Positions 1 to 64,000 of a stretch of DNA of 64,000 nucleotides are shown in pieces. The stretch is taken from contig NZ_JASHIK010000011.1 of the NCBI RefSeq assembly GCF_030733745.1, forward strand, positions 1 through 64,000. The letters are read 5' to 3'. The stretch's first letter is position 1, and the number at the start of each line of letters is the position of its first letter. Origin of the DNA: Stappia sp. MMSF_3263. GTDB lineage: Bacteria > Pseudomonadota > Alphaproteobacteria > Rhizobiales > Stappiaceae. A model generated the notes under the pieces. That model did no database searches. It worked only from the letters and a program-made list of their open reading frames with translations, and had not been told where the DNA came from. The translations under genes were made by a program, and so were the position numbers.

Positions 1-3000
1 ATCACAACCGAAGGCTATTTCTCCACGGCGATCTACGGCATCAGCGTGGCCGGCGGCGGGCAGGATGGCGGGGCCAGCGAGGGCCGGATCGCGGTCGGCG
101 GCGATGGCGGGGCCGGCGGGCGGGGCGGCAACGTCACGCTCGACATGACCGGCACGAGCCTTGCCGCGGGGCAGCACAACGTCCACACGTCCGGTGCCTT
201 TGCCAACGGCGTTCACCTGATTTCCGTTGGCGGCGGCGGCGGGCGCGGCGGCAACGCGGTGGCGACCGGCGTGTTCTCGGCGGTGGCGATCGGCGGCTCC
301 GGCGGCGCGGCCGGCGATGGCGGCACCGTGACGGTGAACCTCAACCGGTCCGCGAGCATCCTGACGGAGGGGGATCTCGCCAACGCGATCATCATCCAGT
401 CAATCGGCGGCGGCGGGGGATCGGGCGGCAGCGCGCGGGCGCAGGCCTATTTCTCGTCCGTGGCGGTCGGCGGCAGTGGCGGCACCGGGGGCAATGGAGG
501 CGCGCTGAACGTTGCGCTCGGCAACCAGGCAAGCATCGCCACGCGCGGCCACCATGCGTCGGCGATCATCGCGCAGTCCATCGGCGGCGGCGGCGGCTCG
601 GGCGGCCAGGCGCATGCCTCTTCCTCGGCGCCGATCCTGGCGACATCGGTTTCCATGGGCGGCAATGGCGCGTCGGGCGGCGATGGCGGTGCCATCGATA
701 TCCGGCTTGACGCGGGCTCCTCGGTCACGACCGGCACCGAAAACGCGACGAACGCCAACCTGGTCGACGGCGCGGGAACCCATTCCGTCGGCGTGCTGGC
801 CCAGTCGATCGGCGGGGGCGGGGGCAATGGCGGCTCGGCCGGCTCGTCGTCGGTGTCCTATGCCGACGGCGTCTCCTTCGCGGCGGCGGTCGCCATCGGC
901 GGCAGGGGCGGAACGGGCGGCGATGGCGGCCGCGTTTCCGGCACGGCCAATGGCGGGGTGACCACCCATGACGCCAATTCGGATGCCATCGTGCTGCAGT
1001 CGATCGGCGGGGGCGGAGGCAATGGCGGCGGCGCACATGCCTTCAGCCTGTCCGTGGGCAGCGATACCGACAGCATTTCGGCCGACGTCGCCATTGGCGG
1101 TGCCGGCGGACACGGCGGCAATGGCGGGGCGGTGTCGCTCATCAGCGCCGGAGCAATCCGGACGGAAGGCGAGAATTCCGACGGCATCGTGCTGCAGTCC
1201 ATCGGCGGGGGCGGGGGCAATGGCGGTTCGGCGCTCGCCTTCAGCGCGGCTGTCAGCATCGGGCCGAGCCTGAGCGCATCGGTTGCCATTGGCGGCTCGG
1301 GCGGCACGGGCGGGCTCGGCCGCGCGGTGACCTTCGCCGGTTCCGGCAGCGTGACGACGCTCGGGTCGAACTCGACCGGCGTGCTGGCCCAGTCCATCGG
1401 CGGGGGCGGGGGCAATGGCGGCTCGGCCACGACCGTGAGCGTGTCCGCCTCGACGCAGCAATCGGTGACGCTGGGGGCATCGGTCGGAGGGCATGGCGGC
1501 AGTGGCGGCCATGCGGAAACCGTCACCGTCAACGGCGTCGGCAGCATCGCGACATCCGGGCACAATTCGGCGGGCGTCATCGCCCAGTCCGTGGGCGGCG
1601 GAGGCGGCAATGGCGGCAATGCGTCGGCGGTGACGCTGTCGGCCTCGGCCGAGGGCTCGTTTTCCGCACCTGTTTCCGTTGGCGGCAACGCGGGCGGGGG
1701 CGGCAATGGCGGCGCGGTGCGGCTGACCACCACGGGCGGTCATGTGACCACATCCGGGGCAAATTCGGCCGGGATGCTGATCCAGTCGATCGGCGGGGGC
1801 GGAGGCAATGCCGGTACGGCGATGAGCGTCAATGCCAGCATCACGGACGGCCCGAACGCCAAGAGCATCACGACCCCCGTCTCCGTCGGCGGCAAGGGCG
1901 GACCCGGGGGAACCGCCGGGGAAATCACGATCAAGTCGGCGACGACGATTGTCACGACCGGCGATACGTCGAGCGGACTGATCGCCCAGTCGATCGCCGG
2001 GGGCGGGGGCAATGGCGGCGCGGCGATCACAGCGAATGTCACGATTTCCAGCGAGGCGCGCGGATCCCTGGGGGGCGGTGCCGCCGTTGGCGGCGATGGC
2101 GGAAGCGGACACAAGGGCGGAACGATCTCGCTTGCCAATGCCGGTGCGATCACGACCGGCGGGGACCTGTCCCACGGGATCGTGGCGCAGTCGATCGGCG
2201 GGGGCGGAGGCAATGGCGGTTCGGCCTCGACGATCACCTTCACCCTTTCGGCGCCGTCCGACCTGGAGACGAAGAACAACGCGGTCAACCTGGAAACGGC
2301 GATCGGCGGCAAGGGCGGGTCCGGCAATCACGGCGGCACCGTCAGCGCCGGAAACACGGCGAGCATCCATACAAGCGGCAACCATTCGGCCGGGATGCTG
2401 GTCCAGTCGGTCGGCGGCGGCGGCGGTACCGGCGGCAATGTCGCCTCGCTCTCCGGCGCGGCGGGCAAGTCCGTCACCAGCATCGGCGTCGATATCGGCG
2501 GCAAGGGTGGGGCCGGCGGCGACGGCGGCGATATTTCGGCGCAGAACCACGGCACCATCCTTACCCGTGGCAACAATTCCTTCGGCGTCCTGGTGCAGTC
2601 CGTTGGCGGCGGCGGCGGCTTCGGCGGCAATGCCACGCGGCTCGCGGCCGGGGCGGGGTCGAAGGTCAAGAACCTGAACGCGGTCGTCGGCGGCGCAGGC
2701 GGATCCGCGGGCAACGGCGGCAGCGGCGGCTCGTCGAAGCAGAGTTTCACGAATACCGGCACCGTCGCCACGTTCGGCCATCGCTCGGCGGCGGTGGTTG
2801 TCCAGTCGATCGGCGGCGGCGGCGGCGCGGGCGGCGACGTGGTGACCCGCACGGCCAGTCTTGGCGCAAACAACACCGATCATGGCACGCGCTCGGTCAC
2901 CAGCGGAACGACGACCACGACGGTTGGCGGGGCGGGGGGCAACGGGGGCAACGGCCTGGCGGTTGTCATCGCCAATAGCGGAGCTGTTCTGACCCATGGC

Positions 3001-6000
3001 GCCAACTCGCACGGGCTTGTCGGCCAGTCCATCGGCGGCGGCGGGGGCATGCATGGCCTGGTCGACACGTATGACCTCAGGCAGGCGAGCGACAGCGAAA
3101 GCGGTGACACGGCGCCCTCGCCGCCAAACGTGCGGGCGGTGGTGACGCGGGAGGTGACGCGGGCGATCTTCGGCGGCTCGGACACGGGCACCGAGGGGAA
3201 CGGGGGCACCGTCGACATCTCCATGGCCGCCGGCGGCGCGGTGTCGACCTTCGGCGCGATCTCGCATGCGATCCTGGCCCAGTCGCTGGGCGGCGGCGGC
3301 GGCGATATCGGCCATGTCGAGGCGTTGAGCCTTGCGGCAGGAGAAACGGCCCCGGCGAGCGAGAGCGCGGGCACGGCGAGCTCCACCTACGACTTCACCG
3401 TCAGGCTCGGCTCCTCGGATCATTCGCGGACCAGTTCATCGGGCGACAGCAGCGCGACGCTGGCCGCCGGGGCCGTGGCGACGACCTCCGGTATCGGGTC
3501 CCGCGGCGTGCTGGCCCAGTCGGTCGCCGGCGGCGGCGGCACCTTCGCCACGGTGCTCGACAGCACCCATGTCGCGGGCGACGTGCCGACGGCCACGTTC
3601 GATGTCACCCTCGGCGGCGAACAGGGGCACAGCGGTCATCCGGCGCGAAGCGGCACGGCGACGGTGACGTTCGGCCACGCGGGGAGCGGGCAGGCGGCAC
3701 GCGTCGTCACCGCCGCGGACCTGTCGCATGCCCTTGTGGCGCAGTCCGTCGCCTCGGGCGGCGGCAGCGCCGGCGTGGTCATCTCCGATACGCTCTCCGT
3801 TGCCGACCAGCGGATCATGGCGCGCCTTGGCGGGCGCGGCGCGGCGGAGGGTGCCGGCGGGCTCGCCAGCGTTGTCGCGAACGGGAGCATCACCACGGCG
3901 GGCGTCAACTCCTTCGGCATTCTCAGCCAGTCGATCGGCAGCGGCGGCGGTGAATTCTTCGCCGACCTGGCACAAGGGACCTCGGCGACCCTGCAACTCG
4001 ACTTCGGCACGGAAGACGCCGGATACGCGAGCGCCGGCGAGGCGAAAGCGACGCTCGCCGGCACGGTTGTAACCCATGGCCGGCTGTCGCACGGGATCGT
4101 GGCGCAGTCGGTCGGCGGCGGCGGCGGGGTTGCGACGGTCAATGCGGGCGGGGTCGGCACGCTTCACCTCAACGCCATGTTCGGCCGCACGATGGCCACG
4201 GGCGGGCACGGGGGCCTTGCGACGGTCGACCTGACCGACGGGCATGTCGTGACAGCCGGAGACTTTGCCTTTGGCGTGCTGGCGCAGTCGATTGGCGGCG
4301 GCGGCGGGCTGCTTTCGGTCGATGCCGGTTCCAGCGCGACCGTCCTCGACCTGACATTGCGCACGGGCGGCGGCGGCGCGGGCGGCAGCGTCGACGTGTC
4401 GCTGGACGCGGTGAGTTCGATCACGACCTCGGGCGCCCATGCGCATGGCATCTTTGCCCAGTCGGCGGGAAGCGGCGGCGGGCTTGCGCTGATCGACGGC
4501 ACGCCCATCGGGATCCCGTCCGGACCGACGACCCCGGCGGCGGCGTCGGCCGGCGGCGGGGCGGTCACGGTGACCTCGCATGGCGATATCCGCACGAGCG
4601 GAGACCATTCGGACGGCATCTTCGCCTATTCGGCCAGCGGCGGAGCGCTGGTGGTTGAAAGCGATGACGGCGGGCGGATGATCGTCGGCCACGGGACCGG
4701 AACGCAATCGGGGCAGGTGACGGTGAACCAGCGTGGCACCGTCTCGGTGAGCGGGGAGCAGGCTTCTGCGATCTCGGCGCTGGCGCGCAGGTCCGACGGC
4801 ACCGCCATTTCGCTCGATATCGGCGGCAGGGTCAGTGCCTCGGGCGAGGGGGGAGCCGCCATTCGCGCGGTCAACGGCACGGCCGGGTCCCATGCGCATG
4901 GCGGCAATGCGACGCTCACCACCCGTGTCAATGTGCGCGAGGGGGCCTTTGTGCTGGCCCGAGACGCCGCCACCACGACCAGCGCCATCCAGATCGACGA
5001 AGGACTGGGGCGGTTCGCGCTCGACATCGACGGAACGGTCGCCGCGGTCGGGGCGGATGGCAGCCGGATCAGCAGCTATGGGGGCCGGCAGACCGCGATC
5101 CGAGCCAATGGCGACGGGGCGATCGAGATCGGCGCCAGCGGCGGTGTCGAGGGGACGATCGAGGTCAATCTGGGCACGGTGTCGGTGACCAACAACGGTG
5201 TCATCGACGGGTCGGTGATCAATGCCGGCCTCTACACGCTGGGCAGTGGCGGCCGCCATTTCCTCGAGATCGATCCGGCGGCGGGAACGGCTGCCTATAT
5301 CTCCGCGCTTGCCCTCGACAACAATGGCGGCACGCTCAACCCCTACCTGTCATCCTTCGGGCATCTGGCGCATGCCGTCGAGATCGTCGACGGTTTCGGC
5401 GCGAGCGTGGTTGCCGGACATGTGGCCAACACACCGGTGCTGACGTTCCATACGACAAGCAGCGCCGACAGCGTTTCCGTGACCGGCGTGACCGCCAGCT
5501 TCGCCGGCGCCGGGCTGTCCGGCAATGCGGGGACCGTGGCGCGGGCCGTGGATCCGCTGGTGCAGCGCTGGATGAACGGGGAGAGCGTCAATCCGGGAGA
5601 CGAGAACCTGCATGCCTTCCTGCTCGCGGCGGCCAACGCGACGAGCGCCGGCGCATTGTCGGGCACCCTCGCGGATCATCTCGACGCGTCGAAGGACTAC
5701 GATGTCGCCGTAAACCAGCACGTTGCAGCGATCTCGCATATCGACAACCTGCACAGTTGCGGAACCCAGTACGGACCCTGGGCGGCGTTGCGCGAGGACG
5801 AGTGCACCTGGGCCAGGGCAACGCATCGGATCACCGACAATTTCGCTGCCGGAAACACGGTGCGCGTCTCCGGCTTCTCCATCGGCCGACAGGCGGCCAT
5901 CGCCGAGAACTGGCGGCTTGGCGTTGGCGCCGGCTTCAACCTGAGCGCCAGCAGCGGCGCGGGCGTTTCCAGCGATGGCCATGGCATCCATGCCGGCGGC

Positions 6001-6606
6001 GTTCTCAAGTACACGCGCGACGCCTGGCTGGCGACGGCGGCCGTGACCGGCTCCTACACATGGGGGGATTCCAGCCGCTTCGTCCCGGCCTCCGGCGCGA
6101 CCGCGCAGTCGGAGCAGAAGGCCGCCGGTATCTCCGCGCGCCTGCGCATGGCGCATCAGTTCGATTTCGGCGGGGTCTTCGCGATCCCAACCCTCGATCT
6201 CGACATGTCCTGGATCCACGATTTCGGCTACACGGAACGGGGCGCGGGCAGCTTCGGGCTGGCCGTCGATGCGCACGACATGTTCCTGGCCGACCTGCAT
6301 CCGCAATTGCGCTTGGGTACCGATATCCGCTTCGGCGACGATGTCGTCGTCCGCCCCTATCTGGAGGCCGGTGTCGCCATCGCGCTCGATGACGAGCACC
6401 GGATGACCCAGTCCTTCACGGCGGGAGCGCTGGCCGGTACCCGGTTCTCCGTCACCACGGATCGCGACAGGGTGCGCGGAACGGTTGCCGCCGGGCTGAG
6501 CGTGCTGCAGGCCGAGCGCTTCGAGGCGAAGCTGCGCTATGACGGCAGCTTTGGCAGGGAGAGCCGTTCCCATGCGGCGAGTTTCAAGTTCGGCCTGCAT
6601 TTCTGA
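1..6606 (+). CDS. Giant Gly-rich autotransporter (5' truncated by window edge)
   Basis: The reading frame is open from base 1, and the first codons already match the repeat pattern, so the true start lies upstream. About 2,200 residues are visible. The passenger holds roughly 22 degenerate copies of a 60-90-residue unit built around QSIGGGGGNGGSA, preceded by a T(T/S)G-x-(N/H)S-x-G(I/V)-like strand. Copies decay toward the C-terminus (for example QSAGSGGG). A C-terminal beta-barrel (about 5800-6603) shows alternating hydrophobic strands and ends in Phe, as expected for BAM-dependent insertion. Two cysteines 14 residues apart (HSCGTQYGP and DECTWA, about 5758-5813) sit just before the barrel. 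Family knowledge: type Va autotransporter, surface exposed, adhesin or biofilm role likely. The ligand is unknown. No passenger protease or pertactin catalytic motif was seen. Confidence 0.9.
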   Translation: MTTEGYFSTAIYGISVAGGGQDGGASEGRIAVGGDGGAGGRGGNVTLDMTGTSLAAGQHNVHTSGAFANGVHLISVGGGGGRGGNAVATGVFSAVAIGGSGGAAGDGGTVTVNLNRSASILTEGDLANAIIIQSIGGGGGSGGSARAQAYFSSVAVGGSGGTGGNGGALNVALGNQASIATRGHHASAIIAQSIGGGGGSGGQAHASSSAPILATSVSMGGNGASGGDGGAIDIRLDAGSSVTTGTENATNANLVDGAGTHSVGVLAQSIGGGGGNGGSAGSSSVSYADGVSFAAAVAIGGRGGTGGDGGRVSGTANGGVTTHDANSDAIVLQSIGGGGGNGGGAHAFSLSVGSDTDSISADVAIGGAGGHGGNGGAVSLISAGAIRTEGENSDGIVLQSIGGGGGNGGSALAFSAAVSIGPSLSASVAIGGSGGTGGLGRAVTFAGSGSVTTLGSNSTGVLAQSIGGGGGNGGSATTVSVSASTQQSVTLGASVGGHGGSGGHAETVTVNGVGSIATSGHNSAGVIAQSVGGGGGNGGNASAVTLSASAEGSFSAPVSVGGNAGGGGNGGAVRLTTTGGHVTTSGANSAGMLIQSIGGGGGNAGTAMSVNASITDGPNAKSITTPVSVGGKGGPGGTAGEITIKSATTIVTTGDTSSGLIAQSIAGGGGNGGAAITANVTISSEARGSLGGGAAVGGDGGSGHKGGTISLANAGAITTGGDLSHGIVAQSIGGGGGNGGSASTITFTLSAPSDLETKNNAVNLETAIGGKGGSGNHGGTVSAGNTASIHTSGNHSAGMLVQSVGGGGGTGGNVASLSGAAGKSVTSIGVDIGGKGGAGGDGGDISAQNHGTILTRGNNSFGVLVQSVGGGGGFGGNATRLAAGAGSKVKNLNAVVGGAGGSAGNGGSGGSSKQSFTNTGTVATFGHRSAAVVVQSIGGGGGAGGDVVTRTASLGANNTDHGTRSVTSGTTTTTVGGAGGNGGNGLAVVIANSGAVLTHGANSHGLVGQSIGGGGGMHGLVDTYDLRQASDSESGDTAPSPPNVRAVVTREVTRAIFGGSDTGTEGNGGTVDISMAAGGAVSTFGAISHAILAQSLGGGGGDIGHVEALSLAAGETAPASESAGTASSTYDFTVRLGSSDHSRTSSSGDSSATLAAGAVATTSGIGSRGVLAQSVAGGGGTFATVLDSTHVAGDVPTATFDVTLGGEQGHSGHPARSGTATVTFGHAGSGQAARVVTAADLSHALVAQSVASGGGSAGVVISDTLSVADQRIMARLGGRGAAEGAGGLASVVANGSITTAGVNSFGILSQSIGSGGGEFFADLAQGTSATLQLDFGTEDAGYASAGEAKATLAGTVVTHGRLSHGIVAQSVGGGGGVATVNAGGVGTLHLNAMFGRTMATGGHGGLATVDLTDGHVVTAGDFAFGVLAQSIGGGGGLLSVDAGSSATVLDLTLRTGGGGAGGSVDVSLDAVSSITTSGAHAHGIFAQSAGSGGGLALIDGTPIGIPSGPTTPAAASAGGGAVTVTSHGDIRTSGDHSDGIFAYSASGGALVVESDDGGRMIVGHGTGTQSGQVTVNQRGTVSVSGEQASAISALARRSDGTAISLDIGGRVSASGEGGAAIRAVNGTAGSHAHGGNATLTTRVNVREGAFVLARDAATTTSAIQIDEGLGRFALDIDGTVAAVGADGSRISSYGGRQTAIRANGDGAIEIGASGGVEGTIEVNLGTVSVTNNGVIDGSVINAGLYTLGSGGRHFLEIDPAAGTAAYISALALDNNGGTLNPYLSSFGHLAHAVEIVDGFGASVVAGHVANTPVLTFHTTSSADSVSVTGVTASFAGAGLSGNAGTVARAVDPLVQRWMNGESVNPGDENLHAFLLAAANATSAGALSGTLADHLDASKDYDVAVNQHVAAISHIDNLHSCGTQYGPWAALREDECTWARATHRITDNFAAGNTVRVSGFSIGRQAAIAENWRLGVGAGFNLSASSGAGVSSDGHGIHAGGVLKYTRDAWLATAAVTGSYTWGDSSRFVPASGATAQSEQKAAGISARLRMAHQFDFGGVFAIPTLDLDMSWIHDFGYTERGAGSFGLAVDAHDMFLADLHPQLRLGTDIRFGDDVVVRPYLEAGVAIALDDEHRMTQSFTAGALAGTRFSVTTDRDRVRGTVAAGLSVLQAERFEAKLRYDGSFGRESRSHAASFKFGLHF

Positions 6607-6892
6607 GGGAGCGGGGCGGCCGGCTTGACTTTGCCGCCGCGATCCCCCAACTCTCGGTGCATGTTCAAGTCCGGGTCTCCTTCTTCGAACCTTCACAGGG
6701 TGTGCCCCATCGCGGGACACTGACCCCCGGCCCGGTCGCGTCGCGCCCCGGCCGCGGGGCATAGGCTGGCGTCCCCGCCTTGCGGGACGACAAGAAGCCG
6801 GACGCGCGACACTTCATCCAACGATATCCAAACCGAGCCCGACAGCGCATGAGATGCGCCAGCGGTTCGCCACTCTGCAAGGAGAGCCAAGC
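6607..6892. other. Non-coding gap after autotransporter
   Basis: About 286 bases without a convincing gene. A weak GGCGGC/GCCGCC stem (6615-6620 with 6633-6638) lies just after the autotransporter stop and could end its transcript, but there is no T tract. The only clear signal is the AAGGAGAG ribosome binding site (6879-6886) of the following gene. Confidence 0.4.
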
Positions 6893-7330
6893 ATGGCTTC
6901 CCAGACGAAGAAGCACCGTAAGCCCGCCATCCGGATGATCCGCTCGGACCACGAGAAGCTGTCGGGGCTGGCCGAGAACTTCCTCGCCAGGAACCCGGCC
7001 GTTGCCGAGGAACTCCTTGCCGAACTCGACCGCGCGCGCATCGTCGCCGACGGGCGGATTGCGGAGGATGTCGTGCGCATGGGTTCGCGGCTGCGGTTCA
7101 CCACGGATGCGGGAGAGGACCGCCGCGTGTCGCTGGTCTTCCCCGGCGATGCCGACATTGCCGAGGGAAAGGTCTCCGTGCTGACCCCGATCGGGGTGGC
7201 CCTGATCGGCCTTTCGGCCGGTCAGTCCATCGACTGGACCGGGCGCGACGGGCGCACTCACCGCCTGACCGTGGAAAGCGTCGAGGCACCCGCCGAGATG
7301 GCGGCCGGCGAGCCGCGACCGGCATCGTGA
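6893..7330 (+). CDS. Rnk-like nucleoside diphosphate kinase regulator (GreA/GreB C-terminal fold)
   Basis: 145 residues starting MASQTKKHRK, chosen because AAGGAGAG lies seven bases upstream of the ATG. A short helical N-terminus (RSDHEKLSGLAENF) is followed by a GreA/GreB C-terminal FKBP-like domain with the family hallmarks SRLRFTTDAGEDRRVSLVFP, SVLTPIGVALIGLSAGQSI and a closing VESVEAP strand. Rnk proteins bind RNA polymerase near the secondary channel and modulate nucleotide metabolism; unlike GreA they lack the long cleavage coiled coil, as here. The next gene encodes a second member of the same family. There is no operon partner with a known pathway. Confidence 0.8.
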   Translation: MASQTKKHRKPAIRMIRSDHEKLSGLAENFLARNPAVAEELLAELDRARIVADGRIAEDVVRMGSRLRFTTDAGEDRRVSLVFPGDADIAEGKVSVLTPIGVALIGLSAGQSIDWTGRDGRTHRLTVESVEAPAEMAAGEPRPAS

Positions 7331-7478
7331 CCCATCTTCACTCTCCGCGCGACCTCTCGCTGAGCGGAGGTTGTCTCATCGCAGGATCGTAGCCCCTGTG
7401 CCGCATGGCGCGGCCAGGGGACCCCTCCATTTCGTGTCACGACAACCGCTCCCCGCAGCGGAGCGATGGAGACCTGCG

Positions 7479-7997
7479 ATGTTGAACGAAACCTGCATCC
7501 TGACCACCAAGGACTTCACCATTCTCGAGGCGATGCGCGAGCGCCACGCCGATCCGCGCGACCCGCTGGCGCCGATCCTGGCGCGAAAGCTGAAGACCGC
7601 GCGGATGGTCCTGCACGACGATATCCCCGCCAATGTCGCGACGCTGAACAGCCGCGTGACGTTCCGGGCCAGCGGCGCGTGTGCCGAAACACGGGTGATC
7701 TCGCATGAGCGAATGAACCTGCTTGTGGGTGTGTTCCAGCCGATCACGACGCCGCGCGGGCTGGCCCTGCTGGGTCTTGCCGAAGGGCAGGAATACCGCA
7801 TTGCCTGGCGCGGCATGGAAGAACGCGTCGTGCTGGACACCGTGGAATACCAGCCGGAAGCGGCACGACGCGGCAGGACGCCGGATGGCGGCATGGTACG
7901 CCATCCCGCAGAGCAGGTTCGCACGTCACGAGGCACGCCCTCGCTGACACTCGTTCACTGTACTCCCAAGGATCGCGGCGGAGAGGCCGCCGGCTGA
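7479..7997 (+). CDS. Second Rnk-like GreA/GreB C-terminal domain protein
   Basis: 172 residues from the ATG at 7479 (MLNETCILTTKDFTILEAM). The same frame is open farther upstream but has no ribosome site. The N-terminal helix pair (TILEAMRERHADPRDPLAPI) and the GreA/B fold (SRVTFRASGACAETRVISHE, VFQPITTPRGLALLGLAEGQ, VVLDTVEYQPE) match Rnk. It differs from its upstream neighbour by a C-terminal tail of about 35 residues rich in Arg, Gly and Pro. The two genes lie 148 bases apart and are diverged paralogues. Role: probable RNA polymerase-binding regulator; no specific target can be inferred. Confidence 0.75.
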   Translation: MLNETCILTTKDFTILEAMRERHADPRDPLAPILARKLKTARMVLHDDIPANVATLNSRVTFRASGACAETRVISHERMNLLVGVFQPITTPRGLALLGLAEGQEYRIAWRGMEERVVLDTVEYQPEAARRGRTPDGGMVRHPAEQVRTSRGTPSLTLVHCTPKDRGGEAAG

Positions 7998-8006
7998 TCC
8001 CGGCGG

Positions 8007-9254
8007 TCAGCGGCCGGCAGCCAATCTTGTCAGGACGGCCAGCATCAAGGCCGCCCCCTGTTCGATGTCGGGCCAGTCCGTGAATTCCTCCGGGGAGTGG
8101 CTGACGCCGCCGCGGCTTGGAACGAAGACGAGGGCGGCGGGGCACAAGGCCTGCATCGTCTGTGCATCGTGGCCGGCGCCCGAGGGCATGTCGAGCGCGG
8201 CGAGCCCGAGCCGCGCGGCTTCCTCGCGCAAGACCCCCGTCAGGCCCGGATCGAGCGCCACCGGCTCCATCCGGCTGTGCTCTTCCACCGTGAAGTCGAG
8301 CCCGTTTGCCCCGGCCGCCGTGGCGATACGCTCCTGCATCGCATCGCAGAGCGCGGCGATCCTCGCCGGGTCGGTATCGCGGATGTTGACGACGAAATCG
8401 GCACGGCCGGGCACCGTGTGCATGAAGTTCGGCTGGATATCGAGCTTGCCGATGGTGATGCGGCTGTTGTCGCCACCATGCGCGGCCAGAATGTCGGGAA
8501 TGGCATGCGCGATGCTCGCCATGCCGGCGAGCGCGTCGGCGCGCAAATGCATCGGCGTGGTACCGGAATGGTTGGCTCTGCCCTCAAGACGGACCGCAAG
8601 GTTGACGAGGCCGGCGACCGTGTGGGCGATGCCGACGGGAATGCGGCGTTCCTCAAGCACCGGTCCCTGCTCGATATGCAGTTCCAGGAAGGCCGCGACG
8701 GAGCCGGGCGCGCGTGCCGCCGTCAGCGCATCCCGGGCATCGAGGCCGCATGCCCGCATCGCGTCGGCTAGCCGCGTGCCGTCGGCATCGATGGCGGCGT
8801 CCAGCTGCTCCGCCGTCACCGTTCCGGTAATCGCCTGGGACCCGAGCATGCCGCCGAAGCGCCCCTCCTCCTCCGCCGTTGCCACCACCTCGACGGCGAC
8901 GGCCGGCACGATCCCGGCATCGCGCATCGCGCGCACGCATTCCAGCGCGACGCAGGCGCCCAGTGCGCCGTCGAAGGCTCCGCCCTCGGGCACCGTATCG
9001 AGGTGGGAGCCGACCAGGATCGAGGGGCCGGCCTGGGGGCCGAAACGGCCGAACAGGTTGGCGACGCCGTCCCGGCTCACCGCCAGCCCGTCCCGGCGCA
9101 TCTCCTCCATGAACCAGGTTCGCACCGCCATGTCGGGTTCGGAGTAGCCGGTGCGGTTGAAGCCGCCGGTTCGCGGGTTTTTGCCGAACGCGTTGACGCC
9201 GTCGAGCAGGGCCCGCAGGCGCGAGGAGTTGATGCGCGGGGTTTGCTCGGACAT
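8007..9254 (-). CDS. M20-family N-carbamoyl-L-amino acid / allantoate-type amidohydrolase
   Basis: 415 residues. Family motifs are intact: GSHLDTVPEGGAFDG (metal ligands His84 and Asp95), VATAEEEGRFGG (catalytic and bridging Glu around 129-130), ELHIEQGPVLE (His193), RANHSGTTPM in the lid/dimerisation domain, and SHSPEEFTDW (His386). This set is characteristic of the hydantoinase/carbamoylase branch of M20, which hydrolyses N-carbamoyl amino acids, ureidoglycolate or allantoate with two divalent metals in the cytoplasm. The gene is divergent from the peptide-type ABC operon across 137 bases with a strong dyad, so the two are probably co-regulated. The precise substrate is not visible. N-carbamoyl-cysteine is one possibility, given the ATC hydrolase-family genes downstream. 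Confidence 0.88.
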   Translation of the reverse strand: MSEQTPRINSSRLRALLDGVNAFGKNPRTGGFNRTGYSEPDMAVRTWFMEEMRRDGLAVSRDGVANLFGRFGPQAGPSILVGSHLDTVPEGGAFDGALGACVALECVRAMRDAGIVPAVAVEVVATAEEEGRFGGMLGSQAITGTVTAEQLDAAIDADGTRLADAMRACGLDARDALTAARAPGSVAAFLELHIEQGPVLEERRIPVGIAHTVAGLVNLAVRLEGRANHSGTTPMHLRADALAGMASIAHAIPDILAAHGGDNSRITIGKLDIQPNFMHTVPGRADFVVNIRDTDPARIAALCDAMQERIATAAGANGLDFTVEEHSRMEPVALDPGLTGVLREEAARLGLAALDMPSGAGHDAQTMQALCPAALVFVPSRGGVSHSPEEFTDWPDIEQGAALMLAVLTRLAAGR

Positions 9255-9314
9255 GTCTTTTGCCTCTTTTTCAGGTGCTTGCCGGGAGGGGCGATGCGTG
9301 CGCGCAGCTTGGCC

Positions 9315-9369
9315 GATAATTTATTATGATAAAAGCTTGCGCAAGGTCAGATTATCAGAATTAATTATC
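9315..9369. promoter_or_regulatory. Large dyad in divergent promoter region
   Basis: Left arm GATAATTTATTATGATAA (9315-9332) matches the reverse complement of the right arm (9352-9369) at 16 of 18 positions, with 19 bases between. A perfect 10-bp palindrome CTTGCGCAAG (9336-9345) lies inside. It sits between the hydrolase start (9254, minus) and the SBP start (9392, plus). TATGAT at 9325-9330 could serve as a -10 element. The FadR-type regulator at 14925 is the obvious candidate ligand (inference). Confidence 0.6.
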
Positions 9370-9391
9370 GGGCGCGAACGGAGGACACGCG

Positions 9392-10948
9392 ATGAAAAAG
9401 CTTCTGGCAGCCGCCATCACTGCCGCGGGGGTGTTGCTGGCATCACCGGCGCTTTCCCAGACACCACCCAATGTTCTGGTCGTCGGCCAGATCGCCGAGC
9501 CGAAATCCATGGACCCGCACGCCGTGACGGCGGTCAACGATTTCCGCATCCTGGTGAACGTCTATGACGGGTTGACCCGCTACAAGGACGGAACGCTCGA
9601 GGTGGAGCCCTCGCTTGCCGAAAGCTGGACGATCTCGGACGACGGGAAGACCTACACGTTCAAGCTTCGCCAGGGCGTCGTCTTTCACGACGGGACGCCT
9701 TTCAACGCGGAGGCGGTGAAGTTCAATTTCGACCGGATGCTGAACGAGGACCACCCGTTCCACGACACCGGGCCGTTCCCGCTCGCCTTCTTCTTCTCCG
9801 CCGTCGACGAGGTGATTGCCGTCGACGAGACAACTGTCGAGTTCCGGCTCAAGGAGCCTTTTGCGCCCTTCCTCTCCAATCTTGCCTATCCGACCGGGCT
9901 GATCGTCTCTCCGACAGCGGTGGAAGAAAGCGGCAAGGACTTCGGCCGCAACCCGGTCGGGACCGGAGCCTTCAGGTTTGCCGAGTGGGACGCCAACGCC
10001 AAGCTGGTTGTGACCCGCAACGAGGACTACTGGGACGGCCCGCCGCCGCTGGAGGCCGTCATCTACCGGCCGATCACCGATGCCAACACGCGGATCGCGG
10101 AGATGCTGTCGGGCGGTCTCGATGTCATGGTCGAGGTGCCGCCGGACAATCTGGCGCAGTTGCGGGACGATGCCGCCTTCACCGTTCACGAGCAGGCCGG
10201 GCCTCATGTCTGGTTCCTGATCCTGAACACCAAGGAAGGACCCTTCGCCAAGAAGGCCATCCGCCAGGCCGCCAACTATGCCATCGACAAGAAGGCGCTC
10301 ACCGAGAACATCCTGCAGGGCACGGCCGCGATTGCCGCAGGTCCGACGCCGCCGGCCTTCGCCTGGGCCTATAACGAGGAGCTGCAGCCCTATCCCCATG
10401 ATCCGGACAAGGCGAAGCAGCTCTTGGCCGAGGCCGGCTATGACGGCGAGGAACTGACCTTCTACGTCACCGAAGGCGGCTCGGGCATGCTCGATCCGAT
10501 CGCCATGGGCACGGCGATCCAGGCCGACCTGCAGGCCGTCGGCATGAAGGTCAAGATCGAGACCTACGAGTGGAACACGTTCCTGGGCAAGGTGAACCCG
10601 GGGCTCGAGGGAAAGGCCGACATGGCGGAGATGGCCTGGATGACCAACGATCCGGACACGCTGCCGTTCCTTGCCCTGCGCTCGCAGGCCATGCCGGACA
10701 AGGGCGGGTTCAACTCCGGTTACTATGCCAACGAGAAGGTGGACGAGCTGCTCAACAAGGCACGGGCGGTCACCGACCAGGGCGAGCGGGCGAAGCTCTA
10801 CAAGCGGATGCAGGAGATCGTCCATGAGGACGCGCCCTGGGTCTTCGTCGCCAACTGGAAGCAGAACGCGGTCACCGGCGCCAATGTCGAGAACTTCAAG
10901 CTGCAGCCGTCGTTCTTCCTGATGCTGCAGGATGTCGCCAAGCCCTGA
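9392..10948 (+). CDS. ABC transporter substrate-binding protein, peptide/nickel family 5
   Basis: 518 residues with a Sec signal peptide (MKKLLAAAITAAGVLLASPALSQ). The mature start (VVGQIAEPKSMDPH), YDGLTRYKDGTLEVEPSLAE and TYTFKLRQGVVFHDGTPFNA are hallmarks of SBP family 5 (DppA/OppA), which binds peptides, opines, glutathione or nickel in the periplasm. First gene of a transport operon that continues with two permease modules and two ATPase modules. The ligand cannot be read from sequence. A GC-rich hairpin separates it from the permease gene. Confidence 0.92.
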   Translation: MKKLLAAAITAAGVLLASPALSQTPPNVLVVGQIAEPKSMDPHAVTAVNDFRILVNVYDGLTRYKDGTLEVEPSLAESWTISDDGKTYTFKLRQGVVFHDGTPFNAEAVKFNFDRMLNEDHPFHDTGPFPLAFFFSAVDEVIAVDETTVEFRLKEPFAPFLSNLAYPTGLIVSPTAVEESGKDFGRNPVGTGAFRFAEWDANAKLVVTRNEDYWDGPPPLEAVIYRPITDANTRIAEMLSGGLDVMVEVPPDNLAQLRDDAAFTVHEQAGPHVWFLILNTKEGPFAKKAIRQAANYAIDKKALTENILQGTAAIAAGPTPPAFAWAYNEELQPYPHDPDKAKQLLAEAGYDGEELTFYVTEGGSGMLDPIAMGTAIQADLQAVGMKVKIETYEWNTFLGKVNPGLEGKADMAEMAWMTNDPDTLPFLALRSQAMPDKGGFNSGYYANEKVDELLNKARAVTDQGERAKLYKRMQEIVHEDAPWVFVANWKQNAVTGANVENFKLQPSFFLMLQDVAKP

Positions 10949-10967
10949 GGCAGGCGACACGGCACCC

Positions 10968-11004
10968 GGCCGCCCGCTGCCGCTGCAACCGGTAGGGGGC
11001 GGCC
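10968..11004 (+). promoter_or_regulatory. Hairpin between SBP and permease genes
   Basis: GGCCGCCC (10968-10975) pairs perfectly with GGGCGGCC (10997-11004) across a 21-base loop, 20 bases after the SBP stop and before the permease. There is no T tract, so transcript stabilisation or partial attenuation is likelier than full termination. Confidence 0.6.
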
Positions 11005-11056
11005 CCGACAAGGGAGGCGCGGCGCGCGCCCAACGAGACGCGAAAAGGCTACAGCC

Positions 11057-12001
11057 ATGGCAGCCTATATAGCCAAGCGCCTGCTTGCCGCGATCCCGGT
11101 CCTGTTCGGACTGTCGATCATCGTTTTCCTGATCATGGCGATGATCCCGGGCGATCCGGCAACGGCGATCCTGGGGTCCTACGCGACGCCGGAAAACGTC
11201 GCCAAGCTCAATGCGGATCTGGGCCTCGACAAGTCCTTGCCGCAGCAATACCTGATCTGGCTCGGCAATATCCTGCAGGGCGATTTCGGTCGCTCCTACG
11301 CGCTTAACCGGCCGGTGCTGGACGAGGTGCTGGAACGGTTCTCCGCCACACTCATCCTTGCCGGCACGGCGCTTGTCCTTTGTTCCATCCTCGGCCTTCT
11401 GGCCGGCGTCGTCTCGGCCGTGCGCCAGTACGGTCTCGCCGACAAGGCGATCACGGTGCTTGTCCTTGTCGGCATCTCGACGCCGTCCTTCTGGCTCGGG
11501 CTGCTGCTGATCCTGGTGTTCGCCGTCAAGATCAGGCTGTTCCCGGCAAGCGGCATGTACGCCATCTATGGCGGCGGCGACCTGCCGGACCTCTTGCATC
11601 ACCTGTTCCTGCCGGCTCTGACGCTCGCGGTCGTGGCCACCGGCGTGATCGCCCGGCTGACCCGCACGGCGATGCTGGAGGTGCTGCGGCAGGACTATAT
11701 CCGCACCGCCCGGGCCAAGGGCCTCACCGAGCGCCGGGTGATCTATCGCCATGCCTTCAAGGCGGCGCTGGTCAGCGTCATTCCCGTCATCGGCATCCAG
11801 GCGGGCTTCGTGCTCGGCGGCGCGGTCTATATCGAGACCGTGTTCCAGTGGCCGGGGATCGGTTCGATGCTCGTCAACGCCATCTCGACACGCGACCTGC
11901 TGCTGGTGCAGGGCGGCGTGGTCGTCGTCGCGGCCGCCTACGTGCTGTTCAACCTGGCGGCCGACGTCGTCCAGACCCTGCTCGATCCGAGGTTGCGCTG
12001 A
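11057..12001 (+). CDS. ABC transporter permease, DppB type
   Basis: 314 residues. The start MAAYIAKRLLAAIPVLFGLSIIVF is the classical DppB/OppB first membrane helix. Further helices and the EAA loop (IRTARAKGLTERRVIYRHAFKAA) follow, and the end DVVQTLLDPRLR is typical. It forms the inner-membrane channel with the permease half of the next gene. Its stop shares one base with the next start (TGATG), implying translational coupling. Confidence 0.93.
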   Translation: MAAYIAKRLLAAIPVLFGLSIIVFLIMAMIPGDPATAILGSYATPENVAKLNADLGLDKSLPQQYLIWLGNILQGDFGRSYALNRPVLDEVLERFSATLILAGTALVLCSILGLLAGVVSAVRQYGLADKAITVLVLVGISTPSFWLGLLLILVFAVKIRLFPASGMYAIYGGGDLPDLLHHLFLPALTLAVVATGVIARLTRTAMLEVLRQDYIRTARAKGLTERRVIYRHAFKAALVSVIPVIGIQAGFVLGGAVYIETVFQWPGIGSMLVNAISTRDLLLVQGGVVVVAAAYVLFNLAADVVQTLLDPRLR

Positions 12002-13947
12002 TGAGTGACACCGCCGCTGCCGGTTCCGCAGGCAGGATGCACAAGCCCCGAAAGCGCGGCCGGCCGAGCACGTTGCGGCTGCTTTTCAACAACACGCTGG
12101 CAACGACCGGGCTTGCCGTGCTTGTCGCGATCGTGCTTGCGGCACTCGCCGCGCCGCTGCTGCCCTTGCCGGATCCCGATGTCACCGCGCCGGCCGACCG
12201 ATTGCTCAGGCCGCTGGCCGAGGGGCACCTCCTGGGCACGGATGCGCTTGGCCGCGATATCCTGTCCCGGCTGATCTGGGGAACGCGGGTCAGCCTCGCG
12301 GTCGGGCTTTCGGCGACGCTGATCGCGGCGTTTTTCGGCTCGCTGATCGGGCTTGTGGCGGGATATGCGGGCGGGCGCGTCGACACGTTCCTGATGCGCG
12401 GCGTCGACATGGTCATGGCCTTTCCCTACATCCTGCTGGCGCTGGCGATCGTCGCCGCGCTCGGACCCGGCCTCATCAACGCGCTCTATGCGATTGCGGT
12501 GATCAACATTCCCTTTTTCGCCCGCAATATCCGGGGCATCACGATCGGCCTGTCGCGACGCGAATTCGTCGATGCGGCGCGCCTGTCGGGCAAGTCGAGC
12601 GCGGCGATCCTGTTCGGCGAGGTGCTGCCCAACGTGCTGCCGGTGATCATCATCACCATGTCGACCACGATCGGCTGGATGATCCTGGAAACGGCGGGGC
12701 TCTCGTTCCTGGGGCTGGGCGCGCAACCGCCGCAGGCGGATCTCGGATCGATGCTCGGCGACGGACGCAAGATCCTTTTCACCGCGCCGCATGTGTCGAT
12801 CATTCCCGGCCTGATGATCTTCGCGCTCGTGATGAGCATCAACCTGTTCGGCGACGGCGTGCGCGACGTTCTCGATCCAAGGCTCAAGTCGGGCGCGCTG
12901 ACGCGCCCCGTTGCGCGCACGGCGGTCGCGCAAGAGCGCGAGGCGGAACCGCGCAGGCATTCGGGCAGCGTGCTCGATGTCGTCGGGCTCAACACGCAGT
13001 TCCATATCGGGGGAGACATCTACCGGGCGGTCGGCGGCGTCGACCTGCACCTGAAGCCCGGCGAGTGCCTGGGGATTGTCGGCGAATCCGGGTCCGGCAA
13101 GTCGGTGACCGCCATGTCGCTGATGGGACTTGTGCCCACGCCGCCGGGCCGCATCACCGCAGGGTCCGCGTGGCTGGAGGAGGAGGATCTCTTCTCCGTC
13201 GATGACGAGCGCATCAGGCAATTGCGCGGGGCCGATGTCAGCCACGTCTTCCAGGATCCGCTGTCGACGCTGCATCCGCTGTTCACCATAGGCGACCAGC
13301 TCACCGAGGCGATCATGGCGCACCGGCCGATGCGCCGGTCTCAGGCCGATGAAAAGGCCGAGGAGCTGCTGCGGCTGGTGCGCATCACCAATCCGGCCGA
13401 GCGGCTGAAGGTCTATCCGCACGAGCTGTCCGGCGGCATGCGCCAGCGCGTATGCATCGCCATGGCGCTGGCGAACGATGCCAAGGTGATCATCGCCGAC
13501 GAGCCGACGACGGCGCTGGATGTCACTGTGCAGGCGCAGATCCTGTCGCTGCTGGATGCGCTGCGACGCGAGAGCAACGCGGCGATCCTCTTCATCACCC
13601 ATGATTTCGGCGTGGTCTCCGCAGTCTGCGACAGGGTCGCGGTGATGTATGCGGGGCGTATCGTGGAGACCGGTGAGACCGAGGTGGTGCTGGCGCGCCC
13701 GGCCCATCCCTATACGGGCAAGCTGATCGACTGCGTGCCGGTGCTCGGCCAGCCGGGGCGGCGGCTGGACGCCATCGAGGGACGGCCGCCGGTCGTCAAC
13801 AACCTGCCGGCGGGCTGTGCATTCGCGGCGCGCTGCGAGCGGGCCGAGGCCGATTGCCGGGAGGGCGACATCCCGCTGGCGGCGTTTGGCGAGGGCCGCG
13901 CCGTGCGCTGCCTGCACCCGCTGAAAGGGGAGGCCGCCGATGCCTGA
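12001..13947 (+). CDS. Fused DppC-type permease and DppD-type ATPase
   Basis: 648 residues. Residues about 25-300 are a DppC/OppC permease (HLLGTDALGRDILSRLIWGT motif; EAA loop REFVDAARLSGKSSAAILFGE; ends VRDVLDPRLK). After a linker of about 25 residues comes a complete ATPase: Walker A GESGSGKSV at about 361, signature LSGGMRQRV at about 476, Walker B VIIADEPTTALD, H-loop ITHDFGV, and the C-terminal oligopeptide-ATPase extension with a cysteine pair (CAFAARCERAEADC). The two modules are normally separate genes. The frame is continuous here, and both halves look functional. The start ATG at 12001 overlaps the previous stop; the frame upstream of it is an out-of-frame shadow. Confidence 0.92.
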   Translation: MSDTAAAGSAGRMHKPRKRGRPSTLRLLFNNTLATTGLAVLVAIVLAALAAPLLPLPDPDVTAPADRLLRPLAEGHLLGTDALGRDILSRLIWGTRVSLAVGLSATLIAAFFGSLIGLVAGYAGGRVDTFLMRGVDMVMAFPYILLALAIVAALGPGLINALYAIAVINIPFFARNIRGITIGLSRREFVDAARLSGKSSAAILFGEVLPNVLPVIIITMSTTIGWMILETAGLSFLGLGAQPPQADLGSMLGDGRKILFTAPHVSIIPGLMIFALVMSINLFGDGVRDVLDPRLKSGALTRPVARTAVAQEREAEPRRHSGSVLDVVGLNTQFHIGGDIYRAVGGVDLHLKPGECLGIVGESGSGKSVTAMSLMGLVPTPPGRITAGSAWLEEEDLFSVDDERIRQLRGADVSHVFQDPLSTLHPLFTIGDQLTEAIMAHRPMRRSQADEKAEELLRLVRITNPAERLKVYPHELSGGMRQRVCIAMALANDAKVIIADEPTTALDVTVQAQILSLLDALRRESNAAILFITHDFGVVSAVCDRVAVMYAGRIVETGETEVVLARPAHPYTGKLIDCVPVLGQPGRRLDAIEGRPPVVNNLPAGCAFAARCERAEADCREGDIPLAAFGEGRAVRCLHPLKGEAADA

Positions 13948-14938
13948 GACAGCGCTTCTGGAGATCGACAATGCCGAACGCGTCTTCGGCGGCGGACGCA
14001 CCCTGTTCGGCCGGGCCTTGCCGGCGGTTCACGCGGTGCAGGGCGTCTCCCTCGACGTGCGCAAGGGCGAGACGCTGGGCGTGGTCGGGGAATCCGGTTG
14101 CGGAAAATCGACGCTTGCCCGCCTGATCGTCGGGCTGGACCGGCCGACCGCCGGCAGGATCACCTTCGACGGCCGCGATCTCGTCGCCGATGCGCGGCGC
14201 GATCCGAGGGCGCTGGCCCGGCGCGTGCAGTATGTGTTCCAGGACCCGGTCGCCTCGCTCAATCCGCGCAAGACCATTCGCGCGATCCTGGAGGCACCGC
14301 TGCGCCATCTGCTGGGTCTGGACAGGAGCGGGCGCGAGGCGCGGCTCGGCGAGTTGATGGAGGCGGTCAACCTCGCGCCGGAATTCCTCGACCGCTACCC
14401 GCATGAATTCTCCGGCGGGCAGGCGCAGAGAATAGGCATTGCCCGGGCGCTGGCCGCCGATCCGGAGCTGATCGTGCTCGACGAACCGGTGTCGGCGCTC
14501 GACGTGTCGGTGCAGGCGCAGGTGCTCAACATCCTCGACGGCCTCAAGACCCGTTTCGGCCTGACCTATGTGTTCATCAGCCACGACCTGTCCGTGGTGG
14601 AGAGCGTCAGCGACCGCGTGGCGGTGATGTATTTCGGGCGTGTCGCCGAGATCGGTCCCGCGCGCGAGATCTTCGCGGCGCCCCGCCACCCCTACACGCA
14701 TCTGCTGCTGAAATCGGCGCCGGTGCCGGGCAAGCGCTCGCTCATTCCCGAGGATGCCAACACCGAGTTGCCGGATCCCTACAATCCACCGCCCGGCTGC
14801 GCTTTCCATGCGCGCTGTCCGCGTGGTACGGACATTTGCCTGGCGAAGCATCCCGCGCTTGAACGCGTGAGCGGCGCGGCGGCGCACGAGGCGGCCTGCC
14901 ACCATCCGGTGGACGAGGGGGGACATGTCCGAGCTTGA
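13940..14938 (+). CDS. ABC transporter ATPase, DppF type
   Basis: 332 residues. Walker A GESGCGKST, Q-loop VFQDPVASLNPR, signature FSGGQAQRIGIARAL, Walker B LIVLDEPVSALD, H-loop FISHDLSV, and a C-terminal cysteine-bearing extension (CAFHARCPRGTDIC) as in DppF/OppF. It completes the heterodimeric ATPase with the C-terminal half of the preceding fusion, which it overlaps by 8 bases. Residues 15-30 (GGGRTLFGRALPAVHAV) form the usual insertion before the core. Confidence 0.93.
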   Translation: MPETALLEIDNAERVFGGGRTLFGRALPAVHAVQGVSLDVRKGETLGVVGESGCGKSTLARLIVGLDRPTAGRITFDGRDLVADARRDPRALARRVQYVFQDPVASLNPRKTIRAILEAPLRHLLGLDRSGREARLGELMEAVNLAPEFLDRYPHEFSGGQAQRIGIARALAADPELIVLDEPVSALDVSVQAQVLNILDGLKTRFGLTYVFISHDLSVVESVSDRVAVMYFGRVAEIGPAREIFAAPRHPYTHLLLKSAPVPGKRSLIPEDANTELPDPYNPPPGCAFHARCPRGTDICLAKHPALERVSGAAAHEAACHHPVDEGGHVRA

Positions 14939-15701
14939 TCCGACGGCGCCAGCGCCGATGCTCTCGCAGCTCTCCGCTGTTCTGCGCCGGCCCAAGCGTC
15001 CGGACATCATCGCCGACAAGATCCGGGAGATGATCGTGGCGCAGGGGCTCGCCCCCGGAGACCGCGTGCCGCATGACTGGCTGTTGCCGGAAACGCACGG
15101 CGCCTCGCGCGGGACATTGCGGGAAGCGCTGAAGGTCCTCGAGTTCCAGGGGCTGACGACCAGCAAGACGGGACCGGGGGGCGGTGTGTTCGTGTCCAGT
15201 GTCGGCGCCGGCCAGGCGATCCGCCTGCTCGACAACCTGTTCCTGTTCCAGCCGCCGTCGATCGCCGACATCTATGCAATCCGCAAGGAGCTCGAACCGC
15301 TGCTGGCCGCAAGCGTCGCCGGCAAGCTCTCCGAGGAGGCCTTCGCCGCGCTGCACGAGACCATCCGTCTTTACGAAAGCGAGCCGCAGACGGCGGAAGA
15401 GGAATACAAGCAGCGCCTCGCCGAGCTGGATTTTCACCTCGAACTGGCGCGCCGCACGGACAATGCGCTGCTCGGCTTCATCTGCATCTTCCTGGTCAGC
15501 CTGCTGCGCGACATGACCGCGTGCCGGGCGATCTACCGGGAAGCCAACCCCTCCCTTCGCGAAACCGGGCTGGACTACCAGATACGCCTGTTGCGCGCCA
15601 TCAAAGCCGGGGACGCGGAGCGCGCCCGCCGCATCATGCGCGAACACATGATCGCCGCAGAGGCCTACATGCTGGAACGCGCCGAGTTCGTACGCGGATA
15701 A
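14925..15701 (+). CDS. FadR-subfamily GntR transcriptional regulator
   Basis: 258 residues. The N-terminal winged helix (about 20-90: IIADKIREMIVAQGLAPGDR, SRGTLREALKVLEFQGL, GPGGGVFV) is followed by an all-helical FCD ligand domain (FHLELARRTDN, LRAIKAGDAERARRIMREHM) whose His/Asp/Arg residues usually bind metal and a carboxylate ligand. It overlaps the ATPase gene by 14 bases, so it is the last gene of the peptide/opine transport operon and likely its local repressor. The probable target is the dyad at 9315-9369 (inference). Confidence 0.9.
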   Translation: MSELDPTAPAPMLSQLSAVLRRPKRPDIIADKIREMIVAQGLAPGDRVPHDWLLPETHGASRGTLREALKVLEFQGLTTSKTGPGGGVFVSSVGAGQAIRLLDNLFLFQPPSIADIYAIRKELEPLLAASVAGKLSEEAFAALHETIRLYESEPQTAEEEYKQRLAELDFHLELARRTDNALLGFICIFLVSLLRDMTACRAIYREANPSLRETGLDYQIRLLRAIKAGDAERARRIMREHMIAAEAYMLERAEFVRG

Positions 15702-15919
15702 CCGGCCGCTCCGCGGGGGCTTGCCGTCCCGGCTGCAATGCCGCGTGTTCACCGCCCGATCCGGGATTCGGTCCCGCCGCCTTGGCTATCGTGCCTGGAC
15801 GCACGTCATGCTTGCACGCTCGTGCGGGTCTCTCTTTCCGCTTTTGTTTTGTCCCGCCCGCCATGGCCGCCACGCGTCCGGTATTTAGGAAGCTCATTCT
15901 CCAATGGACAGAAATTACA

Positions 15920-15940
15920 GGTGGATTAGTATGATCCACC
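15920..15940. promoter_or_regulatory. Perfect dyad upstream of Lrp gene (probable autoregulatory operator)
   Basis: GGTGGAT (15920-15926) and ATCCACC (15934-15940) form perfect 7-bp arms around a 7-base AT-rich centre, 29 bases before the Lrp-type start codon. A third GGTGGA copy at 15957-15962 coincides with the presumed ribosome site. The surrounding 100 bases are much more AT-rich than the rest of the window, as expected of a promoter. Confidence 0.55.
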
Positions 15941-15969
15941 TAACAAATTGTCATATGGTGGAATGAAAT

Positions 15970-16446
15970 ATGCAAATTGACGAGTTTGATAGAAAGATAC
16001 TATCCGCTATTCAAGATGATGCTAGTTTATCCGTAGCTCAGATTTCAGACCGCGTAGGTCTTTCAACCACGCCATGTTGGCGACGGCTTCAGAAGCTTGA
16101 GCGCGAAGGATATATCGACGGCCGCGTAACGCTTTTGAATCAAAGCAAAATCGGCCTCGATCTGACGGTTTTCGTGATGATACGAACCAGCCATCACAAC
16201 ACGGAGTGGCTGGAGAAGTTCAACAAGGTGGTGGGGCTTTTCCCGGAAATTGTCGAAGTAAACAGGCTGGCCGGCGAATACGACTATCTGTTGAAAGTGA
16301 TCACTCGGAGCAACTCGTCATATGACGCGTTCTACAAGAAGTTCATCAATCTAATCGAGTTGAATGATGTCACATCCTGTTTCTCAATGGAACAAATCAA
16401 GCGAAGCACGCGGCTTCCGCTCGACACTGTCGGAGGCGGGACCTGA
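15970..16446 (+). CDS. Lrp/AsnC-family transcriptional regulator
   Basis: 158 residues. An N-terminal winged HTH (MQIDEFDRKILSAIQDDASL, QISDRVGLSTTPCWRRLQKL) and a C-terminal RAM ligand domain (VVGLFPEIVEVNRLAGEYDYL) match Lrp/AsnC, which senses amino acids and usually works as octamers. The first half of the gene has visibly lower GC and uses A/T-ending codons unlike its neighbours. The next gene starts inside its 3' end in another frame, so the regulator is probably co-transcribed with the aminotransferase and senses a related amino acid. Confidence 0.9.
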   Translation: MQIDEFDRKILSAIQDDASLSVAQISDRVGLSTTPCWRRLQKLEREGYIDGRVTLLNQSKIGLDLTVFVMIRTSHHNTEWLEKFNKVVGLFPEIVEVNRLAGEYDYLLKVITRSNSSYDAFYKKFINLIELNDVTSCFSMEQIKRSTRLPLDTVGGGT

Positions 16447-18205
16447 GGCCCTGATCGACGCCATTCGCGCCGGCGTCATCGGCGAGGGGCAGGCGATCGC
16501 CACACCGTTCGGTGTCCGCCCGCTCGTTTATGCGGATTACGTGGCTTCGGGGCGCGGTCTGTCCTTCGTCGAAGACCTCATCCGCTCGCAACTGCTGCCG
16601 AACTATGGCAACACCCATACCGAAACCTCCCATACCGGGCGCAGGACGACGCGGCTGCGCGAGATCGCCCGGGAGACGGTCCGCAAGTCGGTTGGCGCCG
16701 GTTCCGGCCATGCCGTGATCTTCACCGGTTCGGGGGCGACCTCGGCCGTCAACAAGCTCGTGCGGGCGTTGCAGCTGAAAGGCACGCTGCCGCGGCGCTC
16801 CGAACTCGCCGGGCTGGCGGAGGCCGAAAAGCCAGTCGTGTTTGTCGGGCCCTACGAGCATCACTCCAACGATCTGCCCTGGCGGGAAAGCGGCGCGCGC
16901 ATCTGCAGGATCCCGCTGGACGGGGACGGGCGCATCTGCCTGCGGACCCTGGAGCGCGAGCTGGAGGCGGCATCCGCCGGTGTCGCCAGGATCGGCGTTT
17001 TTTCCGCAGCCTCGAACGTGACCGGCATCAAGAGCGACATCCGGGCGATCGCGCGGCTCCTGCATGCCCATGACGGGCTGTTCTTCTGCGACTTCGCGGC
17101 CGGTGCTCCCTACATGCCGGTCTCGATCGCGGAGAGCGCCGCCGGGCGCCGCGATCAGCCCGACGCGCTGTTCCTGTCCCCGCACAAGTTCATCGGCGGC
17201 CCGGGGGCCTCGGGCCTTCTGGTCTGCGACAGGTCGCTGTTCGAGGGGATCGAGCCGACGATGACCGGGGGCGGCACGGTGAGCTATGTCACCGCGACCG
17301 GCCACCGCTATGTCGCCAGCGTCGAGCGGCGCGAGGAAGCGGGAACGCCGAACATCGTCGGTGACATCAAGGCGGGTCTCGTCCTGGAACTGAAGGACCG
17401 GGTCGGGGCGCGCGAGATCGAACGGCGCGAGGCGGCCATGGTCGAGCGCGCCATGCGCAGTTGGGCGGGCGATCCGAATATCGAGATCCTCGGCCCTGCC
17501 GAGGCGGATCGGATCGGGGTGTTCGCCTTCAACATCCGCTGCGGCGCCAAGAAGCTTCACTACGGTTTCGTGGTTGCGCTGCTCAACGACCTGTTCGGCA
17601 TCCAGGCGCGTGGCGGGTGCTCCTGCGCCGGCCCCTATGGCCATGCGCTGCTCGGCATCGACGAGGCCGATGCGGCCCGGCACGAGGAGAAGGTCGGCGA
17701 CGGGCAGGGGCTTCTCCGTCCGGGCTGGGTCCGGCTCGGGTTCAACTATTTCTTCGATGACAGGACCACGCAGTATCTGATCGAGGCGGTCCGGTTCGTG
17801 GCGGCGCATGGCGCGGCGTTCATGTCGCTCTACGAGGTCGATCCGCAGACCGGCGTGTGGAGCGTCCCCCGTTTCGCCTCCAGGGCGACGGCACGCCCCG
17901 AGAGCCTGCTCGACGCACTTTGCGAAAGCGATGTGCCGACGGGCGCGGGCGATGCGGTTCCCGATTTCGCCGAGTGCATGGCGAAGGCGCGGGAGCTGGC
18001 CGCCTCGCAGCTCTCCGGTCTTGGCGTCAATGCCGCGCTTCCCGAGGCGGGACCCGTAACCGATTGTCTTTCCTGGTTCTGGACCCGGGACGAGATCGCC
18101 GAACTGAACAGACAGTTGATTGAGGCCGCCGAAACTTCTATCCACGAACCTTCCTCCCGCCCGTCCCCCACGGGCCTGCCGTCCGCCTTCCCACGGACAT
18201 CCTGA
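16364..18205 (+). CDS. Class V PLP-dependent aminotransferase / cysteine desulfurase-like protein with C-terminal extension
   Basis: 613 residues from tandem ATGs at 16364/16367, overlapping the Lrp gene by 83 bases; no later good start codon precedes the conserved region. Class V fold: GNTHTETSHTGRRTTRLR, IFTGSGATSAVNKLV, PYEHHSNDLPW (substrate and PLP His), CDFAAGAPYMPV, and PLP lysine in SPHKFIGGPGASG (Lys275). RGGCSCAGP (Cys419, Cys421) aligns with the active-site loop RTGHHCAQP of SufS-type desulfurases, so a persulfide-forming Cys may be present. The last 110 residues or so extend beyond a normal desulfurase of about 400-450 residues and are unrecognised. It likely acts on an amino acid, possibly cysteine or a precursor, supplied by the neighbouring genes (inference). 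Confidence 0.82.
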   Translation: MMSHPVSQWNKSSEARGFRSTLSEAGPEALIDAIRAGVIGEGQAIATPFGVRPLVYADYVASGRGLSFVEDLIRSQLLPNYGNTHTETSHTGRRTTRLREIARETVRKSVGAGSGHAVIFTGSGATSAVNKLVRALQLKGTLPRRSELAGLAEAEKPVVFVGPYEHHSNDLPWRESGARICRIPLDGDGRICLRTLERELEAASAGVARIGVFSAASNVTGIKSDIRAIARLLHAHDGLFFCDFAAGAPYMPVSIAESAAGRRDQPDALFLSPHKFIGGPGASGLLVCDRSLFEGIEPTMTGGGTVSYVTATGHRYVASVERREEAGTPNIVGDIKAGLVLELKDRVGAREIERREAAMVERAMRSWAGDPNIEILGPAEADRIGVFAFNIRCGAKKLHYGFVVALLNDLFGIQARGGCSCAGPYGHALLGIDEADAARHEEKVGDGQGLLRPGWVRLGFNYFFDDRTTQYLIEAVRFVAAHGAAFMSLYEVDPQTGVWSVPRFASRATARPESLLDALCESDVPTGAGDAVPDFAECMAKARELAASQLSGLGVNAALPEAGPVTDCLSWFWTRDEIAELNRQLIEAAETSIHEPSSRPSPTGLPSAFPRTS

Positions 18206-18214
18206 TCACGGACC

Positions 18215-19519
18215 ATGCCGATGTTCTCCAGCCAGCAGATATCGGATTCCCTTTGGGTGGATGTCTCTCCGGCCCGGAACGCGGCGCCTGCGTTGACGGG
18301 CCGTGCCGAGACGGATGTCGCCGTCATCGGCGGCGGCTTCTCGGGACTTTCGACGGCGCTTCACCTGGCGCGGGCCGGCCACTCGGTCACCCTGCTGGAG
18401 GGGAGAAGCGTCGGATATGGCGGTTCGGGGCGCAACAACGGCCAGGTCATCCCGACGATGACGGCGGCCGAGCCGGATGCGATCGAGGAAAGGTTCGGCG
18501 CGGCGGGCGAGCGTTTCGTCGCGCTGGTGCGCGACAGCGCCTCCTACCTGTTCGACACGGCACGCGCCGAGGGCGTCGATTGCGAGGGTGAGCAGACGGG
18601 CTGGTTCCAGCCGGCGCACCGGGAAAGCCGGATGAAGCTCTCCCAGGCCCGGGTCAACGCCTGGGCCAAGCGCGGCGCGCCGGCACGGCTCCTCGACCGG
18701 GCGGAAGCGTCCCGCGTCATCGGTTCCGACCGCTGGTTCGGCGGCATGTACAATCCGACCGGGGGGCATATCAATCCTCTGGCGCTTGCCCGCGGCCTTG
18801 CCAGCGCCTGCGAGAAAAAGGGCGTTGCGATCCACGAGGCGAGCCCGGTCGAGGCGGTCGAGCGGCGCGACGGCAAATGGCACCTGAAGACGCGCGAGGG
18901 CGAGCTTGTCGCCCGCGCCGTGATGCTGGCGAGCAACGCCTATACCGGGTTCCAGGAAGCCGGTCTCGCCCCGAAGGTGGCGCGCTCCGTGGTTCCGGTC
19001 CTTTCCTGGCAGATGGCGACGACACCTCTGGACGAGGCGCAGCGCGCGGTGGTGGTGCCGGGGCGCGAGGCGGTCTCCGACACCCATGGCGATCTGCATT
19101 TCTTCCGTTTCGACAAGCGCAACCGGCTGGTGACGGGCGGCGCGCTGGCGGTCGGCCACAATGGACCGGAGAGGCTGAAGGCGCTGGTCGGGCGGCGGCT
19201 GCGGGAGGCCTTTCCGGTGCTCGGCATGCCGGAATTCGACTTCGTCTGGAACGGCTATATCGGCATGACCGAGGACCGCTTCCCCTATATCTGCCAGCTC
19301 GGCCCGGATTTCTGGTGCTGGGCGGGGTGCAACGGGCGCGGCGTCGGACTTTCGGTCTCGCTCGGGCGGGAACTCGCCGCGGCCATCGCCGGGACGCCGG
19401 TGGAGGAACTGGCGCTGCCGCTGTCCGACCCCAGGCCGATCCCGCTGCACGGCCTCGTCAAGACCCTGGCACCCCCGTTTATGCTGCCGCTCTACCGGTG
19501 GCGGGACGGGCGCGACTAG
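18215..19519 (+). CDS. FAD-dependent amine/amino-acid oxidoreductase (DAO family)
   Basis: 434 residues. The N-terminal dinucleotide fold VAVIGGGFSGLSTALHLARAG binds FAD. GRSVGYGGSGRNNGQV matches the conserved stretch of gamma-glutamylputrescine oxidase/PuuB and related imine-forming oxidases. DLHFFRFDKRNRLVTGG, FVWNGYIGMTEDRFPYI and WAGCNGRGVGLSVSLGRELA complete the DAO signature. It oxidises a primary or secondary amine with O2 or another acceptor in the cytoplasm. It begins 9 bases after the aminotransferase stop and is probably in the same transcript. The substrate is not identifiable. Confidence 0.88.
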   Translation: MPMFSSQQISDSLWVDVSPARNAAPALTGRAETDVAVIGGGFSGLSTALHLARAGHSVTLLEGRSVGYGGSGRNNGQVIPTMTAAEPDAIEERFGAAGERFVALVRDSASYLFDTARAEGVDCEGEQTGWFQPAHRESRMKLSQARVNAWAKRGAPARLLDRAEASRVIGSDRWFGGMYNPTGGHINPLALARGLASACEKKGVAIHEASPVEAVERRDGKWHLKTREGELVARAVMLASNAYTGFQEAGLAPKVARSVVPVLSWQMATTPLDEAQRAVVVPGREAVSDTHGDLHFFRFDKRNRLVTGGALAVGHNGPERLKALVGRRLREAFPVLGMPEFDFVWNGYIGMTEDRFPYICQLGPDFWCWAGCNGRGVGLSVSLGRELAAAIAGTPVEELALPLSDPRPIPLHGLVKTLAPPFMLPLYRWRDGRD

Positions 19520-19569
19520 ATCGCAGCAACGACAAGCAAGCCGCAACGACAAGCAAGAAGGAACCCCGG

Positions 19570-20079
19570 ATGACCCAAGACACTTCCAGCGAGCCCGTTG
19601 TCACTCTCGACATGCTGAAAGCCGCCTTTGCCATGCGCGCCAAGGCCTATGCGCATATGTTCGACGTCCTGCGCGAGGCGTTCGGCGCCGACAGGGCGGT
19701 CGAGCTGATCGGCGAATCCACCCGCCGGCTCGGCAAGGACATGGGCACGAAATTCGCGCATCTGGGCCCGGACGACCTGCCGGGACTGAAGGAGGCGTTC
19801 ATCGCCGGCATTCCCTGCTCGGCGCAGATGTTCGCCCCGGAGATCAGGAAATGCGACGCGGAAGGGCTGGAAATCCAGTTTCACCGCTGCCCTCTCAAGG
19901 ACACCTGGGTGGAGCAGGGGCGCAACGAGGAGGACCTGGAACTGCTGTGCAAGGCGGCAGGCGCCATTGACGGCGGCCTCTTTACAGAAGCGGGCTTTAC
20001 GTTCAAAGGGGAAACCTGGACGAAAGGAAAGACCGGCTGCTGCCTTCTGAAAGTGGAGCCGGGGCCGCAGGCCGGGTAA
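19570..20079 (+). CDS. ATC-hydrolase family protein (L-2-amino-thiazoline-4-carboxylate hydrolase-like)
   Basis: 169 residues starting MTQDTSSEPV, with AAGAAGGAA just upstream; the frame before it is an out-of-frame shadow of the oxidase. It resembles the small ATC hydrolase family in pattern: an N-terminal helical part (AFGADRAVELIGESTRRLGKD), then FHRCPLKDTWVEQGRNEEDL, LCKAAGAIDGGLF, GFTFKGETW and a Cys-rich end (KGKTGCC). In Pseudomonas, AtcB of this family opens the thiazoline ring to N-carbamoyl-L-cysteine. A second, diverged family member lies after the transporter genes at 24873. Assignment is from recalled family pattern, so the exact reaction is uncertain. Confidence 0.65.
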   Translation: MTQDTSSEPVVTLDMLKAAFAMRAKAYAHMFDVLREAFGADRAVELIGESTRRLGKDMGTKFAHLGPDDLPGLKEAFIAGIPCSAQMFAPEIRKCDAEGLEIQFHRCPLKDTWVEQGRNEEDLELLCKAAGAIDGGLFTEAGFTFKGETWTKGKTGCCLLKVEPGPQAG

Positions 20080-20150
20080 CAGAAACCTCGTTGTGAAAAC
20101 GGGGAACAAAAAGAATTCACAATTTCTTCCAGAAAACGGAGAAGGTCACT

Positions 20151-21275
20151 ATGGAAATCTCTCGCAGGAATTCTCTCGGACTGTTCCTTGGAACTGTCGG
20201 GCTGCTTGCCCTCCCCATCAGCGCTGCTGCCGAAGGGCCGGTCTATCTGGGCTACCAGCTGCCGCTCACCGGCAACACGGCCCAGTATGGCCAGGACTTC
20301 AAGACGGCGGCGGAGATCGCGCTCAAGAACTTCAACGCCTCCGGCAAGCTGAAAGTGCCGGTCGAGATCATTTTCGAGGACTCCCGCTCCGACGCCAAGG
20401 AAGGCGTCGCGATCGCCCGCAAGTTCGTCGATGACGACCGCATCGTCGCCGCGCTCGGCGACTTCACCTCCACCGTCTCGATGGCCGCTGCCCAGGTCTA
20501 CAAGCGTGCCGAGATGGCCCAGCTGAGCCAGACCGCCTCGCATCCGGACTTCGCCAAGATCTCCGAGTGGCAGTTCCGCAACATCACCACGCAGGCCCAG
20601 GAAGGCGTCTACAACGCCGACTGGATGAACGAGCAGGGCCTGAAGAAGATCGCGGTGATCGCCGAGCAGACCGACTGGGGCCAGTCGGTGGTCAAGGACT
20701 TCGCCGAGAAGGTGAAAGCCAATGGCGGCGAGGTGGTCTTCACCGAGTTCTTCAACCGCGGCCTGCCGGATTTCCGTTCGATCATCACCAAGATCGAGCG
20801 CGCCAAGCCGGACGCGATCTACACGGGTTTCTTCTATGAGGACGGCGCCCAGTTCCTCAAGCAGATGAAGCAGCTGAGCGTCGAGACCCCGGTCTATTCG
20901 ACCTCCGCCGCCTACAACCAGAAGCTCGTCGAGCTCGCCGGTCCGGCCGCCGAAGGCCTGTTCCTGACGGTCACCTTCCTGCCCAACAGCGAGAGCGACC
21001 ACGTCACTACCTTCGTCGACGAGTGGAAGGCCGCCCGCGACGGCGCCGAGCCAGGCCAGTTCCCGGCCCAGGCCTACGACGCCGTGAACATCATGCTCGA
21101 GGCTGTCGCCCGTGCCTATCCGGATGTCTCGCGCCAGAATGTCCGCGACGAGCTGGCCAAGACGAAGGACTTCCCGGGCGTCACCGGCGTCACGTCCTTC
21201 GACGAGAACGGCGAGGCCCTGAAGCAGCTCACGAAGGCGACGGTGACCGACGGTCAGTTCGTCCCGCTCAAGTAA
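20151..21275 (+). CDS. Branched-chain-type ABC transporter substrate-binding protein (LivK family)
   Basis: 374 residues. The signal region MEISRRNSLGLFLGTVGLLALP contains an RR pair compatible with Tat or Sec export. The mature start VYLGYQLPLTGNTAQYGQDF is the family 6 periplasmic binding protein fold, followed by FEDSRSDAKEGVAIARKFVD and GDFTSTVSMAAAQVYKRAEM. Family ligands are amino acids, amides, urea or aromatic acids. It heads a complete LIV operon. It is placed between two ATC-hydrolase family genes, suggesting that the ligand is their substrate (inference). Confidence 0.9.
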   Translation: MEISRRNSLGLFLGTVGLLALPISAAAEGPVYLGYQLPLTGNTAQYGQDFKTAAEIALKNFNASGKLKVPVEIIFEDSRSDAKEGVAIARKFVDDDRIVAALGDFTSTVSMAAAQVYKRAEMAQLSQTASHPDFAKISEWQFRNITTQAQEGVYNADWMNEQGLKKIAVIAEQTDWGQSVVKDFAEKVKANGGEVVFTEFFNRGLPDFRSIITKIERAKPDAIYTGFFYEDGAQFLKQMKQLSVETPVYSTSAAYNQKLVELAGPAAEGLFLTVTFLPNSESDHVTTFVDEWKAARDGAEPGQFPAQAYDAVNIMLEAVARAYPDVSRQNVRDELAKTKDFPGVTGVTSFDENGEALKQLTKATVTDGQFVPLK

Positions 21276-21285
21276 CGTCGCGCTT

Positions 21286-21318
21286 TTCCCTCCCCGGGCC
21301 TGTCGTCCGGGGAGGGAA
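21286..21318 (+). promoter_or_regulatory. Strong hairpin after LivK-type SBP gene
   Basis: TTCCCTCCCCGG (21286-21297) pairs perfectly over 12 bp with CCGGGGAGGGAA (21307-21318) around a 9-base loop, 10 bases after the SBP stop. No T tract follows. Likely a 3'-end stabiliser or attenuator raising SBP expression over the permease and ATPase genes. Confidence 0.72.
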
Positions 21319-21447
21319 GACGCAACGGGGCTCCGCGGGGCCTGAGCGTATCGGGGAGCTGCCGCCGCCCTGACCCGGACCCGGGGGGTGGGGAGCGCTG
21401 CCGTTACGCCTGGTTCCAGTGTTCCTAGCTCGCCAGGACAGACACCC

Positions 21448-22362
21448 GTGATCGATCCCTATTACCTGCAACAGCTGACGATCGGCATATCCCTGGGCAT
21501 GGTCTATGCCCTGATGGCCATCGGTTTCACGCTGATCTTCGGCGTTCTCAACGTCGTCAACTTCGCCCATGGCGAGGTCTACACGATCGGCGCCTTCGCC
21601 GGCATCATGGCGATCGCCGCCTTCGGCCCGCCGTTCCTCGTCATCGTCTTCATCGTGCTGGCAGTCGGTGCGCTGGCGGGCTTCGGCCTTGAAAGGCTCG
21701 CCTTCAGGCCGTTCCGAAGATTTTCGGACGAAGCTTCGCTGAAATCGCGGGCCATGCGCGAGGCGACGCTGATGTCCTCGCTGGCCATGTCGATCATCGC
21801 CCGCGAGGCGATGGAGCTGCTGTTCGGCTCCGAGTTCCAGACCATCGACATCAGCTACCTGATCAACAAGCCGATCGAGCTCGGCCCGGTCACGATCGTC
21901 AATGGCGACATCATCATCTTCGTGGTCTCGGTGCTGATGCTGGGCGGGCTGCAGTGGCTGCTGAAATACAGCTCCATCGGCCTGTCGATCCGCGCAGTCT
22001 CGAACAATCCCCTGGGCGCGAAATATGTCGGCATCAACACCGACCGCACCATCGTGCTGACCTTCGTCATCGGCTCGATGATGGGCGCGCTCGCCGGCAT
22101 TCTCGTCGGCCTCTACTATGGTGCGGTGTTCCCCTCAATGGGCTTCATCCCGGGCGTCAAGGCGTTCGTCGCCATGGTCATGGGGGGCTTGAGTTCCATT
22201 CCGGGTGCCGTCATCGCGGCGCTGGTGCTGGGCGTGGCGGAAAGCATGTCGACCACGTTCGTGTCGTCGGTCTGGGCCGACATGGTCGCGTATCTGTTCC
22301 TGATCGTCACCCTCGTGTTCTTCCCGCAGGGGCTCTTCGGAGCGAGGAGGGAACGTGTCTAA
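21448..22362 (+). CDS. Branched-chain-type ABC permease, LivH family
   Basis: 304 residues from GTG 21448 (VIDPYYLQQLTIGISLGMVY). The first helix GMVYALMAIGFTLIFGVLNVVNFAHGE is the LivH signature, and EAA-like and glycine-rich segments (GALAGILVGLYYGAVFPSMG, VMGGLSSIPGAVIAALVLG) follow. The frame is open 60 bases upstream but that stretch is Pro/Ser-rich and not LivH-like. It forms the membrane channel with the LivM-type protein. Confidence 0.92.
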   Translation: MIDPYYLQQLTIGISLGMVYALMAIGFTLIFGVLNVVNFAHGEVYTIGAFAGIMAIAAFGPPFLVIVFIVLAVGALAGFGLERLAFRPFRRFSDEASLKSRAMREATLMSSLAMSIIAREAMELLFGSEFQTIDISYLINKPIELGPVTIVNGDIIIFVVSVLMLGGLQWLLKYSSIGLSIRAVSNNPLGAKYVGINTDRTIVLTFVIGSMMGALAGILVGLYYGAVFPSMGFIPGVKAFVAMVMGGLSSIPGAVIAALVLGVAESMSTTFVSSVWADMVAYLFLIVTLVFFPQGLFGARRERV

Positions 22363-23365
22363 GGATTTCATTCAATCGGCGGGCCTGAAGCTCGTCATCC
22401 TGGCGGTGCTCTTCGTCGCCCTTCCGCTCCTCCTGGTGTCCCTGGACAAGGGCTACATCTACCAGGTGGTCATGCTGGCCCTGATCTTCTCGCTGCTGGC
22501 CGTGTCGCTGCAACTGGTGACGGGCATTGCCGGCCTGCTGCATCTGGGCCATGCCGCCTTCTACGGCGTCGGCGCCTATATCGCGGCGCTGGCCGGGGCC
22601 GACTACGGCATCGGCTTCACCCTCGGCCTGCCGCTGGCGGGCCTCGGCGCGGCGGCCATCGCCTTCGTCGTCGCCCTGCCGACCATGCGTCTCGTCAGCA
22701 TCTACTTCGCCGTCGCCACGCTCGGCATCGGCCAGATGATCTTCCTCGTTCTGCAAAACTGGGTCGAGGTGACGAAGGGACCGAACGGCGTCAGCCTGTT
22801 CTCCGGTATCGACCTGTTCGGCTACACCGTCGACAGCGAGCTGGGCATCTACTTCGTGGTGGCGACCATCGTCTGCATCTCGATCTGGGTCATCCACCGG
22901 CTGAGCCATTCCTACTACGGCAATGCCCTGCGCAGCCTGCGCGAGGACGACCAGTGCGCCGATGCGATGGGCATCAACACGGTGCGGCTGAAGATCGAGT
23001 CCTTCATGATCTCGTCGTTCTTCGCCGGCATCGCGGGCGCCCTGTGGGCCTACACCACGGGCTACATCTCGCCGGTGGACTTCGACTTCGCCGAATCGAT
23101 CCTGATCCTCGCCATGGTCGTGGTTGGCGGGCTGGGAAGCATTCCCGGTGCCATCATCGGCGCCCTGCTGCTGATCCTGCTGCCCGAGGCCCTGCGCGGG
23201 GTGGGCGACATGCGCAACATCATCGTCGGCTTCGTGCTCTTCTTCTCGATCCTGTTCCTGCCCAAGGGGCTGTTCGGCGAGGTGCCGGCGCTCAACTTCA
23301 TCCGTCGCCAGATGGGCGCGGCCTGGCAGGACAATCCCGACAAGCAGAAGGTGGGCTGGAAATGA
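22355..23365 (+). CDS. Branched-chain-type ABC permease, LivM family
   Basis: 336 residues from GTG 22355, preceded by AGGAGGG and overlapping LivH by 8 bases. Motifs: LQLVTGIAGLLHLGHAAFYGVGAY, MRLVSIYFAVATLGIGQM, LRSLREDDQCADAMGI and VVVGGLGSIPGAIIGALLLI. Ten or so hydrophobic segments. Partner of the preceding LivH-type subunit. Confidence 0.92.
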   Translation: MSKDFIQSAGLKLVILAVLFVALPLLLVSLDKGYIYQVVMLALIFSLLAVSLQLVTGIAGLLHLGHAAFYGVGAYIAALAGADYGIGFTLGLPLAGLGAAAIAFVVALPTMRLVSIYFAVATLGIGQMIFLVLQNWVEVTKGPNGVSLFSGIDLFGYTVDSELGIYFVVATIVCISIWVIHRLSHSYYGNALRSLREDDQCADAMGINTVRLKIESFMISSFFAGIAGALWAYTTGYISPVDFDFAESILILAMVVVGGLGSIPGAIIGALLLILLPEALRGVGDMRNIIVGFVLFFSILFLPKGLFGEVPALNFIRRQMGAAWQDNPDKQKVGWK

Positions 23366-24117
23366 GCGCCATGCTGGAGGTTGCCGATGTCTCCCGGCGC
23401 TTTGGCGGGCTGATGGCCGTCGATGGCGTCACCACCAGCGTCGGCGAGGGTGAACTGGTCGGCCTGATCGGGCCGAACGGCGCCGGCAAGACGACGCTGT
23501 TCAACCTGATTTCCGGCTTTACGCCGGTGTCGTCGGGCGAGATCCGTTATCGCGGCGAGAAGATCAGCGGGCTCAAGCCCTCGGTCATCGCCAGCCGGGG
23601 CATCTCGCGCACGTTCCAGAACCTGCGCGTCTTCCCCAACATGACCGTGTTCGACAATGTCTCGGTCGGTGCGGTCGGTGCGATCGGCCAGAGTCCCTGG
23701 CAGGCGATCCGCTCCGGCTCGAAGCGGGCGAAGGAGATTTCGGAACGAAGCTGGGAGGCGCTGGAGAAGGTCCAGCTGACCCGGTATGCCAACGAGCTTG
23801 CCGCCAACCTTGCCTATGGCAAGCGCAAGTACCTGGAGATCGGGCGGGCGCTGGCCATGAAGCCGGACCTGCTTGTGCTGGACGAGCCGGCGGCCGGGCT
23901 CAACGATTCCGAGACGGCCGAGCTTGCCGCCTTCATCAAGGAGCTGCACGCGGGCGGGCTGACCGTGATGCTCGTCGAGCACGACATGGGGCTTGTGATG
24001 AGCATTTGCGAGCGCATCGTCGTGCTGGCCTCCGGCCGGAAGATTGCCGATGCCGAGCCTGCCGTCGTCCGGCAGACGCGGGAGGTTCTCGAAGCGTATC
24101 TGGGGGTGGACGAGTGA
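23362..24117 (+). CDS. Branched-chain-type ABC ATPase, LivG family
   Basis: 251 residues from the ATG at 23362, in ATGA overlap with LivM. Walker A GPNGAGKTT, Q-loop RTFQNLRVFPNMTV, signature NLAYGKRKYLEIGRAL (LivG-type, lacking a canonical LSGGQ), Walker B LLVLDEPAAGLN and H-loop LVEHDMGLVM. Energises the LIV transporter together with the LivF-type subunit. Confidence 0.93.
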   Translation: MSAMLEVADVSRRFGGLMAVDGVTTSVGEGELVGLIGPNGAGKTTLFNLISGFTPVSSGEIRYRGEKISGLKPSVIASRGISRTFQNLRVFPNMTVFDNVSVGAVGAIGQSPWQAIRSGSKRAKEISERSWEALEKVQLTRYANELAANLAYGKRKYLEIGRALAMKPDLLVLDEPAAGLNDSETAELAAFIKELHAGGLTVMLVEHDMGLVMSICERIVVLASGRKIADAEPAVVRQTREVLEAYLGVDE

Positions 24118-24827
24118 ACGTTCTCGAAATCGAAAAGCTGTCGCTGCGGATCGGTGTCCAGGACATCCTGCACGAGATCACGCTGGGCCTTGCGGACAAG
24201 GGCATTCTCGCGATCCTGGGCGCCAATGGCGTCGGCAAGACCAGCCTGATGCGCTGCATCTCCGGCATTTACCAGCCGACAGCGGGCGAGATCCGCTACG
24301 ACGGCGAGAACATTGCCGGTTTGAAGAGCCACCAGATCGTGGAGAAGGGCATCCTGCAGGCTCCCGAGGGACGCCAGATCTTCTCCAACATGAGCGTGCT
24401 GGAGAACCTGACCATCGGCGGCGGTCCTCTCGGCACGCAGGAACTCGATCACGTGCTGAAGCTGTTCCCCAAGCTCAAGGAACGGCTGAAACAGGGGGCG
24501 GGGTCGCTTTCGGGCGGCGAGCAGCAGATGCTGTGCATCGGGCGGGCCCTGATGCGCAAGCCCAAGGTGCTGCTGCTGGATGAGCCGTCTCTCGGTCTTG
24601 CCCCGATGCTGGTGCGTTTCATCTTCGACCTCGTGGAGGAGATCCGGGCGGAAGGATACGCGATCCTGATCGTCGAGCAGAACGCCAAGGCGGCGCTCCG
24701 GATTGCCGACCGGGCTGCGGTGATCGAGGGCGGCCGGATCGTCATGGAGGGCGCGGCGAGCGAGCTTGCCAATGACAGCCGTGTCGCCGATGCCTATCTG
24801 GGAGGGCATGTGGGTGCGCAGGCCTAG
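24114..24827 (+). CDS. Branched-chain-type ABC ATPase, LivF family
   Basis: 237 residues from GTG 24114 (GTGA overlap with the LivG-type stop). Walker A GANGVGKTS, ILQAPEGRQIFSNMSVLENL, signature LSGGEQQMLCIGRALM, Walker B VLLLDEPSLGLAP, H-loop IVEQNAKAALRIADRA. Last transporter gene of the five-gene LIV set; a second ATC hydrolase-family gene follows 45 bases later. Confidence 0.93.
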   Translation: MNVLEIEKLSLRIGVQDILHEITLGLADKGILAILGANGVGKTSLMRCISGIYQPTAGEIRYDGENIAGLKSHQIVEKGILQAPEGRQIFSNMSVLENLTIGGGPLGTQELDHVLKLFPKLKERLKQGAGSLSGGEQQMLCIGRALMRKPKVLLLDEPSLGLAPMLVRFIFDLVEEIRAEGYAILIVEQNAKAALRIADRAAVIEGGRIVMEGAASELANDSRVADAYLGGHVGAQA

Positions 24828-24872
24828 CGTCCCACCCGCACCGGCGCCACAAAGACGCGAAAGGACACTGCC

Positions 24873-25349
24873 ATGACGCTTCCGATGATCGAGAAACGCC
24901 GCATCGAGGCCGCGGTCCTCAAGCACGTCTTCGATGTGCTGGTGGAGCGCCACGGACGCGAGGAAGCGGAGAAGGTGATCGGCGATGCCGTCTCCAACTC
25001 CGCCATCGCGCAGGGCAAGGAATTCCGCGACAAGGAGGACCACGAGCCGGACCTCAAGGACTTCGCCGACCTGCTGCCGCTTTGGAAGATGGACGGGGCG
25101 CTGGAGATGGACGTGATCGAGGAAGGGCCGGACAGGCTCGACTTCAACATCACTCGCTGCCGTTATTCGGAGATGTACAAGGAGATGGGGCTCGGCGATA
25201 TCGGCCACCTTCTCTCCTGCAATCGGGATGGCGACTTCTGCATCGGATACAATCCGAAGATGGAGCTGACGCGCACCCAGACCATCATGAAGGGGGCGGG
25301 TCACTGCGACTTCCGCTACCGGCTGCATCGCGGCGGAGAACAGTCCTGA
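24873..25349 (+). CDS. ATC-hydrolase family protein, second copy
   Basis: 158 residues. The C-terminal half FNITRCRYSEMYKEMGLGDI, HLLSCNRDGDFCIGYNPKME and RTQTIMKGAGHCDFRYR is the typical conserved core of the L-2-amino-thiazoline-4-carboxylic acid hydrolase family. The N-terminus (VLKHVFDVLVERHGREEAEK) parallels the helical N-terminus of the 19570 protein. The core is better conserved here than in that protein, so this copy is the likelier true hydrolase, and the other may be a partner or act on a different heterocycle. It lies directly behind the LIV transporter, probably in one transcript. Confidence 0.75.
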   Translation: MTLPMIEKRRIEAAVLKHVFDVLVERHGREEAEKVIGDAVSNSAIAQGKEFRDKEDHEPDLKDFADLLPLWKMDGALEMDVIEEGPDRLDFNITRCRYSEMYKEMGLGDIGHLLSCNRDGDFCIGYNPKMELTRTQTIMKGAGHCDFRYRLHRGGEQS

Positions 25350-25398
25350 ACGAAGGGACCGCCTGCCGGCTTTCCAACGCCAGGGCAGGACTGTAGCC

Positions 25399-26334
25399 TT
25401 GGCCGCGATGGCCAACGAGAAGTCCCTCACGCTCCGACAGATCGAGGTCCTGCGCGCCGTCATGGTGGCGGGCTCGATCGCCGGTGCGGCCCGCATCCTG
25501 AACGTCGCGCAACCCGGCATCAGCCGGACGATGAAGCACCTGGAAGCCTCGCTCGGCATCAAGCTCTTCACCCGCAGCGGCGGCCGGTATGTTCCCACGC
25601 CGGAATCGCAGCAGGTCTTCCTGCAGCTGCAGGAAGTTCACAAGAAGCTCCTCCACCTGCAGGTCTCGATCGGGCAGATGGAACGCGGCCACGATGTCGA
25701 GATATCGCTGGCCTCGGTGCCGAGCATCGCCAACGTGATGGTGCCCCGGGCGGCGGCCGGGCTGAAGGCGCGCTATCCCGACATCCGGATGAATATCGAG
25801 ATCCTCAAGATCGAGGAGGCGATCGACTTCCTGCTCCTTGGCAAGGGGCAGTTCGTGTGCATGAGCCATCGCTTCGACCATCCCTCGATCGTGTTCGAGC
25901 ACCTGGCGATCGGGAACCTCGTCTGTGTCGCACATCGCGATCATCCGCTTGCCCGGCTGGAGCAGGTCAGTGCCGCGGACATCGCCGCCTTTCCGCTGAT
26001 CGGCATCGACCCGGCGGACCCTTACGGGGCCATCCTTGCCGATATCTTCTCCAGGCAGGGCCTCGATTTCCGCATCGAGATCAGGGCCCGGTTCGGCACG
26101 ACGGTGCTTGGTCTCGTGCGCCAGAACCTCGGCGTTGCGGTGCTCGACAATTTCACTGTCGCCGAAATGCACGGCCCGGACCGCGACATCCGCCTCGTTC
26201 CGATTGTCGAGAGGACGCCGTTCAGAACCTATGTCGCACGCCGTTCCGATCTCGAGATATCGGGTTTCGCGGAGGCGTTCATCGAGTTGCTGCGCGGGGA
26301 AATGGACGCGGTCACCCGGCGCGGACTTTCATAA
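25399..26334 (+). CDS. LysR-family transcriptional regulator
   Basis: 311 residues from TTG 25399, which has AGGA eight bases upstream; ATG 25408 is the alternative. The N-terminal HTH (LTLRQIEVLRAVMVAGSIAG, AARILNVAQPGISRTMKHLE) and the LysR effector domain (VEISLASVPSIANVMVPRAA, DPADPYGAILADIFSRQGLD) are clear. The same-strand position in front of tctCBA, with a T-N11-A box overlapping its stop codon, suggests it controls that transporter. It could alternatively belong to the preceding ATC operon. Confidence 0.9.
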   Translation: MAAMANEKSLTLRQIEVLRAVMVAGSIAGAARILNVAQPGISRTMKHLEASLGIKLFTRSGGRYVPTPESQQVFLQLQEVHKKLLHLQVSIGQMERGHDVEISLASVPSIANVMVPRAAAGLKARYPDIRMNIEILKIEEAIDFLLLGKGQFVCMSHRFDHPSIVFEHLAIGNLVCVAHRDHPLARLEQVSAADIAAFPLIGIDPADPYGAILADIFSRQGLDFRIEIRARFGTTVLGLVRQNLGVAVLDNFTVAEMHGPDRDIRLVPIVERTPFRTYVARRSDLEISGFAEAFIELLRGEMDAVTRRGLS

Positions 26335-26345
26335 CACAAGGTTAT
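26331..26345. promoter_or_regulatory. LysR-type T-N11-A box
   Basis: ATAAC (26331-26335) and GTTAT (26341-26345) form a perfect dyad with a 5-base centre, and T26332 to A26344 satisfies T-N11-A. It overlaps the lysR stop and lies 150 bases before tctC, inside an AT-rich stretch that is unusual for the window. Confidence 0.55.
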
Positions 26346-26446
26346 GGATATCGTAATTATTGGTATTTGCGTTAAGTCATTCGACGTGCAAATCTTTTGC
26401 CGTGCACACCCCATCGCGGTGTAGAGGCGGCCCGTCAGTCGTCAGG

Positions 26447-26491
26447 TCTGGGAGGACCTTGCGGGGCGCAAAAAAACAAGTCTGGGAGGAC
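26447..26491 (+). repeat. Direct repeat of an SD-containing 11-mer
   Basis: TCTGGGAGGAC occurs at 26447-26457 and again at 26481-26491. The second copy is the ribosome site of tctC. The first is followed by no start codon at useful spacing, so it may be a duplicated leader or a decoy ribosome site. Confidence 0.5.
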
Positions 26492-26494
26492 ACC

Positions 26495-27487
26495 ATGATC
26501 CGCACTTTTGCCGGAGCCCTTGCGGCTCTTGCCCTTTCCGCAGGCGTTGCCGCCGCCGAATTTCCGGAGCGCGAGCTTCTGGGCGTCGTGATGTGGGGCG
26601 CGGGCGGGGCCACCGACACGGTCGCGCGCGCCATCAACCCGGCCGCCGAGGCCGCGCTCGGCAAGCCGATCGTGGTGCTCAACAAGTCGGGCGGCGCCGG
26701 CGCCATCTCGACCGCGTATGTGAACGCCGCGCCGGGTGACGGCTATACATTCCTGTACGGTGCCGAGAACCCGCAGCTGCATCCGGTGATGGGCGTCGGC
26801 AAGCTCGATTATTCGAACTTCTATCCGGTCAACATCCTGGGGCGCGGCGTCGCCGTCGTGGTGGTGCCGGAAGGCTCCAAGTACAAGACGTTCGGCGAGC
26901 TGATGGATGACATCAAGGCCAACCCGGGCAGCGTCAAGATGGGCTCGACCGGTCCCGGCGGCCTGCCTTCGACGGTCAGCGCCTTGATCTCCAACTCCGC
27001 GCCCTTCGATGTCATCGCCATTCCCTTCGACGGCGAGGGCCCCGGCCTGACCGCGATGCTGGGCGGCGAGGTCGACTTCATGCCGGCCGGTCTTTCGGCG
27101 GCAGCCGAGCAGATCAAGGCGGGCAAGATGCGCGCGCTGGCGGTGGTCAACAACGCTCCCGTGGACACTTTGCCGGGCGTGCCGGCGGTTACCGAGACCC
27201 TTCCCGGCATGGCAAGCTACCTGCCGTGGGGGCCGTTCTACGGTGTGTTCGTCAAGAAGGACACGCCGGACGACGTCAAGGCGAAGCTGGTCTCGGCCTT
27301 CGCCACGGCGGCGGAAAGCGCCGAGTTCCAGACGCTGATGGCCAATCGCGGCAACGTGATGATGAACATCTCCGGTGAGGAGGCAGAGACCTTCCTCGTG
27401 AAGTGGCAGCAGGTCACGGCCTGGGCCCTGCAGGACACGGGCGGCGCCAAGGTCAGCCCTGAAACCCTCGGCATTCCGCGCCCCTGA
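26495..27487 (+). CDS. Tripartite tricarboxylate transporter substrate-binding protein TctC (Bug family)
   Basis: 330 residues from the ATG at 26495, 4 bases after GGGAGGAC. Signal peptide MIRTFAGALAALALSAGVAAA. Mature protein: VVMWGAGGATDTVARAINPA, VVLNKSGGAGAISTAYVNAA (the Bug loop that caps carboxylates), GSTGPGGLPSTVSALI and GGEVDFMPAGLSAAAEQIKAG. Binds an organic acid in the periplasm for the TctAB permease that follows. Operon context with a 3-dehydroshikimate dehydratase suggests a hydroaromatic acid (inference). Confidence 0.9.
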   Translation: MIRTFAGALAALALSAGVAAAEFPERELLGVVMWGAGGATDTVARAINPAAEAALGKPIVVLNKSGGAGAISTAYVNAAPGDGYTFLYGAENPQLHPVMGVGKLDYSNFYPVNILGRGVAVVVVPEGSKYKTFGELMDDIKANPGSVKMGSTGPGGLPSTVSALISNSAPFDVIAIPFDGEGPGLTAMLGGEVDFMPAGLSAAAEQIKAGKMRALAVVNNAPVDTLPGVPAVTETLPGMASYLPWGPFYGVFVKKDTPDDVKAKLVSAFATAAESAEFQTLMANRGNVMMNISGEEAETFLVKWQQVTAWALQDTGGAKVSPETLGIPRP

Positions 27488-27493
27488 GCCTGC

Positions 27494-27525
27494 CCGCGGC
27501 CGGGTTCCCACGCGCCCGGCCGCGG
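27494..27525 (+). promoter_or_regulatory. Hairpin between tctC and tctB
   Basis: CCGCGGCCGGG (27494-27504) and CCCGGCCGCGG (27515-27525) form a perfect 11-bp stem with a 10-base loop, 7 bases after the tctC stop. Same arrangement as after the other SBP genes of the window. Confidence 0.7.
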
Positions 27526-27550
27526 TTCCATCCTGTCCGGGAGAGAAACC

Positions 27551-28033
27551 ATGTCCACGCAGGCTTCGCGGCGGCCGGGAGAACTCGCCTTCGCCGTCCT
27601 CATGCTCGCCTTCAGCCTCTGGCTGTTCTGGCAAGCCACCAGGATTTCGGGCTTCTCGGGCCTCTCGACGCCGGGCGTCTTTCCAATGCTGGCAAGCGGC
27701 CTGATGGTCGTGTCGGCGCTGGCGATCCTGCGCAAGGCGGCCGGCAGGCGCGCCGCCGACGGGGGCTTGCGCCGCTTCCTGGCGGAGGTCACGCCGCTGC
27801 GCCAGGTGGTGATGCTGGCGCTGGTCGGCGCCTATGTGGCGACGATGCCCTGGCTCGGCTTCGTTCTCGCCTCCGGCCTGTTTCTCTTCCTCGCCATCCA
27901 GTTCCTCTGGCGCAGGCACGTCGCGCTGACGGCGGCGATCACCGCCGTGTCGCTGGGCGCGATCTATCTGCTCTTCCGGGTTATCTTCCAGGTTGTCCTG
28001 CCCAAGGGCACGCTGCTGCCGGGGTTGCTGTGA
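27551..28033 (+). CDS. Tripartite tricarboxylate transporter small membrane subunit TctB
   Basis: 160 residues with about four hydrophobic segments (ELAFAVLMLAFSLWLFWQA at the N-terminus, VVMLALVGAYVATMPWLGFV, and a last helix LGAIYLLFRVIFQVVLPKG). The VLPKGxLLPG ending is common in TctB. It pairs with the TctA-type protein starting two bases after its stop. Confidence 0.88.
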   Translation: MSTQASRRPGELAFAVLMLAFSLWLFWQATRISGFSGLSTPGVFPMLASGLMVVSALAILRKAAGRRAADGGLRRFLAEVTPLRQVVMLALVGAYVATMPWLGFVLASGLFLFLAIQFLWRRHVALTAAITAVSLGAIYLLFRVIFQVVLPKGTLLPGLL

Positions 28034-28034
28034 G

Positions 28035-29561
28035 ATGATCGAGGCGCTCGGATTCCTGACCATTTCCTGGTTCGACCCCTGGCTCCTGATGCTGACGGCG
28101 GCGGGCACGCTGGCCGGCATCTATGTGGGCGCGATCCCCGGCCTGTCGGTCACCATGGCGGCGTCGATCCTGATCTCCTTCACTTTCAAGTGGAACGTCA
28201 ACGACGCCCTGGCGCTGATCGCCGGCGTTTATATCGGCGGCGTCTATGGCGGCTCGCGCACCGCGATCCTGCTCAACATTCCCGGCGCACCCAGCGCGAT
28301 CGCCACCGCGCTCGACGGCTATCCGATGGCGCAGCGCGGCGAGGCGGGGGAAGCGATCGGCCTGACCACCATCATGTCCGTGTTCGGCGGCTTCGTGGGC
28401 ATCCTTGCGCTGGCGCTTTTTGCCCCGCTGCTCTCCGACTTCGCGCTGAAGTTCACCTCGCGCGACTACCTGCTGCTGGCGATGATCGGCATCCTGCTGG
28501 TCGGCACGCTGTCGGGCGAGAGTTTCGCCAAGGGTGTGTTCGCCGGAGCGCTGGGCGTGCTCATCGGCATGGTCGGCCTCGATCCGATGACGGCGGAAGG
28601 GCGCTTCACCTTCGACACGATCACGCTGATGGGCGGCATCCCCTATGTCGTCGCCATGATCGGCTTCTTCGGCGTCGCCGAGGCTTTCGTCCAGCTGCAC
28701 AATCTCGACCTGCCGGCGGTGAAGCAGAAGATCGACCGGGTCATCCCGCGCATTTCCGACATCCGTCGCTATTTCAAGCTGGCGCTGCGGGCCTCCGGCA
28801 TCGGCACGGTGATCGGTGCGCTGCCAGGCACCGGCGGCGACATTGCCGCGCTGCTTGCCTATGACGATGCCAAGCGGGTGACGAAGGATCCGGACGTGCC
28901 TTTCGGCGAAGGCGCGAAGGAGGGACTGATCGCCCCGGAAGCGGCCAACAACGCCGCCGTCGGCGGCGCCTTCGTGCCGATGCTGACGCTCGGCATCCCG
29001 GGCGACGCGGTCACCGCCGTGATCATCGGCGCGCTGTTTATCCACGGACTGAAGCCGGGACCGCTGTTGCTGGTGGAGACGCCGCACCTGTTCTGGTTCA
29101 CGGTCGGGAACCTGGCGCTGGCCAACATCTTCCTGCTGATCTTCGGCCTGACCGGCATCCGCATCTTCACGAAGATCGTCGAGTGCCCCAAGGCTGTGCT
29201 GATTCCGCTGATCGTCATTCTTTCGGCGGTGGGCTCCTACGCCATCCAGAACAATCCGGTCGACATCTACTGGATGCTGCTTTTCGGCGTGTTCGGTTAC
29301 TTCCTGAAAATCTACGGCTTTCAGGTGGGACCGGTCATCCTGGGGGTCATTCTCGGCCCGATGATGGATGCCAATTACCGGCGGGCGATGATCGGAGCGC
29401 GCAACGACCTTGGCACCTTCGCTTGGGATTTCGTCTCGCACCCGATCTCGCTTGTCCTGCTGATCGCCTTCCTGGCGCTGCTTTTGTCGCAGACGCCGGT
29501 GGGCGGCTGGATACGGACCTTGCTGCAACGCAGACAGGCGACCGGCGGCGAGGCGGGTTAA
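28035..29561 (+). CDS. Tripartite tricarboxylate transporter large membrane subunit TctA
   Basis: 508 residues from the ATG at 28035. Hallmarks: GAIPGLSVTMAASILISFTF, YIGGVYGGSRTAILLNIPGAP, a second symmetrical motif GALPGTGGDIAALLAYDDAK, and LGIPGDAVTAVIIGALFIHG. Around 11-12 membrane helices. It drives cation-coupled uptake of the acid bound by TctC. The dehydrogenase gene follows after 41 bases and is likely in the same operon. Confidence 0.92.
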   Translation: MIEALGFLTISWFDPWLLMLTAAGTLAGIYVGAIPGLSVTMAASILISFTFKWNVNDALALIAGVYIGGVYGGSRTAILLNIPGAPSAIATALDGYPMAQRGEAGEAIGLTTIMSVFGGFVGILALALFAPLLSDFALKFTSRDYLLLAMIGILLVGTLSGESFAKGVFAGALGVLIGMVGLDPMTAEGRFTFDTITLMGGIPYVVAMIGFFGVAEAFVQLHNLDLPAVKQKIDRVIPRISDIRRYFKLALRASGIGTVIGALPGTGGDIAALLAYDDAKRVTKDPDVPFGEGAKEGLIAPEAANNAAVGGAFVPMLTLGIPGDAVTAVIIGALFIHGLKPGPLLLVETPHLFWFTVGNLALANIFLLIFGLTGIRIFTKIVECPKAVLIPLIVILSAVGSYAIQNNPVDIYWMLLFGVFGYFLKIYGFQVGPVILGVILGPMMDANYRRAMIGARNDLGTFAWDFVSHPISLVLLIAFLALLLSQTPVGGWIRTLLQRRQATGGEAG

Positions 29562-29602
29562 GTCACCGCCGCCGCTCTCGTCGATGCCCGGGACGGGACC
29601 TT

Positions 29603-30682
29603 ATGAAGCAAAGAGCCCGCATAGCGGTTGTCGGAGCCGGCAAGATCGGCCTTGTCCACATGGCGCAGGCCATGAAGGAAGGCGAACTGGCGGGCGTGGT
29701 CGACCCTTCGCCCGAAACCCGCGACGCCGCCGCGACGCTGGAGGCGCCGTGGTTCTCCTCTCTGGGCGAGATGCTGTCCGAAATGCGCCCCGACGGGGTG
29801 GTGGTGGCAACGCCGAACCGCTTGCACGTGCCGCAGGCGCTTGAATGCGTCGCCGCCGGGGTTCCGGTTCTGGTGGAAAAGCCGCTCGCCGACACGCCGG
29901 CCGCCGCGCGCGACCTGGTGCGCGCGGCGCGCGAGGCGCGCGTGCCGCTGCTTGTCGGCCATCACCGGCGCTACAATCCGCTGATCGCGGCGGCGCGGGC
30001 GCAGATCAAGGCCGGTGCGATCGGCCGGCTGGTCGCCGTCAGCGCCCAGTGCTGGTTTCGCAAGCCGGACAGCTACTTCGACATTCCCTGGCGCACCCAG
30101 CCGGGCGCCGGGCCGATGCTGACCAACCTGATCCACGACATCGACCTGATGCGCCACCTGTGCGGCGACGTCGCGGCAGTGCAGGCGCAACAGGCCTCGA
30201 TCGCCCGCGGCCATGCGGTCGAGGACACGGCGGCGGTCATCCTGCGCTTTCGCAGCGGTGCGCTGGCGACAATGACCGTCTCCGATGCGGTTGTCGCACC
30301 GTGGAGCTGGGAGCTGACGGCGGGCGAGAACCCCGAATATCCGAGAATCTCCGCCGCCTGCTACACGATCGGAGGAACCACCGGGTCCCTGTCGCTGCCC
30401 GACCTCGGGCTCTGGCACTACGAGGGTGAGGCGGACTGGGGGCAACCGATCTCGCGCAAGGCGCTGACCTGCCAAGGCGGCGATCCGCTGGGCCTGCAGA
30501 TGCGCCATTTTTGCCAGGTGGCGCTGGGCAGGGCAGACCCCCTGGTCCCCGGCGAGGAAGGACTGGCAACGCTGGAGGTGCTGGATGCCATCCGGCAGGC
30601 GGCCGAAAGCGGCCGCCAGGTGAGCCTTCTTTCCATTGGCAGCGATCCCGATCTCCCGCACAGCGAGGCCCGTGCATCATGA
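29603..30682 (+). CDS. Gfo/Idh/MocA-family dehydrogenase
   Basis: 359 residues from the ATG at 29603. Rossmann motif RIAVVGAGKIGLVHMAQAMK, cofactor/catalytic EKPLADTPAAARDLV (Lys of EKP), and the C-terminal domain with GPMLTNLIHDIDLMRHLCGD (catalytic-type His/Asp). The family oxidises or reduces polyols, sugars and some cyclitols with NAD(P). Its ATGA overlap with the 3-dehydroshikimate dehydratase suggests it acts upstream in the same route, for example on quinate or shikimate, although no such specificity can be read directly. Confidence 0.88.
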   Translation: MKQRARIAVVGAGKIGLVHMAQAMKEGELAGVVDPSPETRDAAATLEAPWFSSLGEMLSEMRPDGVVVATPNRLHVPQALECVAAGVPVLVEKPLADTPAAARDLVRAAREARVPLLVGHHRRYNPLIAAARAQIKAGAIGRLVAVSAQCWFRKPDSYFDIPWRTQPGAGPMLTNLIHDIDLMRHLCGDVAAVQAQQASIARGHAVEDTAAVILRFRSGALATMTVSDAVVAPWSWELTAGENPEYPRISAACYTIGGTTGSLSLPDLGLWHYEGEADWGQPISRKALTCQGGDPLGLQMRHFCQVALGRADPLVPGEEGLATLEVLDAIRQAAESGRQVSLLSIGSDPDLPHSEARAS

Positions 30683-32571
30683 AAACGTCCATCGCAACCG
30701 TTTCGATCAGCGGCGACTTCCGGGAGAAACTGGCGGCAATCTCGGCCGCAGGTTTCGACGGGCTCGAGATTTTCGAGAACGATTTCCTTGCCTTCGACGG
30801 ACGTCCCGGCGATGTCGGCGAGATGGTCAGGGACGCAGGGCTGGAGATCACGCTGTTTCAGCCGTTCCGCGATTTCGAAGGCATGCCGGAACCGCACCGC
30901 ACGCGCGCGTTCGACCGTGCGGAACGCAAGTTCGACCTGATGCAGGAACTGGGCACCGAGCTGATGCTAGTGTGTTCCAACGTGTCGAGCGTGGCGCTTG
31001 GCGGCATCGACCGGGCGGCCGAGGATTTTGCCGAACTGGGCGCGCGCGCCGCGGCGCGGGGCTTGCGCGTCGGCTACGAGGCGCTGGCCTGGGGACGGCA
31101 TGTGAACGACCACCGCGATGCCTGGGAGATCGTGCGAAGGGCCGGTCACGACAGCGTCGGACTCATTCTCGACAGCTTCCATACGCTGGCGCGCAAGACC
31201 GACGTGAACACGATCCGCTCGATCCCGGGCGACCGCATTTTTCTCGTGCAACTCGCCGACGCGCCCCTGATCGACATGGACCTGCTCTACTGGAGCCGGC
31301 ATTTCCGCAACATGCCGGGCGAAGGGGACCTTGCCGTCACCGACTTCATGCGGGCGGTGGCCGCGACCGGCTATGACGGCGCGCTGTCGCTGGAGATCTT
31401 CAACGACCAGTTCCGGGGCGGGTCGCCGAAATCCATCGCCGTCGACGGGCACCGGTCGCTGGTCTACCTGATGGACCAGGTGAGGCGGCTGGAGCCGGAC
31501 ATTCGCATCGAGGTGACCGAAATGCCCGACCGCATCGAGGTCGAGGGCATCGAGTTCGTCGAGTTTGCCGCCGACGAGGCGGAGGCCGAGGTGCTGTCCG
31601 GCATGTTCGAGGCGCTCGGTTTCTCGCGCATCGGGCGGCACGTCTCCAAGGACGTCACCCTCTGGCGCCAGGGCGGCATCAACCTTGTCATCAACACGGA
31701 GCGGGAAGGCTTCTCGCATTCTTCCTATCTCGTCCACGGCACATCGGTCTGCGACATCGGGCTGAAGGTCGCCGATGCCGCCGCCACCGTGGCCCGGGCA
31801 CGGGCGCTGGGGGCCGACACGTTCGAGCAGCCGGCCGGTCCGGGGGAGCTGAAAATCCCGGCGATCCGCGGCGTCGGCGGCGGCGTGATGCATTTCATCG
31901 ACGACACGGCGGAACTGGCCAGGGTCTGGGAGACCGAGTTCCGGCCGCTGGCGGCGGCGCAGGAGGGGGCCTCCGCCGGCCTTACCCGCATCGACCATCT
32001 GGCGCAGACGATGAACTACGAGGAGATGCTGACCTGGATGCTCTTCTACACGTCGATCTTCGCCACGCGGAAGACGCCCATGGTCGATGTGGTCGACCCG
32101 GCGGGGCTGGTGCGAAGCCAGGCGATCGAGACGGCGGACGGCAACCTGCGCATCACGCTCAACGGGGCGGAGAACCGGCGCACGCTTGCCGGCCGCTTCA
32201 TCGCCGAAAGCTTCGGCTCGGCCGTGCAGCATATCGCCTTTGCCACCGATGACATTTTCGCCAGCGCCGCCGCGCTCGAGGCGAAGGGGTTCAGGGCGCT
32301 GGAGATTTCGCGCAACTACTATGACGACCTGGAAGCGCGGTTCGGCCTCGATCCCGACTTCGCCGAACGCCTCAGGGCACGGAACATTCTCTACGACCGG
32401 GACGGAGAGGGAGAGTACTTCCAGCTCTACAGCCCCAATTACGGGGAAGGGTTCTTCTTCGAGGTGGTCGAGCGGCGTGGCGGATACAAGGGCTACGGCG
32501 CGGCCAACGCCCAGTTCCGCATTGCCGCGCAGAAGCGGCAGCTGCGCTCCGACACGCTCCCGCGGCGCTGA
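30679..32571 (+). CDS. quiC: Two-domain 3-dehydroshikimate dehydratase (TIM barrel plus HPPD-like domain)
   Basis: 630 residues. Residues 1-270 are an AP-endonuclease-2/sugar isomerase TIM barrel whose metal ligands fall at Glu134 (YEALAWG), Asp165 (LDSFHT), Gln191 (VQLADAP) and Glu239 (SLEIFND), the same positions I recall for Pseudomonas QuiC1. Residues about 290-620 form a tandem VOC domain like 4-hydroxyphenylpyruvate dioxygenase (IDHLAQTMNYEEMLTWMLFY, GSAVQHIAFATDDIFA, EGFFFEVVERRGGYKGYG). The enzyme dehydrates 3-dehydroshikimate to protocatechuate in quinate/shikimate catabolism. It overlaps the preceding dehydrogenase by 4 bases. No protocatechuate ring-cleavage genes are in the window. 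Confidence 0.9.
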   Translation: MKTSIATVSISGDFREKLAAISAAGFDGLEIFENDFLAFDGRPGDVGEMVRDAGLEITLFQPFRDFEGMPEPHRTRAFDRAERKFDLMQELGTELMLVCSNVSSVALGGIDRAAEDFAELGARAAARGLRVGYEALAWGRHVNDHRDAWEIVRRAGHDSVGLILDSFHTLARKTDVNTIRSIPGDRIFLVQLADAPLIDMDLLYWSRHFRNMPGEGDLAVTDFMRAVAATGYDGALSLEIFNDQFRGGSPKSIAVDGHRSLVYLMDQVRRLEPDIRIEVTEMPDRIEVEGIEFVEFAADEAEAEVLSGMFEALGFSRIGRHVSKDVTLWRQGGINLVINTEREGFSHSSYLVHGTSVCDIGLKVADAAATVARARALGADTFEQPAGPGELKIPAIRGVGGGVMHFIDDTAELARVWETEFRPLAAAQEGASAGLTRIDHLAQTMNYEEMLTWMLFYTSIFATRKTPMVDVVDPAGLVRSQAIETADGNLRITLNGAENRRTLAGRFIAESFGSAVQHIAFATDDIFASAAALEAKGFRALEISRNYYDDLEARFGLDPDFAERLRARNILYDRDGEGEYFQLYSPNYGEGFFFEVVERRGGYKGYGAANAQFRIAAQKRQLRSDTLPRR

Positions 32572-32592
32572 ACCCGGCCCCGGCCGGCCTTC

Positions 32593-33369
32593 TCAGGCCA
32601 GCATCCTCGTGTCGCCGCAGACGGAAATCGCCTGGCCCGAAATCGTCCGGCCGTGCTCGCTCGCCAGGAAGAGGACCTGGCCGGCGATCTGGCGCGGCGT
32701 GACATATTCGCGGATGGATGTGTAGGAGAAGGCTTCCGCCTCGACCTCGGAGAAGGACTGTCCGCGCCGCTGGGCCTTGGCCTCCAGCACGCGCCGTTGC
32801 CGGTCGCCGGCAACCAGCCCCGGCAACACGGCATTGACGCGCACGCCGTCCGGGCCGAGCTCTATGGCGAGCGACTTGGTCAGCCCGATCACGCCCCATT
32901 TCGCCGCCGCGTAAGGGGTGCGCATGGCAAAGCCCAGCCGGCCGGCAAGCGAGGACAGGTTGATCATCGAGGCGCTGTCGCTCTGCCGCAGCAGGGGAGC
33001 TGCGAGACGGGCGAAATTGAACTGCCCGGTCAGGCAGACGGCAAGGCAGCGGTCCCAGTCCTCGGGCGCAACGTCGTCGATGCGCGCGGTCGGTCCGGCG
33101 ATGCCGGCATTGTTGACCAGCACATCGAGCCCGCCAAGCGCGGCTGTCGCCTCCTCGAAAAAGCGCGCGACGCTGTCCCGATCGGAGACGTCGCAATGGC
33201 GCGCGGAGAGCGCCGGGTCGCTCGACGAAAGGGCGGCGAGTGCCGTCTCGTCGACATCGCAGACCCAGACCCTGGCGCCCTCCTCGACAAAGGCGCGGGC
33301 GATTTCCAGGCCGATGCCGGCAGCCCCGGCGGTGACGATCACACGCCGGTCTTGAAGTTTGAGGTCCAT
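32593..33369 (-). CDS. Short-chain dehydrogenase/reductase
   Basis: 258 residues, classical SDR. TAGAAGIG cofactor loop, Asp38 region (WVCDVDE, favouring NAD), NNAGIAG, catalytic Ser139/140 (NLSSLAG), Tyr153 and Lys157 (TPYAAAKWG), and C-terminal SGQAISVCGDTRML. It converges with quiC 22 bases away and is followed on its own strand by nothing; the GntR gene lies just upstream of it, so both are likely co-transcribed. A role in hydroaromatic or sugar-acid oxidation is possible but not shown. Confidence 0.88.
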   Translation of the reverse strand: MDLKLQDRRVIVTAGAAGIGLEIARAFVEEGARVWVCDVDETALAALSSSDPALSARHCDVSDRDSVARFFEEATAALGGLDVLVNNAGIAGPTARIDDVAPEDWDRCLAVCLTGQFNFARLAAPLLRQSDSASMINLSSLAGRLGFAMRTPYAAAKWGVIGLTKSLAIELGPDGVRVNAVLPGLVAGDRQRRVLEAKAQRRGQSFSEVEAEAFSYTSIREYVTPRQIAGQVLFLASEHGRTISGQAISVCGDTRMLA

Positions 33370-33387
33370 TGTCGGTTTTCTCCTGGA

Positions 33388-34083
33388 TCAGGACGGCAGC
33401 TTGTTCTGGCGTTCTATGAAACGGGCGGCGGCGTCGATGTCGCGGGCGATGGCCGCGCGGGCGGCGTCCGGGTCGCGGTTGCGGATGGCGTCCAATGCCT
33501 CCGCGTGGCAGATGGTGGCGATGCCCGATTCGAGCCGGTCGGGGTTTTCGCGCAGGTCGAGGTTGAGCACCGGGCCGACGCGCAGCCAGAGCGCCTGAAC
33601 GATCTCCAGCAGGGTTGGCGAGTGGGCCGCCGCGTAGATCTCGAAATGCAGCTGCTGGTTCCGCTGGACGGCGTTGGAGACATCTTGCGGCCTGTCGCTG
33701 CTGAGGTCGCGGAAGGCGCGCTCCGCCGCCTCGATCGCCTTCAGGTCCTCGGCCGTGCGGTTCTCCGCGGCAAGGGCCGCGGCGAAGCCTTCGATTTCGA
33801 TCCGGACCCTTGTGATGTCCCGGAACTTCTGGACGTTCATCACCGGCACCGTGGCCGCGCGGTTTCGGGAAACCTCGAGCGCGCCGGTTGCCGCCAGCCG
33901 GCTCACCGCCTCGCGCACCGGCGTCATCGAGACGCCGAAGGCTTCGGCGATCTCGCGAATCGACAGGCGCTCCCCCGGCGCGATCTGGCCGGATATCAAG
34001 AGGCCGCTGAGTTGCCTGAAGGTCTGGTCGCCAAGGGTAGGCGGGACAAGCAGCGGTGTTTCGTTCACGAGTGCGTCGGGCAT
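33388..34083 (-). CDS. GntR-family regulator, FCD subgroup
   Basis: 231 residues. Winged helix at 15-80 (FRQLSGLLISGQIAPGERLS, REIAEAFGVSMTPVREAVSR, ALEVSRNRAATVPVM) and an FCD domain (RIEIEGFAAALAAENRTAED, LHFEIYAAAHSP, DAIRNRDPDAARAAIARDID). It is divergent from the LIV-type SBP gene at 34212; the 128-base gap holds two or three dyads. Probable regulator of the flanking transport operon and of the SDR gene behind it. Confidence 0.9.
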   Translation of the reverse strand: MPDALVNETPLLVPPTLGDQTFRQLSGLLISGQIAPGERLSIREIAEAFGVSMTPVREAVSRLAATGALEVSRNRAATVPVMNVQKFRDITRVRIEIEGFAAALAAENRTAEDLKAIEAAERAFRDLSSDRPQDVSNAVQRNQQLHFEIYAAAHSPTLLEIVQALWLRVGPVLNLDLRENPDRLESGIATICHAEALDAIRNRDPDAARAAIARDIDAAARFIERQNKLPS

Positions 34084-34114
34084 GGGTTCCCTAGAAATCT
34101 CTCGACAGGTGATG

Positions 34115-34158
34115 GTTTATAGCACAAGATAAACTGTGATCACAGATTACAGATCACA
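34115..34158. promoter_or_regulatory. Clustered dyads in GntR/LIV divergent region
   Basis: GTTTAT-N8-ATAAAC at 34115-34134, then a perfect palindrome CTGTGATCACAG at 34134-34145, then TGTGATC-N10-GATCACA spanning 34135-34158. These overlap and lie between the two divergent start codons (34083 and 34212). Likely GntR operators. Confidence 0.55.
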
Positions 34159-34211
34159 TAACGCGACAAAGATCGTGACCAGGCCCTGATCGGATCCATG
34201 TGGAGGAGCGA

Positions 34212-35459
34212 ATGACCAAGGTATCGACCATTTCACGCCGGCGGCTGCTGCAGGCCGGCGCAGGCGCGGCCGCATTCACGCTGGCGGCCCCGCCGATCCT
34301 GCGTGCGCAGGACGTGCTGCGTTTCGGGCATCTGACGCCGCGCACCGGCTTTCTCGGACCGCTTGGCGAATATGCCGCGATGGCCTCGAAGCTGGCCGTC
34401 GACGAGATCAACGCCGCCGGTGGCGTGCTGGGCCGGCCGATCGAGCTGCTGCAGGAAGATTCGGTGAACCCGCAAACCGCCTCGACCAAGGCGGAGCGCA
34501 TGATCGAGCGAGACAAGGTCGCGTGCATTGTCGGTGAAATCTCGTCCGCCTCGGGGCTCGCCATCGGCCAGGTCGCGCAGCGCACCGGCACCTTGTTCAT
34601 GAATACCGGTTGCAACTCCGATGCCCTGCGCGGCTCGGACTGTCAGAAGTTCATGTTCCACATCGAGGCGCAAAACTCGATGTATGTGAAATCGATCGGC
34701 CAGTATTACGTCCGCGAAGGGCTCGTCAACGGCAAGTCGTGGTACTCGATGACCGCCGACTACGCCTTCGGTCACGATCTGCTGAAGGTCGCCAAGCGCT
34801 TCATGGAATCCAATGGCGGCAGTTTCGCCGGCTCCGCCCTGGTGCCGACGGATGCGACCGACTTTTCGGCCTATCTGCTGGAGATCCGCGCTGCAAAGCC
34901 CGACCTTGTCATCCTCAATCTCGCCGGACAGCAGACCACCAACTTCTTCAAGCAGTATGCCGAGTTCGGTCTCGACTTCCCGCTCGGCGGGTTCGGGTTC
35001 GACATGGCGCTTGCCTGGGCCGCCGGCAAGGGCAACTTCGTCGGTTCGTGGCCGTCGGTCTGGCACCATCTGGTCGACACGGACAGCAGCCGCCAGTTCG
35101 TCAGCGCCTTCACCGAGCGACACGGCAAGCCGCCGGAGAACCAGGCCTGGGGCGACTACAACGCCATCAAGATCATCGCCCAGTCGATGCAGGAGACCGG
35201 CTCCACCGACAGTGCCGACATCGTCAGGCATCTGGAAAGCGGCGCGACCTTCGATGTGCTGAAGACGCGGGAAGGCTATTTCCGGGCAAGCGACCACCAG
35301 TTCATGAACGAGATGTACGGCATCACCGCGCTGCCGGCCGATCAGGTCAAGAACCAGTGGGACATCTTCACCTCGTCCGAGGCGGTGCCTGGCAAGGACG
35401 AGAGCCTGGAGCTGATCGCCGCCACCGGCGACGAGAACGCCTGCACCTTCCCGGGCTGA
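34212..35459 (+). CDS. LIV-type ABC transporter substrate-binding protein with Tat signal
   Basis: 415 residues from the ATG at 34212 behind GGAGGAG. Signal peptide with twin-arginine motif (ISRRRLLQAGAGAAAFTLAA). Mature protein LRFGHLTPRTGFLGPLGEYA, AVDEINAAGGVLGRPIELLQ and EDSVNPQTASTKAERMIERD is the family 6 binding-protein fold. First gene of the second LIV system; the permease and fused ATPase genes follow, then two catabolic enzymes. Confidence 0.9.
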   Translation: MTKVSTISRRRLLQAGAGAAAFTLAAPPILRAQDVLRFGHLTPRTGFLGPLGEYAAMASKLAVDEINAAGGVLGRPIELLQEDSVNPQTASTKAERMIERDKVACIVGEISSASGLAIGQVAQRTGTLFMNTGCNSDALRGSDCQKFMFHIEAQNSMYVKSIGQYYVREGLVNGKSWYSMTADYAFGHDLLKVAKRFMESNGGSFAGSALVPTDATDFSAYLLEIRAAKPDLVILNLAGQQTTNFFKQYAEFGLDFPLGGFGFDMALAWAAGKGNFVGSWPSVWHHLVDTDSSRQFVSAFTERHGKPPENQAWGDYNAIKIIAQSMQETGSTDSADIVRHLESGATFDVLKTREGYFRASDHQFMNEMYGITALPADQVKNQWDIFTSSEAVPGKDESLELIAATGDENACTFPG

Positions 35460-35474
35460 TCTTCCTCCCCCCCC

Positions 35475-35506
35475 GCGCCGGCCGTCTGCCCCCGGGCGGC
35501 CGGCGC
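35475..35506 (+). promoter_or_regulatory. Hairpin after second LIV-type SBP gene
   Basis: GCGCCGGCCG (35475-35484) and CGGCCGGCGC (35497-35506) form a perfect 10-bp stem with a 12-base loop, in the 77-base gap before the permease gene. No T tract. Confidence 0.68.
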
Positions 35507-35536
35507 AACGGGTTTCCTACCGGAGCGCGCTTTCCC

Positions 35537-36406
35537 ATGCTCTTTGTCATGCAGCTGCTGAACGGCCTTCTCGACGGCGTCTACTATCTTCTGATCGCGC
35601 TCGGCCTGTCGCTGATCTTCTCGCTCGGCGGCATCATCAACCTGGCGCATGGCGCGTTCTATGCAATCGGTGCCTATCTGACGCTGGTGCTTGCGCCAAG
35701 GCTCGGCTTCGGCGGTGCGCTGGTCGTCTCGCCGGTGCTCGTCGCGATGCTGGGCATGCTGGTGGAGCGGTTCCTCTTCACCCGCTACTACCGGCTCGAT
35801 CCGCTCTATTCGCTGCTTCTGACATTCGGCCTTGCCATGGTCGCCGAGCAGGCGCTGCGCATGATCTTCGGAGCGGCGCCGCTGTCCTACTCGATCCCGG
35901 ATTTCCTGCGGGGACAGGTCTTCATCGGCGACTTCATCTATTCGCGCTACCGGGTGTTCCTGATCGTGATCGCCGCCGCCTGCGTCGGCGGGCTCTGGCT
36001 GCTGCTTGAAAAATCCGCCTTCGGCCGGGTGGTGCGCGCCGGCGTGCAGGATCCCGACATGGTCGGGGCGCTCGGCATCTCGCTGCGCCCCTACATGGCG
36101 GCCGTTGCCGGCATCGGCATCGGGCTTGCCGGCCTTGCCGGCGTGCTGCTCGCGCCGATCTACACGATCCATCCGGCGATGGGCGCGGAGATCCTGACCC
36201 CGGCCTTCGTCGTGGTGGTGATCGGCGGCCTGGGCTCGTTCTGGGGCGTGGTGCTTGCCGCGCTGCTGGTCGGCCTCGTCAAGGGCGCGATGGTCGGACT
36301 GGGCTTTTCCGCCTTCTCCACCGCCGCGATCTACTTCCTGATGCTCGCGATCCTGCTCCTGCGTCCGCGCGGACTGTTCGGCGAGCGCATCACCCGCTTC
36401 GAGTGA
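35537..36406 (+). CDS. LIV-type ABC permease, LivH family
   Basis: 289 residues from the ATG at 35537 (MLFVMQLLNGLLDGVYYLLI). The LivH hallmark ALGLSLIFSLGGIINLAHGA is followed by VRAGVQDPDMVGALGISLRP and VVVVIGGLGSFWGVVLAALL. Partner of the permease domain of the next, fused protein. GTGA overlap with that gene. Confidence 0.92.
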   Translation: MLFVMQLLNGLLDGVYYLLIALGLSLIFSLGGIINLAHGAFYAIGAYLTLVLAPRLGFGGALVVSPVLVAMLGMLVERFLFTRYYRLDPLYSLLLTFGLAMVAEQALRMIFGAAPLSYSIPDFLRGQVFIGDFIYSRYRVFLIVIAAACVGGLWLLLEKSAFGRVVRAGVQDPDMVGALGISLRPYMAAVAGIGIGLAGLAGVLLAPIYTIHPAMGAEILTPAFVVVVIGGLGSFWGVVLAALLVGLVKGAMVGLGFSAFSTAAIYFLMLAILLLRPRGLFGERITRFE

Positions 36407-38925
36407 CCCCCATGCAGAGATACATGCCTCTTGTCGCCGCCGCGGCCGGCCTCGTCGTCATGCCGTTCCTGCTTTTGTCGATCGGCCTGACGATGACATC
36501 GGCGGCCGAAGTGGTGATCTTCGCCATCGCCTGCATGGCGCTGAACGTCCTCACCGGACATACCGGCCTCGTCTCCTTCGGCCATGGCGCCTGGTTCGGC
36601 TTCGCCGCGTATGCCGCAGGTATCGCCCAGCGGTCGCTGTTCCCCGAAAGCTTCTGGGGGCCGGCACTGATCGGCGTGGGGGCAACGGCCGTCGTCGCGA
36701 CCGTGTTCGGCTTCCTGATCCTGCGCCGGCGCGGCGTCTATTTCTCGCTCCTGACACTGGCGCTGTCGGCGATGCTCTATGTCATCGCCTTCCGCTGGAC
36801 GGAGGTCACGGGCGGGGAGAACGGGCTGGGCGGCATCACCCGGCCGGCCTTCGCCGGCATGGATTTCGAGGCGCCGGAGAACTACTACCTGCTTGTCGCC
36901 TGCATCGGTTTCGCCATCGTCTACCTGCTCTGGCGGCTCTATCATTCCCCGCTCGGGTCCGTGCTGGTTGCGATCCGCGAGAACGAGCAGCGGGCCCGTT
37001 TTCTCGGCTACCGCACCAATCGCTACAAGCTGGCGGCGTTCGTCACATCGGCGAGCATCACCGGGCTTGCCGGCATCCTGCTGCTCTACAAGAACCGGAT
37101 GACCTCGGCCGAGCCGATCAGCGTGATCTTCTCCGGCGAACTTCTGGCCATGGTCGTGATCGGCGGCATGCGCAGCTTTGTCGGGCCGATGATCGGCGCG
37201 CTGTTCTACGTGCTGTTCCGCGAGTTCCTGTCGATCTACACGCCGAACTGGCTGTTCTGGTTCGGCCTACTCTTCGTCGGCTTCGTGGTGTTCTCGCCGG
37301 ACGGGCTGACGGGCGTGTGGCAAAGGGTCTGGCGGATGATCCGTCCCGCGCCCGAGGTCGAGGCGGCGATGGCCGGCCGCAAGATCGAGGAGCGGCCCCT
37401 GCCAGTTCATTTGCGCCCCGGCACGCTGGTGGAAGGTCCCGCGCTGGAGGCGCACGGCATCTCCAAGGCGTTCGGCGCATTGCAGGCGGTGGACGGGGTG
37501 AACCTGAAGGTCGCGGACCGTTCGCTGCATGCTTTGATCGGACCGAACGGGGCGGGCAAGACCACGGCGTTCAACCTGATGTCGGGCATGATCGCGCCGG
37601 ACACGGGCCGCGTTTCCGTGATGGGCCGGCCGGTGGCGAGCGGCAGCCCGGAGGCGGCAGCGGAGCTGGGCATCGGGCGATCCTTCCAGATCACCAACCT
37701 CTTCCCCGATCTCAGCGTGGAGGAGAACATCCGCCTCGCCGTCCAGGCGCGCAACCCGGGGAGCTTCAACGCATGGCGGCCGACGGGCGATCATCCGCAG
37801 ATCCTGGCCGAGGCGCGCGAACTGATCGACTGGCTCGGTCTTCGCGGCATGGAAAAGGCGCAGGCCGGTTCGCTGTCCTATGGCGGCCAGCGGCTTCTCG
37901 ATCTCGGGCTGGCGCTCGCCGCCAAACCCCGGATCCTGCTGCTCGACGAACCGCTGGCCGGTCTCGCGGCGGCCGAGCGCGTCCGCGTCGGCGACCTGAT
38001 CAAGACGATCTCGCGCGAGATGCCCGTCCTTCTCGTCGAACACGACATCGACCGGGTGTTCCAGCTCGCAGATGCGGTGACGGTGATGAACGAGGGCCGG
38101 GTGCTGCTCGACGGGGATGCGCAAAGCGCCAGCACCTCGCCGGTGGTGCAGGAGGTCTATATCGGGGCGGGCAACGCCGCCATCGCCGCGCGGCCGAGGG
38201 AAAGCGCCGTGTCGGCGGAGATGCTGCTCAAGGTGGAGGGGCTCAACACCCATTACGGCAAGAGCCATATCCTGGGGGATGTGAGCTTCGAGCTGCACAA
38301 TCACGAGATCATGGCGCTGCTCGGCCGCAACGGCGCGGGCAAGTCGACCATGCTGAAGTCCCTGATCGGCATCGCGCCGGTTTCCTCCGGTTCGATCACG
38401 CTGGGCGGCACCGACATCGCCCCTTGGTCCGCCTCGGAGAAGGCGCGCGCCGGGATCGGCTACGTGCCGCAGGGCCGGGGACTCTTTGCCGGCATGTCGG
38501 TGCGGCACAACCTGGAACTGGGACGGCTGAAGCGGCGCACGGGCGCGGGCAGCCACTGGGAGGAGGAGAAGATCTTCGAGTTCTTCCCCCGTATCCGCGA
38601 GCGGCTGGAGACGCCGGCCGATATGCTGTCCGGCGGCGAGCAGCAGATGGTCGCGGTTGCCCGGGCCCTGTCGGGCGACACGAAGCTGCTGCTGCTCGAC
38701 GAGCCGTTCGAGGGCCTTGCCCCGGCCGTGGTCGAGCAGCTTTTCGAAAGTTTCGACCGGCTGCGCAAGGAGGTCTCGATCATTATCGTCGACCACAATC
38801 TCGATCTGGCGCTGGCGCTTTCGGACCGCACGGTCGCCCTTGAGCGGGGGCGCGTCATACATCAGGGGCCGTCTGCGGCTCTCAGGGACGATTTCGACCT
38901 GCGGCGAAAGGTGCTGTGGCTGTAG
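36403..38925 (+). CDS. Triple fusion: LivM permease, LivG ATPase and LivF ATPase
   Basis: 840 residues in one uninterrupted frame from GTG 36403 (ATG 36412 is an alternative). Residues 1 to about 320 form a LivM permease (LNVLTGHTGLVSFGHGAWFG, LVAIRENEQRARFLGYRTNR, VVIGGMRSFVGPMIGALFYV). The LivG-type ATPase starts near 345 (Walker A GPNGAGKTT at 380; SYGGQRLLDLGLALA; ILLLDEPLAGL; LLVEHDIDRVF). The LivF-type ATPase starts near 610 (Walker A GRNGAGKST at 641; PQGRGLFAGMSVRHNL; LSGGEQQMVAVARAL; LLLLDEPFEGLAP; IIVDHNL). All catalytic motifs are intact, so it should be functional. Three normally separate subunits in one chain fix the stoichiometry at one permease half with two ATPases. Confidence 0.93.
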   Translation: MTPMQRYMPLVAAAAGLVVMPFLLLSIGLTMTSAAEVVIFAIACMALNVLTGHTGLVSFGHGAWFGFAAYAAGIAQRSLFPESFWGPALIGVGATAVVATVFGFLILRRRGVYFSLLTLALSAMLYVIAFRWTEVTGGENGLGGITRPAFAGMDFEAPENYYLLVACIGFAIVYLLWRLYHSPLGSVLVAIRENEQRARFLGYRTNRYKLAAFVTSASITGLAGILLLYKNRMTSAEPISVIFSGELLAMVVIGGMRSFVGPMIGALFYVLFREFLSIYTPNWLFWFGLLFVGFVVFSPDGLTGVWQRVWRMIRPAPEVEAAMAGRKIEERPLPVHLRPGTLVEGPALEAHGISKAFGALQAVDGVNLKVADRSLHALIGPNGAGKTTAFNLMSGMIAPDTGRVSVMGRPVASGSPEAAAELGIGRSFQITNLFPDLSVEENIRLAVQARNPGSFNAWRPTGDHPQILAEARELIDWLGLRGMEKAQAGSLSYGGQRLLDLGLALAAKPRILLLDEPLAGLAAAERVRVGDLIKTISREMPVLLVEHDIDRVFQLADAVTVMNEGRVLLDGDAQSASTSPVVQEVYIGAGNAAIAARPRESAVSAEMLLKVEGLNTHYGKSHILGDVSFELHNHEIMALLGRNGAGKSTMLKSLIGIAPVSSGSITLGGTDIAPWSASEKARAGIGYVPQGRGLFAGMSVRHNLELGRLKRRTGAGSHWEEEKIFEFFPRIRERLETPADMLSGGEQQMVAVARALSGDTKLLLLDEPFEGLAPAVVEQLFESFDRLRKEVSIIIVDHNLDLALALSDRTVALERGRVIHQGPSAALRDDFDLRRKVLWL

Positions 38926-38937
38926 GCGTGGACGAGA

Positions 38938-38966
38938 ACGGGGACGGGGACGGGGACGGGGACGGG
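38938..38966. repeat. Tandem hexanucleotide repeat
   Basis: ACGGGG repeated four times plus a partial fifth copy, 13 bases after the LivMGF stop and about 95 bases before the dehydrogenase start. Imperfect units continue just upstream (GTGGACGAGA). It could vary in copy number by slippage and alter spacing in the leader of the next gene. Confidence 0.7.
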
Positions 38967-39061
38967 TTTTCCGCCCGCATGCTTCTTTGGCCTATTAGAC
39001 TCGATGACATGCGGCTCCGCCCGATTCGCGGCCGGGCCATGGTGATGCGGGAGTTTGACGA

Positions 39062-39997
39062 ATGACAAAAGCATCGATCGTCGGCGCCGGGCTGATCGGC
39101 CGGGCCTGGGCCGTGGTCTTCGCCCGGGCCGGCTGGGAGGTGTCCGTCTTTGATCCGGACGCGGCTACCCGCGCCGGGTTCGCGGCTGCCGTTTCCGCGG
39201 ATGTCGCGGTGCTGGAGCGCGCCGAGCTGGTCGCGGACGGCAAGGCCATTGTCGCCAGGATCACGGTGGCCGAAACGCTGGGCGACTGCCTGGCCGGGAC
39301 GGCCTTCGTCCAGGAGAACGGACCGGAGAAGGTCGAGGTCAAGACCGCGCTCTTCCGCGACCTCGACGCGCTCGCGCCGCCGGAGGCGATCCTTGCCTCC
39401 TCCACCTCGGCCATCGTTGCCTCGCTGTTCACCGAGGGCCTCGCCGGCCGGGGACGCTGCCTCGTCGGCCATCCGGTCAATCCGCCGCATCTCATTCCCC
39501 TTGTCGAGGTCTGCGGGGCGCCGTGGACGGATCCGGCTGTCGTGGAACGGGCGGTCGAGATCTATCGCGCGGTCGGCCAGTCGCCCATCACGGCCCACAA
39601 GGAGATGGAAGGCTTCGTCCTCAACAGGTTGCAGGGCGCGCTGCTGGCCGAGGCCTTCCGCCTGGTCGAGGAGGGCGTCGTCAGCGCCGAGGATCTCGAC
39701 CTGACGCTGACGGACGGCCTTGCCCGGCGCTGGTCCTTCATCGGGCCGCTGGCGACGATCGAGCTGAACGCGCCGGGCGGCATTCCCGATTACTGCGCCC
39801 GCTACACGGGCTTCTACAAGCGCCTTGCCGCCAGCCCGGCCGGACCTGAAGTCTATGAGGAGGCGCAGGTCGCGCGGCTGCTCGAGAGCTGGCCGCATGC
39901 GGCCGAGCCGGAGCGTCTCGCCGCCCGAGCCGCCTGGCGCAACACCCGTCTCGCCGCGCTCGCGGCGCATCTTGCCGAGGCCCCAAAGGCCGGTTGA
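39062..39997 (+). CDS. 3-hydroxyacyl-CoA dehydrogenase-like enzyme, lambda-crystallin / L-gulonate 3-dehydrogenase type
   Basis: 311 residues. NAD-binding motif SIVGAGLIGRAWAVVFARAG, ASSTSAIVASLF, catalytic His region GHPVNPPHLIPLVEV, then FVLNRLQGALLAEAFRLVEE and RRWSFIGPLATIELNAPGGI, which match lambda-crystallin/CRYL1 more closely than carnitine dehydrogenase. The family oxidises a secondary alcohol beta to a carboxylate using NAD. The next gene encodes a beta-keto acid cleavage enzyme, so the product (a 3-keto acid) is probably its substrate. Confidence 0.85.
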   Translation: MTKASIVGAGLIGRAWAVVFARAGWEVSVFDPDAATRAGFAAAVSADVAVLERAELVADGKAIVARITVAETLGDCLAGTAFVQENGPEKVEVKTALFRDLDALAPPEAILASSTSAIVASLFTEGLAGRGRCLVGHPVNPPHLIPLVEVCGAPWTDPAVVERAVEIYRAVGQSPITAHKEMEGFVLNRLQGALLAEAFRLVEEGVVSAEDLDLTLTDGLARRWSFIGPLATIELNAPGGIPDYCARYTGFYKRLAASPAGPEVYEEAQVARLLESWPHAAEPERLAARAAWRNTRLAALAAHLAEAPKAG

Positions 39998-40008
39998 GGA
40001 GTTCGAGA

Positions 40009-40932
40009 ATGAAGAAGAAAGTCATCATCACCTGCGCGGTGACCGGCGCCATCCACACCCCGTCCATGTCGCCGGCGCTGCCGGTGACGCCGCAGGAGAT
40101 CATTGACGCGGCGCTGGGCGCGGCGGAGGCAGGCGCGGCGATCATCCATCTGCATGCGCGCGACCCCGAGACCGGCAAGCCGGACCAGAGCCCGGAAGGG
40201 TTCGCGACTTTCCTGCCGACCATCAAGCAGGGCACCAACGCGGTCCTGAACCTGACCACGGGCGGGGCGCCCTACATGAAGGTGGCCGAGCGGGTGGAGC
40301 CGGCCCGCAAGTACCGGCCGGAGGTTGCCTCGCTGAACATGGGCTCGATGAATTTCGGCCTGTTCGGCATGCTCGACCGCTTCAAGGACTTCAAGCACGA
40401 CTGGGAGAAGGAGCATCTGGGCAACCGCGATATCGTCTTCCGCAACAGCTTCCAGGATATCGCGTTCGTGCTGGACACCTTGAGCGAGGCCGGTACCCGC
40501 TTCGAGTTCGAATGCTACGACACTTCGCACCTCTACAACCTTGCCCACTTCCTCGATAAGGGAAAGGTGAAGACGCCGCTGCTGGTGCAGACCGTCTTCG
40601 GCCTGCTCGGCGGCATCGGCGCGCATCCCGAGGATGTCATGCACATGAAGCGCACCGCCGACCGTCTGTTCGGCGACCAGTATGTGTGGTCGGTGCTGGG
40701 TGCCGGGCGCAACCAGCTTCCGATCGCGGCGACGGCGGCGGCGATGGGCGGCAATATCCGCGTCGGCCTCGAGGATTCGCTGTGGTCCGGTCCGGGCAAG
40801 TTCGCGAAGTCGAATGCCGAGCAGGTGGAGAAGGCCAAGCAGATCGTCCACGGCCTCGGCCTTGAGGTGGCAACGCCCGACGAGGCGCGCGAGATCCTGC
40901 ATCTCAAGGGCGGCGGCCAGGTCGCGTTCTAG
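40009..40932 (+). CDS. Beta-keto acid cleavage enzyme (BKACE, DUF849 family)
   Basis: 307 residues from the ATG at 40009. Motifs: ITCAVTGAIHTPSMSPALPV, metal-binding IIHLHARDPETGKPDQSPE, LNLTTGGAP, LNMGSMNFG, FECYDTSHLYNL, and RVGLEDSLW near the C-terminus (Glu). Family reaction: a 3-keto acid plus acetyl-CoA gives acetoacetate plus a new acyl-CoA; known members act on 3-keto-5-aminohexanoate and dehydrocarnitine. The gene begins 11 bases after the dehydrogenase stop. Together with the LIV transporter they suggest uptake, beta-oxidation and cleavage of a polar 3-hydroxy acid (inference). Confidence 0.9.
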   Translation: MKKKVIITCAVTGAIHTPSMSPALPVTPQEIIDAALGAAEAGAAIIHLHARDPETGKPDQSPEGFATFLPTIKQGTNAVLNLTTGGAPYMKVAERVEPARKYRPEVASLNMGSMNFGLFGMLDRFKDFKHDWEKEHLGNRDIVFRNSFQDIAFVLDTLSEAGTRFEFECYDTSHLYNLAHFLDKGKVKTPLLVQTVFGLLGGIGAHPEDVMHMKRTADRLFGDQYVWSVLGAGRNQLPIAATAAAMGGNIRVGLEDSLWSGPGKFAKSNAEQVEKAKQIVHGLGLEVATPDEAREILHLKGGGQVAF

Positions 40933-40952
40933 GCCCTGCCATTCACCGATCC

Positions 40953-40976
40953 GGGGCGGCCGTCTTCGGCTGCCCC
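40953..40976. terminator. Bidirectional hairpin between convergent genes
   Basis: GGGGCGGCC (40953-40961) and GGCTGCCCC (40968-40976) form a 9-bp stem with one G-U pair and a 6-base loop, centred in the 69-base gap between two convergent stops. A short T-rich stretch (GTCTT) follows on the plus strand. Confidence 0.65.
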
Positions 40977-41001
40977 GTCTTGCGCAACGAAGAGCGCGAT
41001 C

Positions 41002-41811
41002 CTAGACGCCGAGGAAGGGATGCGGCCCGTCGAACCGGCCGACCGGGATCCAGTGCGACAGGAGCGCGCCTTCGCGGATCTCGTGAAGGAGCATGCCGCC
41101 AGGTTCCACTGTCAGGCTGTTGCCGGCCTCCCTCCTCTGGTCGAGGGTCACCGCGTGCGATGTGCCCGGGCAGACCTGGCAGATGCGGCCGTCAAACAGG
41201 CCCGTGATCGAGCGGTGCAGGTGGCCGCAGACGATCCGCACCTCGCCGGGATAACCGGCAAGCGCCTTGCGCAGCGGCGCGGGGTCGATGAGGTTCTGCG
41301 CATCCATCGCCGCGATACCGGAGGCGTAGGGCGGGTGGTGCAGGCCGAGCAGCACCGGCTTGCCGCCGAGGCGGGCAAGGCTCTCGCGCAGAAAGCGGGT
41401 CGAGGCCTGCGCCAGCGCTCCATGTGCGGCCCCCTCGACCAGAGTGTCCACACAGATCACCGCCATGTCGGGAAACTCGGTCATCCAGTCGAGGGGACCT
41501 GAAACGGGCATCCAGTCCGCTGCGGCGAAGGCCCGGCGCATCGGTTCGCGCCGGTCGTGGTTTCCCGGAACGGCGCAATAGGGGACCGCCAGATCGCCGA
41601 GAATATCCTGGAACCTTGCATATTCCTCGTCCGTGCCATGCTCGGTCAGGTCGCCGGTGACGATGACCAGACCGACCGGCCCGATCTGCGGCAAAAGCCG
41701 GTTGATCGTGGCGACGGTGTCGGAAAGAGCCGCGGCCGTATCGACCTTGTCGTAGGCAAGGGTTCCGGCGGGAACGATATGGGTGTCTGAAATCTGCAGG
41801 ATCTTCGTCAT
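41002..41811 (-). CDS. Calcineurin-like metallophosphodiesterase (CpdA/GpdQ type)
   Basis: 269 residues. All class III metallophosphoesterase motifs are present: DTH (Asp9, His11), GDLTEHG (Asp54), GNHD (Asn84, His85), GLHH (His158-159) and GHLH (His197, His199). The fold hydrolyses phosphodiesters such as cAMP, glycerophosphodiesters or phosphonate monoesters with two metals. It is the last gene of the LacI-regulated ABC operon (ATGA overlap with the ATPase gene), so the imported compound is probably a phosphodiester or the enzyme controls the system through a nucleotide (both inference). Confidence 0.88.
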   Translation of the reverse strand: MTKILQISDTHIVPAGTLAYDKVDTAAALSDTVATINRLLPQIGPVGLVIVTGDLTEHGTDEEYARFQDILGDLAVPYCAVPGNHDRREPMRRAFAAADWMPVSGPLDWMTEFPDMAVICVDTLVEGAAHGALAQASTRFLRESLARLGGKPVLLGLHHPPYASGIAAMDAQNLIDPAPLRKALAGYPGEVRIVCGHLHRSITGLFDGRICQVCPGTSHAVTLDQRREAGNSLTVEPGGMLLHEIREGALLSHWIPVGRFDGPHPFLGV

Positions 41812-42845
41812 TCGGGCATGTGACCTGATTGGGGGAGGAAGACGAGGTCGTCGGGAGAGATGCGCAGCCGCACCCTGTCGCCGGGTGCGGGCGCCTGTCG
41901 CCCGGGATGAGTGGCGAACAGCGTATCCTCGACGACATCGCGGATGCCGAGACGATAGTGGCCGCCGGAGAAGGAGACGGTTTCAAGCGTTCCCTGCAGC
42001 GGCCCGTCCTCATCCAGATGAATGTCCTCGGCGCGGACATAGACGTCGGAGCGGCCGGCCGCTTCCGGCACGGGAAGGACGCCGCCCTTGAGGACGAGCC
42101 GTCCCGGTTCCATCCGGCCGGGCAGCGGCATCGCGTTGCCGATGAAGCGCGCGACGAAGGCCGAGGCCGGGGAGCGGTAGAGCTCCTCCGGCTTGCCGAT
42201 CTGTTGCATCACGCCGTCCGACATGACCGCGATCCGGTCGGCGATCGCCAATGCCTCGCTCTGGTCGTGGGTGACGAAGACGGCGGTGATGTCGAACTGG
42301 CGCAGCATGGCAGCCAACTCGTCGCGCAGGCTGTCGCGCAGCGCCGCATCGAGTGCGGAGAGCGGCTCGTCGAGCAGCAGGATGCGCGGCCGCGGGGCAA
42401 CGGCCCGGGCAAGGGCGACGCGCTGGCGCTGGCCGCCGGACAGGGCGGTGACCGGGCGCTCGGCGTGGTCCTCGAGCCGGCACAGGGCAAGCACCTCGTC
42501 GACCCGCCGCGTCAGCTCCGCCGCCGGCACTTTGCGGACCTTCAGCCCGTAGCCGATATTGGCGCACACCGACATGTTGGGGAACAGCGCATAGGACTGG
42601 AACACCATGCCGACATTGCGCCGCTCCACCGCCAGGCGGGTGACGTCCTCGTCGCCGAAGCGGACCTCGCTGCCCGGGTCGGGACGCTCCAGTCCGGCGA
42701 TGATCCGCAGCAAGGTGGTCTTGCCGCAGCCGGAGGGGCCGAGCAGCGACAGGATTTCTCCCGGCCCGACCGTCAGGCTTGTGGGGCGGAGGGCGCGGGT
42801 GCCGTCCGGGTAGGTCTTGCTGGCATTGGTGATTGTCAGCGTCAT
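41808..42845 (-). CDS. ABC transporter ATPase (PotA/FbpC type)
   Basis: 345 residues from ATG 42845. Walker A GPSGCGKTT, Q-loop FQSYALFPNMSV, signature LSGGQRQRVALARAV, Walker B ILLLDEPLSALD, H-loop VTHDQSEALAIADR, and a C-terminal TOBE region (VYVRAEDIHL, VRLRISPDDLV). Energises the two-permease transporter encoded by the next genes upstream on the minus strand. Confidence 0.92.
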   Translation of the reverse strand: MTLTITNASKTYPDGTRALRPTSLTVGPGEILSLLGPSGCGKTTLLRIIAGLERPDPGSEVRFGDEDVTRLAVERRNVGMVFQSYALFPNMSVCANIGYGLKVRKVPAAELTRRVDEVLALCRLEDHAERPVTALSGGQRQRVALARAVAPRPRILLLDEPLSALDAALRDSLRDELAAMLRQFDITAVFVTHDQSEALAIADRIAVMSDGVMQQIGKPEELYRSPASAFVARFIGNAMPLPGRMEPGRLVLKGGVLPVPEAAGRSDVYVRAEDIHLDEDGPLQGTLETVSFSGGHYRLGIRDVVEDTLFATHPGRQAPAPGDRVRLRISPDDLVFLPQSGHMPE

Positions 42846-43633
42846 CGGGTGATCCTTTGCGCTCTGTCGGTGGCCCATTGCATCGCCATCAGCAGCGGCA
42901 CGATCATCACGAAGAAGACGAGCGTGTAGGCGGAGGCGATCTCGAGGCGCATCGAGGCGTAGCTGTCGGCGAGGCCGACAGGCAGGGTCTTCAGATAGGG
43001 GGTGTGCAGCATCCAGGTCAGGTTGAACTCGCCGATCGACAGCGTCACCACGGTCAATGCACCGGCGAGAATGCCCGGCATGGCGTTGGGCACGACGACG
43101 GTGCGGAACCGGGTCCAGGACGAGGCGCCGAGGGTCGCGGCGCTCTCCTCCAGCGACCTGAGATCCATCGCCATGAGGACGGCGAGTACCGAACGGACCA
43201 TGAAGGGCAGCGTGTAGAGCACGTGGCCGACCAGGATGAACAACCAGGACGTACGGAACCCCTGCATCGAGCCGTAGAGCTGCAGCAGTGCCAGCGCGAG
43301 GGCAAGGCCCGGAACGGCAAGGGGCAGGGAGATGAACTCCTCCAGGACGCGTGACATCCGGCCGGGGGACTTGGCCAGCGCATAGGCAGCCGGCACGCCG
43401 ATCACCAGCGTCACCGCGAGGCAGGTGACGGCCAGCCACATGGACAGCGCGATGCTGCCGGCATAGAGCTCCCATACCTGCCCGAGCCATTTCAGGGTCA
43501 GGCCGGAGGAGATGCCGCGAAAATAGTTGACGGTCAGTCCGGCGAGCACCGACTGGATGGCCGGCACGATGAGGAAGGCGGCGGTCAGCAGCGTCACGGC
43601 GAGTTGCAGTACGCGCGGCATGGTCATGTGCAT
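42842..43633 (-). CDS. ABC transporter permease (PotC/2-AEP-type)
   Basis: 263 residues from ATG 43633 (MHMTMPRVLQLAVTLL), which has GGGAGG upstream; the frame before it is an out-of-frame shadow. Six membrane helices; EAA loop ESAATLGASSWTRFRTVVVP. Overlaps the ATPase gene by 4 bases. Pairs with the other permease encoded 4 bases upstream. Confidence 0.9.
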   Translation of the reverse strand: MHMTMPRVLQLAVTLLTAAFLIVPAIQSVLAGLTVNYFRGISSGLTLKWLGQVWELYAGSIALSMWLAVTCLAVTLVIGVPAAYALAKSPGRMSRVLEEFISLPLAVPGLALALALLQLYGSMQGFRTSWLFILVGHVLYTLPFMVRSVLAVLMAMDLRSLEESAATLGASSWTRFRTVVVPNAMPGILAGALTVVTLSIGEFNLTWMLHTPYLKTLPVGLADSYASMRLEIASAYTLVFFVMIVPLLMAMQWATDRAQRITR

Positions 43634-43637
43634 CGGA

Positions 43638-44441
43638 TCAACCTCCCGCTGCGACGGTTGTGCCGGCGAAGCTGCGCGCGACGAGAAGCAGGATCCAGGT
43701 CGCGAGGCCGAGGACCACGGAGAGCGCCGAGGCCATGGCGATGTTCGCCGACAGGGTGAACTCGGTGTAGATGACCATCGGCAGCACATCGATGTCGGTC
43801 GCCAGCGTGAAGGCGGTGCCGAAGGCTCCCATGGCGGTGGCGAAGGCAATGGCGCCGGCGGCGACGAGCGAGGGGGCAAGGCCCGGCAGGATGACGTCGA
43901 CAACGATGCGCCAGGGCGAGGCGCCGAGCGTGCGCGCGGCCTCCTCCAGCGACGGATCAAGCTTTTCCGTCGCCGCCATGACGGTGAGCAGCACCCGGGG
44001 GATGGAAAAGTAGAGATACCCCAGGAACAGTCCCGTCAGCGAATAGGCGAAGACGACATGGCCGGGCAACAGGGTGTTGAACAGACCCTGGCGGCCGCCG
44101 AGCAGGATGATCAGGAAGCCGATCACCACACCGGGAAAGGCCAGCGGCAGCGTCAGGATCGACAGCAGCGCGCCGCGACCGGGGAAGCGGTTCCTGGCAA
44201 GGAACAGCCCGGCCGTGGTCGAGATCGCCAGCGCCGTCAGGGCGACGGCGAAGGAGACCAGCACGGTTTGCAGCAGCGTTTGCAAGTAGCGCGGCGTCTG
44301 CAGGATCTGGAGGTAGATGCCCCAGCCCTCGGCGCTTTCCCCCGAAGCCTGGACCAGGCGGACGATGGGCAGGGCGAGGAAGGCCATCGAGAAGACGGCC
44401 AGCGGCAGCAGGCACAGGGCAACGAAGATGCGATTTGTCAT
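43638..44441 (-). CDS. ABC transporter permease (PotB-type)
   Basis: 267 residues, six predicted helices starting RIFVALCLLPLAVFSMAFLA; EAA loop EAARTLGASPWRIVVDVILP. Membrane component of the importer with the 42842 permease. Lies 77 bases after the SBP gene on the minus strand, the gap holding a hairpin. Confidence 0.9.
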   Translation of the reverse strand: MTNRIFVALCLLPLAVFSMAFLALPIVRLVQASGESAEGWGIYLQILQTPRYLQTLLQTVLVSFAVALTALAISTTAGLFLARNRFPGRGALLSILTLPLAFPGVVIGFLIILLGGRQGLFNTLLPGHVVFAYSLTGLFLGYLYFSIPRVLLTVMAATEKLDPSLEEAARTLGASPWRIVVDVILPGLAPSLVAAGAIAFATAMGAFGTAFTLATDIDVLPMVIYTEFTLSANIAMASALSVVLGLATWILLLVARSFAGTTVAAGG

Positions 44442-44467
44442 GATGGACCGTCGTGTTGCCGGACGTC

Positions 44468-44507
44468 CCCCACGCCGGTCGCGCCGCGTGGCACGGCCGG
44501 CGTGGGG
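44468..44507 (-). promoter_or_regulatory. Hairpin between SBP and permease genes (minus-strand operon)
   Basis: CCCCACGCCGG (44468-44478) pairs perfectly with CCGGCGTGGGG (44497-44507) across 18 bases, 11 bases beyond the SBP stop. Equivalent to the hairpins after the other SBP genes. Confidence 0.68.
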
Positions 44508-44518
44508 CAGGCGTCGGC

Positions 44519-45514
44519 TTACTTGACTTCGTTCAGGTAGCGTTCGCCGAAGCGGGCCTGCGCCTTTTCCATCTCCGCGTAGTCGACGGCGACGGCGCGC
44601 TCGTAGTCCTTCGCGGGAAGGAATTTGGCGGCGACTTCAGCCGGCAGCTCGACCGGTCGGGCCGGCTGCAGATAGGCGTTGGTCCAGATTGCCTGGCCTT
44701 CGTCGGAAAGGATGAAGTCAAGGACCTTCTTGCCGGTCTCCTCGTGCGGGGCTCCGGCCACGAGGCTCATCACATAGGGCACGCGGATCGAGCCCTCGCA
44801 GGGCAGGACGAACTCGAAATTGCCGTCCTCCTCGTATTTGCCGCGATAGGCGTTGAAGTCGTAGTCGAACAGGATCGGGATCTCGCCGGACACGACGCGG
44901 GCGAAGGAGGTCTGCTTGGGGACGATCGGGTCGTTCTCGGCCAGCTTGTTGAAGAACTCGATCGCCGGGTCGAAATTCGACAGGTCGCCGCCGAAGGCAA
45001 GGTTGGCCGCGACGGCGCCGGCATAGCCGACAAAGGCCGAGGACGGGTCGAGATAGCCGACGAGGCCGCGATATTCCGGTTTGGTCAGATCGGCGAAGCA
45101 TTGCGGCACCGGGGCGCCGCCAAGCGCGTCGACATTCACGAAGAAGCCGAGCGTGCCGTAGTGGATGGCGAACCACTTGCCTTCCGGATCCTTGAGGCCG
45201 GCGGGAATGTCGTCGAAGCCCTTCGGCTTGTAGGCCGTGGCGACGCCTTCGTTGCCGGCCTTGATGCCGGTGGTGACGCCGTAATAGGCGACATCGGCGA
45301 CAGGACTTGCCCGCTCCGCCAGAAGCTGGCTGAGCGTCTGGCCCGAGTTCTTGTTGTCATGCGGCATCTGCACGTCGATCTTCTCGTCGATCGCCTTCAG
45401 CATCGATGCCCAGTCGGCCCATTGCGGCGGGCAATTGTAGCAGATGGCGTCCTCGGCCTTTGCCGGAAGAACGGCTGCCATTGTCACGGCTACAGCCAGA
45501 AGTGTATGTTTCAT
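44519..45514 (-). CDS. ABC transporter substrate-binding protein (ferric/polyamine/phosphonate-like family)
   Basis: 331 residues from ATG 45514 with AGGAG upstream. Sec signal MKHTLLAVAVTMAAVLPAKA. The mature N-terminus EDAICYNCPPQWADW carries a C-x-x-C pair close to the cleavage site, unusual in this class. LFDYDFNAYRGKYEEDG and GKKVLDFILSDEGQAIWTNA fit the family 1 periplasmic fold of Fe3+ and 2-aminoethylphosphonate importers. The ligand is not readable; the phosphodiesterase in the operon hints at a phosphorus compound. Confidence 0.85.
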   Translation of the reverse strand: MKHTLLAVAVTMAAVLPAKAEDAICYNCPPQWADWASMLKAIDEKIDVQMPHDNKNSGQTLSQLLAERASPVADVAYYGVTTGIKAGNEGVATAYKPKGFDDIPAGLKDPEGKWFAIHYGTLGFFVNVDALGGAPVPQCFADLTKPEYRGLVGYLDPSSAFVGYAGAVAANLAFGGDLSNFDPAIEFFNKLAENDPIVPKQTSFARVVSGEIPILFDYDFNAYRGKYEEDGNFEFVLPCEGSIRVPYVMSLVAGAPHEETGKKVLDFILSDEGQAIWTNAYLQPARPVELPAEVAAKFLPAKDYERAVAVDYAEMEKAQARFGERYLNEVK

Positions 45515-45548
45515 GACGGTGACTCCTGAGGGAAAATGCGTTCTCGGG

Positions 45549-46625
45549 TTACTGGTTCGACGGTGGAGAAGTTGCAGCTTCTCCGCCGTCACTCTTCCCG
45601 GCGGACGGAGGCCCGAGACTGCCGCCTTGCCGGAAACTGAAAGTGTGCGCCGGGTCGGGCCGACCGGGCGGTTCAAGACCTGCCAACCGGGCCAGAACGG
45701 TCTGGGCGGCGCCGCGGCCCATGGCCTTGGGGTCGGTGACCACCGTCGACAGGTTGGGCTCGACCATCAGGCCCGTCGAGATCCCGTCGAAACCGACGAT
45801 CGAAAGATCCGCGGGAACCTGCATGCCAAGGTCCCGCGCCGCCTTCATCGCCGCCAGTGCGAGATAGTCGTTGGAGGCGAATATTCCGGTGATGCCACGG
45901 TGCTCGGCAAGCATCGCGCCAAGCAGCTGAAGCAGCCGGCCTTCCTGCTCCTCGATCTCAAGGAGCACCGGATGGGCCATGCCGAGCCGGGCGCAAGCGG
46001 CAACGAAACCTTCATAGCGCTCGCGCGAGCGGTCGGAGCGCCCGAACTCCAGCGCAAGGAAACCGGTGCAGGAATGGCCCTGCCGCGCGAAGCCCTCGGC
46101 AACCGCATCGGCCGCCCCGCGATTGTCGACGGTCCAGGCCGCGAAGCCGTCGCCGGGGCCGTTGTCGGGCGGGGTGTTGTAGACTAGGCAGCACGGGGTT
46201 CGCTTGGCGCGGATCAGCTCCAGCCCCTCGCTTGTGCGGGCATCCCCGACCGTGACGATCAGCCCGTCCACCTGTTTTGCCAGAAGCGTGCGGATCGCCT
46301 TGGTTTCCAGGCCCCCGTCATAGTCGGAGCAGGCGAGGATGAGCTGGTAGCCCGCCCGGTTGGCCTCGGCCTGGGCGGCCTGGACAACCTCGGCGAAGAC
46401 CGGATTGGCCAGAGATGGAACGATGCAGCCGATGGTCCTGGTGCTGTTGCTCTGCAGCGACCGGCCGAGATCGTTGAACTCGAAGCCGAGCGCTTCGGCG
46501 GCAGCCAGCACCTTGCTGCGTGTCTGCTCGCTCGACGAACCCTGGCCGTTCAGGACCCGGCTGACGGTCGCGATGCCGCAGCCGGCACGCTGAGCAACGT
46601 CCTTGATGGTCGGTCGACGAAGCAA
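45549..46625 (-). CDS. LacI-family transcriptional regulator
   Basis: 358 residues. HTH TIKDVAQRAGCGIATVSRVL followed by hinge helix (SKVLAAAEALGF) and a periplasmic-binding-like effector domain (TIGCIVPSLANPVFAEVVQA, GITGIFASNDYLALAAMKAA, DLSIVGFDGISTGLMVEPNL). First gene of the minus-strand transport operon (34 bases before the SBP). A perfect 16-bp palindrome lies 36 bases upstream of its start, so autoregulation is likely. The long gap between DNA-binding type (sugar-like regulator) and a PotA-type transporter is slightly unusual. Confidence 0.92.
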   Translation of the reverse strand: MLRRPTIKDVAQRAGCGIATVSRVLNGQGSSSEQTRSKVLAAAEALGFEFNDLGRSLQSNSTRTIGCIVPSLANPVFAEVVQAAQAEANRAGYQLILACSDYDGGLETKAIRTLLAKQVDGLIVTVGDARTSEGLELIRAKRTPCCLVYNTPPDNGPGDGFAAWTVDNRGAADAVAEGFARQGHSCTGFLALEFGRSDRSRERYEGFVAACARLGMAHPVLLEIEEQEGRLLQLLGAMLAEHRGITGIFASNDYLALAAMKAARDLGMQVPADLSIVGFDGISTGLMVEPNLSTVVTDPKAMGRGAAQTVLARLAGLEPPGRPDPAHTFSFRQGGSLGPPSAGKSDGGEAATSPPSNQ

Positions 46626-46660
46626 GACAGTCCTCCCAGACTGGAAAATCGGAGCCGCTT

Positions 46661-46676
46661 TGGAAACGTTTCCAAT
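46661..46676. promoter_or_regulatory. Perfect LacI-type operator
   Basis: TTGGAAACGTTTCCAA is a perfect 16-bp palindrome with the central CG and G-A-A-A-C-G-T-T-T-C core typical of LacI/PurR/CcpA-family operators, 36 bases upstream of the LacI gene start. Confidence 0.75.
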
Positions 46677-46763
46677 TTTGATACTAGCATTGCATGTCGG
46701 TTTAATGAAGCCCGTGTGAAAGATGCCGTCACATCGATAAAAATGCGAGGAGGAGCGAGAGGC

Positions 46764-47759
46764 CTACCGGCCGTCGATCAGCGCCAGCGCCGTCTGCTCG
46801 TCGGTGATCAGGGTGGAGGGCTGCAGCGCCTTGATGCAGGCGCGCATGATCACGTGCTTCTCGGGACCGCCGGAGATCAGCACCTTCTTGCGGATGCGGG
46901 CCAGCCTGTCGAGGGGCAGCGCCAGGGTGCGGCGGTTGACCTCGTGGTCAACGAGACGGCCGTCCTTGTCGATGAAATTGTAGAGCACGTCGCCGACGGC
47001 GCCGGCCGCGGCCAGCGACAGCCGCTCCGCCTCCGACAGGTGCCCCAGCCGGTAGGACGTCGTCAGGCTGGCGATGCCACCACAGGACAGGAGAGCGACA
47101 TCGCTCGCCTCCGCCATTTGCAGGATCTGGTCGAGGCCGCAATGTTCCAGCAGCGCGTGGCGCGTCTGCGGGCTGTCGACCAGCGCCGGCGCGGGCACGA
47201 GAAAGCCTTCCGCATCGAAAAGTTCGGCGAACTGCCAGGCGAATTCGGCCGGGTTGAAGCGCTTCGCCTGGGCGATGCCGCCAAGCAGGGAGACGATGCG
47301 GACATTGTCGAGCGGCTTGCCCTCGATATGGGACAGCGTCGCGTGCAGGGTGCGGCCCCAGCCGACGCCGACCGTCATGTTGTTGGCCATGATCGAGGAG
47401 ACGTGTTCGCCCGCGGTCGCCGCGATCACGCGCGTGGGATCGCCCGCCGGGTCGGAGAAGGGGGCGACAATGGCGCGGTCGAAGCCGAACGCCTTTTCCA
47501 GCTTGCGCTGCAACTCGACGATCGGGCCGAGGCTGGACTTGATCCGGATGACCACCTCGCCGCGTCGCCTCGCCTCCGACAGCAGCCTCGTGACGGCGAC
47601 GCGATTGACGCCGAGCGTCTGGGCGACCTCGTTCTGCGTGCGGCCCTCAATGTAGTAGATCCAGGCAGCGCGGATCCGCAGCTGCAGATTCGGATCGCCC
47701 GGCGATTGCAACGGGCTGTCGACGACAGGCGTGTCCCGCTTCCCCAGCACTTCCGCCAC
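46764..47759 (-). CDS. SorC/DeoR-type sugar-binding transcriptional regulator
   Basis: 331 residues from GTG 47759, which has GGGAG six bases upstream (TTG 47774 is an alternative). HTH at about 25-60 (IRAAWIYYIEGRTQNEVAQT, GVNRVAVTRLLSEARRRGEV) and a sugar-phosphate-isomerase-like effector domain (VGVGWGRTLHATLSHIEG, RIVSLLGGIAQ, DVALLSCGGIAS, VLISGGPEKHVIMRACIKAL). The family senses phosphorylated sugars or polyols. It is the last gene of the dehydrogenase-complex operon and the natural candidate for the TGTTCA dyads at 52632-52786. Confidence 0.9.
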   Translation of the reverse strand: MAEVLGKRDTPVVDSPLQSPGDPNLQLRIRAAWIYYIEGRTQNEVAQTLGVNRVAVTRLLSEARRRGEVVIRIKSSLGPIVELQRKLEKAFGFDRAIVAPFSDPAGDPTRVIAATAGEHVSSIMANNMTVGVGWGRTLHATLSHIEGKPLDNVRIVSLLGGIAQAKRFNPAEFAWQFAELFDAEGFLVPAPALVDSPQTRHALLEHCGLDQILQMAEASDVALLSCGGIASLTTSYRLGHLSEAERLSLAAAGAVGDVLYNFIDKDGRLVDHEVNRRTLALPLDRLARIRKKVLISGGPEKHVIMRACIKALQPSTLITDEQTALALIDGR

Positions 47760-47814
47760 GCACAACTCCCGCAAGGATGGAACGGCCCGCCGGTCCGGCG
47801 CGCCAATCCTGCTA

Positions 47815-49203
47815 TCATTTCATGTCGGCAAACAAAATACCAATCTGCCCGGCAAGCTCGATGTGAGGCAGGTGCCCTGCATTCTCGAACAGGTTCAGCG
47901 ATATCCGCCCGGGCGCGCGCAGCGCGTGGGACCAGGGAATGATGCGGTCGCGCTTGCCCCAGATGATGCGGGTCGGAAGCTCGATCCGATCGAGTGCCGC
48001 GGCGATGGAGAACGCCTGCACCCCGTCGGGGAAGAGATGGCCGGCGAGATCGGCCTGGGCCGCGCGCAGGGCGGGATCGGCACGGGCGAGCATGACCGAG
48101 CGGACATAGTTCGAGGTGATCGTCTCCTCGTCGGCCGGCAGCAGCTTGAGCCAGGGGGCAAGGCTTTCGGCACGTGTCGCACGCGCAATGCCGGCAAGCG
48201 CCGGGCCGTTGATTTCCGGTCCCAGACCCGCCGGGTTGAAAAGCGTCAGCGAGGCGATCCGGCGCGCGCGGGTGTCGGCCAGCGCGGCCGCGACAGCCCC
48301 GCCGAGGGAATGGCCGACGAGATGCGCCTGCTGAAGGCCAAGCCCGTCGAAGGCCTGCCGCATGTCGCGCACCAGTTCGGCGAAAGACGCGATCCGGCGC
48401 CGGGGCGAACGGCCATGGGAGGGGAGTTCGATCCGGTAGACCGGGTGCCCTGTCGGCAGGCTCGCCAGAAGCGGGGCCCAGCTGGCGCCGTCGCTGGCAA
48501 AGCCGTGCAACAGGACGATGGGGGTCTTGTCGCCCTTGCCGGAGCGCAAGACCGAAAGCGGCCCGGCTTCCGGGCTCCAGTGAAGAGGGGCGGCGGACGC
48601 GGTTTCAGGCCGGGACAGCGCCTCCAGATGGCGCGCGACGTCCCCGGCCTGGATGCGGCCGCGCGGACCGTTGCCGTCGATCGCCGCTATCTCCAGGCCG
48701 TTGTCCCGCGCGAGCCTGCGTGCCTTGGGCGTTGCGCGGGGCAGCGTTCCCCGGGGAGGGACCGCGTGGGACAGCGCCGCAGGGAGAGCGGAGCCGACAC
48801 CCGAAGGCGCCGGCTCCGGAGTCCGCTTGGCGGGCTCTTCCGGGGAGGAAGGGGCGGGAGGGCGCGCTTTGCCGGACATTCCGTCGTCGCTGGCCGAGGC
48901 CTGGGGGCCGTGGTCGTCATTGGTACCGCCCGCCGTACCGTCGGGGCGCGGACCGACGGCCTCGCCATCGGCATAGATCCAGGCGACGGGTTGGCCGATC
49001 GCGACTTCCGAGCCGGCCTCGGCGATCACATGGTGGAGCGTTCCGGAGGCGGGGCTTTCAACTTCCATCGCCGCCTTGTCGGTCTCGATGTCGAACAGGG
49101 CCTCGGATTTCTCCACCCGGGCGCCGGCCTCGACATGCCACACGGCGATGCGGCCGCTCGCCATGTCCATGTCGACCTTCGGCATGATGACTTCGACGGG
49201 CAT
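47815..49203 (-). CDS. Lipoyl / E3-binding / alpha-beta hydrolase protein (AcoC-like E2 without acyltransferase)
   Basis: 462 residues from ATG 49203. Residues 1-78 are a lipoyl domain with Lys43 in [11 protein letters not shown] Pro/Ala/Ser-rich linker follows (about 80-155), then a peripheral-subunit-binding domain at 157-190 ([24 protein letters not shown]). Residues 225-462 are an alpha/beta hydrolase ([12 protein letters not shown], nucleophile Ser299 in [26 protein letters not shown]). There is no 2-oxo-acid acyltransferase domain (no DHRxxDG-like motif). This layout matches the AcoC subunit of acetoin dehydrogenase complexes. It overlaps no neighbour and lies directly behind the E1 beta gene. 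It should carry the acyl group on lipoate; the hydrolase may release or transfer it. Confidence 0.85.
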
Positions 49204-49204
49204 C

Positions 49205-50233
49205 TCAGACGCGCTCCCCGGCAAGCGCGCGGGCGGCCTGAAGAATGTCGGGCACCTGGGGTACGGCAGCCCGCTCGAGATCGGGGTTGTAGGGGATCGG
49301 GCATTCGGCCCCGCCAAGGCGGACGATGGGCGCGTCGAGATAGTCGAAGGCATCGCTCTCGGCGACCATGGCGCTGATCTCCGCGCCGATGCCGAGCGTC
49401 TTGACGCCTTCGTAGACGCAGAGCAGCCGCGATGTCTTGCGCACGCTGCCGAGCACCGTTTCCCGGTCGATGGGGCGGATCGTCCGCAGGTCCACGACCT
49501 CGGCCTCAATGCCTTCACCGGCCAGCGTTTGCGCTGCTTCCAGCGCCTTGTGCACCATGATGGAGGTCGCGACGATGGTCAGGTCGGTGCCCTTGCGGCG
49601 GATCGCGGCCTTGCCGATCGGGGTCAGGTAATGCCCCGCCGGCACCTCGCCCTTCATCTTGTAGAGGAGCTTGTGCTCGAAGATGAGCACCGGGTCGGGG
49701 TCCTCAAGTGCTGCCAGCAGCAGTCCCTTGGCGTCTTCCGGCGTCGAGGGCTGCACCACCTTCAATCCCGGGACATGGGCGAACCATGCTTCCAGGCTCT
49801 GGCTGTGCTGGGCGGCGGCTCCCGTTCCCGAGCCCGCCGGCATGCGCATCACCACCGGCACGGAAACGGCGCCGCCGAGCATGTAACGCACCTTGGCGGC
49901 CTGGTTGACGATCTGCTCCATGGCCAGCGTGGCGAAGTCGGAAAACTGGAACTCGAAGATCGGGCGCAGCCCCGTCATCGCCGCGCCGACGGCGACGCCC
50001 GCACCGCCCAGTTCGGAGATCGGCGTGTCGATGACCCGGTCGGTTCCGTATTTGTGGACGAGGTCGCCGGTGACCTGGAACGCGCCGCCATAGACGCCGA
50101 TGTCCTCGCCCATCAGCACGACGCGCTCGTCGGCGGCCAGCGCGATGTCCATCGCCTCGCGAATGGCTTCGGCATAGGAAAGCTCGCGCGTTTCCTGCTC
50201 GGGCCGGGCAAGGGTTCCCGCATCCATGTTCAT
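49205..50233 (-). CDS. Thiamine-diphosphate dehydrogenase E1 beta subunit (acetoin dehydrogenase AcoB-like)
   Basis: 342 residues from ATG 50233. Hallmarks of transketolase-type beta subunits: [100 protein letters not shown] (His in QHSQ). It forms an alpha2-beta2 E1 with the next gene upstream on this strand. Overlaps that gene by 4 bases. Confidence 0.9.
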
Positions 50234-51240
50234 TGCACTGCTTCCGTGTAGACGTCGCGCGTGACCTCGGCGACCTTCGGGTTCTCGCCGGTCTTGGCGA
50301 ACTCGATCGCCTCGGCGATCTCGCGATCTGCGCCGGCCTCGAGCCCGGCGATCTCCTCGCGCGTTGCGATGCCGTGCTCGACCAGCATGTCCGCCATGCG
50401 GGTAATCGGGTCGCGCGCCATCCAGTCGGCGATCTCTTCCTTGCTGCGATAGCGGTTGCGGTCCGACTTGGAATGGCCGCGCCAGCGATAGGTCATGGAT
50501 TCCACCAGCGACGGACCCTCGCCGGCCCGGGCACGGGCGACGGCCGCGTCCATCGCCTCGCTGACGGCGGAGAAGTCGTTGCCGTCGACGGTCACGCCGG
50601 GCATCGCATAGGCGTCGGCGCGGGTGGCGATGCGCCTGACCGCGGTCGAGCGCTCCGTCGAGGTCGACATGCCGTACTTGTTGTTCTCGCAGACGAAGAC
50701 GACGGGCAGTTTCCAGATGGCGGCCATGTTCAGCGCCTCGTGGAATGCACCCTCGTTGTTGGCGCCGTCGCCGAAGAAGCAGACGGTGACCGCGCCGGTG
50801 CCCAGGCGCTTGGCGGACAGGGCCGCGCCGACGGCGATCGGCAGGCCGCCGCCGACAATGCCGTTGGCGCCCAGGTTGCCCTTTTCCACGTCGGCGATGT
50901 GCATCGATCCGCCGCGGCCGCGGCAATAGCCGCTTTCCTTGCCGAAGAACTCGGCGAACATCCGCGACACGTCGGCGCCCTTGGCGACGCAGTGCCCGTG
51001 TCCGCGATGGGTGGAGGTGATCTTGTCGGCGTCTCCCAGCGCCATGCAGGCGCCGACGGCACTTGCCTCCTGGCCGATCGACAGGTGCATGGTGCCGTGA
51101 ATGAGGCCGCGCGTGTAGCTCTCCTCGGCGCCTTCCTCGAACTTGCGGATCAGATACATCTTGCGCAAGGCCGCCTTCAACTCGTCAGGCGTGTAGCGGG
51201 CGATGGCGAAGGGGGTGTTCTCCGGCAGCAGGTCAGGCAT
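50230..51240 (-). CDS. Thiamine-diphosphate dehydrogenase E1 alpha subunit (acetoin dehydrogenase AcoA-like)
   Basis: 336 residues from ATG 51240; the longer frame is a shadow of the preceding gene. ThDP/Mg motif [53 protein letters not shown], and the phosphorylation-loop-like [16 protein letters not shown]. The size is that of acetoin or 2-oxo acid E1 alpha proteins. Oxidatively cleaves an acyloin or decarboxylates a 2-oxo acid and passes the acyl group to lipoate of the 47815 protein. Overlaps the SAF dehydrogenase gene by 8 bases. Confidence 0.9.
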
Positions 51241-52576
51241 TGACGAACTCCCGGGCGGCTTTCCCGAACAGCATCTCGTCCTGGCGCGCGCGCAGGGCGG
51301 CGATGCGGGAGTTCGCCGGAACCTCGGCATTGGCGTAGGTGATGAGCTCGCCCTTGCGGATCGGTGCGGTGACCCTTGCACCGGTCAGCAGGCCGCAAGG
51401 GATCGCGCCGGCAGTCCGCGCCTCGCCGGCCTCCATGATCCAGGCCCGGTAACAGTACTCGCCGATCTGGTCGAGGATCTCGCCGGGGACGAGGTCCTTC
51501 TTGGCGACGGCCGCCACCTCGGCCGTCGGCCGGTCGAGCGGAACCATGTCGGCCTTGCCGTAGAGAACGGCGCGGGCGCAGGTCAGCGGAACCTCGAGCG
51601 AGGTCAGGTGGTAGGGGCGGATGAAGGTGAAGTAGGGGCCTTCGCCCATCTTCAGGTCGCTCATGCGCTCCCAGACGCGGGGATGACGCATCTCGGCAAC
51701 GACGAAGACGCCGGGGGCGAGACCCTCGCCGACGGAGTAGTCGACACGGCCGGGACCGGAGAGGAAGCCGCCATCGGCCTGCGGGATCAGGACCTTCGAC
51801 AGGTCCTTCGGTCCGGCAGCGGGGCCGTGCATGCCCGGTTTGTCCGGGACAAGGCCGGTGGCGTTGGCGATGGCGGCCATCTCCACCATCGTCTTGGACC
51901 CGTCGACGAACTCGACCAGCATGCGCGCGTTCATGTTGCGGGCCTTCGCCTCGGCGGTATAGGCGTCCGGGGTGGCGTCGATGTTGAGCGGGTTGTTCTT
52001 GCCCTTGCCGGCGGACACGATCGTGTGGCCCATCGCGGAGACGAACTCGATCAGCTCCATGCAGGAGGAGGGCTCGTCGCCCGCGCCGAGGGAATAGACG
52101 ACGCCAAGGCGCTCTGCCTCCGCCTTCAGGAAGGCGCCGATGGTGACGTCGGCCTCGACATTCATCATCACCAGATGCTTGCCGCGCTCCATGGCGGCAA
52201 GGCCCAGTTCCGCGCCGACGGAGGGGACGCCGGTCGCATCGATGACAACGTCGATCAGCCCGCTTTCGAAGATCTGCGCCGCATCGGAGGCAATGGCCGT
52301 GCGGCCGCGCTCTATCAGTGCGTTGAGGTCGTCGGTCGACTTGCAGTCGGCCGAGTGTCCCGCCTCGCCATGGGCGATCTCGACCGCCCTGTGTGCGGCT
52401 TGCGGGGTCAGGTCGGCGATGGCGGCCACGTCGATGCCGTCCATGAGCGCGGCGCGCGTGACGATGTCGGTGCCCATCTCGCCGCAGCCGATCAGGCCGA
52501 TACGGACCGGCTTTCCCGCGTCCTGGCGCTGCCTGAGATCCCGCGCCAGACCGGTCGGCGCAACATTGCTTGTCAT
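51233..52576 (-). CDS. NAD(P)-dependent dehydrogenase with C-terminal SAF domain (homoserine dehydrogenase-like)
   Basis: 447 residues. Rossmann start VRIGLIGCGEMGTDIVTRAA, VVIDATGVPSVGAELGLAAM and MNVEADVTIGAFLKAEAERL; the C-terminal third has DLVPGEILDQIGEYCYRAWI and a SAF-like end (RVTAPIRKGELITYANAEVP). This architecture corresponds to the group usually called predicted homoserine dehydrogenase with SAF domain, often misnamed FlgA. The true substrates are mostly unknown; branched or C4-C5 polyol acids are candidates. It is the promoter-proximal gene of the minus-strand operon with the E1/E2 genes, so it probably generates the acyloin or keto acid that the complex cleaves (inference). Confidence 0.82.
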   Translation of the reverse strand: MTSNVAPTGLARDLRQRQDAGKPVRIGLIGCGEMGTDIVTRAALMDGIDVAAIADLTPQAAHRAVEIAHGEAGHSADCKSTDDLNALIERGRTAIASDAAQIFESGLIDVVIDATGVPSVGAELGLAAMERGKHLVMMNVEADVTIGAFLKAEAERLGVVYSLGAGDEPSSCMELIEFVSAMGHTIVSAGKGKNNPLNIDATPDAYTAEAKARNMNARMLVEFVDGSKTMVEMAAIANATGLVPDKPGMHGPAAGPKDLSKVLIPQADGGFLSGPGRVDYSVGEGLAPGVFVVAEMRHPRVWERMSDLKMGEGPYFTFIRPYHLTSLEVPLTCARAVLYGKADMVPLDRPTAEVAAVAKKDLVPGEILDQIGEYCYRAWIMEAGEARTAGAIPCGLLTGARVTAPIRKGELITYANAEVPANSRIAALRARQDEMLFGKAAREFVNA

Positions 52577-52889
52577 AACGCATGCCCTCGAAACTGTGAT
52601 GGCCCGTTTAAACAGAACTTTCGTTCAATGGTCAACATATATGTTCAGATAGGGATTCAATCATGCGAATATTGGTGCGTTGCAGCAATTTTGTATCTCC
52701 AGAAATCTCGTTTCCCGGCTCTGTGCAGTCTTGACAGGGGAATAGGAATGAACATTAGTGTTGTCGTAATCTCATATGTTCATATGGGTGTGGCTGATCT
52801 TGCCACGAGGAGGAGCATCGTCGACAGTCGGCCAACCGGACATGATTCAGGATCGGCCGCGGGAATTCCAATGGGAGGAAAGACAAGTG
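52577..52889. promoter_or_regulatory. Divergent promoter region with TGTTCA dyads
   Basis: 313 bases between two divergent starts, without a gene and AT-rich. Perfect palindrome AACATATATGTT at 52634-52645, extending to TCAACATATATGTTCA; near-perfect CATATGTTCATATG at 52773-52786; an inverted TGAACA at 52749-52754; and GAAC-N4-GTTC at 52614-52625. A consensus -35 TTGACA stands at 52731-52736 with a weak -10 near 52754, the TGAACA half-site lying in the spacer where it would block polymerase. Likely SorC-regulator operators controlling both operons. Confidence 0.6.
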
Positions 52890-54440
52890 ATGCAACAGAC
52901 ACTGATCTCACGCCGGTCGCTTTTGAAGTCCGGTGCCGCCGCCGGGGCGATGGGAATGTCGCTGGGCGGTGTTGCCCTGCCGGCCTTCGCGCAGTCCGAT
53001 CTGCCCGATCCCGCAAAGGTCCTCGCCGACATTTCCGTGCCCAAATACGTGCGCGCGGACTATCGCGAGCTCTACAAGATGGGCGATGCGCCGCTCTGGG
53101 ATCCGGCGATCGACTGGATCCGGACCGTCGACTGGGAGGCGGTACGCAAGGAACTGGCCGGCACGACGGTCCGTTTCGCGATTGGCGCTGCCGATCAGGA
53201 ATCCGCCGCCGAGGGGCTTGTTCCCTTCGAGCTGTTGTCCGGCATCAAGGTTGAACTGGTGCCCATCCCCGACGACAGCTTCTACGACAAGGCGCTGGCC
53301 GAGTTCATTTCCGGAAATGCGAGCTTCGATGCGCTGCAGTTCTTCTCGCCCTGGCTCGGCGATTTCGCGGCGCCCGGCTTCCTTGCCCCGCTCCAGGAAT
53401 ATGCCGACAAGTGGAAGCTGCCGCTCGACGATTTCTATGACACCTATCGCCTGAACTACGGCTATTTCAACGGCGAGATGTACGGCATTCCGTTCGATTG
53501 CGACGTGCAGATGGTGCATCTGCGTAAGGGCTATGTGGAAAAGGTCCTCGGCGGGCCGATCGACACCTGGAACTCGGTGCCCACCTATGACGAACTGATC
53601 CGCCTGTCGGGCGAGCTCAACAAGGTGGAGCCGGGCGTTTCCGGCGTTGGCCTGCTGGGCGCGCGCGGCTTCTGGTCGACCTATACCTGGGAACATGTCG
53701 CCGCTCAGGCCGGCATGATGCTGTTCGACGAGAACTGGGAGCCGGTCTTCAACGGCGATGCCGGGCAGAAGGGCCTGGAGGTGATCCTCGAACTGTCGAA
53801 GAATGCCATCGAGGGCTTTGCCGCAGCCGGCTGGGGCGAGAACCGGGCCGCCTGGCTCGGCGGGCAGGTCGCCACCAACATCAGCTGGCAGGACAGCGGC
53901 ACCCAGGCGATGCGCCCTGACCAGTCGCAGATCGTCGGCGATTTCGTCACCATCTACGAGCCGCGCATTGCCGGCGGCCGGTTCGCGCCGCCCAACATCG
54001 CCGGGTCGACCTCCTGCGTCGCGGCATCGAGCCAGAACCCGGAAGGCGCCTTCCTGATGCTCGCCTTCCTGACGACCTCGTCGATCATGGCGATGAACGA
54101 GGCCAACGCGAACGGCGTTGCGCCGGGCTACCGGTCCGTCCTGACCAACCCGGACCTGCAGAAGGTCAGCCAGCCGGCCGAGGTGTGGAGCAAGTCTCTC
54201 GACTACGCCTGGTGCGCGCCGCGTCTGCCGGGCATGTTCGAGATGGAGCAGGCGATCGGCAACGAGCTGAACCGTGCCTTTGTCGGCCAGGTCGCGGGCA
54301 AGGAGGCACTCGACAACGCCGCCGCCGCTGTGCGCAAGATCATGGATCGCAACGGTTTCTATGGCAGCCGTCCGCCGGTCGACTATGCAGCGGTCGCGCC
54401 GGGGCTCTATGTCGGCGAGGGCAAGGCACTTCCGTTCTAG
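52890..54440 (+). CDS. ABC sugar-type substrate-binding protein with Tat signal
   Basis: 516 residues from ATG 52890 (GTG 52887 adjacent), with GGGAGGAAAG upstream. Twin-arginine signal (ISRRSLLKSGAAAGAMGM) and an Ala-rich cleavage site (LPAFAQ). The family 1 extracellular fold is suggested by FDALQFFSPWLGDFAAPGFL, YGIPFDCDVQMVHLRKGYVE and ATNISWQDSGTQAM. It is longer than typical sugar-binding proteins (about 420 residues), with an N-terminal insertion near 35-90. First gene of a MalFGK-type operon that also encodes a PfkB kinase, so a sugar or polyol ligand is likely. Confidence 0.87.
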   Translation: MQQTLISRRSLLKSGAAAGAMGMSLGGVALPAFAQSDLPDPAKVLADISVPKYVRADYRELYKMGDAPLWDPAIDWIRTVDWEAVRKELAGTTVRFAIGAADQESAAEGLVPFELLSGIKVELVPIPDDSFYDKALAEFISGNASFDALQFFSPWLGDFAAPGFLAPLQEYADKWKLPLDDFYDTYRLNYGYFNGEMYGIPFDCDVQMVHLRKGYVEKVLGGPIDTWNSVPTYDELIRLSGELNKVEPGVSGVGLLGARGFWSTYTWEHVAAQAGMMLFDENWEPVFNGDAGQKGLEVILELSKNAIEGFAAAGWGENRAAWLGGQVATNISWQDSGTQAMRPDQSQIVGDFVTIYEPRIAGGRFAPPNIAGSTSCVAASSQNPEGAFLMLAFLTTSSIMAMNEANANGVAPGYRSVLTNPDLQKVSQPAEVWSKSLDYAWCAPRLPGMFEMEQAIGNELNRAFVGQVAGKEALDNAAAAVRKIMDRNGFYGSRPPVDYAAVAPGLYVGEGKALPF

Positions 54441-54449
54441 TCACCCGAA

Positions 54450-54493
54450 TCGGGGTTCGTTTCACGTCATGACAGGCCTGGAACGAACCCCGA
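54450..54493 (+). promoter_or_regulatory. Hairpin after sugar-type SBP gene
   Basis: TCGGGGTTCGTT (54450-54461) and AACGAACCCCGA (54482-54493) form a perfect 12-bp stem with a 20-base loop, starting 10 bases after the SBP stop. No T tract. Confidence 0.72.
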
Positions 54494-54525
54494 CACTCAA
54501 GAGGATGACTGGCAAGTCAATGTTT

Positions 54526-54603
54526 CCAGTGTGATCTTCAGATCTGAATTCGCGTCCGTGCTTGCTGCAGCAAGGGTCGCGAATTTCAGATCCACCACAC
54601 TGG
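54526..54603. repeat. Long nested palindrome (78 bases) in SBP-permease gap
   Basis: Three nested symmetric segments share one centre: CCAGTGTG (54526-54533) with CACACTGG (54596-54603); GATCTGAATTCGCG (54541-54554) with the reverse complement of 54578-54592 apart from one bulged base; and the perfect 14-bp palindrome CTTGCTGCAGCAAG (54561-54574) near the middle. It looks like a REP- or MITE-like unit or an extended attenuator and lies 38 bases before the permease start. Confidence 0.65.
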
Positions 54604-54641
54604 ATCGCTCCGTCAAACTTATAGCAATGCAGGTTCCCGCC

Positions 54642-55583
54642 ATGAGCGATTCGACCCTGCCGGCTTCCGGGGTGGCTCTTGCCACCCCGGTTCGCGTGGC
54701 AGTCGCAAGAAAGCGCCGCAGCAAGCGCATGCGGACACTCTTTCCCTATCTTCTCGTGGCTCCGGCGGTTCTCTACCTGCTGATGATCACCCTCTATCCG
54801 GGCGCCTATGCGGTGTACCAGAGCTTCTTCCTGGTGCGCTTCAACTCCTGGACCCCGATCGGGTTCGAGAATTATGCGGACCTGTTCGCCGACCGGGAGT
54901 TCTGGGCGGCGCTGTGGAACACGCTGGTCATCGGGGTTCTGGCGCTGGCGCTGGAATGCTTCTTCGCGCTGATGCTGGCCTATTTCGCCTATCGCGATCC
55001 CTGGGTGCAGGGCTGGCGCATCGCCTTTCTCGTGCCGATGCTGTTCATGCCTTCGGCCGTCGCCTTCATCTACAAGCTGGCCTTTCTCGATGGCCGGATC
55101 ATTTCCGACCTCCTGATGCGGGTCGGGCTGATCTCCGAGAATCTTGCGATACCGTCCTCGATCTGGCTGTCGCGGGCTACGCTGATCCTTGCCGATGTCT
55201 GGCAGTGGACGCCGTTCCTCTTCATCATCTTCGTCGCCGCGCTGCAGGGCCAGGACGAGGAAGTGGAGGAGGCCGCGCGCCTCGACGGGGCAAGCTGGTG
55301 GCAGATATTCTGGAATATCTCGCTGCCCCTGATGCGGCCGGTGATCGCGGTCGCTCTCGTCCTGCGCGGCATCGACATCACCACCATGTTCGCCAATGTC
55401 TTCATCATCACCAAGGGTGGACCGGGCGGGGCAACCGAGACGATCAGCTATTTCATCTACCGCCTCGGCTTCAAGAGCTTCAACTTCGGATATGCCTCCG
55501 CCGCCTCGGTCATCATGCTGGTGATCACCATCGTCGTCGCGCAGCTCGTGGTGAAGCGCGCCTTTCGCTCCGGGAGGACCTGA
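54642..55583 (+). CDS. ABC sugar permease, MalF/UgpA type
   Basis: 313 residues from ATG 54642 (ATG 54627 is an alternative; the frame is open upstream only across the palindrome). Six helices beginning FPYLLVAPAVLYLLMITLYP, typical MalF-type P-x-x-x-x-x-Y-P; EAA loop EEAARLDGASWWQIFWNISL. Membrane half of the sugar-type importer with the 55587 protein. Confidence 0.9.
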   Translation: MSDSTLPASGVALATPVRVAVARKRRSKRMRTLFPYLLVAPAVLYLLMITLYPGAYAVYQSFFLVRFNSWTPIGFENYADLFADREFWAALWNTLVIGVLALALECFFALMLAYFAYRDPWVQGWRIAFLVPMLFMPSAVAFIYKLAFLDGRIISDLLMRVGLISENLAIPSSIWLSRATLILADVWQWTPFLFIIFVAALQGQDEEVEEAARLDGASWWQIFWNISLPLMRPVIAVALVLRGIDITTMFANVFIITKGGPGGATETISYFIYRLGFKSFNFGYASAASVIMLVITIVVAQLVVKRAFRSGRT

Positions 55584-55586
55584 CCC

Positions 55587-56429
55587 ATGGCCTCGCAACG
55601 CGGTTCCAGGGGCGAAAGCCTGCTCGTCCGTTACCTGATCCTCACGGCATGGGCGCTGTTCTGCCTGGCGCCCGTCCTGTGGTTCCTGTCGATCGGTCTG
55701 CGCCCGCGCACCGAGATCGTCACCCCGCAACCGATCTACTGGCCGACATTCTCGCTCGATGCCTGGCACATGATCTGGTCGGACTGGCCGATGGCGGCCT
55801 ACTTGCGCAACTCGGTGCTGGCCGTCATCGGATCGGTGTTGATCGATCTGGTGCTGGCCATCCCGGCGGCCTATTCGCTGGCCCGCTACACCTATCGCGG
55901 ACGCGAGGATATCGGCTTCTACATCCTGTCGACACGGATGATGGCGCCGGCGATCGTGGCGATCCCGATCTTCTTCCTGTTCCGCAACATGGGTCTGCTC
56001 GACACGGTCTGGGCATTGATGCTGATCTATGCGGCAATCAACCTGAGCGTCGTCACCTGGATCATCCGCTCCTACATGCTCGACATTCCGAAGGAGCTGG
56101 AAGACGCCGCGCGCACGGATGGTGCCTCGGACATGCGCATTCTGTGGGAGATCATCATCCCCGCGATCCTGCCCGGCATCATCACCGCGGGGGTCATCGG
56201 CGCGATCTTCGCGATCAACGAGTTCCTGTTCACCCTGCTGATCGCCTCGACCTCGCGCGCCTACACCATGTCGGTGGCGCTGGCGAACTTCACCGGCGGA
56301 TCGGACGGCGTCATCTACAACGCGATCGCCCTGGTCGCCTTCCTCGCCTTCATTCCGGTCTTCCTGGTCGTCGTGGCGATCCAGAAACACCTCTCGCGCG
56401 GCCTGACGATGGGCGCGGTCAAGGGATAG
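55587..56429 (+). CDS. ABC sugar permease, MalG/UgpE type
   Basis: 280 residues. N-terminal helix LTAWALFCLAPVLWFLSIGL, central helices, EAA loop EDAARTDGASDMRILWEIII, and FAINEFLFTLLIAST. Starts 3 bases after the preceding permease stop. Forms the translocation pore with it. Confidence 0.92.
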   Translation: MASQRGSRGESLLVRYLILTAWALFCLAPVLWFLSIGLRPRTEIVTPQPIYWPTFSLDAWHMIWSDWPMAAYLRNSVLAVIGSVLIDLVLAIPAAYSLARYTYRGREDIGFYILSTRMMAPAIVAIPIFFLFRNMGLLDTVWALMLIYAAINLSVVTWIIRSYMLDIPKELEDAARTDGASDMRILWEIIIPAILPGIITAGVIGAIFAINEFLFTLLIASTSRAYTMSVALANFTGGSDGVIYNAIALVAFLAFIPVFLVVVAIQKHLSRGLTMGAVKG

Positions 56430-56433
56430 AGAC

Positions 56434-57489
56434 ATGGCACGTATCGAACTGACTGGCATTCAGAAGAAATGGGGCTCCGTGTGGGGCGTGCGCGATGTCG
56501 ACCTCGACATCGCCGACGAGGAACTCGTCGTGTTCCTGGGCCCTTCCGGCTGCGGCAAGACCACGACAATGCGCATGATCGCCGGGCTGGAAGATCCCTC
56601 CGACGGGGAGATCCGCATGGACGGCGAGGCGATGAACGAGGTCGACGCGCGCGACCGGGACGTTGCCATGGTGTTCCAGGGCTATGCGCTCTACCCGAAC
56701 ATGTCGATCTACGAGAACATCCGCTTCCCGCTGCGCATGCGCGGCGTGCCCAAGGCCGAGCACGACGCGCGCGTCCGGCAGGCGGCGGAGATGGTGGAGC
56801 TCGGCGACTATCTCGACCGCAAACCCGGGGCACTTTCCGGCGGGCAGCGGCAGCGCGCGGCCCTTGCCCGGGCGATCGTGCGCCAGCCGCAGGTCTTCCT
56901 GATGGACGAACCCCTGTCCAATCTCGATGCCAAGCTGCGGCAGGCGATGCGGGTGCAGATCAAGCATCTGCAGCGCCAGTTGAAGATCACCACGATCTAC
57001 GTGACGCATGACCAGATCGAGGCGATGACGCTCGCCGACCGGATCGTGATCATGGAAGGGGGGCGCGTCCAGCAGATCGGCACGCCCGACGAGATCTATT
57101 CCGATCCGGCCAACACCTTCGTTGCCGGCTTCATCGGCTCGCCGCCGATGAACCTCGTTCGCGGGCGTCTCGATGGCGGCCGGTTCACGGCACCGGGAAT
57201 CGACATCGCCGGTATCGGCATCGAGGGCGTGCGGGACATCGTGCTCGGGGTGCGGCCGGAGGATTGCCACGTGAGCGCGGACGGCGCCCATCTGTCGGGG
57301 CAGGTGTTTGGCGTCGAGCCGACCGGCGACATGACCTACCTGACGATCCGCACGGATGGCGTCAATATCGAGGTGAAGGCGGATCGCGACTACCGCTCGG
57401 AACTCGATGTCACCGAGACGGTCGCATTCGATCGCGATCGGCTCTATTTCTTCGATGGTGAAACCGGACAACGCATTCGGCAGGCATGA
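56434..57489 (+). CDS. ABC sugar-type ATPase, MalK/UgpC family
   Basis: 351 residues. Walker A GPSGCGKTT, Q-loop VFQGYALYPNMSIYENI, signature LSGGQRQRAALARAI, Walker B VFLMDEPLSNLD, H-loop YVTHDQIEAMTLAD, and a C-terminal TOBE/MalK-like domain (VLGVRPEDCHVSADGAHLSG, GDMTYLTIRTDGVNIEVKAD). Energises the sugar-type importer. ATGA overlap with the PfkB gene. Confidence 0.93.
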   Translation: MARIELTGIQKKWGSVWGVRDVDLDIADEELVVFLGPSGCGKTTTMRMIAGLEDPSDGEIRMDGEAMNEVDARDRDVAMVFQGYALYPNMSIYENIRFPLRMRGVPKAEHDARVRQAAEMVELGDYLDRKPGALSGGQRQRAALARAIVRQPQVFLMDEPLSNLDAKLRQAMRVQIKHLQRQLKITTIYVTHDQIEAMTLADRIVIMEGGRVQQIGTPDEIYSDPANTFVAGFIGSPPMNLVRGRLDGGRFTAPGIDIAGIGIEGVRDIVLGVRPEDCHVSADGAHLSGQVFGVEPTGDMTYLTIRTDGVNIEVKADRDYRSELDVTETVAFDRDRLYFFDGETGQRIRQA

Positions 57490-58433
57490 CCACATTCGAT
57501 TACACCTCGATGGGCTTCTACACGTTCGACTGTCTGTGTCGGCCCGTGAACGAGATCCCGCCCGGCGGAAACACGTCCTTCGTCGAGGAATTCACGATCG
57601 CCGTTTCGGGCGCCGCGGGCAGTGCCGCGATCGTCGCCGCCAAGCACGGGCTGAAGGTCCAGGCGGTCGGCGGTGTCGGTGAGGATGACATGGGTGACTG
57701 GGTTCTGGCGAAGCTCGCGCGGTTCGGCGTCGACGTCGCCAACATGGAGCGCTGCAGCGGCTTCACCACGTCGTCCTCGATCGTCACCACCCGGGCCAAC
57801 GGGCAGCGCCCGGCACTGCACAAGCGCGGGGCGACGGCGGGCTTTTATGTCACGGACGACCGCGTCGAACGCGTGCTCGACACGAAGATCTTTCATGTCG
57901 GCGGCGTCGGGCTGATGGACCGGATGGATCAGGGCCGTACCGCCGAGATCATGGCGGCGGCAAAGGCGAAAGGCTGCCTGACGACGCTCGACGTCTTCGC
58001 CTCGACCTCCGACGACATGCCCTTGATCGCGCCGCTGCTCAGCAACACCGACTATTTCATGCCCTCCGAAGAAGAGGCCATGGCGCTGTCGGGAATGACG
58101 GACTTCGAGGACATTGCCAGCTTCCTGCTCGACCAGGGCACCGGCGCGGTGATCCTGACGCTCGGCGAGAAGGGGGCGATGTATCGCGACCGCTCGGGAC
58201 GGCGCATCGACATCCCCGCCTACCGGATTGATGTCGTGTGCACCTGCGGCTGCGGCGACTGTTTCAACGCGGGCTTTGCCACCGGCCTGCATCTTGGCCG
58301 AACGGTCGAGGACTGCGTCCGGCTGGGGCAGGCAAGCTCCGCCCAGAACGCCATGGGGCTTGGCTCGCAGGCGGTGGTGAGTTCGCTCGAAGAGACCTTG
58401 CAGTTCATGGACAGGACGCCGTTGATATCCTAA
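57486..58433 (+). CDS. PfkB-family carbohydrate kinase
   Basis: 315 residues, ribokinase fold. PGGNTSFVEEFTIAVSGAAG is the substrate-loop signature with the conserved glycines; VILTLGEKGAMYRDR precedes the C-terminal signature CTCGCGDCFNAGFATGL. The catalytic Asp of G-x-G-D is kept, but the usual D-T before it is C-T. Two additional cysteines make the signature unusually Cys-rich. It phosphorylates the imported sugar or polyol with ATP. Its 4-base overlap with the ATPase gene ties it firmly to the transporter. Confidence 0.9.
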   Translation: MTTFDYTSMGFYTFDCLCRPVNEIPPGGNTSFVEEFTIAVSGAAGSAAIVAAKHGLKVQAVGGVGEDDMGDWVLAKLARFGVDVANMERCSGFTTSSSIVTTRANGQRPALHKRGATAGFYVTDDRVERVLDTKIFHVGGVGLMDRMDQGRTAEIMAAAKAKGCLTTLDVFASTSDDMPLIAPLLSNTDYFMPSEEEAMALSGMTDFEDIASFLLDQGTGAVILTLGEKGAMYRDRSGRRIDIPAYRIDVVCTCGCGDCFNAGFATGLHLGRTVEDCVRLGQASSAQNAMGLGSQAVVSSLEETLQFMDRTPLIS

Positions 58434-58474
58434 TCTTGGCTCCCGTCCCCGGGCTGCCATTCAGAGTTCGTGAC

Positions 58475-59180
58475 ATGTTGCCAGCGCCGAAAATCCCGAG
58501 ATTGCAGGACCTTGCCCTTCCGCTTCGCGATATCATGCGCGGCGCGATGGCGCTGGAGGCCGATACCCGCTCACGGCTCGATCCGGCCAAGCGCCATATT
58601 CCCCCGGGCCTTCGCCGGCTGCTGAGCTCGGTTGCCGACGCGGGCGAGGGGGTTCATGCCGCCCGTCTTGCGGAACATGCGCCCTCGCGCGCGGACGTGG
58701 CGCGCGCGGCCCGCGACATCGCGACCTGGGACAGCGATTGCGATCCGGCGAATTTCGGTCATGTCGCGGCTCATGCCCTGACGCGGGCGCTCGGCGATGT
58801 GCGCCTTCTGGTCAGCGAGACGGTGGCGGCGCTCGTCTTTTCGCAGGTCGCAGCCCGCGCCTCGGCCCTTGATGCGGATGTCGCAGCGGCCGAACTGCTG
58901 CTGGCGCTCGAGGCTCACCATGTCGCGGGGCTGGCACCGGGAGTCGAGGGGGCCTTGCGCGCAGGTCCGCACCGCCGTGACCGGTCTTGTTCTGTGGTTG
59001 ATGGCCGAAAGGCCGCACGCGCCCGACACGGAGGAGCGGTTGCTCGATCTGTCGCTTGCCGTCGCGCGGGCGATCGAGCCGGATATGTCGGTGGCATCGG
59101 GCGACAGTTCTCGCCGGAATGCCATTGCCGACGCGGCCGCGCTGGCACCCGTTCTGCGCCGCCATGCGGGCGTGATCTGA
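58475..59180 (+). pseudogene. Frameshifted gene of unknown function (C-terminal frame change near 58955-58965)
   Basis: The frame from ATG 58475 (MLPAPKIPRLQDLALPLRDI) reads as a helical, Ala/Leu-rich protein to about 58960 (HHVAGLAPGVEGALRA), then turns into Arg/Gly-rich shadow. A second frame supplies the natural continuation (AQVRTAVTGLVLWLMAERPH) and stops at 59180, seven bases before the next start. The switch occurs in a GCGCGC run. Losing one GC dinucleotide (or gaining one base) explains it. A joined product would have about 235 residues. I do not recognise the family. It may be a true broken gene or a sequencing error. Confidence 0.65.
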
Positions 59181-59187
59181 GGCCGTC

Positions 59188-59808
59188 ATGACCGGTTCCG
59201 CACTCGATGTATCCCAGGCGGATCGCCAGCCGATTCGCCGCGCCATCCGGCGCCTGCGATGGTTCGTCGGCTCCTTTTCCAGCCAACTCGACGAGATTAC
59301 GCGGGAGACCGGCGTTGTGTTCTCGCTCGACGAGCAGCGGCTGGCGGACGTGTTCATGGCGTGGCTGCGCGATTTCGAGGCGCAGAAGCCGCAGGATCCG
59401 CGCGACCGGAAGTCCTATGTCGGGTTTGCCGCCGGACTGATGCTCCGCAATCTCATGAGCAAAAAGCCCGTTGCCGTGGTGTCCTCGCCCGTCGATGCGG
59501 ACAAGACCAATCCGGCCTATTACTGGCCGGAAGGCTATGCCTATGTCGCCTATTGCCTGAATGTGCGCTCGGCCGTGCTGGAGCAGGATTTCGACGAGGC
59601 GCGCGCGACCAGTCCGGAATTCGACGAGATCAGGACCTGGTGGTCGTTCAGGGAAAACGTCGGGGAAGACCCGAACCTGGCCATCGCGTTCCTGAACGCG
59701 TTCGCCGGCGATGAGCCCGACTGGACGATGCCGGCCCTGTTCCAGTCCGGCCGTATCGCGGAGATCGCGCCGAGCTTCTATCAGGCGCGCCTTTCCGACA
59801 AGGGTTAG
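59188..59808 (+). CDS. Conserved-looking protein of unknown function
   Basis: 206 residues, no signal peptide or membrane segment. Aromatic-rich middle (NPAYYWPEGYAYVAYCLN), acidic C-terminal half, and a Trp-rich loop (DEIRTWWSFRENVGED). Codon use is like its neighbours, supporting a real gene. It starts 8 bases after the frameshifted gene ends and may work with it. I do not recognise the family. The end converges with the dehydroquinate dehydratase gene 10 bases on. Confidence 0.7.
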   Translation: MTGSALDVSQADRQPIRRAIRRLRWFVGSFSSQLDEITRETGVVFSLDEQRLADVFMAWLRDFEAQKPQDPRDRKSYVGFAAGLMLRNLMSKKPVAVVSSPVDADKTNPAYYWPEGYAYVAYCLNVRSAVLEQDFDEARATSPEFDEIRTWWSFRENVGEDPNLAIAFLNAFAGDEPDWTMPALFQSGRIAEIAPSFYQARLSDKG

Positions 59809-59818
59809 GGTCGGGACC

Positions 59819-60274
59819 CTAGGCGATGCCCTGGCGCCCCGCCTCGATATGGCCCTTCAGCGCCCGTATGGCGGCCGGATACCCTTGCGGCCCGAGCCCG
59901 GCAATGACGGCCGTCGCGATCTTCGAGACCAGCGAGCGGTGGTAGATTTCCTCGCGCCGATGGATGTTGGAGATGTGCAGTTCCACGATGGGCCCGGGGA
60001 ACATCTTCAGCGCGTCCAGAATGGCGATCGAGGTGAAGGTGAAGGCTGCCGGATTGATGACGATGCCGCCGGCCTGTGCATCGATCGCCTCGTGCACCCA
60101 GTCGATGATCTCGTATTCCCGGTTCGACTGGAGGAAGACGACTGGCGTGTCGCCGGCGGCCTTTCGGCACATTGCCTCGACCTCGGTCAGCGTCGTGGTG
60201 CCGTAGATCTCCGGCTCGCGTGTGCCGAGGCGGTTGAGATTGGGGCCGTTGAGGACATGGATCGGCGCGGTCAT
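59819..60274 (-). CDS. aroQ: Type II 3-dehydroquinate dehydratase
   Basis: 151 residues from ATG 60274. Hallmarks: NGPNLNRLGTREPEIYG with catalytic Tyr24 and Arg19, VINPAA (Asn74), ELHISNIH (Glu98, His100) and RREE (Arg107). Dodecameric enzyme converting 3-dehydroquinate to 3-dehydroshikimate in shikimate biosynthesis or quinate catabolism. Two departures: Arg15 replaces the Leu of NLNLLG, and Phe80 replaces the normally conserved His of T-H-T-S. Location next to a TRAP transporter rather than with accB/accC suggests a catabolic or altered role. Overlap-free, 4 bases from the TRAP large subunit. Confidence 0.88.
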   Translation of the reverse strand: MTAPIHVLNGPNLNRLGTREPEIYGTTTLTEVEAMCRKAAGDTPVVFLQSNREYEIIDWVHEAIDAQAGGIVINPAAFTFTSIAILDALKMFPGPIVELHISNIHRREEIYHRSLVSKIATAVIAGLGPQGYPAAIRALKGHIEAGRQGIA

Positions 60275-60278
60275 AGGA

Positions 60279-61574
60279 TCATCCCTGGTAACCGAAAAGG
60301 CGTGGAAGGAAGAGAACGAAGTCGGGGAACAGGGTGATCGCCGCAAGGGCCGCCAGCATGGCGTAGAGGAACGGCAGCACCTCCCCGACAAGGGCGCGCA
60401 GGGAGACCTGGCCGATATTGGTCATGATGAACAGCAGCAGCCCGTAGGGCGGCGTGATCAGGCCGATCATGATGTTGACGACGCACACGATGCCGAAATG
60501 GACGAGGTCGACACCAAGCGCCTCGGCGGTGGGGATCAGCACCGGCAGGACGATGAGAATGATCGTGGTGCCTTCCAGCAGGCAGCCGAGCGCCAACAGC
60601 AGGACGTTGACGATCAGCAGGAACATCAGCGGCGAAAGGTCCATCCCTTGCAGGAAGAGGGACAGCGTGCGCGGGATGTTCTCGATGGTGATGACGTAGT
60701 TGAAGACGAGGGCGCCGGCGATCAGCATGCCGATGGAGGCCGTCGTGCGGGCGCTCGACAGGAGCGAGCGATAGGTGCTGGCGAGGCTGACCGTGCGGTA
60801 GAGCAGGGCGGAGATCAGGAAGGCATAGGCGGCGGCGATGGCGGCGGCCTCGGTCGGCGTGGTGATGCCGGAATAGATGCCGCCAAGCAGCACGACCGGC
60901 ATCATCAGCGCCGGTATCGCCCGCAAGGTGATGCCCGGGATCTGGCGCAGCGGCACCGGCGCCTCGACCGGGAAATCGCGCTGGCGCGCGGTCCATACGA
61001 CGATGCCCATCTGGGCCAGTCCCATCAGCAGGCCGGGGAGCATGCCGGCAAGGAACAGGTAGCCGATGGAGGCGTCGGAGACGAGTGCGTAGAGGACGAC
61101 GGGAATGGAGGGCGGGATGATCGGGCCGATCACGGCGGTGGCTGCGGTCAGCGCGGCGGCAAAGCTCGCGGGATAGCGACCGCCGTCGGTCATCATCTTC
61201 TGCATCATCTTGCCGGTGCCGGCCGCATCGGCGATGGCCGAACCGGACATGCCGGCGAAGATGATCGACTGGACGACGTTGACCTGGGCGAGACCGCCGC
61301 GAAAGCGGCCGACCAGCGCGTTGCAGAAACCGAGCAGGCGGGTCGTCATCGAGCCGGAATTCATGATCTCGGCCGAGAGGATGAACAATGGCACGGCCAG
61401 CAGGATGTAGCTGGAATACATGCCGTTGAGCAATTGCTCGGCCGCCGTGCCCATGTCGAGGCCGGCAAGATAGAGATAGAGGATCGAGGCGGCGATCATC
61501 GCATGGCCGATCGGCAGGCCGAGCAGGGCGAGGACGAGGATCGTGCCGATGCACACTGCGAAGGGGTCGATCAT
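60279..61574 (-). CDS. TRAP transporter large permease DctM
   Basis: 431 residues from ATG 61574. Twelve or so hydrophobic segments; family motifs AAEQLLNGMYSSYILLAVPL, FILSAEIMNSG, GMSGSAIADAAGTGKMMQKM and IIPPSIPVVLYAL. The C-terminal GLITPPYGLLLFIMTNIGQV is characteristic. Works with the DctQ- and DctP-type proteins in sodium-driven organic acid uptake. The next gene on the strand is the dehydroquinate dehydratase gene. Confidence 0.92.
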   Translation of the reverse strand: MIDPFAVCIGTILVLALLGLPIGHAMIAASILYLYLAGLDMGTAAEQLLNGMYSSYILLAVPLFILSAEIMNSGSMTTRLLGFCNALVGRFRGGLAQVNVVQSIIFAGMSGSAIADAAGTGKMMQKMMTDGGRYPASFAAALTAATAVIGPIIPPSIPVVLYALVSDASIGYLFLAGMLPGLLMGLAQMGIVVWTARQRDFPVEAPVPLRQIPGITLRAIPALMMPVVLLGGIYSGITTPTEAAAIAAAYAFLISALLYRTVSLASTYRSLLSSARTTASIGMLIAGALVFNYVITIENIPRTLSLFLQGMDLSPLMFLLIVNVLLLALGCLLEGTTIILIVLPVLIPTAEALGVDLVHFGIVCVVNIMIGLITPPYGLLLFIMTNIGQVSLRALVGEVLPFLYAMLAALAAITLFPDFVLFLPRLFGYQG

Positions 61575-62080
61575 GTTCGCTCCCGTGCCGACGTTCCGGC
61601 CTGGACGTCGTCGCGCCCGGCGACGGCGCTGAAGAGGATCCACAGATACCGGCAGACCACGGCGACGGCGAAGACGAGGTAGATCGAGAAGAGATGGTCG
61701 AAGCGGATCTTCATGTAGGCGGTCGACTGCACCTTCATGAAGGTGACGTAGTCGTAGGCCGCCGGCATCGACAGCAGGTAGAGCGCCAGCAAGGCCAGAG
61801 CGCCGATGATCGTCATGACCCTGCGCGGGCGCGCCCCGACCGAGCTGTAGACGAGATCGAAGCGAATTTCCTCGTCCTCGCGCAGAACGAAGGCGGCGCC
61901 CCACAGGACCAGCCACAGCCACATGACGACCGTCAGTTCCGAGGCCCAGCCGACCGGCAGGTTGAGCAGGTAGCGGAAGGCGATCTGGGTGATGAAGGCG
62001 AGGAACATCACGGCCAGCATCAGGGCCAGAATGTTCTCCGCGCGCCGATGGAAGAACCGCGCCACGCGTTTCAGCCGCAT
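61571..62080 (-). CDS. TRAP transporter small permease DctQ
   Basis: 169 residues from ATG 62080, with GGAGG upstream; the longer frame runs through the hairpin and is not used. Four membrane helices (ILALMLAVMFLAFITQIAFR, ELTVVMWLWLVLWGAAFVLR). Contains the DctQ feature AFVLREDEEIRFDLVY. Overlaps the DctM gene by 4 bases. Confidence 0.9.
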   Translation of the reverse strand: MRLKRVARFFHRRAENILALMLAVMFLAFITQIAFRYLLNLPVGWASELTVVMWLWLVLWGAAFVLREDEEIRFDLVYSSVGARPRRVMTIIGALALLALYLLSMPAAYDYVTFMKVQSTAYMKIRFDHLFSIYLVFAVAVVCRYLWILFSAVAGRDDVQAGTSARERT

Positions 62081-62129
62081 GTCGACCTCCGGGAGGGGAT
62101 ATCGGGCGCAACCAGAGCGCCGCCAGAGG

Positions 62130-62165
62130 GGGATTGTGACCCGCACGCGGGCGGGTCACAATCCC
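62130..62165 (-). promoter_or_regulatory. Strong hairpin between TRAP SBP and small permease genes
   Basis: GGGATTGTGACCCGC (62130-62144) pairs perfectly over 15 bp with GCGGGTCACAATCCC (62151-62165), 6-base loop. It begins 12 bases after the dctP stop on the minus strand. The longest perfect stem in the window. Confidence 0.75.
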
Positions 62166-62177
62166 GGCGTCACCGTC

Positions 62178-63164
62178 TCACAGCGCGTTGATGCGCTCGA
62201 CGATGCCTTCCGGCCAGTCCTTTGCAAGATCCGACCCCAGATAGAGCTTCTGGGCGTGGGCGCGGAACGCGTCGACATCCGGCTTGTAGATTTCCAGTCC
62301 CTGCTCCTTGAAGAAGGCGGCAAGCTCGCTCTCCCGCTTCAGGTGCTGTTCCGTGCTCCAGGCAATCGCCGCGTCGGCGGCCTCCTGGACCTTCTGCTGC
62401 TGCTCCGCCGACAGCTTGTTCCAGGTCGGCAGCGAGATGGTCAGGAGATCGTAGCCGACCAGATGCGAGGTCTGAACGATCTGCTTCATCACCTCGTAGA
62501 ACTTCATGTTCTGAACGTTGGGGAAGGGGTTGTCCTGGCCGTCGATGGCGCCCGTCTGCAGGGCCGTGTAGACCTCGGCATAGGCGAGCGGTACAGGATT
62601 GGCCCCAAGCGCCGTGCCGAGAAACTGCCAGGCGTCGCCGCCGGGCATGCGCAACTTGACGCCGGCGAGGTCGGCGGGCGTCGTGATCTTCTTGTCGATC
62701 CTGAGGCCGACCTGGCGTGAGCCGAAATAGGTCGGGCCGAGGATCTTGACGCCGAGCTGCTGCTCGACCAGTGCCGTCATTTCCTTGCCGACATCGCTGC
62801 GGAAGAAGGTGGCCAGGTGCTCCGCGTCGCGGAACAGGTAGGCCGATGTCAGCACCGACCAGGCCGGGATCTGGTTGGAGACGTCCTGCGGGGCGATGTT
62901 GCCCATCTCCAGGTTGCCGCGCTGCAGGGCGACAAGCTCGGTCCCCTGCTTGAACAGGGTTCCTCCATAATAGCCTTGATAGTCGAAGTCGCCGCCGATC
63001 CCTTCGGCGAACTTCTTCATCATCTCGGCGCGGATGTCCTTTTCCGAGAACACTGCCGAGAAGCGGATCTGGACCTTGTCCTGGGCTGCCGCCGGGGCGG
63101 CAAGGCCCGCGGCGAACAGGACGGCGCCCGCCGCCATCAGTGCCCGTCTGGTGAAAGTCTTCAT
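62178..63164 (-). CDS. TRAP transporter substrate-binding protein DctP
   Basis: 328 residues. Signal MKTFTRRALMAAGAVLFAAG with an RR pair (Tat-like) and AAQ cleavage. Mature DKVQIRFSAVFSEKDIRAEM, GYYGGTLFKQGTELVALQRG, and family motif KLRMPGGDAWQFLGTALGAN with PVPLAYAEVYTALQTGAIDG, whose Arg binds the ligand carboxylate. The ligand is probably an organic acid; neighbouring aroQ suggests a hydroaromatic acid (inference). Divergent from the GntR gene at 63359. Confidence 0.92.
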   Translation of the reverse strand: MKTFTRRALMAAGAVLFAAGLAAPAAAQDKVQIRFSAVFSEKDIRAEMMKKFAEGIGGDFDYQGYYGGTLFKQGTELVALQRGNLEMGNIAPQDVSNQIPAWSVLTSAYLFRDAEHLATFFRSDVGKEMTALVEQQLGVKILGPTYFGSRQVGLRIDKKITTPADLAGVKLRMPGGDAWQFLGTALGANPVPLAYAEVYTALQTGAIDGQDNPFPNVQNMKFYEVMKQIVQTSHLVGYDLLTISLPTWNKLSAEQQQKVQEAADAAIAWSTEQHLKRESELAAFFKEQGLEIYKPDVDAFRAHAQKLYLGSDLAKDWPEGIVERINAL

Positions 63165-63267
63165 GATAGTCCTCCCTTACCAACATGACGCGACGGCTCC
63201 CGTGTAGAAGCCTGCCTCCCCGGACTCATGCCACTAGACAGATGACGGATCAATAGGCATTAGAAAA

Positions 63268-63334
63268 AATATCGGATATTATAAGTTATGTCATTTAATC
63301 TGACGTGCCGCTTGCCCGGAGACGGGGCAGGCGG
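63268..63334. promoter_or_regulatory. Divergent promoter region signals
   Basis: AT-rich stretch with AATATC-G-GATATT (63268-63280) and GTCA-N7-TGAC (63290-63304), either of which could be a GntR operator. A 10-bp hairpin (63308-63317 with 63325-63334, one G-U pair) follows in the leader of the plus-strand gene. Confidence 0.4.
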
Positions 63335-63358
63335 GGTGAGCAGGAGGAGGCAGGACGA

Positions 63359-64000
63359 ATGCCGGCAGCCGGGGTAGCGGGCGACACTGCGGGCGAAACG
63401 GCCTATCGGCGCATTCGCCACGACATCCTGTTCGGCGCCCTGCAGCCGGGCGCCCGTTTGCGGCCCGAACGGTTGCGCGGCCCCTACGGAGCCAGTACCA
63501 GCACCCTGCGGGAGATCCTCTATCGCCTGTCGTCGGAGGGGCTGGTGGTCGCCGAAGGGCAGAAGGGTTTCGGGGTCTCCCCCGTTTCCGTGCAGAATTT
63601 CCGGGAAATCGCGGGCATGCGGCAGCTTCTGGAGAGCCATGCGATCCGGGAATCCTTTCGCCAGGGCGATGTGGACTGGGAAGCAGATGTCGTTTGCGCG
63701 CACCACAAGCTCGCCCGACTGGAGCGTCGGATGCTCTCGGGCGAGCACGGCATTTCGCAGGACTGGAAGCACTATGATCTGGAGTTCCACAAGGCGCTGA
63801 TCTCGGCCTGCGGTTCGCAGGCCCTGATGGACGTCCACGCGCAGGTGCTCGATCACTACCTGCGTTATCAGGTGATCGCGGTGATCTTTCGGGGCGAGGC
63901 GGCTTGCGAGGAGCACCGGCAGCTGCGTGACATGGCGCTGGCGCGCGATGCGGATCGCGCTGCCGCGGTCCTGCATGGGCATGTCGAGGCCTGTGTCGAG
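63359..64000 (+). CDS. GntR-family regulator, FCD subgroup (3' end beyond window)
   Basis: 214 codons visible with no stop before the window edge, from ATG 63359 behind AGGAGGAGG. Winged helix (AYRRIRHDILFGALQPGARL, YGASTSTLREILYRLSSEGL, VVAEGQKGFGVSPV) and FCD helices (HYDLEFHKALISACGSQALM, MALARDADRAAAVLHGHVEA) with the conserved Asp/His ligand-pocket residues. It is divergent from dctP, so it most likely represses the TRAP-aroQ operon. The full protein should be about 220-230 residues, so only the last few residues are missing. Confidence 0.9.
   Translation, partial: MPAAGVAGDTAGETAYRRIRHDILFGALQPGARLRPERLRGPYGASTSTLREILYRLSSEGLVVAEGQKGFGVSPVSVQNFREIAGMRQLLESHAIRESFRQGDVDWEADVVCAHHKLARLERRMLSGEHGISQDWKHYDLEFHKALISACGSQALMDVHAQVLDHYLRYQVIAVIFRGEAACEEHRQLRDMALARDADRAAAVLHGHVEACVE

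Follow-up and report, generated by a model that had tools for sequence, protein, structure and literature searches.

Why should an importer and kinase of a type that handles sugars or polyols be encoded opposite a lipoyl-dependent ThDP complex, and which compound could pass from one to the other? The arrangement lies in a 64,000-nucleotide stretch of DNA from Stappia sp. MMSF_3263, hereafter the window. A sequence-only reading had placed nine structural genes and a SorC regulator around one 313-base promoter region; every gene is present where it was placed, and Pfam and NCBIfam concur with the class given to each. On the minus strand are a SorC-type regulator (46764-47774; PF04198, 163 bits), an E2 with lipoyl, E3-binding, and AcoC-type alpha/beta-hydrolase domains (47815-49203; PF00364, PF02817, PF00561), the ThDP-dependent dehydrogenase subunits E1beta (49205-50233; PF02779, PF02780) and E1alpha (50230-51240; PF00676, 306 bits), and a dehydrogenase with a SAF-like C-terminus (51233-52576). 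Beyond the divergent intergenic region (52577-52889), the presumed control region, the plus strand encodes a family 1 periplasmic solute-binding protein with a Tat-like signal (52890-54440; PF01547, 87 bits), ABC permeases 1 (54531-55583, start codon uncertain) and 2 (55587-56429; both PF00528), an ABC ATPase of the UgpC/MalK type (56434-57489; PF00005), and a PfkB-family kinase (57486-58433; PF00294, 132 bits).

Judged by its sequence, the SAF dehydrogenase is DXR-II (DRL), an alternative to the canonical DXP reductoisomerase (DXR-I) in isoprenoid synthesis. It matches PF21135 with 220 bits (Pfam cut-off 27), together with PF03447 and the SAF domain PF08666, the last barely above its cut-off (21.2 vs 21). 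Brucella DRL (PDB 3upl/3upy), a member of the same family with the same substrate-site residues, aligns with it gap-free over residues 1-436 at 618 bits. These PF21135 and Brucella matches rule out the label "homoserine dehydrogenase with SAF domain", and PF02670, the domain of canonical DXR-I, is absent from the enzyme's Pfam matches. The site residues, drawn from PMC3847144, comprise the substrate-anchoring K191, K193, and T229 and the dimer-cavity residues E174, F178, R320, and Y322. All of these, as well as H250, are kept in the Stappia protein, and residue 351 is T instead of the typical V351. A second PF21135 copy in the same genome lacks F178, K193, T229, H250, and Y322. According to PMC3847144, 11 members of the DXR-II family are functional.

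Given this identity, the likely intermediates are MEP and DXP, and the kinase would act before the dehydrogenase. The cluster is probably a pair of operons that catabolize 2-C-methyl-D-erythritol (ME) or a branched polyol closely resembling it. The ABC importer would take up ME, the PfkB kinase would phosphorylate it, and DXR-II, working in reverse, would oxidize MEP to DXP. DXP would then serve as an acyloin (CH3-CO-CHOH-R), like acetoin: the AcoAB-like E1 and AcoC-like E2 would pass its acetyl group to lipoate and on to CoA, giving acetyl-CoA, with glyceraldehyde 3-phosphate released at the cleavage. A lipoamide dehydrogenase encoded elsewhere would reoxidize the lipoyl group, and SorC would sense the pathway. 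We infer which substrate is used, which way the reaction runs, that E1/E2 act on DXP, and what SorC does. The gene content fits the series of import, phosphorylation, oxidation to an acyloin, and E1/E2 cleavage put forward earlier, a proposal that had missed the DXR-II identity of its key enzyme. It was correct that the cluster itself encodes no lipoamide dehydrogenase; three genes above the cut-off for this enzyme sit on other contigs (C22, C44, and C27). The DXR equilibrium favors MEP and, thus, the catabolic flux would have to be pulled. As to the chemistry, a 2026 review classes the DXR step as reversible (PMC13001223), and PDH-E1 mutants of E. coli produce DXP (PMC3424233). Among the matches listed in the open-licence PMC literature, there was no paper on methylerythritol catabolism.

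Polyol operons regulated by SorC, of the sorbitol and erythritol type, combine SorC, an importer, a kinase or PTS, and a dehydrogenase. The Stappia locus differs in that its oxidizing enzyme belongs to an isomerizing reductoisomerase family and a lipoyl-dependent ThDP complex acts next. Its ABC ATPase narrowly passes NF008653 (434 bits, cut-off 432), the solute-binding protein matched no NCBIfam family, and the kinase falls below the cut-offs of all 22 NCBIfam models among the matches listed. From gene context, one might guess that the binding protein and the kinase, a proposed methylerythritol kinase, act on methylerythritol.

Many genomes share this gene order, which argues that the arrangement is more than chance. 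E1alpha and E1beta follow DXR-II in 66 of 80 genome loci, are absent in 10, and are cut off in 4. (One locus, L084, unclustered by the distance rule, was reassigned on inspection; L064, which is labelled Bacillus subtilis and has a DXR-II of alphaproteobacterial type, was counted as solo.) No E1 pair was found near any of 45 (6 + 39) non-DXR-II PF21135 proteins, those without the K193/T229/H250 triad. The larger set came from 40 stretches, four of them shorter than 14 kb, chosen from 70 PF21135 places for unusual match lengths (minus one on a short contig), the others being largely the highest-listed ones. The importer modules vary: 37 of the 66 E1-clustered loci have either the window-type ABC solute-binding protein with PfkB (18) or a glucitol-type PTS (19), in support of the claimed link between the two halves of the locus. 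Against this link, 28 loci show no window-type binding protein and no PTS within 10 kb (10 of these loci are shorter than 17.1 kb); three annotated ones (L033, L042, and L066) contain parts of another ABC importer. An FGGY kinase adjoins DXR-II in Priestia, L116, and L122, and a glucitol PTS does so in Listeria innocua and Ligilactobacillus salivarius; the DXR-II loci of Listeria, Ligilactobacillus, and Enterococcus have no E1 pair nearby. In Pseudoroseomonas, PTS IIC and IIB pass the NCBIfam SrlA and SrlE cut-offs. The importer/kinase modules (ABC with PfkB, glucitol-type PTS, and FGGY kinase) are thus interchangeable, and each would yield a polyol phosphate. The locus on pRM41A of S. meliloti Rm41 (L015) shares PfkB, the ABC set, SorC, DXR-II, E1alpha, E1beta, and E2 with that of Stappia; it differs in its PDH-type E2 (PF00198), its additional lpdA and lipA, and the position of SorC between the two halves.

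Might DXR-II have drifted to another branched or linear polyol phosphate, such as methylthreitol phosphate, within the same pathway logic? A glycerol-phosphate-oxidase-like gene lies within 10 kb in 12 of the 66 clusters, in many cases together with a gene for a zinc alcohol dehydrogenase, suggesting more than one substrate. However, the substrate-site residues match those of an enzyme that acts on DXP and MEP, and a different polyol is unlikely for the Stappia cluster. One of the tested DXR-II paralogs may itself be of the clustered type.

There is only a slim chance that the import is of a 1-deoxy-ketose, such as 1-deoxy-D-xylulose, which phosphorylation would turn into DXP for cleavage by E1/E2, leaving DXR-II merely to adjust the MEP pool. 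The E1/E2 chemistry would be identical, and PfkB kinases frequently use sugars. Yet the alternative importer, the glucitol-type PTS, belongs to a polyol family, and E1 neighbors DXR-II more often than either importer does.

A biosynthetic role for the cluster, in the supply of DXP or isoprenoids, is very improbable. In its favor, E. coli PDH-E1 (aceE) mutants form DXP in vivo, according to PMC3424233. Against it, the importer, the kinase, the lipoyl E2, and the lpdA and lipA of some genomes would serve no purpose in a route of this kind, and the Stappia genome already has DXS and DXR-I, the latter its sole PF02670 match (contig C48), both on contigs other than that of the cluster; thus, the DXR-II of the window is unneeded for biosynthesis here. 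In this it differs from Brucella DRL, being located in a catabolic-looking operon of a genome that bears DXR-I. The same was asked of 49 genomes, from 50 chosen of the 80 loci (41 clustered, 9 solo; L098 left out). Another DXR is present in 38 of the 41 genomes with a clustered DXR-II: DXR-I in 24, and in a further 14 a second DXR-II, in all 14 outside E1 clusters. DXR-I was found in none of the 8 genomes reached through an unclustered DXR-II, two of which (G042 and G044) also hold clustered copies (L118 and L117, respectively). In three clustered-DXR-II genomes, the MAGs G013 and G034 and Limoniibacter endophyticus (G040), no other DXR was found, a point for the biosynthetic explanation, and there DXR-II may have a biosynthetic share.

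The E1/E2 complex itself resembles the acetoin dehydrogenase complex (AcoABC plus E3) in its E1alpha/E1beta pair, its AcoC-type E2, and the THRGHGH motif of E1alpha, which is common to AcoA; the proposed likeness is that an acyloin would be split, yielding an aldehyde along with an acetyl group. E2 scores 353 bits against the NCBIfam acetoin dehydrogenase E2 model NF011457 (AcoC; cut-off 307), and E1beta 404 bits against NF006667 (cut-off 321). Across clusters, E2 is either AcoC-like, as in the window, or PDH-like (PF00198), as in S. meliloti and Priestia, and known members of both forms are acetyl transferases. E1beta is 49% identical to another E1 beta of the genome, part of a separate E1/E3 set on C22, and E1alpha misses the cut-off of the PDH equivalog TIGR03182 (386.4 vs 393.85), which the C22 E1alpha passes (508.7). 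The AcoC score and THRGHGH, also present in an aco locus, would fit a plain acetoin, 2,3-butanediol, or pyruvate complex next to a sugar importer with no relation to it, but this is the least probable explanation of all, because DXR-II is the constant neighbor of E1 (adjacent in 66 of 80 loci, these having been chosen by DXR-II) and because the E1alpha motif HGTMHLS occurs in 19/19 readable rows of the DXR-II-linked group, the window included, and in 0/6 other E1alpha compared; in addition, the genome has its separate C22 set, and Pfam and NCBIfam, with aco locus L187 for comparison, identify no AcoR, AcoX, or E3 in the ten-gene interval 46764-58433.

Where 3upl has SARR, at the point where the second beta strand probably ends, the Stappia DXR-II has an acidic residue 55. 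An acid is found at this position in 76/76 readable clustered copies and R56 in 0/76; among solo copies, the acid is found in 11/23 and R56 in 14/23. (The DXR-II table excludes L011, a fragment; the tree additionally excludes L046, L065, L086, L100, and L118, which are short, cut off, or gapped.) However, the contrast is not significant in an independent-pairs test (6 pairs, p 0.5), and acidic residue 55 is also frequent in the non-DXR-II PF21135 relatives. This cofactor switch is therefore taken as a hint of NAD+ use, not as proof of it.

The clustered copies also bear on the origin of the family. We lean, somewhat less firmly than for the cluster's function, toward a DXR-II that was catabolic at its root and repeatedly recruited for isoprenoid synthesis; catabolic DXR-II would be the older form, from which the biosynthetic enzymes of Brucella, Mesorhizobium, and others would have been drawn several times. 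In a 2013 survey, the distribution of DXR-II follows no pattern save enrichment among animal pathogens, and the gene also occurs in genomes without the MEP pathway (PMC3847144); the 2026 review still gives no defining pattern beyond over-representation in certain pathogens (PMC13001223). A catabolic root, if true, would explain this patchiness, the co-occurrence with DXR-I, and the presence without the MEP pathway, and would answer why two unrelated DXR families exist. It would also mean that neither isoprenoid synthesis nor a fosmidomycin target can be concluded from a DXR-II gene alone. The pathway, if correct, would be a new catabolic route for methylerythritol, in which a lipoyl/ThDP complex acts on a phosphorylated sugar. 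Methylerythritol occurs in plants. It forms in the atmosphere too, as a 2-methyltetrol.

The SorC/DeoR-type regulator is a candidate sensor of a pathway intermediate. A SorC-like gene lies within 10 kb in 46 of the 66 E1-clustered DXR-II loci vs none of the 10 solo loci. In the Stappia control region, a simple scan of 52560-52910 gave no match to a sigma-70-like promoter, and an operator search of the same interval found one 8-bp inverted repeat (52748-52755/52776-52783). Downstream of the kinase gene, the plus strand continues with a hypB-like gene (58475-59191), recognized by eye through comparison with positions 1847-2545 of the S. meliloti locus; phmmer gave no match to hypB in the window, and the gene seems to run on into a second frame (ORF 58797-59180). 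It is followed by hypA (59188-59808), a mostly helical protein with 141 bits to hypA of S. meliloti (L030, a wrong row, was excluded from the alignment). HypA has no match in Pfam or NCBIfam. AlphaFold models it with good confidence (mean pLDDT 88), and with this model Foldseek retrieved nothing from the PDB at E <= 0.001. Relatives of hypA-D lie within 10 kb in 36 of the 66 E1-clustered loci vs 0 of the 10 solo loci.

The gene that the sequence-only reading called a SAF dehydrogenase (51233-52576, minus strand) encodes DXR-II, or DRL, the alternative DXP reductoisomerase. Its product matches the DRL catalytic domain, PF21135, with 220 bits, and its closest solved structures, 3upl (618 bits) and 3upy (617 bits), align without gaps over residues 1-436. 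PMC3847144, which gives 3upy as the crystal structure of the B. abortus enzyme, assigns K191, K193, and T229 to the anchoring of fosmidomycin, and presumably of the substrate, and E174, F178, R320, and Y322 to the lining of a dimer cavity; it lists G121, H250, and V351 as typical DXR-II residues. The window protein keeps every one of these sites but V351, which is T. A second PF21135 protein of the same genome, on contig C11, has T193, S229, S250, W178, and T322, and thus resembles the 'DLO' relatives; complementation is reported to have failed for four of these (PMC3847144).

The cluster (46764-58433) is arranged as two divergent operons lying 313 bases apart, confirming the layout that had been claimed. 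The minus-strand operon contains DXR-II, E1alpha and E1beta, E2, and SorC, its enzyme genes overlapping or almost abutting; the plus-strand operon contains a solute-binding protein (SBP), two permeases, an ATPase, and a PfkB kinase. Next to the cluster, a LacI-type regulator and a separate ABC importer (ATPase, two permeases, and solute-binding protein) are encoded on the minus strand (41808-46625, named by eye); this ATPase (231 bits) and a permease (36 bits) only weakly resemble those of the cluster.

Genome contigs were scanned with a DXR-II alignment, and of the 566 confirmed candidates the 80 best were retained, with 70-79% identity in their best segments. In 66 of these best 80 loci, E1alpha and E1beta lie downstream of DXR-II; 10 have no E1 pair in the fetched DNA, and in 4 a contig end intervenes, twice past a visible E1alpha. 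Where the locus extends 3.5 kb or more downstream, E1alpha, E1beta, and E2 are all present in 59 of 69 cases (58 scored by rule, with L084 added). Counted over 10 kb around the E1-clustered DXR-II genes, there is a SorC-like gene in 46/66 loci, hypA-D relatives in 36/66, a glycerol-phosphate-oxidase-like gene in 12/66, lpdA in 3/66, and lipA in 1/66. The link of the E1 complex to an importer and kinase, drawn by the sequence-only reading, holds in part over the same distance: an SBP of the window type with PfkB is present in 18/66 and a PTS in 19/66, but neither window-type SBP nor PTS in 28/66, 10 of which are shorter than 17.1 kb. The three annotated loci of those 28 (L033, L042, L066) contain parts of other ABC importers. 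Near the solo DXR-II genes, each of these seven features is absent within 10 kb (0/10).

More distant relatives in plasmid records preserve this theme. Plasmids of Pseudoroseomonas and Terrarubrum (55% identical) carry a glucitol PTS, ptsP, SorC, and DXR-II-E1-E2, and on a Priestia plasmid DXR-II and an FGGY kinase occur with an MFS carrier, two SorC-like genes, and a set for E1, E2, and E3. In Aminobacter SR38, a poorer fit, ectoine-type and polyamine-type ABC sets flank DXR-II-E1-E2, and no kinase is annotated in the stretch. A glucitol PTS adjoins DXR-II without E1 in Listeria innocua and Ligilactobacillus salivarius, the latter also having fsa and tkt, and a phosphoketolase gene is close to DXR-II in Enterococcus raffinosus. 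Such loci with no E1 pair close by combine DXR-II and glucitol PTS with fsa and transketolase, or phosphoketolase (Ligilactobacillus L020, 13907-16569; Enterococcus L119, 5082-7463), which are perhaps alternative means of splitting DXP.

The window's genome encodes DXR-I, the canonical family, on contig C48 (132 bits) and DXS on C11 (816 bits), so its DXR-II is not required for isoprenoid biosynthesis. From the 80 loci, 50 were chosen and 49 genomes searched (L098 was left out). DXR-I is present in 24 of the 41 genomes reached through a clustered DXR-II. Fourteen of the other 17 carry a second DXR-II that shares 62-72% identity with the window copy and in all 14 cases lies outside E1 clusters (13 fetched, plus L099); neither was found in two MAGs (G013, G034) and Limoniibacter endophyticus (G040), whose completeness is not given. 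None of the 8 genomes reached through an unclustered DXR-II has DXR-I, and two of these (G042, G044) have a clustered copy as well (L118, L117). Thus, clustered DXR-II is normally a spare copy, and unclustered DXR-II substitutes for DXR-I.

As a control for whether PF21135 genes at large lie close to E1 pairs, 241 alphaproteobacterial genomes spread over families were sampled; 57 contain PF21135, and 40 of the 70 listed places were fetched. The triad K193/T229/H250 is missing in 39 of the 40, with no E1 pair near any of these 39 genes (0/45 with 6 earlier ones). The sole triad-bearing place (L140) is solo, in a genome lacking a DXR-I match.

A quick tree built from 112 rows places the clustered or importer-linked state on the deep branches of DXR-II, within which solo copies arise several times (the solo label changes 10 times, and branches with good support force at least 6 of these changes). 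Because the root split is weak (support 33) and long branches leave the deepest placements unsure, change from clustered to solo is a reading of the tree rather than a result. By eye, residue 55 is D or E in all 76 readable clustered copies, with R56 in none; solo copies have an acid at 55 in 11/23 and R56 in 14/23 (SARR, STRR, and the like). This pattern would fit use of NAD+ by clustered and NADPH by solo enzymes, but it does not reach significance in an independent-pairs test.

Another E1alpha, E1beta, and E3 are encoded on contig C22, that E1alpha passing the PDH equivalog model (509 bits). An alignment set the window's E1alpha against 19 E1alpha sequences of DXR-II clusters and six further ones. 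All 19 readable cluster rows, the window's included, have S[TN]HRGHGHC and HGTMHLS (L018 is not readable there); an HRGHGH-type motif is also present in two uncharacterised E1s (L186, L184) and in the E1alpha of L187, an aco locus that encodes AcoC, a sigma-54 regulator, and an NAD-kinase-like protein. The counterpart of THRGHGH in the genome's own PDH is GYRDHGH. The Thr of the cluster motif HGTMHLS, which we take to lie in the E1 active site, is Phe in the aco, Acinetobacter, and own PDH sequences and Leu in Phaeobacter. The E2 proteins of the window and Pseudoroseomonas are AcoC-like, those of S. meliloti and Priestia PDH-like (PF00198); since both types are named acetyl transferases, an acetyl-CoA product fits.

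From the genes, we infer one chain in which a polyol importer, a kinase or PTS, an MEP/DXP enzyme, and an acyloin-cleaving complex would take 2-C-methyl-D-erythritol through MEP and DXP to acetyl-CoA and glyceraldehyde 3-phosphate. DXP is CH3-CO-CHOH-R, the same pattern as acetoin. The DXR step is given as reversible (PMC13001223), and single mutations in PDH-type E1 raise DXP in E. coli (PMC3424233). DXR-II is regarded as biosynthetic in PMC3847144, where a term search of the text gives 0 occurrences each of 'genomic context', 'catabol', and 'ABC transporter'. Among the matches listed from the open-licence PMC literature (titles, abstract starts), there is no account of such a pathway.

Several clusters adjoin a glycerol-3-phosphate dehydrogenase/oxidase-like gene and a zinc alcohol dehydrogenase (L013, 16218-18921; S. 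meliloti Rm41 pRM41A, L015, 18741-21323; L028, L033, L078, and others), accompanied in some cases by a PfkB kinase; these may route a stereoisomer or an erythritol-like polyol into the same system. Past the Rhizobium rhododendri cluster is a thiamine biosynthesis operon of thiC, thiO, thiS, thiazole synthase, thiamine phosphate synthase, and thiD (L127, 16817-21323), fitting a ThDP-dependent pathway. A record titled Bacillus subtilis SK6B4 (L064) has a DXR-II locus of alphaproteobacterial type and is probably mislabelled or contaminated.

The hypA family (window 59188-59808, plus strand; L015 1267-1854 and 17256-17879, and others) has no Pfam or NCBIfam match. Its alignment contains invariant W/C/E/N residues, and its AlphaFold model, confident and mostly helical, has no significant PDB match. 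The hypB-like reading (58475-59191, plus strand) apparently spans two frames, its N-terminal part in that of 58427-59191 and its C-terminal part in that of the ORF 58797-59180, which may reflect a frameshift or an error in the assembly. hypA is repeatedly found beside the DXR-II cluster, frequently together with hypB, and in the window, hypA and the preceding hypB-like reading seem to be extra plus-strand members of the cluster.
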